A stretch of DNA of 27,832 nucleotides from a virus, in IMG/VR virus record IMGVR_UViG_3300037485_000601, positions 1 to 27,832 of that record, one strand, 5' to 3'. This document shows positions 1-27,832 of this stretch, one piece after another (position 1 is the stretch's first letter; every line of letters starts with the position of its first letter). A program made the position numbers and the translations under genes. The notes beneath the pieces are model-generated. The model was not told the origin of the DNA and did no database searches. It saw nothing but the letters and a program-made list of their open reading frames with translations.

Positions 1-247
1 CCCTTCTGACCTTTCTAAAAAATGGACTCGTCTTTGAGTACCAATTAATTGTTATAACTCTAATAATATAATATTTTATATCGTTATCTTCAAGTGATTT
101 TAAGTTTATCTCTTTCTTATCATACAGTTGAAGTATGACCTCATTGAGTAAGTCTTTGTACCAATCACTATTCTTCGTAACTTTTTTACATATGTTCTGT
201 AATTCGTAATAGTTCTTTGTAATGTATCTTTCTATCTCAGGCTTCAT
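1..247 (-). CDS. Sigma-70 region 2-like protein, 3' end outside window
   Basis: An open frame starts at an ATG at 247 and reads 82 codons to the window edge without a stop, so the C-terminus is missing. It begins MKPEIERYITKNYYELQ and contains DWYKDLLNEVILQLYDKK, which resembles the D-L-x-x-E-V/I-x-L-x-L-Y helix of sigma-70 region 2. It then has NWYSKTSPFFRKVRR, an aromatic and basic stretch that I associate with small sigma-like proteins of Bacteroidota phages. The start overlaps the end of the preceding gene (stop at 237-239) by 11 bp, so the two are probably translated from one message. If it is a sigma factor, it could switch transcription to phage promoters such as the repeated leader at 6786 and 27288; that link is inference. 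The region is too short to exclude another small helical DNA-binding protein. Confidence 0.5.
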   Translation of the reverse strand, partial: MKPEIERYITKNYYELQNICKKVTKNSDWYKDLLNEVILQLYDKKEINLKSLEDNDIKYYIIRVITINWYSKTSPFFRKVRR

Positions 248-500
248 TTAGTCGTTTTCTACAATCAGATATAACTTGACACACTTCAAAGTTTTCTTGT
301 TCCTCATTGGTGATTAATGAACTTTCTAATACTTCGTCAAGGAAGTCAATCCTGTTTATTTCTGGTGATAAGATTCTGTCCAATTGAAGTAATAATATAT
401 CTATAATCCTATCACATATTACTTGTTTACCTCTTGCGTTAAGTGTACAATATTCTTTTGGGATATCCATATACCCAATATCAATTTGTTCTCTACTCAT
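237..500 (-). CDS. Small protein of unknown function (87 aa)
   Basis: This 87-residue acidic protein begins MSREQIDIGYMDIPKEYC and ends CRKRLNEA. It looks helical, with a central stretch rich in Ile, Leu and Asp (residues 28-60), and has no recognised motif, signal peptide or membrane segment. Its start overlaps the 3' end of the zinc-ribbon gene by 8 bp, and its 3' end overlaps the sigma-like gene by 11 bp. This tight packing supports it as a real member of the operon. It lies directly ahead of a sigma-like gene, so a regulatory or accessory role is possible, but nothing in its sequence shows this. Confidence 0.6.
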   Translation of the reverse strand: MSREQIDIGYMDIPKEYCTLNARGKQVICDRIIDILLLQLDRILSPEINRIDFLDEVLESSLITNEEQENFEVCQVISDCRKRLNEA

Positions 501-1233
501 TCTTCATACGATTTATAAACTTATTTATCGTTGGTGCTGATACCCCATATTTTCTTGCTAAATATTTTTGACTATATTTACCTGAAATATGTAATTGATA
601 TATTTCCCTCCATTCAGGTGTATTATAATCTATCTTTTGACCACTTGGAAATTTTTGTTTATTTACCTTATAGAACTTTAATTTACCATCAATATATTCT
701 TTAACACCAGGTTTTAAGAAATGTCCACACTCCTCACTATAAGTATAACCGAGTACCTCCATAACCATATAACATTGTTCCCTTTGATATTCATCTTCAT
801 ACATCCCAACCTCATTTCTTATACGGTCTGAACCTCCTGTATTTTCTTTCCACTCATCCCTTTCCGCCTTCCTCTTATCTGATTCCCTTTTATTACAACA
901 CTTTCTACAATCAAGATATTCTTTGAATGTAATACCTCTTGCTTTGTATTTGTAAAAACCATCCAAGTGTATATATTCCTGACAGGTTCTACATAATCTA
1001 TAATCAGGATTGGTTGATAACGGATTAACTACCTCTATTTCTAATTCTAAGACCTCTGGTTGAACTATCTCTTTCATCATGATACTTTCCCTGTATTTTC
1101 TTTTTTGTTCCTTAAAACAATCCTTACAATACTTTCTTGTCCTATGTTTATTCTGTGGCCTGTGGAAATAGGTTTCATATTGGTCTAATGGTTTATCAAC
1201 GGAACACTTGGTACAAATCATAAATATCTTCAT
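493..1233 (-). CDS. Double zinc-ribbon protein with C-terminal helix-turn-helix
   Basis: The 246-residue product has two treble-clef or zinc-ribbon-like modules: C7-x2-C10 with C36-x2-C39, and C81-x2-C84 with C109-x2-C112. The spacing, with basic residues before the second pair (RKYCKDC and YLDCRKC), is like the Cys4 knobs often attached to phage HNH proteins. No HNH catalytic core is present. Residues 203-243 hold a helix-turn-helix (SQKYLARKYGVSAPTINKF) of the type used by recombinases and transposon-like DNA-binding proteins. I infer a DNA-binding regulator or recruiter; no catalytic residues are visible. An alternative start is Met5 (position 1221). A terminator-like hairpin lies just upstream (1241-1274), so expression may be attenuated. 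The 3' end overlaps the next gene by 8 bp. Confidence 0.6.
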   Translation of the reverse strand: MKIFMICTKCSVDKPLDQYETYFHRPQNKHRTRKYCKDCFKEQKRKYRESIMMKEIVQPEVLELEIEVVNPLSTNPDYRLCRTCQEYIHLDGFYKYKARGITFKEYLDCRKCCNKRESDKRKAERDEWKENTGGSDRIRNEVGMYEDEYQREQCYMVMEVLGYTYSEECGHFLKPGVKEYIDGKLKFYKVNKQKFPSGQKIDYNTPEWREIYQLHISGKYSQKYLARKYGVSAPTINKFINRMKNE

Positions 1234-1240
1234 TTAAACG

Positions 1241-1274
1241 AAAAACCCCCACCTAACAAAATATTAGGTAGGGG
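1241..1274 (-). terminator. Terminator or attenuator hairpin before the zinc-ribbon gene
   Basis: On the minus strand, CCCCTACCTAA pairs with TTAGGTGGGG (one bulge) around a short AT loop and is followed directly by a T run. It lies about 50 nt after the HNH stop and only 8 nt before the ATG at 1233. It may simply end the HNH transcript, or it may act as a leader attenuator for the zinc-ribbon gene, because a TATATTTTA -7-like element sits at about 1314-1322. Confidence 0.75.
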
Positions 1275-1323
1275 ACAGAAAATTCTTAATTGTTTGGGAA
1301 CATATTAGAATACTAAAATATAA

Positions 1324-1854
1324 TCATCGTTTTCGTTTTTGTGTAGTCCTAATTTCAATTTTTCTTGACCTTAGTACTTCCTCTACCGCCTTGTCATACA
1401 TTCCCCATAATATCATTAAATAACTCTTTCGTTGATATTTTAGATAGTTGTCAATTCCTTCTTGTATTAACTTCTCATTCTTGAGTAGTTTACCGATTTT
1501 GGTATTGGCTCTATTCTTATTTGTTTTATTATGATTTGATGTACACCATTCAAGGTTTTCAACTTTGTTATTGGTAATATCAAAATCCTTATGATTCACT
1601 TCAGCAAGATTATCAGGATTGGGAATGAAGTGTTGTGCCACCAATCTATGAACATAGTACAATACTGGTTTATGTCCATCAGGAATATTCTGTAATATCA
1701 CCTGATGATATCCTGTATTTTTGTTGGGATGATGTCTTCTAACTCTAGGTTCTTTTAGTTTTGTACGCCATCTTCTGTGTATTGTTGACCATACGATACC
1801 GTTGGTATCAATTAGGTAATGTTCAAATCCTGGTATTTCTATTGGTTTTATCAT
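1324..1854 (-). CDS. NUMOD4/HNH homing-type endonuclease
   Basis: This 176-residue protein carries an N-terminal NUMOD4-like segment (about residues 5-60: PGFEHYLIDTNGIVWST) followed by an HNH_3 core. The core has VHRLVAQHF at 68-76, then VNHKDFDITNNKVENLEWC at 86-104 and NHN at 107-109. The expected His, Asp and Asn metal-binding or catalytic residues (H88, D90, N96, N100) and the conserved W103 are present, so it should be an active nuclease. The C-terminal tail is basic (RTTQKRKR) and probably binds DNA. Its ATG overlaps the TGA of the upstream coiled-coil gene (ATGA), which implies translational coupling. Such nucleases are usually selfish free-standing homing enzymes in phages; a role in packaging or replication is also known for some HNH proteins. 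The target is unknown. Confidence 0.9.
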   Translation of the reverse strand: MIKPIEIPGFEHYLIDTNGIVWSTIHRRWRTKLKEPRVRRHHPNKNTGYHQVILQNIPDGHKPVLYYVHRLVAQHFIPNPDNLAEVNHKDFDITNNKVENLEWCTSNHNKTNKNRANTKIGKLLKNEKLIQEGIDNYLKYQRKSYLMILWGMYDKAVEEVLRSRKIEIRTTQKRKR

Positions 1855-2309
1855 GATATATTAAATATTTTTTTTTGACTATCAGTTAGTAATACTTTTA
1901 GTTTTTTTAGTTTATTATCTGTGGCATCAAATGTAAATCTAATTTTACTGCCAGCATCTGGTTTATTTCCTTTGAGTACAAATACTTTATACAATTCATC
2001 CCTGTCAACGAGTTTTACTTCCATATTTAAACAGGGTTTTTTATCCCATATAGTTTCTTCAATAGTAATAATTTCTTCAATGGTACTAGTATAATTATTG
2101 CCGTCTTTAAAAACTTCCTTCGGTTGAGGAGGAATAGTAATATTATTAATTTGTTCTTGTAATAATTTAATTTTGTTTGAATAATTGATATTACTTTGAT
2201 TAATATCAACTATCAAAGAATTAAAATCATTTTCCAATTGTTTTAATTGATTGAATAACCTGCTATGTGCGGTTTTTAACATTTTAATTTCTTCTTCAAC
2301 TGTTGCCAT
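1851..2309 (-). CDS. Coiled-coil protein of unknown function (152 aa)
   Basis: Residues 1-57 form a clear coiled coil (EEEIKMLKTAHSRLFNQL and on to IKLLQEQI). A short Pro-containing linker (IPPQPK, about residues 58-64) leads to a predicted beta-rich domain of about 65 residues with CLNMEVKLVDRDELYKVFVL and KIRFTFDATDNKLKKLKVLL. A coiled coil followed by a compact beta domain could be a single-strand-binding or clamp-like accessory factor, but no family is recognised. The gene starts 2 nt after the initiator-like gene ends and overlaps the HNH gene by ATGA, so it belongs to the replication operon. It is the natural candidate partner of the initiator-like protein by position only. Confidence 0.65.
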   Translation of the reverse strand: MATVEEEIKMLKTAHSRLFNQLKQLENDFNSLIVDINQSNINYSNKIKLLQEQINNITIPPQPKEVFKDGNNYTSTIEEIITIEETIWDKKPCLNMEVKLVDRDELYKVFVLKGNKPDAGSKIRFTFDATDNKLKKLKVLLTDSQKKIFNIS

Positions 2310-2311
2310 TG

Positions 2312-2800
2312 TTATTTTTGTTTAGTTTTAAAAAATTCATTCATACTAATTCCCCTTGACCCAGTATACTTGTATGTTTCTTTATTTATTAAAGGTTGTA
2401 TGTTAGTGCCAACTTCAGGAACTACCCCCTTTGAACTTGGGGAACTACCCCCTTGAACTTCGGGAACTATACCCTTTGAACTTTTAGAACTACCTACCTG
2501 TTTCTTTTGGGAACTACCCTTCTTATAAGTTGGTGTAATTATTCTACCTTTTTGAACCTTACCTTCCCAAACATCTTCAGTTGTAATATACCCCAATTCT
2601 TTTAGTTTAGTAATTCGTTTAGACGCACTGGTCCTTGACATACCAATTAAGTTACCAAAGGTATTATTGCTGGCGAAACAACTACCACCTCTTTTATGTA
2701 GTTCAATAATTTTAGATAGTAATATTTTATTATCACCATCTAACTCAACATTTTCCAAAATGTAATTTGGAATTTGTAGATATGTTTTATTTTTATCCAT
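2312..2800 (-). CDS. Winged-helix replication-initiator-like protein with internal repeats
   Basis: The 162-residue protein has a winged helix-turn-helix at about residues 22-90. The recognition region is SNNTFGNLIGMSRTSASKRI and the wing follows KELGYITTED. It resembles the N-terminal domains of phage replication proteins of the lambda O / DnaD-like type. Residues 93-130 are an imperfect repeat rich in Gly and Ser (SSKGIVPEV and SSKGVVPEV), which the DNA encodes as iteron-like direct repeats. A short tail (residues 131-162) could contact a helicase or loader; that is inference from phage initiators. The gene is first in the minus-strand cluster and is preceded by a leader with two interlocked inverted repeats (2811-2891). 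A transcriptional regulator with the same fold is the alternative. Confidence 0.65.
   Translation of the reverse strand: MDKNKTYLQIPNYILENVELDGDNKILLSKIIELHKRGGSCFASNNTFGNLIGMSRTSASKRITKLKELGYITTEDVWEGKVQKGRIITPTYKKGSSQKKQVGSSKSSKGIVPEVQGGSSPSSKGVVPEVGTNIQPLINKETYKYTGSRGISMNEFFKTKQK
2411..2523. repeat. Five iteron-like direct repeats, candidate replication origin
   Basis: Five units start at about 2411, 2434, 2456, 2479 and 2501, so the spacing alternates 23 and 22 bp, close to two helical turns. The consensus on the plus strand is AACTTCGGGAACTACCCC. Each unit has a small dyad, G(G)GAACTA(C)CC; the best one is GGGGAACTACCCC at 2440-2452. Units 4 and 5 have diverged. The repeats lie inside the initiator-like gene, as the lambda iterons lie inside gene O. 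An AT-rich stretch flanks them at about 2380-2395. Confidence 0.7.
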
Positions 2801-2810
2801 AGTAAAAAAC

Positions 2811-2891
2811 GAAACCCCAACTCTATTCCAGGTTACGACATCTGTTCAAGTGAAGGGGTTTCAAAATCTTATGAGTATATGTTGTCGTAAC
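2811..2891 (-). promoter_or_regulatory. Leader with two interlocked inverted repeats
   Basis: GAAACCCC (2811-2818) pairs with GGGGTTTC (2855-2862), and GTTACGACA (2832-2840) pairs perfectly with TGTCGTAAC (2883-2891). The arms alternate A-B-A'-B', so RNA from the minus strand could fold as a pseudoknot. On that strand the GGGGTTTC arm is followed by GTTTTTT and then the ATG at 2800, so the second stem also looks like a terminator. A -7-like TATATTTA lies upstream (2904-2911). The function is unknown; paired protein operators are the alternative. Confidence 0.6.
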
Positions 2892-2970
2892 TACTCTATA
2901 ATGTAAATATATGAAAAAAAATTTAAAGAAAAAAATTATAGTAATATTTTTTTTTATCAACTATTATTTT

Positions 2971-2978
2971 TATATTTG
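2971..2978 (+). promoter_or_regulatory. Promoter -7 element for the plus-strand gene at 3009
   Basis: TATATTTG matches the Bacteroidota -7 consensus TAnnTTTG exactly. It lies 30 nt before the ATG at 3009, in an AT-rich divergent intergenic region. The -33 position (about 2948-2950) is only T-rich, so that half is weak. Confidence 0.6.
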
Positions 2979-3008
2979 AGTATTGTTAAACATTAAAACA
3001 AAATAGAA

Positions 3009-3263
3009 ATGGCAGAACTTCAATTTTATTCAAGGGAAATTAATATCCTAAGACAATCCCAACAAAAGATGGCCTTCGATATGGCAAGGTCAAAAGGTGT
3101 AAACCTATCGGTATTAGAACTTCAACGAGTAACAGATGTATTGGTTGAATGTTGTTTAAGACCCATGGACAAGGACCTCAAAGAACGAGTTGTCAAACTT
3201 GACAATTGGTTAAATGAAAAATCACAACTTGCGTTAGATGAGATTGATGGGATATTAATATAA
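3009..3263 (+). CDS. Small helical protein of unknown function (84 aa)
   Basis: The 84-residue product begins MAELQFYSREINILRQSQQK and looks entirely helical, with a middle segment (NLSVLELQRVTDVLVECCL) and a charged second half (MDKDLKERVVKLDNWLNEK). No family is recognised. It has its own -7 element upstream and a strong intrinsic terminator just downstream (3286-3321), so it can be expressed as a single-gene unit, divergently from the initiator-like gene. Small, separately expressed, divergent proteins next to a phage replication cluster are often early regulators or host-takeover proteins; here that is position-based inference. Cys47 and Cys48 are adjacent but form no metal motif. Confidence 0.65.
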   Translation: MAELQFYSREINILRQSQQKMAFDMARSKGVNLSVLELQRVTDVLVECCLRPMDKDLKERVVKLDNWLNEKSQLALDEIDGILI

Positions 3264-3285
3264 TTCTTTTTTGTTTATATAGTAC

Positions 3286-3321
3286 AAGGGGTGAAGTTTG
3301 GTGTACTTCCCCCTTTTTTTT
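3286..3321 (+). terminator. Intrinsic terminator after the gene at 3009
   Basis: AAGGGG-T-GAAG (3286-3296) pairs with CTTC-CCCC-TT (3306-3315) with one bulged T and a 9-nt loop. It is followed by an uninterrupted T run. It separates two plus-strand genes, so the second needs read-through or its own promoter. Confidence 0.9.
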
Positions 3322-3334
3322 AATATTTATTTTT

Positions 3335-3652
3335 ATGAAAAATTTTAAATTCTTAAATCAGGTGGATGAAAACGATGCGATTATTCCTACCAACGAAAGA
3401 TTCAATGAACTGGTGGATTATCAAATAAGGAGAGAAGTGGTCTTTGTTCCATCAGAAACGACCCAAATTTACACCGAAATCGTGCGGATGAACATTCCCC
3501 TCAACGAGATGACAGAAGATCAATTAAACCACATTAAATTGAACAACGAACAAAAATTAATTACACAAATTACAGATACATTAGATATTCGTCATGAGAT
3601 TATATATCAAGATGAAAATGGATTTACGATGAGGTCAGAGTTATTTCTTTAG
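3335..3652 (+). CDS. Protein of unknown function (105 aa)
   Basis: The 105-residue product begins MKNFKFLNQVDENDAIIPT and is acidic and mixed alpha/beta, with a segment VVFVPSETTQIYTEIVRM and a C-terminal DIRHEIIYQDENGFTMRSEL. I recognise no family and no catalytic motif. It follows a strong terminator by 14 nt, so it is expressed either by read-through or from a weak promoter inside that short gap. A terminator-ended RNA unit lies downstream. Both this gene and the one before it lie opposite to the rest of the genome segment, which marks the region 3009-3810 as a separate plus-strand block, probably early or lysis-lysogeny related by position only. Confidence 0.6.
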   Translation: MKNFKFLNQVDENDAIIPTNERFNELVDYQIRREVVFVPSETTQIYTEIVRMNIPLNEMTEDQLNHIKLNNEQKLITQITDTLDIRHEIIYQDENGFTMRSELFL

Positions 3653-3657
3653 AATAT

Positions 3658-3688
3658 TTGTTTTTTAAAATATTTTATTATATATTTA
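3658..3688 (+). promoter_or_regulatory. Promoter for the candidate small RNA
   Basis: TTG at 3658-3660 and TATATTTA at 3681-3688 are separated by 20 nt, the spacing of Bacteroidota -33/-7 promoters; the -7 has one mismatch (A for G at the last base). The predicted transcription start is about 3694, exactly where a GC-rich hairpin arm begins. Confidence 0.5.
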
Positions 3689-3693
3689 TACTT

Positions 3694-3810
3694 GGGTGGG
3701 CGGATACAGTTTTATTCTAAATTTGATATTGCCATTTCATGTAGTACATTCGTCCACCCTTTACACATATAGATAAAAAACCCCCTTCTTTTTAGTTGGG
3801 GGTTTTTAAT
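3694..3810 (+). ncRNA. Candidate small RNA of about 115 nt
   Basis: A GC-rich arm, GGGTGGGCG (3694-3702), pairs with CGTCCACCC (3751-3759) through nine pairs, one of them G-U, enclosing 48 nt. Inside is a small hairpin, ATGT-AGT-ACAT (3740-3750). A strong intrinsic terminator (3776-3807) ends the unit. A promoter with correct spacing ends six bases before the first arm. No ORF of useful length fits. Seen: promoter, closing stem, terminator. Inferred: an independent regulatory RNA. It could instead be a long 3' UTR of the gene ending at 3652. Confidence 0.5.
3776..3807. terminator. Bidirectional intrinsic terminator
   Basis: AAAAACCCCC (3776-3785) pairs perfectly with GGGGGTTTTT (3798-3807) around a 12-nt loop, so both strands end in a T run. 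It closes the plus-strand RNA unit and also lies about 28 nt after the stop of the minus-strand gene at 3835, ending the virion operon. Confidence 0.92.
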
Positions 3811-3834
3811 TATATAATTGGTCAGAGGTGATTC

Positions 3835-4164
3835 TTATCTTTCATCCCACTTGGCCTTACATACCGCATATGCTTGACCTTCAGCGTCGTACTCACCTAT
3901 AATCTCACCAATACATCTACCGATATATTTTTGTTCGTCCTCATCACCTGATGGTGATGGAATAGGGAATCCTTCTTTTACTTTTGATTGTTCTTCTTTA
4001 ATTGGTACACAGTTTGGAACCATCTTACCATCTTTCTCTTTCATTCCAATTGGTTCATATCCTTCCCAACAAGCTCCTTCCAAACCTTCATCTTCCGCCA
4101 TTTTCTTTGGTACTTTAATCTCAAAGTTATTCAACTTTAATTTGATAATGTCTTCTAATTTCAT
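3835..4164 (-). CDS. Small Cys-containing phage protein (CWEGYE / AVCKAKW motifs)
   Basis: The 109-residue protein has two segments that I know as recurrent short motifs in proteins of Bacteroidota phages. The first is ACWEGYEPIGMKEKDGK followed by MVPNCVPI (about residues 31-55). The second is CIGEIIGEYDAEGQAYAVC and KAKW near the C-terminus. Each holds a pair of Cys residues, which could bind metal or form disulfides. The same motifs often occur as tails of phage head-maturation or scaffold proteins, so a head-associated role is plausible but not shown. The ATG overlaps the stop of the gene at 4161 (ATGA). It is the last gene of the minus-strand virion operon, ending just before the bidirectional terminator. 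Confidence 0.65.
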   Translation of the reverse strand: MKLEDIIKLKLNNFEIKVPKKMAEDEGLEGACWEGYEPIGMKEKDGKMVPNCVPIKEEQSKVKEGFPIPSPSGDEDEQKYIGRCIGEIIGEYDAEGQAYAVCKAKWDER

Positions 4165-4376
4165 TTTGCTAATTTTTGATATTCTTTGAATGTTAATTCT
4201 TTATTGGTTAAAAATACACTGTTGTAGTTATGACTAATCCAACCAGTTAATTCATGTTGAGTAATGTTATACTTCTTTTCTAAGTTAGGAATGTGGATTA
4301 ATAATCTTTCAAAATAATCTGGTTTTCCTGTAAAGTTTAATTCTGTGTCTGTTGGATAAGGTAATTTAAAGTCCAT
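4161..4376 (-). CDS. Small protein of unknown function (71 aa)
   Basis: The 71-residue product begins MDFKLPYPTDTELNFTGKPD and has a helical C-terminal half (NITQHELTGWISHNYNSVF, then ELTFKEYQKLAK). No family, signal or membrane segment is recognised. It overlaps the membrane/coiled-coil gene upstream by 11 bp and couples to the next gene by an ATGA overlap, which supports translation as part of the same operon. Its place among connector genes suggests a virion or assembly accessory role only by association. Confidence 0.55.
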   Translation of the reverse strand: MDFKLPYPTDTELNFTGKPDYFERLLIHIPNLEKKYNITQHELTGWISHNYNSVFLTNKELTFKEYQKLAK

Positions 4377-4626
4377 TCGTATGTTTTAATTTTCTATTCT
4401 CTATCATTAATTCCTCAACCTTCTTTTCAAGGTCTTGAACTTTAATGTTTAATTCATGAATCTCTGATTTTAAATCATCGATAATATTTTTATATAACCC
4501 GATACTAAGTTCTAAATTTCTTAGTACTTGATTATCTGTCTCAGCATCACTTCGTCTTTTACCGACAAAGAAACCTGCTACACCTGTTAATATATTTGAT
4601 ATAAGTAATAATATTTCTGTGTTCAT
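4366..4626 (-). CDS. Membrane-anchored coiled-coil protein (86 aa)
   Basis: I place the start at the ATG at 4624-4626, one base after the stop of the connector gene (TAATATG), rather than at an in-frame ATG 33 bp upstream that lies inside that gene. The protein then begins MNTEILLLISNILTGVAGFF, a single N-terminal membrane segment followed by the positive VGKRR. The rest, from about residue 35, is a continuous coiled coil ending ENRKLKHTNGL. This layout is common in small phage proteins of the holin/spanin-accessory or membrane-tether kind. No lysis gene lies nearby, so the role is open. Confidence 0.65.
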   Translation of the reverse strand: MNTEILLLISNILTGVAGFFVGKRRSDAETDNQVLRNLELSIGLYKNIIDDLKSEIHELNIKVQDLEKKVEELMIENRKLKHTNGL

Positions 4627-4627
4627 A

Positions 4628-5245
4628 TTAATAACAATCTTGACATGGGGGGTTTTCATGTTCCAACTCTGAGTAAACTTGATATGTCTTTCCTATTTCT
4701 CTGGCGCTATATCCTTTACGAGTTGTATGTTTAAGGTAAATTCCGTTCATGTACTTCTCTTGTCTATTTGGTATCATACCATCGATTGTAGACTGAGTAT
4801 TGTATTGAGGGAATTGATTTTGACCACGACCAATCAATAGATAGTCTTGTAGTCTTGTCATGTAAAAGTCTGCGGTTTGTTTCTGAATGTTTCTTAGATA
4901 CTTAAATGTCTCAATAGAAACTGGTTCAGCATTCTCCATAGAACCTTGTACAATTGATCTATTCATAGACCTGTACATGATACTTGGCATGGCTCTGAAG
5001 TATGCTTGTTGTATCAAATACGGTTGAATATAATCATTTACCAATGTTGTTTCATCAGCATTAAAAGTATTACCTGTTGATGATACTTGTGATAACAAAT
5101 GATTATAGAATAAAGTACCTAGTAATGTCTGAAGATCGACGTCCTGTGCTATCTGAACTTCCGCCTTCAACACATCCATATCAACGTTCTTATTGATATT
5201 GGTAAAGTTCTTTAATTTTGTTTCTGATATTAATAATACACCCAT
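4628..5245 (-). CDS. Head-tail connector/adaptor-like protein (205 aa)
   Basis: The 205-residue protein begins MGVLLISETKLKNFTNIN and contains VQIAQDVDLQTLLGTLFYNH at about residues 31-50. I know this as a hallmark of a connector-like family next to portal genes in Bacteroidota phages (DUF6712-like by memory, not by search). The middle is helical (YIQPYLIQQAYFRAMPSIMY), as in gp6/gp15-type adaptors that ring the portal. It starts 1 nt after the portal stop, so both are made from one message. The C-terminal HENPPCQDCY has a CxxC pair that could bind metal. The assignment rests on family resemblance and position. Confidence 0.7.
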   Translation of the reverse strand: MGVLLISETKLKNFTNINKNVDMDVLKAEVQIAQDVDLQTLLGTLFYNHLLSQVSSTGNTFNADETTLVNDYIQPYLIQQAYFRAMPSIMYRSMNRSIVQGSMENAEPVSIETFKYLRNIQKQTADFYMTRLQDYLLIGRGQNQFPQYNTQSTIDGMIPNRQEKYMNGIYLKHTTRKGYSAREIGKTYQVYSELEHENPPCQDCY

Positions 5246-5246
5246 A

Positions 5247-6404
5247 TTATACTAATGTTGGAGTTACTGGTTTATCATCTACTGTTGGATTTTCTTTAAC
5301 ATCACCAGTTAAGAATAGACTTAATGGTTTAATATCAAATGTTGTAGGTTTTTCAAACTTCAATGACATAAGTTTATTGAACACAGGAAGGATTTCGTTT
5401 TGATATGGCATAATAACCATCTTACGGAAATACTCTGAATGTTCTGTAATTTCATTTGCCCCACCCAATTTACCTGATGTGGCAATACCGAATAATTCGG
5501 CTGATGATACTCTATGTGCTGACAAAATTGAACGAGTTATGTCGTCTGTGATTTGGGCATAATAAGTATCGTTATCGTTTCTTTGAATTTGTGTAATTTC
5601 AGGTGATTGTTCCTTTGATTCGTTGAATGAGATGATTGCTTGACCTGCGTTGTCTGTACCACCATATTGTGATTCCAACGCTCTTGTAATGGTTAACATT
5701 TCTTCTTCACCAGGTATACCATTGTTGTAATTTATCCACAAACTTGGCATCATACCTTTTCTAAGGTTATTCATATAGAAGTTTTTAATTTCTATATCGG
5801 TTTCCATTGACCTTTGTCCTGCTGACCAATCAGGTACAGGATAATATGACATGGACGGCATGTATGTTTTGAAATAATAAATCTGATTTGGGTCCTTTTC
5901 TGCTTGACTAAACGCCTTTATTTCAATTGGTGGGAATTTTCTTACATTCTTCCAATCAGGAGAATAGTAATAACAATCAATTTTATCTGTCTCAGGGTTT
6001 ATTTTACCACTTCTAATTCTACTAAAATCTAAATGATAAATCTCAGCAATTGATTTTCTATCCTTTGACCATATTACATTTAACGCAAATCCACCAAACA
6101 TCATCATATCCAATACACATTTCTTCATTACATCAGTAACGTTCTCATTTGGATTAATTAAGTTTACTGTGGCCATAGGGTTGTTTAATGATACAATACC
6201 ATCACCCATGATTTGATTTACCTTTGAAGTTACCACCGCCTTATGAATGGCGCAATTGTCATATAACCCAATAAAATATTGAGGTAATAAATTGTTCTCA
6301 CCATAATAAACCCATGGACTACGTTGTAGTACCTCAGCAAATATCGGAATACTTGCCGCCTCAAAGTTTATCTTTTTAAATTCAGTTTTTTTAATTTCAC
6401 TCAT
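5247..6404 (-). CDS. Phage portal protein
   Basis: The 385-residue protein has the usual portal pattern. The N-terminal part reads FAEVLQRSPWVYYGENNLLP and YFIGLYDNCAIHKAVVTSKV; a clip/wing region reads KCVLDMMMFGGFALNVIW; the C-terminal helical region includes DDITRSILSAHRVSSAELFG. Portals form the dodecameric ring through which DNA enters and leaves the capsid and onto which the adaptor docks. It is short next to most siphovirus portals (usually over 400 residues), but nothing looks broken. The downstream gene is the connector-like protein, 1 nt away; upstream lies a small beta-rich virion-type gene. Position and motifs agree, although it lies at the 3' end of the structural operon instead of the 5' end. 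Confidence 0.85.
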   Translation of the reverse strand: MSEIKKTEFKKINFEAASIPIFAEVLQRSPWVYYGENNLLPQYFIGLYDNCAIHKAVVTSKVNQIMGDGIVSLNNPMATVNLINPNENVTDVMKKCVLDMMMFGGFALNVIWSKDRKSIAEIYHLDFSRIRSGKINPETDKIDCYYYSPDWKNVRKFPPIEIKAFSQAEKDPNQIYYFKTYMPSMSYYPVPDWSAGQRSMETDIEIKNFYMNNLRKGMMPSLWINYNNGIPGEEEMLTITRALESQYGGTDNAGQAIISFNESKEQSPEITQIQRNDNDTYYAQITDDITRSILSAHRVSSAELFGIATSGKLGGANEITEHSEYFRKMVIMPYQNEILPVFNKLMSLKFEKPTTFDIKPLSLFLTGDVKENPTVDDKPVTPTLV

Positions 6405-6405
6405 A

Positions 6406-6780
6406 TTAATCGTCTATATATATAAAGTTTTCGTTTTCCTCGTTAGGAGAAATGTATTGTGTAAATGGATTTGACTCTTGAGTTCCTTCCAATACGACCA
6501 TTCCATTGAAAACCTTGCTGTTATTATCACCATCACCGTATATGTTCAACACATACTGACCCAAATAGTTTAGGTCATTAGTTGCTAAATTTAAATAAAT
6601 TTCACAATACCTAATGTTAGAAAAATACTGCGCAGGATTAGATAAATTAACTGTATAAACCTTAGATTCTTTACTCATTACATGTGTAAAATCCAAAGTA
6701 TAAGTAGAAAATGTATCCCTACTATTATTGTTTATGTTTAGAACTAGTGTGTTCTGTTGTGCTTTTTGTAAGTATAACAT
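6406..6780 (-). CDS. Small beta-rich virion-associated protein (124 aa)
   Basis: The 124-residue product starts MLYLQKAQQNTLVLNINNN and is predicted nearly all beta (YTLDFTHVMSKESKVYTVNL and YLGQYVLNIYGDGDNN), ending in an acidic tail (ENENFIYIDD). Proteins of this kind occur repeatedly beside structural genes in Bacteroidota phages. I cannot name the function; a capsid decoration, neck or fibre-attachment role is possible. It is preceded by a terminator (6832-6855) and then by a leader motif (6786-6808) nearly identical to one before the gene at 27285, so it may begin a separate transcription unit carrying the portal and connector genes. Confidence 0.65.
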   Translation of the reverse strand: MLYLQKAQQNTLVLNINNNSRDTFSTYTLDFTHVMSKESKVYTVNLSNPAQYFSNIRYCEIYLNLATNDLNYLGQYVLNIYGDGDNNSKVFNGMVVLEGTQESNPFTQYISPNEENENFIYIDD

Positions 6781-6785
6781 AGTAA

Positions 6786-6808
6786 TCTCTCAATATTAAA
6801 TATAAAAA
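6786..6808 (-). promoter_or_regulatory. Repeated leader motif, copy 1
   Basis: Plus-strand core AATATTAAATATAAAAA with TCTCTC next to it, directly upstream of the minus-strand gene starting at 6780. It matches the copy at 27288-27310 at 22 of 23 positions. On the minus strand it contains TATATTTA, a near match to the host -7 element. It follows a strong terminator, which favours a promoter over a plain ribosome-binding leader. Confidence 0.5.
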
Positions 6809-6831
6809 AAGTTAATTTGAATTGGTAGAAT

Positions 6832-6855
6832 AAAAAAAAGGGGCCAGATGGCCCC
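6832..6855 (-). terminator. Intrinsic terminator after the tube-like gene
   Basis: A perfect GGGGCC-loop-GGCCCC stem with a 4-nt loop (6840-6855) is followed on the minus strand by eight T residues (6839-6832). It lies about 40 nt after the stop of the gene at 6897 and separates the capsid/tube genes from the portal block. Confidence 0.93.
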
Positions 6856-6896
6856 AATTTTGTTAGAGATATAGAAATTCGGTATAAAACCTACTA

Positions 6897-7445
6897 TTAT
6901 CCTACAATAGATACTCCAGTGAATACTGATGAAAGTGCTCCTGAAATAACTCTTGCTGGTTCTGGTTCTTGACCTGTGAAAATCATTTCAAAACCATTTC
7001 TATCACCGTATGCTGTACCAGTTGCTGCTGAACCACCTGATAAGTACATACCGTTTACTTGACCTAAGTAATACTGAGTATCGTTTTGGTCAATTGCGAT
7101 AATTTCTAATTGGTCATTTTGACCTAAGATTAACAATTGGTTTCTCTTATCTTGGTCGTACTTATACAAAATTGCTGTAAGTACTTGCTCCCAGAATACA
7201 GTTCCGTTTTCAAAATTCTTTGTAGTATTTTGTGCTAAAGAACTTGTGTTTCTTTTTAATTCAAATCCGTAAAGTACGGTTGAAGATGCTGAAGTTGCTC
7301 CGGTGATTGCTCCTGATGCGTTATAGGTTAAACCTGTAACACCACCATTTGTAGTACCTGAACCACCTACGATGTATATTTTTTTAATACCACCGATACC
7401 ATCAGAACATCCTAACGCTACTCCACTTGATATATAACAAGACAT
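6897..7445 (-). CDS. Putative tail tube or capsid-associated structural protein (182 aa)
   Basis: The 182-residue protein begins MSCYISSGVALGCSDGIGGI and KKIYIVGGSG. It has a central region GFELKRNTSSLAQNTTKN with NGTVFWEQVLTAILYKYDQ, and ends in NGFEMIFTGQEPEPARVI. I recognise this as a family found directly after the major capsid gene in many Bacteroidota phages. The length, the beta-rich pattern and the C-terminal GFEM-F-G-EPEPA strand fit a major tail tube subunit, but this is inference; a capsid-associated protein is the alternative. Strong expression is likely, as it sits between the capsid gene and a strong terminator. The Gly/Ser/Thr-rich segment (residues 27-58) is probably a loop. 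Confidence 0.65.
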   Translation of the reverse strand: MSCYISSGVALGCSDGIGGIKKIYIVGGSGTTNGGVTGLTYNASGAITGATSASSTVLYGFELKRNTSSLAQNTTKNFENGTVFWEQVLTAILYKYDQDKRNQLLILGQNDQLEIIAIDQNDTQYYLGQVNGMYLSGGSAATGTAYGDRNGFEMIFTGQEPEPARVISGALSSVFTGVSIVG

Positions 7446-7484
7446 AATTTATATGTTTAATTTTTAGTTTATTTTTTTAATAAT

Positions 7485-7503
7485 GGTGGGACTTTCACCC
7501 ACC
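7485..7503. other. Hairpin between capsid and tube-like genes
   Basis: GGTGGG (7485-7490) pairs perfectly with CCCACC (7498-7503) around 7 nt. In the direction of the genes (minus) it is followed by ATTATTAAA, not a T run; the T run lies on the plus strand. It is therefore a poor terminator for the capsid message and may act in RNA processing or stability. Confidence 0.5.
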
Positions 7504-7519
7504 AGTTTTTTTATTTAGA

Positions 7520-8500
7520 TTAAGATAAACCGTTAGTTGCGAAGTATGCTGTTGAACCAAACTTTGCGATGGTTACACCGTAGTTGTAGTTTGCTCTCAA
7601 ACGTAATTCATCAAAATCTTTTGAGTACCAGATTACTAATTTCTCGTGGTCAGACAATAAGTCAAAACCAATTACGATGTACTCACGAGGTCCGATTACT
7701 ACTTGGTTAGAACCGTTCAAACCGATAGTTGGAACAACTTTTACGTTTGTAGAAGGATGAGTTGCCTCTAACATTGAAGTAATATCAGTAGAACCGATAT
7801 AGTTCATGAAGAAGTTTGCTCTTACCAATGCTTGTACATATAAACGGAAGTTACCGTAAGACATGAAAACAACTAAGTCTTCACGACTCATTGCGTTGTC
7901 ATCAAGAACGTTGATTAATTTATCAACCTCTGTGATTGGGTTACCACTTGTACCGTAAGATGCGGATGAACTGAAAGTTGTACCACTTGAAGATGCTACA
8001 CCTGTTTGACCTGATGCGATCAAAGTCTTTAAACCATTGAAACAAGATGAAGTTGTACCAGTTGCTCCAGTACTTGCTTGCCATAATTGTTGCTCAATTC
8101 TTTGTTGAATTTGTTTAACTTTTAAGTCAGCAATTTGTTGTTCAAACGGAACTGTCTCAGAAGTTTGACCTGGTGCCATTAACATTGATTGGTATGTATC
8201 ATACAAATCTTTGTAACATAGTGCCTCGTTGTACTTCTCAGGACAAGTTGTAATGTTTGATTGAGTGAAGGTAGTTGTTGAACCTGTTGGTTGCCATCCA
8301 CAAGTACCATCTTGGAATAACGCAGTTGAGTTTAAAAGGTTCAATGCTTGAGTACCTTTTATACCTAAACGTACGTTTGCGTATTTTGCGGTAGTTCCAC
8401 CGATTAACGCCTTTGAAAGTAATTCACCACCAACTTGGTCAACGTAAGAACCGATAGAGGCTACGTCATAAGCGAATTGTTCTTTTGATAAAATTTTCAT
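7520..8500 (-). CDS. Major capsid protein (HK97-like fold)
   Basis: The 326-residue protein has the length and pattern of Bacteroidota phage capsid proteins. The N-terminal helical stretch reads SKEQFAYDVASIGSYVDQVG. An E-loop/spine region contains VPFEQQIADLKVKQIQQRIE and EQQLWQAS. The A-domain carries DKLINVLDDNAMSREDLVVF and MSYGNFRLYVQALVRANFF. The C-terminal part, with TNVKVVPTIGLNGSNQVVIG and DELRLRANYNYGV, ends the fold. It builds the icosahedral shell. Context supports it: the scaffold-like gene lies 18 nt upstream and the protease gene is just beyond, although a plus-strand gene separates the two. No delta-domain is fused to this chain, in line with a separate scaffold. An unusual Cys cluster (C67, C85, C95) is near the N-terminus. 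Confidence 0.85.
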   Translation of the reverse strand: MKILSKEQFAYDVASIGSYVDQVGGELLSKALIGGTTAKYANVRLGIKGTQALNLLNSTALFQDGTCGWQPTGSTTTFTQSNITTCPEKYNEALCYKDLYDTYQSMLMAPGQTSETVPFEQQIADLKVKQIQQRIEQQLWQASTGATGTTSSCFNGLKTLIASGQTGVASSSGTTFSSSASYGTSGNPITEVDKLINVLDDNAMSREDLVVFMSYGNFRLYVQALVRANFFMNYIGSTDITSMLEATHPSTNVKVVPTIGLNGSNQVVIGPREYIVIGFDLLSDHEKLVIWYSKDFDELRLRANYNYGVTIAKFGSTAYFATNGLS

Positions 8501-8518
8501 AATTATTTTATTTGTTTT

Positions 8519-9268
8519 TTATTTGTTATTTTTTCTTAATTCAGCAATCATATCTAATTTAGATTGAATTGCGTCATCATTATTTGTTGATTTGTTAAAA
8601 TCAGTTTTACCATCAGAGATTTTTTTACCTGCTGGTTCTTTTTTAAATGCGTTAAACTCATTTTGTAATGAATTATAACTTTCTTCCATGTCAGACATTT
8701 TTTGTCCAACCCTTTTAACGAAGTCTTGTAACATTTCCATAATTTCTTTTTCCATAGAAACTTCAGGTGCTTTTACTTCAACCTCTACTTCAGGTGATTT
8801 ACCTTCTTCAAGGTCATCTACCATTTCTTCAACTTTTGCGATAATACCGTCTTTGGTTTCAATTTTACTTCCGTCCTCAAGTTCATGTACTCCATCTGGT
8901 GCTGGAACTTCAGCATCACCTTGAACTACTACAACCTTGGCTCCTTCTACTAAACTATCACCTGAAACTTTTACTACCGTTCCGTCGGCTAACTTTGCGT
9001 CAAGGAAAATCTCTTTTACTGTTTCAATTTTTCCGTCTTTAACTTCTATTTCAAAGTTTTCAACTAGTCTGAATGAACCATCTTCTAACGCAACACGCTC
9101 AAACTCCTCATTAATCTTGGTAATTTCCTCACCTTCAACTAAAGATTTTGTTTCAACTATTGTATTATCTTCCAATTTGAAAGATTTTAAAGTAGGTTGT
9201 TCAGCCATAAATCCAAATTGAACCATTAATTTTTTAATCTCTTGAATGGCATTTTTAGAATTTGACAT
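8519..9268 (-). CDS. Scaffold-like protein with duplicated beta domain
   Basis: The 249-residue acidic protein has two copies of a beta-hairpin module of about 60 residues (28-86 and 89-148). Each holds a K-L-x-D-x-T/G strand, SLVEG, LEDGS and a final KDG-I-x-x-V-x-E. After an acidic linker (150-170), residues 172-212 form a coiled coil (MEKEIMEMLQDFVKRVG), and the tail (residues 226-249) ends in a basic LRKNNK. An acidic, helical protein directly before the capsid gene fits a scaffold or capsid-assembly chaperone; the beta modules recall lipoyl-like hairpins and might instead decorate the shell. The upstream spacer (9269-9347) is extremely AT-rich. The leftward half of the palindrome at 9387-9409 could promote this gene. 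Confidence 0.6.
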   Translation of the reverse strand: MSNSKNAIQEIKKLMVQFGFMAEQPTLKSFKLEDNTIVETKSLVEGEEITKINEEFERVALEDGSFRLVENFEIEVKDGKIETVKEIFLDAKLADGTVVKVSGDSLVEGAKVVVVQGDAEVPAPDGVHELEDGSKIETKDGIIAKVEEMVDDLEEGKSPEVEVEVKAPEVSMEKEIMEMLQDFVKRVGQKMSDMEESYNSLQNEFNAFKKEPAGKKISDGKTDFNKSTNNDDAIQSKLDMIAELRKNNK

Positions 9269-9364
9269 AATTTTATTTTGTTTTTATTTTTATTACTCTA
9301 CCTATATATATAAAATCTCATATATATTACCAGATTTATTTTTTTAAATGTGGATAACTTTTTT

Positions 9365-9395
9365 TTGGTGGTTTCAAAAAAAGTACTTATCTTTG
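9365..9395 (+). promoter_or_regulatory. Promoter of the inserted plus-strand gene
   Basis: TTG (9365-9367) and TATCTTTG (9388-9395) are separated by 20 nt. The -7 element matches TAnnTTTG at every fixed base. The predicted start is about 9401, which places the ATG at 9447 after a leader of about 45 nt and rules out a start at 9348. Confidence 0.75.
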
Positions 9396-9409
9396 TGGAA
9401 CAAAGATAA
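9387..9409. promoter_or_regulatory. Palindromic operator over the -7 element
   Basis: TTATCTTTG (9387-9395), a 5-nt spacer, then CAAAGATAA (9401-9409) form a perfect inverted repeat. Each arm contains TATCTTTG, so both strands carry a complete -7 element facing the other. It may be a repressor site covering the promoter, or two overlapping opposed promoters serving the inserted gene and the scaffold/capsid genes. Confidence 0.6.
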
Positions 9410-9446
9410 AGTCGGGGACAGGACAAAATCTGAACACAAAATAGTT

Positions 9447-9881
9447 ATGACATATGATAAACAACTTGAAACCATTTACAATTGGTATTGGGGTAATGTT
9501 ACAAAACTTTATTCCGCTTGGGAAGATTTTTTAGAAGAAAAGTATTATTCTCAGTTAAATGATAATCCTAATTTAAAACCCCCTAAAAGAGAGATTTTCT
9601 TTTTTAGAATGTTTATTGCTACCGTTCTTAATGAAGATGAGGAAGGTAATGATGATATTGAAAATTATACTTGTTTAAGTACGCTTATGTCCTTTCTTCA
9701 AATTGAGGGACAACCTTATATTAAAAAATGTAAAAATTTAAAAAATGAACAAAGAGGTGATATGATTTTTCCTAAACTATTAAAAATGTATTTTCAAAAA
9801 AGACAAAAAATGGGATGGAAAAAATTTGAAAAACATTATCTTACTAAATGGAATGAATTAGGTAGACCTATGGATGAATAA
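9447..9881 (+). CDS. Moron-like protein of unknown function (144 aa)
   Basis: I place the start at the ATG at 9447 (MTYDKQLETIYNWYWGNVTK), because the promoter at 9365-9395 lies inside the longer reading frame that begins at 9348. The product is 144 residues, helical, aromatic-rich (NWYWGNVTKLYSAWEDFL), with a basic C-terminal half (LLKMYFQKRQKMGWKKFE). No signal peptide, membrane segment or family is recognised. The gene has its own promoter, an operator-like palindrome and a terminator (9883-9913), and runs against the virion genes on both sides, between protease and scaffold. This is the classic layout of a moron, a gene often expressed from a prophage and giving superinfection exclusion or another host benefit; that role is inference from layout alone. 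Confidence 0.7.
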   Translation: MTYDKQLETIYNWYWGNVTKLYSAWEDFLEEKYYSQLNDNPNLKPPKREIFFFRMFIATVLNEDEEGNDDIENYTCLSTLMSFLQIEGQPYIKKCKNLKNEQRGDMIFPKLLKMYFQKRQKMGWKKFEKHYLTKWNELGRPMDE

Positions 9882-9882
9882 C

Positions 9883-9913
9883 AATAAACCCCTCTTATGA
9901 GGGGTTTATTTTT
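9883..9913. terminator. Bidirectional terminator after the moron-like gene
   Basis: AATAAACCCCTC (9883-9894) pairs perfectly over 12 bp with GAGGGGTTTATT (9899-9910) around TTAT, followed by TTT on the plus strand. It starts 2 nt after the plus-strand stop and reaches the last codon of the minus-strand protease gene, so one hairpin serves both converging genes. Confidence 0.92.
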
Positions 9914-11441
9914 AATCTTCAATGTTTTTTAATATTTCACTTACTTTATATAGGAACATTTCTTCTTTGGTAAACGCTTTAACTTCTTCAAAATAACCTG
10001 ATACCGAGAATCCATTTAAACCACCATTTTTAATTTTATCCCATACTTGGTCGTTCTTAATTTTCATGGATACAAACCACGTACCCACTGGTGTCGATTC
10101 ATACCCATATTTTGATGATTTATCCTGTTCATTTTCCTTAATCCATGACTCAATTACATATACATCTTTAACCGCTTTACCGTTATGATTTTCATCATTA
10201 TTGTCGATGTACTTGTTTCTCATGTATTTCTCAGCAATCATCTTAATTGTTTCAGCGCTGAAGAACACATAATAAGGATTACCCATTGAGTCTTTTCTGA
10301 ATATCTTTAAGTCAGGAACCATTGCTGGTCCGACAATAATTCTTTTCTCTTCGTTCTCAACTTGGAAATGTTGTTTGGACATCTTCTCCCTCTCAATTGA
10401 ATTAATCTTTGACTCAGCCCAAGATAATGCTGACTTACCACCCCAACTATCGTACATCAATTTACCACAACCATCACCATATCCTTTTGAACTTTCTAAA
10501 TCTACTTCATGTCTTGATAGATATGAGTACATGCGTTTGATTGTATCTTCTGAAATTGGATTACCTTGAGCAAGGTCGTTTGCTCTTTGTTTACCCACGG
10601 CGGTCCCACAATCTCCCCATCCATTTTCCTCAACATATTTCAATACCGCCTTTGCGTTATTCTTAACACTATCAGGATAATCTGAATAACTATCAAACAT
10701 TGTTGGTTTAACTAATGATTTGGATATTGTATCACCCGATACTTCATCAACATATGATGGTAATGGATTTATATATTCAAACTGATTTGTCTTATTGAAT
10801 GATGGCCACTCAGGTACTCTTGTATCTGGTTGAGGATATCCTAATACATTTGTATTTAACCCTGTATCAACTCTACCTTTTCTATCTGATGATTTGATGT
10901 TAATATCTGTACCTCTTCTATATGTGATTTTAGACCACAAATGACGACAGTTATATCCACCTCTCCATACCATTGCTGGTGAACCTTCATCGTTTGTAAT
11001 AGTCTCTATATCCTCAATACGGAATACCCAGTTCTTTACCACTAAGTCTCTACAAAAATCTCTTGTAGTTTCTTTAATAGGAGAACCTGGTGCTTCAGGA
11101 TTTAAGATATACTTGTATCTAATTAGGTATTGGTCAGTATCTTCAAATGATGGTGCGTTTGGGTTTGCGTCAATAAAGTTTTCCTTACCGTTATATTCGG
11201 TCTTATAAACTTCCCAACCATCGTTTAATAGTTCTTCTTCGTTCTGTCCTTTGTCTAAGAACTTTTCCAAATAGACATTATCTTCTCCTTCAGGAATATG
11301 AAACTCCTCAGGTTTAATTTTGTTAAAGAACATCCAATTAATTTCAATTGCTGGTTCGTCAACAAGGGAAATACTATCAATTCCGGATAATTCATCATCT
11401 TCTTCTATTTTAAGTTCAAAAACTTTGTCTTTTCTTATCAT
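9912..11441 (-). CDS. XkdF-type prohead protease with a large inserted region
   Basis: The 509-residue protein begins with GIDSISLVDEPAIEINW (20-36) and ends (residues 355-492) with the rest of an XkdF-like domain. The latter includes IVGPAMVPDLKIFRKD, YYVFFSAETIKMIAEKY, the NDENHNG motif with H419, VIESW with S432, and TPVGTWFVSMKI. In the XkdF family as I know it these two parts are nearly adjacent; here about 310 residues separate them. The insert holds a MuF-like segment (TRDFCRDLV at 126-134, GGYNCRHLW at 161-169) and a second module (DYPDSVKNNAKAVLKYV, NGWGDCGTAVGKQRAND, GYGDGCGKLMYDSWGG; about 250-350). The protease would trim scaffold and capsid inside the prohead. The start lies after an AT-rich leader that resembles the repeated leader motif. 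Confidence 0.75.
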   Translation of the reverse strand: MIRKDKVFELKIEEDDELSGIDSISLVDEPAIEINWMFFNKIKPEEFHIPEGEDNVYLEKFLDKGQNEEELLNDGWEVYKTEYNGKENFIDANPNAPSFEDTDQYLIRYKYILNPEAPGSPIKETTRDFCRDLVVKNWVFRIEDIETITNDEGSPAMVWRGGYNCRHLWSKITYRRGTDINIKSSDRKGRVDTGLNTNVLGYPQPDTRVPEWPSFNKTNQFEYINPLPSYVDEVSGDTISKSLVKPTMFDSYSDYPDSVKNNAKAVLKYVEENGWGDCGTAVGKQRANDLAQGNPISEDTIKRMYSYLSRHEVDLESSKGYGDGCGKLMYDSWGGKSALSWAESKINSIEREKMSKQHFQVENEEKRIIVGPAMVPDLKIFRKDSMGNPYYVFFSAETIKMIAEKYMRNKYIDNNDENHNGKAVKDVYVIESWIKENEQDKSSKYGYESTPVGTWFVSMKIKNDQVWDKIKNGGLNGFSVSGYFEEVKAFTKEEMFLYKVSEILKNIED

Positions 11442-11467
11442 AATATTAAATATATAAAATTATAGTG

Positions 11468-14398
11468 TTATAATGTACTTAAGTCCTTTAGACGGGCTTG
11501 TTTTTCCATTTCACTCTTCATATCACTTGACACTACGTATGTCTTCATGACTAATGGTTGTCTATCTTGTGCCACATTTTGAACACTTGGATTATCAAAT
11601 CTTGATGACCCTGCTGCTCCTGGTATAAACGATGCTCCACCACCGTATTGATTCATTGCTGACAACATTGGACCAAACATGGATACCGCTCCTCTTGTCA
11701 TTACCGCCTCACCACCTTCAGCGTTAATCATGACACCACCTGCTGCTGATTTATGAGATGGTCCATCAATCATACCACCATCACCATAGTTTCTACCTAA
11801 AATATTACCTTGTTGTCCTGCTCCGCCAGAACCTCCACTTGCGTTAAATTCAGTTGATTTAATCTTACTGATTTGTACCGCTGTCATAATACCTAATGCC
11901 GCTGCGTTTGCTATCTTAACAATCCAATCAAATGGTGAAGGTAAGGTTGATGGTTGAGTTAATATTTGTATAATACCTGAGGCTGCGGATAATGCGGCGG
12001 TTGCGATTTGATACTTTTTGTTTTGTTCAAACGCCTTCTTCCTATCCTCCATGGATTTTTCGGTATTCTGAGATTCAAATTCATAGAAGGCTGCGAGTGC
12101 GCTGGTTACGTTTGCGAACGAATCCAACATTGCGGTTGCCACACCTGCGTATGCTTGAATCTTTTGATTCTGTAAATCCTTTAATTTTTGAGTATGTTCT
12201 TTTTCAATTACCTCAATTAAAAATGCGTTATCTCCTGCCGCTTTAAGTCTTGCCGCATAAGATAAGTTTTCAGCATCTTCAAGGTCTTGAAACATTTTAC
12301 CATATAACTTCTTCTCGGTTTCTGCTCTTCTTTCTAATAACGAAGAAATCGTTTCAAGTTCTTCAACATCAATCATGTTCATATTCTTGGCGTGTTGTTT
12401 TGCTAACGCCTCCGTAAATTCATAATTCTGTTCGTTACCTCTTTTTTGTTCTTCGTATCTTGCGTTCTCAATCTCCCTTAATTTGTCATATGCCTCAGCC
12501 GAAACTTGGTACATACCATCATATTCCATCTCAAGATTTGATATAATATTACCTAATTCTTCTTTGTCTATTGCTAGTATTTTCTCCCAATGCTGTGTTC
12601 TTGCCTCTTCTTCCTTATCTCTATTACCGTCAGCAAGTTTAAGATCTCTATCTAATTCTGATATTACTACATCTCTTTTTCTTTTATAAAAATCTTTACT
12701 GTTTGAAAGTTCTTCCCTAAGGTTTCTTTGTTCATCATTTATTTTTAATTGCTGATAATAAACATCTAATTGTAACTGTGCCTTTCTTTCATTTTCTTGG
12801 GCGACTTTAACTTCTGCTGCTTGTTTTTCTTTTAATTGTTTTGTTGTGCCACCAGCAAGTGCCACTTCTTCTCTTTCTTTTCTGTGTTGTTCTTGTAATA
12901 TAACTAAAGAGTCTTTTGCTGCTTGTAAATTACGGGCGTTATCTTCTTTAATTAATTGAGTAGATAATTCTAATATAATATTATTTCTTTCATTGACAGC
13001 AGCAATATCTTCTCTGGTATATTGTCTTTCAATTTTCTTTTTTTCCTCTAAATTTCTAGTATAAGTATAATCTTGTAAATCTCTATAATATATATCTAAT
13101 TCAGTTAATTCAGTTTGACTATCAATCAAAATTTGTTTTAATTCATCCTTATTTGCTATATTTGAATTTTCAATTTCTTTTAAATTACTTTTTACATTTT
13201 GAAGTTTCTTTTGGTTTGTATCACGCAACATGTTTAAATCAACAATACTTTGTGCGTTTTTCAATTCCATTAATGCTCTATTACTCTCTCTTTCATTATC
13301 AACAATATTAGTATATGATTCAGTTTGTATAGTATCTAGTTCATTTAATCTTTTACTTCTATCAATATTTGATTTTAAATTTAACTCATTTATTTTGTTG
13401 TTATATTCTTGTTTTGCTATTAATAAATCTCTTTGTCTTTCTAATTCATTACTATACTCACCATCAACAATTTCTTTTTGTCTTTTGGCATAATCATTTT
13501 CAATTTTTAATCTTTCAGCCAAATTTTGAGATAAGGCGGAGTTAAAATTATTTAATATTGCCTCTTGAAATTTTAATTGTTTTTCAAGATTAACTGACAT
13601 TTTATTTAATCCTTTATCCGTACCACCAAATGCTGATGCCACAGCGCTAATTGCTCCTGCTAACAAATTCATTGCCCCAACAACCACATTTAATATAAAA
13701 TCGGTTATTGGTTTTAATGCGTCAAAAAATGAACCAACTGCGTCTTGTACGGCCGCGAAGGCTGCTTGTAATGGTTGAAATGATTTTGCTGCTTTCATTA
13801 CTGCCGCCACCAAAGTAACCAATAGTCCAACTAAGAAACCAACCAAACTGGTTTTAAGAATTTGGTCAAAACCTTTAAATCCTAAACCTAAAGATTTAAA
13901 TGCTGAACTTGCGTTCTGTGAAACACTTTCAAATGTTTGTAAACCTCTACCAATCATTCCAATTGGACCAGGTATTTGTGCTAAGGTATCATCTAAATCC
14001 TGACTACTTCTAACTAATTGTTCTTGGGCGTCTCTTAATGCGGCAATCTTTTTTCTGTTATTCTCATATTCTTCTGAGTTTTTCTTTCCTTGTGCCTCTA
14101 ATTCTACTTGAACTTTGATTAAATCAGAAATCTGTGCTCTATATGATTTAACATCATTTTCCCCTTGTTTTAATTCATCATCAAATTCACCAACAGACTT
14201 TTTGGCCTCTTTCCATGCCTTATCTGCCGCCTTAATCTCAGCGTTAAGAACCTTATAACGAGGGTCATTTAGTGGTAGTGCTTGTAAGTCTTTCTTGGCT
14301 TCTTTTACTACCTTATCGAAATCTTTGAATGATATTTTTGCTAGGTCTAATTGTTTACCGTTAACTTTAATATCAAAATTTATATCTTTTGTGGCCAT
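11468..14398 (-). CDS. Tail tape measure protein
   Basis: The 976-residue protein has the usual tape-measure build. An N-terminal coiled coil (residues 20-140) is followed by two hydrophobic stretches (about 182-203, SLVGFLVGLLVTLVAAV; and 227-258). A very long coiled-coil region with KRQKEIVDGEYSNELERQRD follows (about 265-745), then a hydrophobic C-terminal region. The Gly-rich tail contains GDGGMIDGPSHKSAAGGVM and NAEGGEAVMTRGAVSMFGPM, typical of phage tape measures. At roughly 0.15 nm per residue it predicts a tail near 145 nm, in line with a long flexible siphovirus tail. It scaffolds tube assembly and enters the host membrane at ejection. No peptidoglycan hydrolase domain is visible. 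The protease gene follows after 26 nt. Confidence 0.9.
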   Translation of the reverse strand: MATKDINFDIKVNGKQLDLAKISFKDFDKVVKEAKKDLQALPLNDPRYKVLNAEIKAADKAWKEAKKSVGEFDDELKQGENDVKSYRAQISDLIKVQVELEAQGKKNSEEYENNRKKIAALRDAQEQLVRSSQDLDDTLAQIPGPIGMIGRGLQTFESVSQNASSAFKSLGLGFKGFDQILKTSLVGFLVGLLVTLVAAVMKAAKSFQPLQAAFAAVQDAVGSFFDALKPITDFILNVVVGAMNLLAGAISAVASAFGGTDKGLNKMSVNLEKQLKFQEAILNNFNSALSQNLAERLKIENDYAKRQKEIVDGEYSNELERQRDLLIAKQEYNNKINELNLKSNIDRSKRLNELDTIQTESYTNIVDNERESNRALMELKNAQSIVDLNMLRDTNQKKLQNVKSNLKEIENSNIANKDELKQILIDSQTELTELDIYYRDLQDYTYTRNLEEKKKIERQYTREDIAAVNERNNIILELSTQLIKEDNARNLQAAKDSLVILQEQHRKEREEVALAGGTTKQLKEKQAAEVKVAQENERKAQLQLDVYYQQLKINDEQRNLREELSNSKDFYKRKRDVVISELDRDLKLADGNRDKEEEARTQHWEKILAIDKEELGNIISNLEMEYDGMYQVSAEAYDKLREIENARYEEQKRGNEQNYEFTEALAKQHAKNMNMIDVEELETISSLLERRAETEKKLYGKMFQDLEDAENLSYAARLKAAGDNAFLIEVIEKEHTQKLKDLQNQKIQAYAGVATAMLDSFANVTSALAAFYEFESQNTEKSMEDRKKAFEQNKKYQIATAALSAASGIIQILTQPSTLPSPFDWIVKIANAAALGIMTAVQISKIKSTEFNASGGSGGAGQQGNILGRNYGDGGMIDGPSHKSAAGGVMINAEGGEAVMTRGAVSMFGPMLSAMNQYGGGASFIPGAAGSSRFDNPSVQNVAQDRQPLVMKTYVVSSDMKSEMEKQARLKDLSTL

Positions 14399-14409
14399 AT
14401 TCTATTTTT

Positions 14410-15414
14410 TTAACAAACTCCTACTGATGTTACAGTTGGGAATCCTGTATAAGTTAATGTTCCGTCTTTAACACATCCTGTATATCCTGATGAGTATGCT
14501 CCGATTGTTCCACCTACAGAACTATTATTACAATCTAAACCACCCCAATAAACATCATATCCATTTGAAGTATTATTAATAAACCATTCTGTTGACTCAC
14601 AATATCCTGGTGTTGGTGATGGCGTTGGAGTTGGAGTTGGTGGTAAACCACTACATGTTGTTCCACAATTGGTTATTGTAAAGTTTGCTATGTCTGCAAA
14701 TGGGAAACCAGGTGTAATTGAACTACATAATACACATTCTGTTATAGTATAAGTTCCTGTTGAGGATACGAATACATAATAATCATCACCATTTGTTTGA
14801 CTATCAAATTTAATCCAACCAGGATCGGTTACGTTTAATGTTGCTCCACTTTGGTAAAGTGATGGTGTTGGTGTAGGGGTTGGTGGTAATGGGGTTGGTG
14901 TTGGAGTAACTGGTGTTGGTGTTGGAGTTACAGGTGGTACAATAGTACTTATTACAATATTTTGACATACGGGATATACTGATCTTTTTCCTATAAATCT
15001 AACTTCAAAATAATATGTACCATTAGTAAATTGGGATAAACCAAAGTCTGATGGTACTACCGGAATGGATCCTGTTCCTGAAAAAGATGTTGAACCTGTT
15101 GATGCGCTACTAGTTGAATATATCGTTCTCCATGGTTTAAAATATTCTTGGCCTGCCGCCATCATATGAACTGTATATATAGATACATTACCACTTTCTC
15201 TTAAGAATATTTCAGCGTTATTTTTTGACCATGTGTATGATAAACTAAATGTTAATGCTGAATAACTAACTGTGGTTGCGCTTAAACTAACTACCGTTCC
15301 ACTTACACTATTTTCATTAATATCATGAATAATATCTGTGTCGTATTCCGTTAAATCGTAGTTTGGATAAACGAAGTTTTGATTATCAATCTGTTTTATA
15401 TACTTTCTTCCCAT
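14410..15414 (-). CDS. Pro-Thr-linked, Cys-containing virion surface protein (334 aa)
   Basis: The protein has a beta-rich N-terminal domain (about 1-158), a Pro-Thr linker (160-184, PTPTPVTPTPTP and similar), a middle module of about 70 residues with C227, C230, C250 and C254, a second short linker (258-269), and a last module (271-334) with C271, C294, C314 and C334. The paired Cys suggest disulfide-stabilised or metal-binding beta modules; their specificity is unknown. No signal peptide is present, in line with a virion protein assembled inside the cell. The N-terminus MGRKYIKQ resembles that of the small neighbour at 15419. It lies between the tape measure and another Pro-Thr-linked protein, so a tail-tip or fibre component that meets the host surface is likely. 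Confidence 0.65.
   Translation of the reverse strand: MGRKYIKQIDNQNFVYPNYDLTEYDTDIIHDINENSVSGTVVSLSATTVSYSALTFSLSYTWSKNNAEIFLRESGNVSIYTVHMMAAGQEYFKPWRTIYSTSSASTGSTSFSGTGSIPVVPSDFGLSQFTNGTYYFEVRFIGKRSVYPVCQNIVISTIVPPVTPTPTPVTPTPTPLPPTPTPTPSLYQSGATLNVTDPGWIKFDSQTNGDDYYVFVSSTGTYTITECVLCSSITPGFPFADIANFTITNCGTTCSGLPPTPTPTPSPTPGYCESTEWFINNTSNGYDVYWGGLDCNNSSVGGTIGAYSSGYTGCVKDGTLTYTGFPTVTSVGVC
14863..14937 (-). repeat. Pro-Thr linker repeat in the 334-aa protein
   Basis: About 25 codons alternate Pro and Thr, from units close to GGTGTTGGAGTT on the plus strand. A shorter copy lies at 14608-14643. The same units occur in two neighbouring genes. Confidence 0.85.
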
Positions 15415-15418
15415 ATTA

Positions 15419-15670
15419 TTAAATTGTGTTTCCGGTTAAAGATGAATATTCGTTATCCCAAGCCTCAACTATGTTATTAATTTCTCTACTATTAAATATA
15501 AGATTGTTGGTCATTGTATTGTGAAATTCAGGTGTTTCACCTATCCAACTAATAATAAATAATGATTTATCAAAGTTGTATCTTAATGTTTCTTCTGAAT
15601 CCTGTAGGATTTGTGTAAAATCTACTTTATTTAATTCTGAAGTTTGTTGTATTGTATATTTTCTTTCCAT
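15419..15670 (-). CDS. Small virion-operon protein (83 aa)
   Basis: The 83-residue product begins [20 protein letters not shown] and has an aromatic middle (TLRYNFDKSLFIISWIGETP). No domain is recognised. Its start overlaps the stop of the LamG-type gene by one base (TAATG), so it is translationally coupled to it, and it is followed after 4 nt by the 334-residue Pro-Thr protein, whose N-terminus (MGRKYIKQ) is similar. It may be a small assembly factor or adaptor for these surface proteins; this rests on position only. Confidence 0.6.
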   Translation of the reverse strand: MERKYTIQQTSELNKVDFTQILQDSEETLRYNFDKSLFIISWIGETPEFHNTMTNNLIFNSREINNIVEAWDNEYSSLTGNTI

Positions 15671-17418
15671 TATGAATATCTATATGTTGTGTAATATGTG
15701 TACAAATCACTTATTTGTGTTGAGTTTAATAGGGTATTATATGCTTGGATATTGTATAATCTACCATCTAAGAAATTAACACCGTCAGAAGAACCCAATT
15801 GAATAAATCTATTAGTTGGTTGTAGAACATTAACATTAGTTAATGATGATACTAATGTTTGATTTAATGTACCATTCAAATAAATCTTTGTAGTTTTAGT
15901 AGATGCCTCCCAAGTAACTGTTAAATTATATGTTGTACCTGTATTAATTGTTACCGCAGATAATGATGTTACTAAATCTTGATTTATGGTATTTCTTATT
16001 TGTCCGTCTAATACTCCTGCGTTAATCTGCCATACCCATATATAATCAGGATTTAACCAAAAATTAAATAGTCTTTGAACACCTGTTGATTTATTTGTGT
16101 TAAACCACATACTCCAAGTAAATGTAGAACCAACAGTAATTGTTGGAGTACTAGTTACATTCATATAATCATTAACACCATCAAACGCAAAATAACCACC
16201 ATTTGAACTACTAAATGTAGGACCAAATATAAATCCTATTGGTGCGGTTGTATAACCTGACCAATTTGATATATCATTCCAATTACCACCTGAATAAGAT
16301 GTTGAGTTACCAGCATCTAATTGTAATATATTACCAGCAGGTATTGGTGGTGTAGGAGTAGGCGTTGGAGTAGGTGTTGGTGTTGCTGTTGGCGTAGGAC
16401 TCGGAGTTGGAGTTGCTGTTGGCGTAGGTGTGGCAGTTGGTGTTGGTGTAGGAGTAGGAGTACTTGTTGGTGTAGGAGTAGGAGTACTTGTTGGTGTAGG
16501 GGTAGGAGTACCTGTAGGAGTAGGCGTGGGGGTTGGTGTTCCTGTTGGTGTAGGAGTTGGGACAGGTGGATTTAATCTATCAATTATCAATTCATTTGAA
16601 ATAACAAATGTTGGTGTAATAATTTCACAATAAGTTAAAAATCTTAAATATATATAACGTTCAGATGCGTCATAAACAGGTCCAAAAAAATCACTAAAAA
16701 CAAAAGTTTGTTGTGGTGGTAAATTTTGTGGCATAACATCTAACCACATTCCACTATTTTGATTCCTGTATTGACCAAAAACACTCATACTACCACTTGG
16801 AGGAGTAAATCCACTATAAACATTGGCCCAATAAGGTCCTAAATCCATGTCAACAGATATATCTGAATTTACATATCTACCAGAATTATAAGTAACATTT
16901 GTTGTAATTAAATTACTAACCGTTAAAGTAGGACAAGGTGGTGCTGTTGGTGTAGGAGTAGGAGTAGGTGTTCCTGTTGGAGTTGGTGTTGGTGTGGCCG
17001 TCGGTGTTGGAGTAGGAATAGAAATTTCATTACTAACTACATATTCAAAATTATAACTATTTGAATTACCTGTAACCGTAAAAGTTACACCTGTTGTAGA
17101 ACCAGAAGTTACATAACTTTGTTTTATACCCATGTCACCATTCTCATCATCACGAGTATAATCCAATCTGTTTACAGTTAGATATTCGTTTGAATCAAAA
17201 GTTCTTGCTACACTAACGGTATCACCAATATTTAAAAATGTTGAATATAGATTATCAATATTTGTAAATTGTCTTTTTGTTATACGATTATTTTTTATTA
17301 CTTGTATATAAGGTGAACCAAAATCATATGGTAATTCATTGAACGTAACTATTAATGAACCAGAACTTAATTGTGGTTGTGTTATTCCCGATAATTGTAT
17401 AATGTCTCTTTGTGGCAT
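15670..17418 (-). CDS. Tail adhesin with Pro-Thr linkers and a LamG-like domain
   Basis: The 582-residue protein has four parts. Residues 1-134 are a beta-rich domain probably used to attach to the virion ([20 protein letters not shown]). A linker of 27 residues (135-161) follows. A second beta domain (162-283) has [21 protein letters not shown] long Pro-Thr linker (284-360) leads to a C-terminal concanavalin/LamG-like domain (361-582) with [43 protein letters not shown] and [20 protein letters not shown], the standard strand order of LamG_3-type sugar-binding modules. The likely role is binding host surface glycans. The linkers probably set reach and flexibility. The domain call is confident; the ligand is unknown. 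Confidence 0.8.
16339..16569 (-). repeat. Long Pro-Thr linker repeat in the LamG-type gene
   Basis: About 77 codons of Pro-Thr with occasional Gly, Ala and Ser at regular places, made of degenerate GGTGTTGGAGTA-like hexamer units on the plus strand. A shorter copy is at 16936-17016. Such DNA can gain and lose units and can recombine with the copies at 14863 and 18433. Confidence 0.9.
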
Positions 17419-17432
17419 AATTTATTAATTTT

Positions 17433-20400
17433 TTATCTACCTATTACTACCCAACGTGGAATACAAGTTTGTGTTATTTCTGTAAAACTACTTGAACCAA
17501 AATTTTGATTCAACCATAATTTATAATCGTCACTAGTTGCTGCCATAATTCTACCATCACTACCAACATCACCTCCACTAAAGTTATAAGATGCGCCAGA
17601 TTCAACTAAGGTCCATGAAACACCATAATTATTTGATACCCATATATTACCAGATGGTGCTCCAAATGCGGTAGAACTTGTAACCATCATATATTGACCA
17701 TCATCTGACATATTACAACTTGTTAATGATAATCCCACCATTGATGGAATTAGAGTAAATGTTGTACCTGAATTTGATGATATATAAACAGATTGATCCT
17801 CTACAAAATTAAGACCTGAGTTAACACTTTTTGCTGCCAATATATATTTTGTATCATCAGACATTACTGCGTCATACCAATAACCTTCACCACCACCTGT
17901 TATGTTTTGAACTGATGAACCTGATGACATACATATTTTAAGATAATCACTTATACCTTCACCAAAATTACTATTATAAACAAATAACATTGGGAATCCA
18001 GTTGATGTTACATAATTCCTACCAATTATTCTATTACTAATACTTGAACCAGATAATAAACTAAATGTATTTCCTGAATTATATGAAATATAGGCTCCAT
18101 TATCAACATTGGCAGAACCTCCACAAATTGAAAGAATTTGTCCGTCTTGTGAACAACTACCTTTAGTAAATCCAACAATTGGTAAATTTGATGTTATAGT
18201 TGACCAAGTTGAACCTATATTTGTTGATCTATATACATTACCAGAAGTAAATGTATATATTAATGTTGCCCCTTGACTTAAATCACCATCAATTAAACGT
18301 TCTGATGCTGATGGTCTTGTTATTGTATTAAATGTATTACCACTATCAATAGATAGTTTTAATATATAACATTCTGAACCTACTGGTGTAGTTTGATATA
18401 AATCTAACAATATATTACTACTACCAATAATTGGTAATGGTGTAGGTGTTGGTGTTACAGTTGGAGTTGGTGTTGGAGATCCTGGTGTTGGAGTTGGAGT
18501 AGGTGTAGGAGTTGTAACCAAACATTGACCGTAGTTAATGGATGAACCAGTTCTTATACCCCATGTTGATGCTGTACTATAAAATTCTGAACAGTTATTA
18601 AATAAGTTTGTACCTTGTCTTGTTGAACCACTATTCATCCAAAAGGTTGGCATGTTATATTGGAACGGTCCGTACTGTTCATTATATATATAATTGTGTA
18701 ATGTGTCATTACTCCAATCTGAACCTGTTGAGTTGTAAGTATCCTCATCAACCTCATACATAGTATAAGGACAATAGACTTCCTCAGAGAAGTTTATTAC
18801 GAATTTGAATGATGATGTAAAACCTGTTGTTTGACCCGTTAAAGACCCCACAGAATGGTCGTAATATACTGACCAACCATAATTAGTGTCCAATATATTT
18901 GGGTTCGTAAAATCGGTCTTAAATTTGAATGTACAGTTATTTAAACCATCACAATAATCATACATGAAGTATCTTGTTGGATACTGATTAACATCTCCGT
19001 TAAATTGAATTAATTCAACATTGGTTAATTCTCTATTTGTAAGATTAAATTGAGATATTTTGGATACAACGAAGTATTGTTCGTTAATCTTAATTGCGTC
19101 TTCAGGTTTTAAATATTTTACATCGGCATAACTTAAATCAAAGTTACCCGTCAATACCCTTGTATTAGGGTTATATAAGTTTGAAATTCTATTTTGATAG
19201 AATGTTGAATATGCGTCGTTTTCTGTATAGGTGTTGAATGTTTCTACACCAATTGTGTCTGTTGGGAACTCTGAGTTAAATAAAAGACATAAACTATCGT
19301 TATTAATCTTATTTTGGTCAGCAAGTCCCATCGGCATGGTATGACTAATCACAGGAATACGGTCAAATTGACTATATGTTGAACCAGATGTATTAGAAAC
19401 ATAGGTCTGATATGTCTTATAGAAGTTGGCTGCGTTGTAGTTTTCACCCACAATATCTAAGAATGGATTGAAACAACCCAACCAAAACATCAATTTAGGT
19501 TTAGTTTTAACACCTTTATACTGCCAACTTACCTTAGAACTAGTTTGATCTGTCTGTTCATTACTTGAACCTACATAATTTATACCTAATGGAAGACTAA
19601 TATTACCATTATTTGTTGTACCAGAGGTATCCCATTTACGAATTATCTCAGGACCGAATATCGTTTCAATCTTTTTATTATTTGATTTGAATGATGTAGG
19701 ACCATAAAAATTATTAATACCATATATACGATTAGTATTTGCGAAGAATTGTTTATTTCCCTCATCATTATCTTGACCATCAGTAAATGTTATCTCACTT
19801 TCAATAAAGTTTAGTGCTGGTTGAACCGTAAATCCTTTGTCATAACTAATCTTATCTGACCAGTTATGAACTGTACCACTACCTATGAAAAAATCATATG
19901 GTTCAATACGAATCACAGATGGTTCATAAGGGTCAGGAACAAGGACTAAATTGAACTTCTTTGCTACGGACGATAGAATGTCTATCTGTTTAATATTGGA
20001 GTCTATAACAAGGTTAAAATCAACATAATCACCATCCACAAAGTTAACACTACTACCAACAGGAACAGGAAGATATTTTAATGAACCAGTTGCTGTTGCT
20101 GTGCTCAAAGATTCACCTGAAACAAATGTTGAACCTAAATCAAAAGTTAAACCTGATGTTCCATAAGGAATTGTTGCGTCAAAAGTATAATACAAATAAT
20201 TCATTCTTATGTTGATGTCATCTGAACAAAAACATGGAATACCTGTACCTAATTTACAAACAACTGCGTATTGTTTATCGTTTAAATCTAAAAAGAAAAC
20301 ATCCACACCTTCTAAAGGTAATGTTTGAATTGAGTTTACCTTGAATGAGAACTTTGTTTCTTCAGAACTAAAATATCCGTACAGATATAAACTCTTCATC

Positions 20401-21227
20401 CATGGTGTATTGAAAAAGTCTGACGATATTTGATAACCATGTGTCTTAAATATCAATTGTAATAATCCCCAAACACTTAATGCTGGTTTTAATTGATTGT
20501 CATAAGGTCCTTGTGTTGGACTATTAATTCTAAATTGTTGAACACCTGCGGAATATGCTGCTCCCAAAGAGGCATAAGAATTAAGGGGACCTGTTGAAGT
20601 ATATAATCTCGTTCTTTCAAGTATTGTTCCACCTGAAAAGTTAACAGTATCACCCGTATATAGATACCCATTATGAACAATCGGGTAGAAATATAGATAT
20701 GGTTTTTCATCATCTATTGCGAAGTTTGTATAGTTGAACGCCTCCGTAACGTTATTTAAACTAAATTCATGATTAAATTCAAAATCAGAATCAGAAAAAT
20801 TCAAATCTTTTAATAAATTATTACCAATCGTACCGTATAAATCTGCTACAGTTGAGAATAAAGTAACGTCATACTCCACTTTTGAATTAAGAATATTAAT
20901 CTTATTCAATTTCATGTATCCTGTGAAATAAGGTTCATCATTTATTAATACCCAACATGGTACACGAGTAGTTGCGTCAAAGTAATATCCAACAGTATCT
21001 ACATTAAAATAACTTTCAAAGAATGTGTTATTTGTTTTAGAACCTGGCAATAAAACTCCTACTGAAAAATCTGAATTTCTTTTTCCTATATCTCCTAACT
21101 CAGCAAAAGATTTATTGATTGATAATGGGATACTACTGTATATATCCAAAGTTTGATATAGGGTTTGACCCGATATTGAACCTGGAACATTTGTCTGTAC
21201 TTTTAATGTTGTTTGTTGTTGTGACAT
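17433..21227 (-). CDS. Tail-tip protein with Pro-Thr linker and BNR/Asp-box propeller
   Basis: In this 1264-residue protein, residues 1 to about 900 look like a baseplate/tail-tip protein of Bacteroidota phages (QTLDIYSSIPLSINKSFAEL and CWVLINDEPYFTGYMKLNKI near the N-terminus, with SLPLGINYVGSSN and TRVLTGNFDLSYADVKYLKP later). A Pro-Thr linker (about 905-932) leads to a C-terminal domain with at least six sialidase/BNR-like repeats. Visible Asp-box-type cores include SIDSGNTF, STNIGSTW, SYNSGNTF, SSNSGTTF and SNNYGVSW. Such repeats form beta-propellers that bind or cut glycans. No sialidase Arg triad can be assigned by eye, so binding is the safer call. A propeller attached by a linker to the tail tip suggests host receptor recognition. 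Confidence 0.75.
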   Translation of the reverse strand: MSQQQTTLKVQTNVPGSISGQTLYQTLDIYSSIPLSINKSFAELGDIGKRNSDFSVGVLLPGSKTNNTFFESYFNVDTVGYYFDATTRVPCWVLINDEPYFTGYMKLNKINILNSKVEYDVTLFSTVADLYGTIGNNLLKDLNFSDSDFEFNHEFSLNNVTEAFNYTNFAIDDEKPYLYFYPIVHNGYLYTGDTVNFSGGTILERTRLYTSTGPLNSYASLGAAYSAGVQQFRINSPTQGPYDNQLKPALSVWGLLQLIFKTHGYQISSDFFNTPWMKSLYLYGYFSSEETKFSFKVNSIQTLPLEGVDVFFLDLNDKQYAVVCKLGTGIPCFCSDDINIRMNYLYYTFDATIPYGTSGLTFDLGSTFVSGESLSTATATGSLKYLPVPVGSSVNFVDGDYVDFNLVIDSNIKQIDILSSVAKKFNLVLVPDPYEPSVIRIEPYDFFIGSGTVHNWSDKISYDKGFTVQPALNFIESEITFTDGQDNDEGNKQFFANTNRIYGINNFYGPTSFKSNNKKIETIFGPEIIRKWDTSGTTNNGNISLPLGINYVGSSNEQTDQTSSKVSWQYKGVKTKPKLMFWLGCFNPFLDIVGENYNAANFYKTYQTYVSNTSGSTYSQFDRIPVISHTMPMGLADQNKINNDSLCLLFNSEFPTDTIGVETFNTYTENDAYSTFYQNRISNLYNPNTRVLTGNFDLSYADVKYLKPEDAIKINEQYFVVSKISQFNLTNRELTNVELIQFNGDVNQYPTRYFMYDYCDGLNNCTFKFKTDFTNPNILDTNYGWSVYYDHSVGSLTGQTTGFTSSFKFVINFSEEVYCPYTMYEVDEDTYNSTGSDWSNDTLHNYIYNEQYGPFQYNMPTFWMNSGSTRQGTNLFNNCSEFYSTASTWGIRTGSSINYGQCLVTTPTPTPTPTPGSPTPTPTVTPTPTPLPIIGSSNILLDLYQTTPVGSECYILKLSIDSGNTFNTITRPSASERLIDGDLSQGATLIYTFTSGNVYRSTNIGSTWSTITSNLPIVGFTKGSCSQDGQILSICGGSANVDNGAYISYNSGNTFSLLSGSSISNRIIGRNYVTSTGFPMLFVYNSNFGEGISDYLKICMSSGSSVQNITGGGEGYWYDAVMSDDTKYILAAKSVNSGLNFVEDQSVYISSNSGTTFTLIPSMVGLSLTSCNMSDDGQYMMVTSSTAFGAPSGNIWVSNNYGVSWTLVESGASYNFSGGDVGSDGRIMAATSDDYKLWLNQNFGSSSFTEITQTCIPRWVVIGR
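18433..18514 (-). repeat. Pro-Thr linker repeat in the tail-tip gene
   Basis: A linker of about 27 codons, [17 protein letters not shown] in part, encoded by the same hexamer family as in the two downstream adhesin genes. It joins the conserved tail part to the propeller. Confidence 0.88.
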
Positions 21228-21228
21228 A

Positions 21229-22809
21229 TTAGAAACCTCTATTTACGAAAGTTGTCTGTGCTGACTTTAATGTTATTCTATATTTGTTCAACTTCTTATG
21301 TTTTTTAGTAATATGATCAACTTCTGTTGATATTACTTGTACTGGTGTTAAGTCTTTATATATTTTATCTTGTCTATCTAATGGTGATACGAAATCGTTC
21401 TTCATGATATAGACTTGTGGTGATGTAAATAAACCCTCAATCCAATGTGCTTTAGGTAAGTTAAGATATTCACTTTCAAGAACAATCTCAGTACTTACGT
21501 CTGACGCAAATGTCTTTAAAGAACGACCAACATTTCTGTCAGGTGTTTGTAAATCAGTTGCGTAATATCTACTATCATATGTTTGTGCTGCTATTTTACT
21601 TGTGTCTTGTCTAAAAGATGTAAATGTATAATAATCATATCCACCTCTTTGATTCAACCATACCAATCTTGTGTTTTCTGGTTGACAATTATTGTATAGA
21701 TAAAAATAGAACGATTCCGATACTGGTCCTAATGGTCCAAGAATTTGTCTATCTGATTTATTAGTTGGCCATGCATAACATAATTGTACCCTATAATATG
21801 CCACTTGTGACCAGTCTATCGTTGCGAACAAATTATCTATATCTTTTGGACCACATGGTAAAGAGAATATTTGAAGTGTATCTTCAAAGTCTGTAGGTGA
21901 TTCGTATGTTGTACCACTGAAATTTAATTCTTGATTAAAATAATCTACTTGGTTATTGTTCTCATCATAAAATTCAAATACAGCATAGTCAGCTTCAATT
22001 ACTTGTCTATCACCAGTTTGTCCATTTAAATAGAATAATACATAATTTTCTTCTTCTTGTATATACTGAATCCTTGGTGCCTCAGTTAAAAATCTTGAGG
22101 TTTCTGATTGTTCAGGAACCGTTGGATAGTCCATTAAGAACTGAGACATCGGTGATAATCTTCTGTATATATCAAGTGCGTTAATAGTTGTACCAGTTCC
22201 AATTACAGTACCTATTTCTTGGTCAAAGTTTGGAAGGTAATACTTCTCATCCATTTGGAATATACCTCCCACATAATCAAAGTATGCCCCCGTATTTGTG
22301 AAACCTGATGGAACAAATGATGTGTCAGAGTTACATGCTGGTATATCTGTAAAGTGATTTATTGGTCTATTAGGTGACGTAACATATTCATTAACTGTTG
22401 TATTACCCGAAATAAATGTATAACCAAATTTATATGCCGCTCTAACAGAGTTTGGATATGGATTATTAAGATTAATTTGAGTTGTTGTATTATACCAATT
22501 GTTTAACCAATAGTATTGATAATGTTCTGCTTGAACATAATTTGACATGTAGTCATATGGTCTTACATTGAAATTATAATAATATGTTGAACCTGATTGT
22601 GATACCTGATATGGAATAACAGACATACGACCAACTACAGTATTATCTTGATACAAATCAACATTTAATTTCATGGATGACACATAGGTATCACCAGTTA
22701 AAACAACTTCATATGTTCCACCTCTTTGGTAAACCATATCAGTACTTCTACGAAGTTGTGAATTATTATTTAAACCGTTACTATATAACGATGGATAACC
22801 AAATGTCAT
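21229..22809 (-). CDS. Tail/baseplate structural protein (526 aa)
   Basis: The 526-residue protein is beta-rich throughout and opens with FGYPSLYSNGLNNNSQLRRS. It has conserved-looking segments NCQPENTRLVWLNQRGGYDY with YTFTSFRQDT (about 379-408), then EGLFTSPQVYIMKN and ITLKSAQTTFVNRGF at the end. I recognise the WLNQRGGYDYYTF pattern as part of a tail protein family next to the large tail-tip protein in Bacteroidota phages, probably a distal-tail or baseplate component. Spacing is one base to the next gene, and the start overlaps the previous gene by ATGA, so the three are coupled. The exact function is not known. Confidence 0.7.
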   Translation of the reverse strand: MTFGYPSLYSNGLNNNSQLRRSTDMVYQRGGTYEVVLTGDTYVSSMKLNVDLYQDNTVVGRMSVIPYQVSQSGSTYYYNFNVRPYDYMSNYVQAEHYQYYWLNNWYNTTTQINLNNPYPNSVRAAYKFGYTFISGNTTVNEYVTSPNRPINHFTDIPACNSDTSFVPSGFTNTGAYFDYVGGIFQMDEKYYLPNFDQEIGTVIGTGTTINALDIYRRLSPMSQFLMDYPTVPEQSETSRFLTEAPRIQYIQEEENYVLFYLNGQTGDRQVIEADYAVFEFYDENNNQVDYFNQELNFSGTTYESPTDFEDTLQIFSLPCGPKDIDNLFATIDWSQVAYYRVQLCYAWPTNKSDRQILGPLGPVSESFYFYLYNNCQPENTRLVWLNQRGGYDYYTFTSFRQDTSKIAAQTYDSRYYATDLQTPDRNVGRSLKTFASDVSTEIVLESEYLNLPKAHWIEGLFTSPQVYIMKNDFVSPLDRQDKIYKDLTPVQVISTEVDHITKKHKKLNKYRITLKSAQTTFVNRGF

Positions 22810-23330
22810 ATTCCTTCAATTAATTTTACTAAATCATTCATGGTTGCCTCAGCAATCAATTCTGTTATTCTTGGGTCTTTATATATTTTTTCTAATGATA
22901 TTTCCCAAAAGTTCTTAGGTTGGTTGTAATAACCAAACGCTTTCATACTACGTCTAATCACATATGCCACACTCTTAACATTCTTCTCATTCTTTGGGAG
23001 ATACCTACCCGTTTTCATATCTCTAATTCTAAAACTTTTTTTGTTCATAATCCACTCCTCAATCACACCCTTTGCCACATTACCTGGTCCTCTATCATTT
23101 GCTAACCAATATGCGTATGTATTAATCATTGGTTTACCTAATGCGAACAATTGAATTACTTGTATTCCCTGTTTGTTTGGACCTGTCTTTGCTTTAACAC
23201 TATTACGTAAGTTACCTGTTGCTACTCTATTCGTTTTACCCTTTTGATAACGTCCATATATATAAACCTTATCAGATAAACTTTCCTTAACAATCTCCTC
23301 AATAATTGGTGCTAATAAATTTAAGTCCAT
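22806..23330 (-). CDS. Tail-completion / neck protein (HK97 gp10-like)
   Basis: The 174-residue protein begins MDLNLLAPIIEEIVKESLSD and contains ATGNLRNSVKAKTG (37-50) and NTYAYWLANDRGPG. This pattern, a basic loop after an N-terminal helix followed by a Y-W-L-x-x-D/G-R/T-G-P-G turn, is typical of gp10-type neck and tail-completion proteins that join head and tail. The C-terminal half is helical. It lies 17 kb from the portal and connector, an unusual split for this gene class. It overlaps the 526-residue tail gene by ATGA and follows the fibre gene after 2 nt. Confidence 0.7.
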   Translation of the reverse strand: MDLNLLAPIIEEIVKESLSDKVYIYGRYQKGKTNRVATGNLRNSVKAKTGPNKQGIQVIQLFALGKPMINTYAYWLANDRGPGNVAKGVIEEWIMNKKSFRIRDMKTGRYLPKNEKNVKSVAYVIRRSMKAFGYYNQPKNFWEISLEKIYKDPRITELIAEATMNDLVKLIEGI

Positions 23331-23332
23331 GA

Positions 23333-26263
23333 TTATCTTATTTGTTTAACAGTTGTAATAATTGATGGTGTTGCTGGTATGTTTCCACTTGCTGCCTCAT
23401 AATATAGTTGGGCGTGACCATTATTATTTTGAAATACAATTTCATAATAATCATTTGCTGCCGCCTCAACAAAATATTCTACTGTCATAATATTTTCATC
23501 ATTATTTCTTACTACTGTTTTTGTCCCTGTGTCAGCCACATTTGTACCATTCTTTTTTAACCACATATATATGGTGTCCGTTCCACCTAATTCTTTTAAT
23601 TGTGCTGAGAATGTAATTGAATAAACACCTGCGTTTGCTACAGTTAATCTTGAACTTGATGCTAAAGTAACACCATAAGATGTACCTGTATTGTTATATG
23701 TTACACTTCCTGATACACCCGCGCTACCTGATTGTATTTGTGTTGAATAAAAATCACCAACGTTGAACATCTTATGTCCATACATAAATAAGTCATTCGT
23801 TCCTGAACCTGATGCTATTGTTAAATCACCAGTTACATCTAATGAACCTGTTACTGTCAATGGTGAACTACCACTCTTGAACATTATAGGTTGAGTAGAT
23901 TGTGGTAATTGTAAGTTGAAATAATCTTGTAATTCATTAATACTGCCTGGTCCTGAACCTAATATTAAATTATTAGAACCTGTTGTGTACATTGTTGATT
24001 TTGCTAGAATTACGTTGTTAGAACCTGACCTAATACTGATATTACCAATACCCAACATCAAGTTGTTTGAACCACTTCTAAAGTTGTTAAAGTTACCACC
24101 CATTGTGTAGTTGTCAGTACTATCTGATGTAATACCAAACTGTGTATCTGTTTGGTCCATATTACCTTGACCTAAGAAGAAACCTACTTTTCTTGTTGGG
24201 TTAAAGAATAACTGTGCTTGGTTATTTCCATCCGCAATTCTAACTGAACCTGATTCATTTGACATTTTCATTGAACCTGATAATATAACAAATGTACTTG
24301 AGGATGTATTGATTGAACCAGTAATTACTGTATTACCAACTATTTGATGATTTGAACCAGATATTAAAACTGAACCTGTCATTCTAATATTGTTCGTACT
24401 ATCAACGTGTATTGCGTTTCTTCTTGCTCCTGCATTAATACCTGTTCCCACAACAAATATTGCTTGGTTTGCGTCTTCTTGTAACGAACCTGTTGCGTTA
24501 AATCTACCAACATATACCGTTCCACCTTGTGTTGGTGCTGTGGATGATGCTGATACAATTAAGTTCTGACCCAATAATGCGGTTGATACTAAGTGTCCAC
24601 CTGTACCACCACTAAAATCTGAGTTTACAACGTTGGACCTACCTAATATTAAATTAGAATTAAACGTTCTTCTTGTTCCTGAATTAGAACCTGATACAAC
24701 TAATGTATTTGATTCCCCAATAAGTAAGTTTGATGTAACATTAATGTTATTTACTGCTGTTGAAACTGACGATGAATAGTTATTTGTTACCGTTAATCCA
24801 CCACCAATATTACCTTGATAATTTATTGATGAACTATTATGATTTAATGTAACGTGAGGATTGGTATTACCAGCAAAAGTATTAAATGTTATATTTGGAT
24901 TTAATCCTAATGTTGTTGTATTTGCGTTTGATGTAAAACCATTACCACCAACGTAATTTGCTTGAAACGCAACACTACTAGATTGATGATTTATATTTGT
25001 TGCCCCATATATCAAGTTACTGTTTAAAAATGGTGCCTGTAATGAACTTGTTGTAAATTGTAAGTTTAGTCCTGCCTGTAACGCGTTTTGGTTAATTGCT
25101 GGTCTTAATAATGACCCTGTTCCCAATGTTGGTATTGTATTACCAATATTACCACTACCACCGATATACCCATATGTTCCTTGTGTTACTAATGTGTTTC
25201 CTCTAAATCCATTTAATAAAATATTATTTGAACCTGATATAACAACTGAACCTGTTTGTAGTACTGTCACTGGTCCTGCTGTACCACCGAATATTACATT
25301 TGATTGTGATATTGGTGATGAACCTGTTATATTAAATTGAACTGAACCACTTCTATTTGCTTCTGATTGTATTTGAATTAAACCACCATTAACTGTATTA
25401 CCAATTAATGAACCTGATATAACTGTATTACCTAATATTAAACTACCTGTAATATTTTGTGTTGATGTAATTGAACCTGTTGTAATAAGTCCTGTATAAT
25501 CTACCACACCACTTGTTCCTGATGTTCCACTTGTTCCTGAAGAACCATCAACACCTGACGTACCACTGGTTCCTGATGAACCATCTTGTCCACTAGTTCC
25601 TGATGTTCCTGAACTACCAGTTCCTCCACTTGTACCTGACGTACCACTACTACCTGTTCCACCACTCGTACCACTTGTTCCTGATGAACCAGAACTTCCC
25701 GATGTACCACTAGTACCAGATGAACCTGATGACCCACTCGTACCACTACTACCTGAACTTCCTGAGGTTCCACTTGAACCAGAAGAACCTGATGTTCCTG
25801 ATGTACCAGAAGTTCCTGATGAACCTGCTGCTGAAAATACTGACCACCATGCTGGTTGAACAGATGGTTGTTTATTTAAGTTTCCATTTTGAATAGAAAC
25901 ATATGATTGTCCGTTATAAGTTATAACATCATTTATAATATAGGTTGTTGTATCACTCCATGTACCATAATAGTTAAAACCACTACCACTTGAACCTGAT
26001 GTTCCTGAGGTTCCTGAACTACCAGATGAACCTGAGGTCCCTGATGTTCCTGAAGAACCTGATGTACCACCTGATATTGATACTCCATTAACTTTGAAAC
26101 TTCCTGAGATATTAACCTCAGTTAAACTCATTTGTAATGGTGAATTATCTCCGTCACCTGTTTGTACGGTTTGTAGAGTGTTAGTTAAACCATTAGTACT
26201 ATCGGCCATCTTTAAAAGACCTTGAAATGAACTACTAACGTAAAGATTATTTAATTGACCCAT
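23333..26263 (-). CDS. Collagen-like tail fibre with CBM-like and C1q-like domains
   Basis: The 976-residue fibre has an N-terminal virion-binding part (1-64), a first Gly-x-y repeat (65-94, GTSGSSGTSG), a carbohydrate-binding-module-like unit (96-144: YYGTWSDTTTYIINDVITY, SVQPAWWSVF), and a second, longer Gly-x-y repeat (about 147-253). The triplets are almost all GTS and GSS, with no Pro. A long beta-solenoid-like region follows, with repeats such as GSNNLILG and TGSL. The C-terminal 135 residues look like a C1q/TNF-type jelly roll (NAGVYSITFSAQLKELGG). Collagen-like stems with C1q-like heads form trimers, so this is probably the trimeric receptor-binding fibre. No intramolecular chaperone domain is seen. 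Confidence 0.8.
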   Translation of the reverse strand: MGQLNNLYVSSSFQGLLKMADSTNGLTNTLQTVQTGDGDNSPLQMSLTEVNISGSFKVNGVSISGGTSGSSGTSGTSGSSGSSGTSGTSGSSGSGFNYYGTWSDTTTYIINDVITYNGQSYVSIQNGNLNKQPSVQPAWWSVFSAAGSSGTSGTSGTSGSSGSSGTSGSSGSSGTSGSSGSSGTSGTSGSSGSSGTSGTSGGTGSSGTSGTSGGTGSSGTSGTSGQDGSSGTSGTSGVDGSSGTSGTSGTSGVVDYTGLITTGSITSTQNITGSLILGNTVISGSLIGNTVNGGLIQIQSEANRSGSVQFNITGSSPISQSNVIFGGTAGPVTVLQTGSVVISGSNNILLNGFRGNTLVTQGTYGYIGGSGNIGNTIPTLGTGSLLRPAINQNALQAGLNLQFTTSSLQAPFLNSNLIYGATNINHQSSSVAFQANYVGGNGFTSNANTTTLGLNPNITFNTFAGNTNPHVTLNHNSSSINYQGNIGGGLTVTNNYSSSVSTAVNNINVTSNLLIGESNTLVVSGSNSGTRRTFNSNLILGRSNVVNSDFSGGTGGHLVSTALLGQNLIVSASSTAPTQGGTVYVGRFNATGSLQEDANQAIFVVGTGINAGARRNAIHVDSTNNIRMTGSVLISGSNHQIVGNTVITGSINTSSSTFVILSGSMKMSNESGSVRIADGNNQAQLFFNPTRKVGFFLGQGNMDQTDTQFGITSDSTDNYTMGGNFNNFRSGSNNLMLGIGNISIRSGSNNVILAKSTMYTTGSNNLILGSGPGSINELQDYFNLQLPQSTQPIMFKSGSSPLTVTGSLDVTGDLTIASGSGTNDLFMYGHKMFNVGDFYSTQIQSGSAGVSGSVTYNNTGTSYGVTLASSSRLTVANAGVYSITFSAQLKELGGTDTIYMWLKKNGTNVADTGTKTVVRNNDENIMTVEYFVEAAANDYYEIVFQNNNGHAQLYYEAASGNIPATPSIITTVKQIR
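25503..25825 (-). repeat. Collagen-like Gly-x-y coding repeat
   Basis: Roughly 36 Gly-Thr-Ser / Gly-Ser-Ser triplets encoded by degenerate 9-bp units; a shorter block lies at 25982-26071, on the other side of a CBM-like domain. The repeat DNA can vary in length by slippage or recombination. Confidence 0.9.
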
Positions 26264-26280
26264 TTTATATTAATATTTTT

Positions 26281-27285
26281 TTAAACATTATCCCATTGTT
26301 CTTTTACTTTTCTCCATAACTCATTTACCTCTTCCCATGTTAATGATGGACTGAAGTTGGTTGTTGGAAGAACACATCTATTATAATCAAATTTTTGTTG
26401 AACAGAAATATTAAACGACCAACCAGCAAGAGTAGATTCTGTCTCTTCTAACCATGGATTTAATATTGCGTTCCATTCAACATCGTAATCTGATAAGTAC
26501 GCTTTAGAATAGAAATCCTTACAAATCTCAAGACAATCTGATAAAACCTCAATCTGATTTGATTGATCTTCTTCTATCTTATCACAAACAATAACATCCC
26601 ATGTTATGTGATAATGATTTTCATTTAGTCTTGTTGTATTAGGTATAAAATATATACGAGGATACTCAGGTTCTTTTTTTGTATATCTATCATTTGTTAA
26701 TTGACTACCATCACCAAAACCATAACTTCTTAATTGTTTATGATTCTCGGAGAATTGTTTCCAATCATCTAATATCTGTTTGTAAGATGAGTAAGATTCA
26801 TCTTGTGGGAAACTAAAAGGTTCCATTGGTAAATTACAAGAATTATAATCAAATGGTGCTGACATTTTAAGATGTAATGTCCATCCTCCAAGGATTGTTT
26901 CAAATCTTTCTGTAAATGGATGTACCTCAGGTCCCCAATCCCCTACCACAATCTTACTAAAATCTCCTTGTTGTGCGGTATATGACTGCCAGAATATGGT
27001 CCATATGTCTGAACATATTTCTAATGTATCACTCATGACCTCCTCAAGATTGGATAAATCTTCTTCCACCTTATCCATTATTACAATAGAAAAATTGTAG
27101 TGGATATGGTTCTGATTAAACTCCACATTCTCAGGTATAACATACATTCTTGTATATTTTGGTTCCTGTTTTGTAATGACATCGTTGGTTAATTGCTCAA
27201 AATCACCCACACCAAATGAATTTATTTGTTCATGATGATAGGCTATCTCACCAAAATACGATACTAGTTGTTTATAATTTAACAT
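26281..27285 (-). CDS. Tail-terminator-like protein with two tandem copies of one domain
   Basis: The 334-residue protein is an internal duplication. Copy 1 (about 18-158) has SFGVGDFEQLTND, YTRMYVIPENVEFN, EEVMSDTLEICSDI, LGGWTLHLKM and FDYNSCNLP. Copy 2 (about 185-318) has SYGFGDGSQLTND, YPRIYFIPNTTRLN, IEVLSDCLEICKDF, LAGWSFNISV and FDYNRCVLP. Each copy has the look of a tail-terminator/minor-tail protein of about 150 residues that I know from Bacteroidota phages, normally present once per chain. Two fused copies might give a pseudo-hexamer from three chains. The gene is preceded by the repeated leader motif (27288-27310). Identity as a tail terminator is inference; the duplication is plain in the sequence. 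Confidence 0.65.
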   Translation of the reverse strand: MLNYKQLVSYFGEIAYHHEQINSFGVGDFEQLTNDVITKQEPKYTRMYVIPENVEFNQNHIHYNFSIVIMDKVEEDLSNLEEVMSDTLEICSDIWTIFWQSYTAQQGDFSKIVVGDWGPEVHPFTERFETILGGWTLHLKMSAPFDYNSCNLPMEPFSFPQDESYSSYKQILDDWKQFSENHKQLRSYGFGDGSQLTNDRYTKKEPEYPRIYFIPNTTRLNENHYHITWDVIVCDKIEEDQSNQIEVLSDCLEICKDFYSKAYLSDYDVEWNAILNPWLEETESTLAGWSFNISVQQKFDYNRCVLPTTNFSPSLTWEEVNELWRKVKEQWDNV

Positions 27286-27287
27286 AT

Positions 27288-27310
27288 TCTCTTAATATTA
27301 AATATAAAAA
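27288..27310 (-). promoter_or_regulatory. Repeated leader motif, copy 2
   Basis: Plus-strand core AATATTAAATATAAAAA, matching the copy at 6786-6808 at 22 of 23 positions. It lies 2 nt before the start codon of the duplicated tail gene. A looser copy is at 11442-11459, before the protease gene. Confidence 0.5.
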
Positions 27311-27331
27311 GACCAAGAATAACCGCTGAAA

Positions 27332-27565
27332 TTATGCGAGATATCCGTTGGCCTTCTTTTGTTGTTTTATTTGTTCTTGATCTAAACCTATCAAATAGGT
27401 TAATTGGTTTAACGCTTCAACAATTGTTTTTTCAAGGATTTTATCGTGTTCATTGATTTTGTTATCTGATAATCTATTAAGTACGACGTACCATCCGAAT
27501 CTTTTTTCGAAAGTAATTTCCATACTAGACTCCAATTCTTTACTATCCATTTCGTCATCTCCCAT
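27332..27565 (-). CDS. Downstream reading frame of a probable tail-assembly chaperone pair
   Basis: The frame from 27565 encodes 77 residues. Its C-terminal two thirds (ITFEKRFGWYVVLNRLSD, then EALNQLTYLIGLDQEQIKQQ) look like a genuine helical domain with the GWY-V motif I know from a Bacteroidota phage tail-operon protein. It overlaps the frame at 27409 by 157 bp. Translation could begin at the ATG at 27565, 2 nt after AGGAGGGA, or at Met6; or ribosomes could arrive by -1 frameshifting at the A run in TCGAAAAAAGATTC (about 27502-27515), where the upstream frame reads LSKKDS and this one reads FEKRF. The location before tail genes and the nested frames fit the gpG/gpGT type of chaperone. Confidence 0.6.
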   Translation of the reverse strand: MGDDEMDSKELESSMEITFEKRFGWYVVLNRLSDNKINEHDKILEKTIVEALNQLTYLIGLDQEQIKQQKKANGYLA

Positions 27566-27832
27566 TCCCTCCTGATTCTCTGTATCAAAGATTGCTGGGT
27601 ATAATTGGATAACCTCTTTCCGAAGTTGATAAAAAAAAACTGTCCACCTAACGCGAACCTTACATCTAATTTCTTTTTGAACAGTTCCGCCCTATCGTTG
27701 AGGGTCTCCTGATTATACTTCTCAATCTTAAAGTTGTGTTTGGATTTGGAACTTATAATAGGTCTATACATGATGGCTGCGATAAGATGTAGATAATCCA
27801 TGACCTCTTCAGGTTTCTTTGTTAATAATGTA
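27409..27832 (-). CDS. Upstream frame of a probable tail-assembly chaperone, 5' end outside window
   Basis: The frame is open to the right edge (LLTKKPEEVMDYLHLIAAIM), so the ATG at 27801 may be internal and the N-terminus missing. The visible part has a helical segment RAELFKKKLDVRFALGGQ and then FFFINFGKRLSNYTQQS. After about residue 100 (counted from 27801) the sequence becomes basic and low in helix signal (KKDSDGTSYLIDYQITKS), which suggests it is the short alternative tail read while the other frame (27332-27565) encodes the conserved domain. It would be a chaperone that binds the tape measure during tail assembly, with the shifted product extending it. Family identity is inference. Confidence 0.55.
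   Translation of the reverse strand, partial: TLLTKKPEEVMDYLHLIAAIMYRPIISSKSKHNFKIEKYNQETLNDRAELFKKKLDVRFALGGQFFFINFGKRLSNYTQQSLIQRIRREWEMTKWIVKNWSLVWKLLSKKDSDGTSYLIDYQITKSMNTIKSLKKQLLKR

Follow-up and report, generated by a model that had tools for sequence, protein, structure and literature searches.

A Self-Contained Accessory-Gene Cassette with a Predicted Host-Read Leader at a Recurrent Site between the Protease and Scaffold Genes of a Phage Family

The junction between the head maturation protease gene and the scaffold-like gene was shown, by comparison across related phages, to be empty in most relatives, to hold different genes where it is filled, mostly behind one leader, and to exchange this cargo between lineages. 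The gap is regarded with high confidence as a swap hotspot, and the segment carrying the gene at 9447–9881 as a cassette. The fuller reading that we favor, with moderate confidence, is that of an accessory-gene cassette, complete in itself and inserted at a recurrent site, equipped with a leader that would be read by the host early in infection and with a product that probably serves host takeover or counter-defense.

The Protease–Scaffold Junction and Its Cargo

The window analyzed takes in all 27,832 bases of an IMG/VR record of an uncultivated virus, and all window coordinates refer to it; L-numbers designate loci of related phages. The open reading frame for a 144-aa protein runs on the + strand from the ATG at 9447 to the stop at 9881; it is the single gene between protease and scaffold and is opposite in strand to the late genes. 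The portal gene (5247–6404), a probable major capsid gene (7520–8500), a scaffold-like gene called by position (8519–9268), and the protease gene (9912–11441; XkdF-type Peptidase_S78_2, E 6.6e-19) are all on the − strand, and the last two form the left and right borders of the hotspot. A sequence-only reading had described a lone opposite-strand gene in the protease–scaffold–capsid block, and its coordinates were right. The gene points toward the protease gene, with which it converges, and away from the scaffold gene, and is thus placed between genes with no reading frame broken. Elsewhere on the − strand, long GSSGTSGTSG repeats occur in the protein of 23333–26263 and PTPTPT repeats in those of 14410–15414, 15670–17418, and 17433–21227. 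Two overlapping reading frames, 27332–27565 and 27409–27801 (−), lie at the record's right end, and each has a counterpart in L206.

Relatives were collected from metagenomic contigs by similarity of the protease, capsid, and scaffold proteins, and duplicates were removed. Among the 97 distinct protease–scaffold junctions obtained, the window counted, 81 are empty (gap of 55–76 nt) and 16 are filled (220–922 nt), so the gene is not universally conserved at this exact junction. The 15 backbones nearest the window, with capsid protein identities of 89.9–94.8%, are empty without exception. Loci added later via the promoter pattern (L198, L203, L208, L210, L218, and L219) were chosen for their leader and stand outside the 16 of 97; with pattern-found loci included, a count biased toward filled sites, 22 of 106 junctions are filled. 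The capsid-protein tree has 102 rows, of which 19 are filled; these include the pattern-found L198, L203, L218, and L219, whose capsid gene is full-length. Occupancy takes 17 changes on it, 14 of which are forced by well-supported branches. The filled junctions are no more clustered on this tree than shuffled labels.

The limits of the insert can be given exactly. Identical 9-bp TTTATTTTT repeats lie at 9335–9343 and 9905–9913, and joining the window flanks at TTTATTTTT yields the exact empty site of L029, gapless across the join. The insert is therefore 570 bp (9344–9913, including the right repeat), with leader, gene, and terminator taken together. L029 and L053, different relatives of one gene block, share a 57-kb contig that is perhaps a joined assembly.

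The filled junctions hold at least 10 unrelated cargo genes, mostly behind one leader. These include the 144-aa protein of the window, a family in L028 and L115, a 96-aa protein in L135, L064, and L208, a gene common to L203 and L219, a 72-aa protein in L017 and L218, a weakly matching pair in L005 and L078 (E ∼0.002), a 34-aa protein in L057 and L104, and genes occurring once each, in L057, L116, and L125. A SprT-like metalloprotease is encoded in L198 (182–589, −; Pfam E 3.1e-10), and a 200-aa protein in L210 resembles it. HNH-type genes, assigned by eye since Pfam gave no HNH match, occupy the junctions of L037 and L079 and have related copies at other places in these phages. The junctions of L064, L104, L116, and L125 are open on one side, these loci stopping near a contig edge. 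The cargo of L135, L064, and L208 is 89–91% identical versus 62–75% for the protease and 61% for the scaffold, and that of L203 and L219 is 84% identical versus 52% for the major capsid protein, 51% for the scaffold, and 76% for the portal. Cargo identity thus exceeds backbone identity (84–91% against 51–76%), which indicates that the cargo moves between lineages.

The gene had been called moron-like on sight. Its absence from the nearest backbones, the repeated filling and emptying of the site, the different cargo behind the same leader, and the movement of cargo with promoter and terminator bear this name out.

Leader, Dyad, and Terminator

The promoter, palindrome, and terminator ascribed to the gene in the sequence-only reading are all found, the promoter being of Bacteroidota type. 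A predicted −33 element, TTTG, is located at 9364–9367 (+) and a predicted −7 element, TATCTTTG (TAnnTTTG class), at 9388–9395 (+); the spacer is N20 in every filled junction having this promoter. The combination TTTG-N20-TATCTTTG matches, at the level of sequence, the consensus for the Bacteroidota primary sigma factor, and the promoter type points to a Bacteroidota-type host. The pattern TTTGG-N19-TAHHTTTG occurs once in the window, against 0.065 expected occurrences in shuffled sequence. E. coli-type promoters were rejected, because the + strand matches at 9431–9458 and 9454–9482 reach or cross the ATG and the region is barely above chance.

A perfect dyad, TTATCTTTGT-GGA-ACAAAGATAA, with 10-bp arms and a 3-nt center, occupies 9387–9409 and spans the −7 box and predicted positions +1 to +10. 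In F. johnsoniae the G of the −7 box sits at −5 (PMC6847099). Application of this rule predicts a start near 9400, which leaves the left dyad arm outside the RNA, and the dyad would accordingly act as DNA. The terminator hairpin at 9883–9910 has a 12-bp stem, is T-rich on its + side, and is common to the convergent protease gene. Dyad and terminator are the sole perfect near-palindromes with arms of at least 10 bp in the 27.8 kb, where 0.35 are expected by chance. The arms match in 11 leader variants, seven with TATC/GATA, four with TAAC/GTTA, and none mismatched; these variants are related, and no probability is attached to the covariation. The description of the palindrome as operator-like therefore stands insofar as the dyad goes beyond chance, but about two-thirds of the promoter instances are without it. 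The palindrome was also considered as a second, − strand promoter and, by reading, set aside: on that strand the −7 consensus is broken in the variants whose right arm is longer, and the spacing to TTTG in the window is 15.

Upstream of the promoter, the 9-mer TGTGGATAA at 9349–9357 (+), the complement of the DnaA-box consensus TTATCCACA, directly precedes the −33 box and has the same place in most such leaders. It may possibly link host DnaA to early phage genes. The DnaA-box-like TGTGGATAA has one orientation upstream of promoters in all instances read. Downstream, a 5′-UTR box, GGGGACAG-N8-CTGAAC, is found at 9414–9435 (+), 11 nt before the ATG. The bipartite box recurs in relatives as GGG[GA]ACAG-N4..8-CTGAAC, where it precedes unrelated genes and ends 9–11 nt short of their ATG. 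The common front end of most filled junctions consists of TGTGGATAA, TTTG-N20-TANNTTTG, in part the UTR box, and the ATG; it is absent from the two HNH-type genes and from a few short inserts at the junction. A scan for the promoter pattern, blind to downstream sequence, returned 37 contigs, with 31 distinct strict instances in the loci examined. Leader-like places number 47 distinct ones down to E ∼1, and the dyad is present in only part of them. A search of known phage records for the leader gave no convincing match. A 24-nt box, GGGGACAGGACAAAATCTGAACA, precedes genes of the more distant phages L137 and L140–L142, where the full leader is absent.

On the scaffold side of the insertion site, an AT-rich conserved element (TGGKAATATATA..TATATTTA-like) precedes the scaffold gene at 9290–9332 (−) and is kept at all junctions, empty and filled. 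It is, from its sequence and position, probably a late promoter. Similar TATATTTAATATTNAGAG stretches precede 6406–6780 (−) and 26281–27285 (−). On the − strand of the window, TATATTTAATATTNAGAG-like stretches are located at 6781–6896, 27286–27331, and 9269–9350 as a candidate phage late promoter motif. Insertion upstream of this element would leave the expression of scaffold and capsid intact.

The Product and Its Relative

A single relative of the window protein was identified, a 141-aa protein in L198 and L206 that is 43–44% identical (BLAST 61/143, E 7e-33). It was located only through the leader pattern; viral contigs, phage records, and genomes searched with the 144-aa protein itself yielded no relative, and an alignment-based rescan gave no further one. 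The relative follows a gene of the w3835-4164 type, outside the capsid block, and the protease–scaffold junction of L198 is itself occupied by the SprT-like gene. In L198 a TTTGG-N19-TAACTTTG promoter stands directly before the relative, ∼50 bases from its ATG and without the DnaA-box-like 9-mer, and a pattern-matched promoter copy with the 9-mer was found by reading ∼140 bases further upstream. The relative is therefore again behind the same promoter type, the full leader not being copied one to one. Differences between the two proteins fall on the three codon positions as 57/39/58 over 140 codons, which fits mild constraint on the protein; with only two versions known, selection on it is weakly documented.

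That the product has no recognizable family, as had been stated earlier, agrees with the searches. The 144-aa protein gave no Pfam match, hence none to a nuclease domain, and no match to a solved fold; the best PHROGs hit is insignificant (E 0.28). Neither the window protein nor its relative has a match in PADLOC-DB at E ≤ 1, and none of the five proteins checked matches a PADLOC-DB defense model. The AlphaFold2 models built from one and from two sequences are helical and have low confidence (pLDDT 62 and 66, pTM 0.51), and their globin-like fold matches (E 3.9–4.9) are meaningless. The protein is cytosolic-looking and predicted to be mostly helical, with no transmembrane stretch (maximum 19-residue hydropathy mean 0.61; GRAVY −0.9). 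Superinfection exclusion proteins are typically membrane proteins.

A search for tyrosine integrases and large serine recombinases found none in 14 family records, 13 of them 32–35 kb and all possibly incomplete, and a close-range search of 84,980 genomes with the capsid gene found no prophage or host. The lack of an integrase leaves no sign of lysogeny, in which classical morons act, and argues for a lytic early-gene role of 9447–9881. Together with the missing family, fold, and defense matches and the lack of a transmembrane stretch, it favors an early intracellular factor over superinfection exclusion. As a guess from the company it keeps, and with low confidence, the product may be an early intracellular factor for host takeover or counter-defense of a lytic phage. 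Defense, anti-defense, or superinfection exclusion by the 144-aa product is not supported so far.

Alternative Readings, Proposed Mechanism, and Related Systems

Morons of lambdoid phages are single genes with their own promoter and terminator, located between core genes, that some close relatives carry and others lack; in the classical case their expression comes from the prophage. The gene at 9447–9881 is like them a single gene with its own predicted promoter and terminator, absent from close relatives, and it differs in that there is no sign of lysogeny. That a temperate phage here carries a classical moron, expressed from the prophage and protecting the lysogen by superinfection exclusion or defense, is improbable. 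The operator-like dyad accompanying this promoter and terminator between late genes and the scattered presence would suit such a role, but the 14 records hold no integrase (other lysogeny modes being possible), the close-range search of 84,980 genomes with the capsid gene found no prophage, and the protein lacks both a transmembrane stretch and a PADLOC match. Somewhat less unlikely is that the inserts are mainly selfish cassettes, with leader, short repeats, and sometimes homing endonucleases making the landing site and many cargos useless to the phage. HNH-type genes do occupy the same gap in L037 and L079, the TTTATTTTT repeats fit simple gain and loss, and occupancy appears random on the tree. 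However, the cargo of the window is not a nuclease by Pfam, reading frames stay intact at 84–91% identity in diverged backbones, and a whole expression signal travels with the gene, for which a selfish landing has no need.

It is very unlikely that an RNA, acting as antisense or leader over the late region, is the active product and the reading frame incidental. The conserved leader with dyad and UTR box and the strand opposite the late genes speak for this reading, but a protein of matching length (141 aa) and ∼44% identity exists at another site, different cargo reading frames follow one leader at a fixed distance to the ATG, and Rfam returned only sub-threshold noise, with no significant match. 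A late virion-associated or assembly gene that merely happens to lie on the opposite strand is hardly credible: the position within the protease–scaffold–capsid block speaks for it, but the gene is missing from the nearest relatives, whose capsid genes are almost the same as that of the window, its promoter is host-type and not the late-type element, and the L198/L206 relative lies outside the capsid block.

In the mechanism proposed for the accessory-gene cassette, the leader would be read by the host primary sigma factor, so that the gene would be made early, before and independently of the late genes. The term early rests on relatives because the early region is mostly missing from the 27.8-kb fragment. 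The inserted gene would run convergent with the protease gene, with a common hairpin terminator, and back-to-back with the predicted late promoter for scaffold and capsid; the position of the junction between two transcription units would explain why insertions are tolerated there. Cassettes may be exchanged via recombination at the common leader, the terminator, or the short flanking repeats. The dyad over the predicted start site would let a regulator turn the gene off, and the product would act inside the cell on a host target.

The P2-like phages and P4-like satellites are described in PMC9122126 as temperate elements with antiviral hotspots carrying known anti-phage systems. The present junction is like the hotspots of that account in being a fixed genomic gap with varying accessory genes, and unlike them in that none of the five proteins checked matches a defense model. 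The closest analogue appears to be the PeSL mobile regulatory cassettes of T4-type phages (Arbiol 2010; Comeau 2014, via PMC4503421), units of a host-like early promoter and stem-loop linked to the swapping of small unknown genes. As far as the second-hand account in PMC4503421 goes, both systems appear to have a small repeated regulatory unit associated with small-gene swapping between related phages, the promoter being the part that recurs here and the dyad accompanying only some of its copies. The cassettes described here differ in belonging to a small unrelated phage family (portal, protease, capsid) with Bacteroidota promoters, and in combining a promoter, a covarying start-site dyad, and a UTR box, with the terminator placed at the opposite end and one swap site in the capsid block. 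They would thus work like PeSL without being a member, the backbone not being T4-type.

By this comparison, the concept of the mobile regulatory cassette, described in T4-type phages, would hold also for a small phage family whose promoter language is different; the swap site here lies inside the capsid gene block. More tentatively, the 9-mer, the exact-N20 host promoter, the start-site dyad, and the fixed-distance UTR box might constitute a portable expression module in Bacteroidota phages, a common front end at several genome sites for swapped early host-takeover or counter-defense genes, with timing set by host DnaA or a phage repressor. The accessory genes of Bacteroidota phages are nearly all uncharacterized, and the leader and the exchange gap provide a handle for finding candidates. 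If the module reading is true, following the leader would be a way to collect the counter-host genes of these phages.
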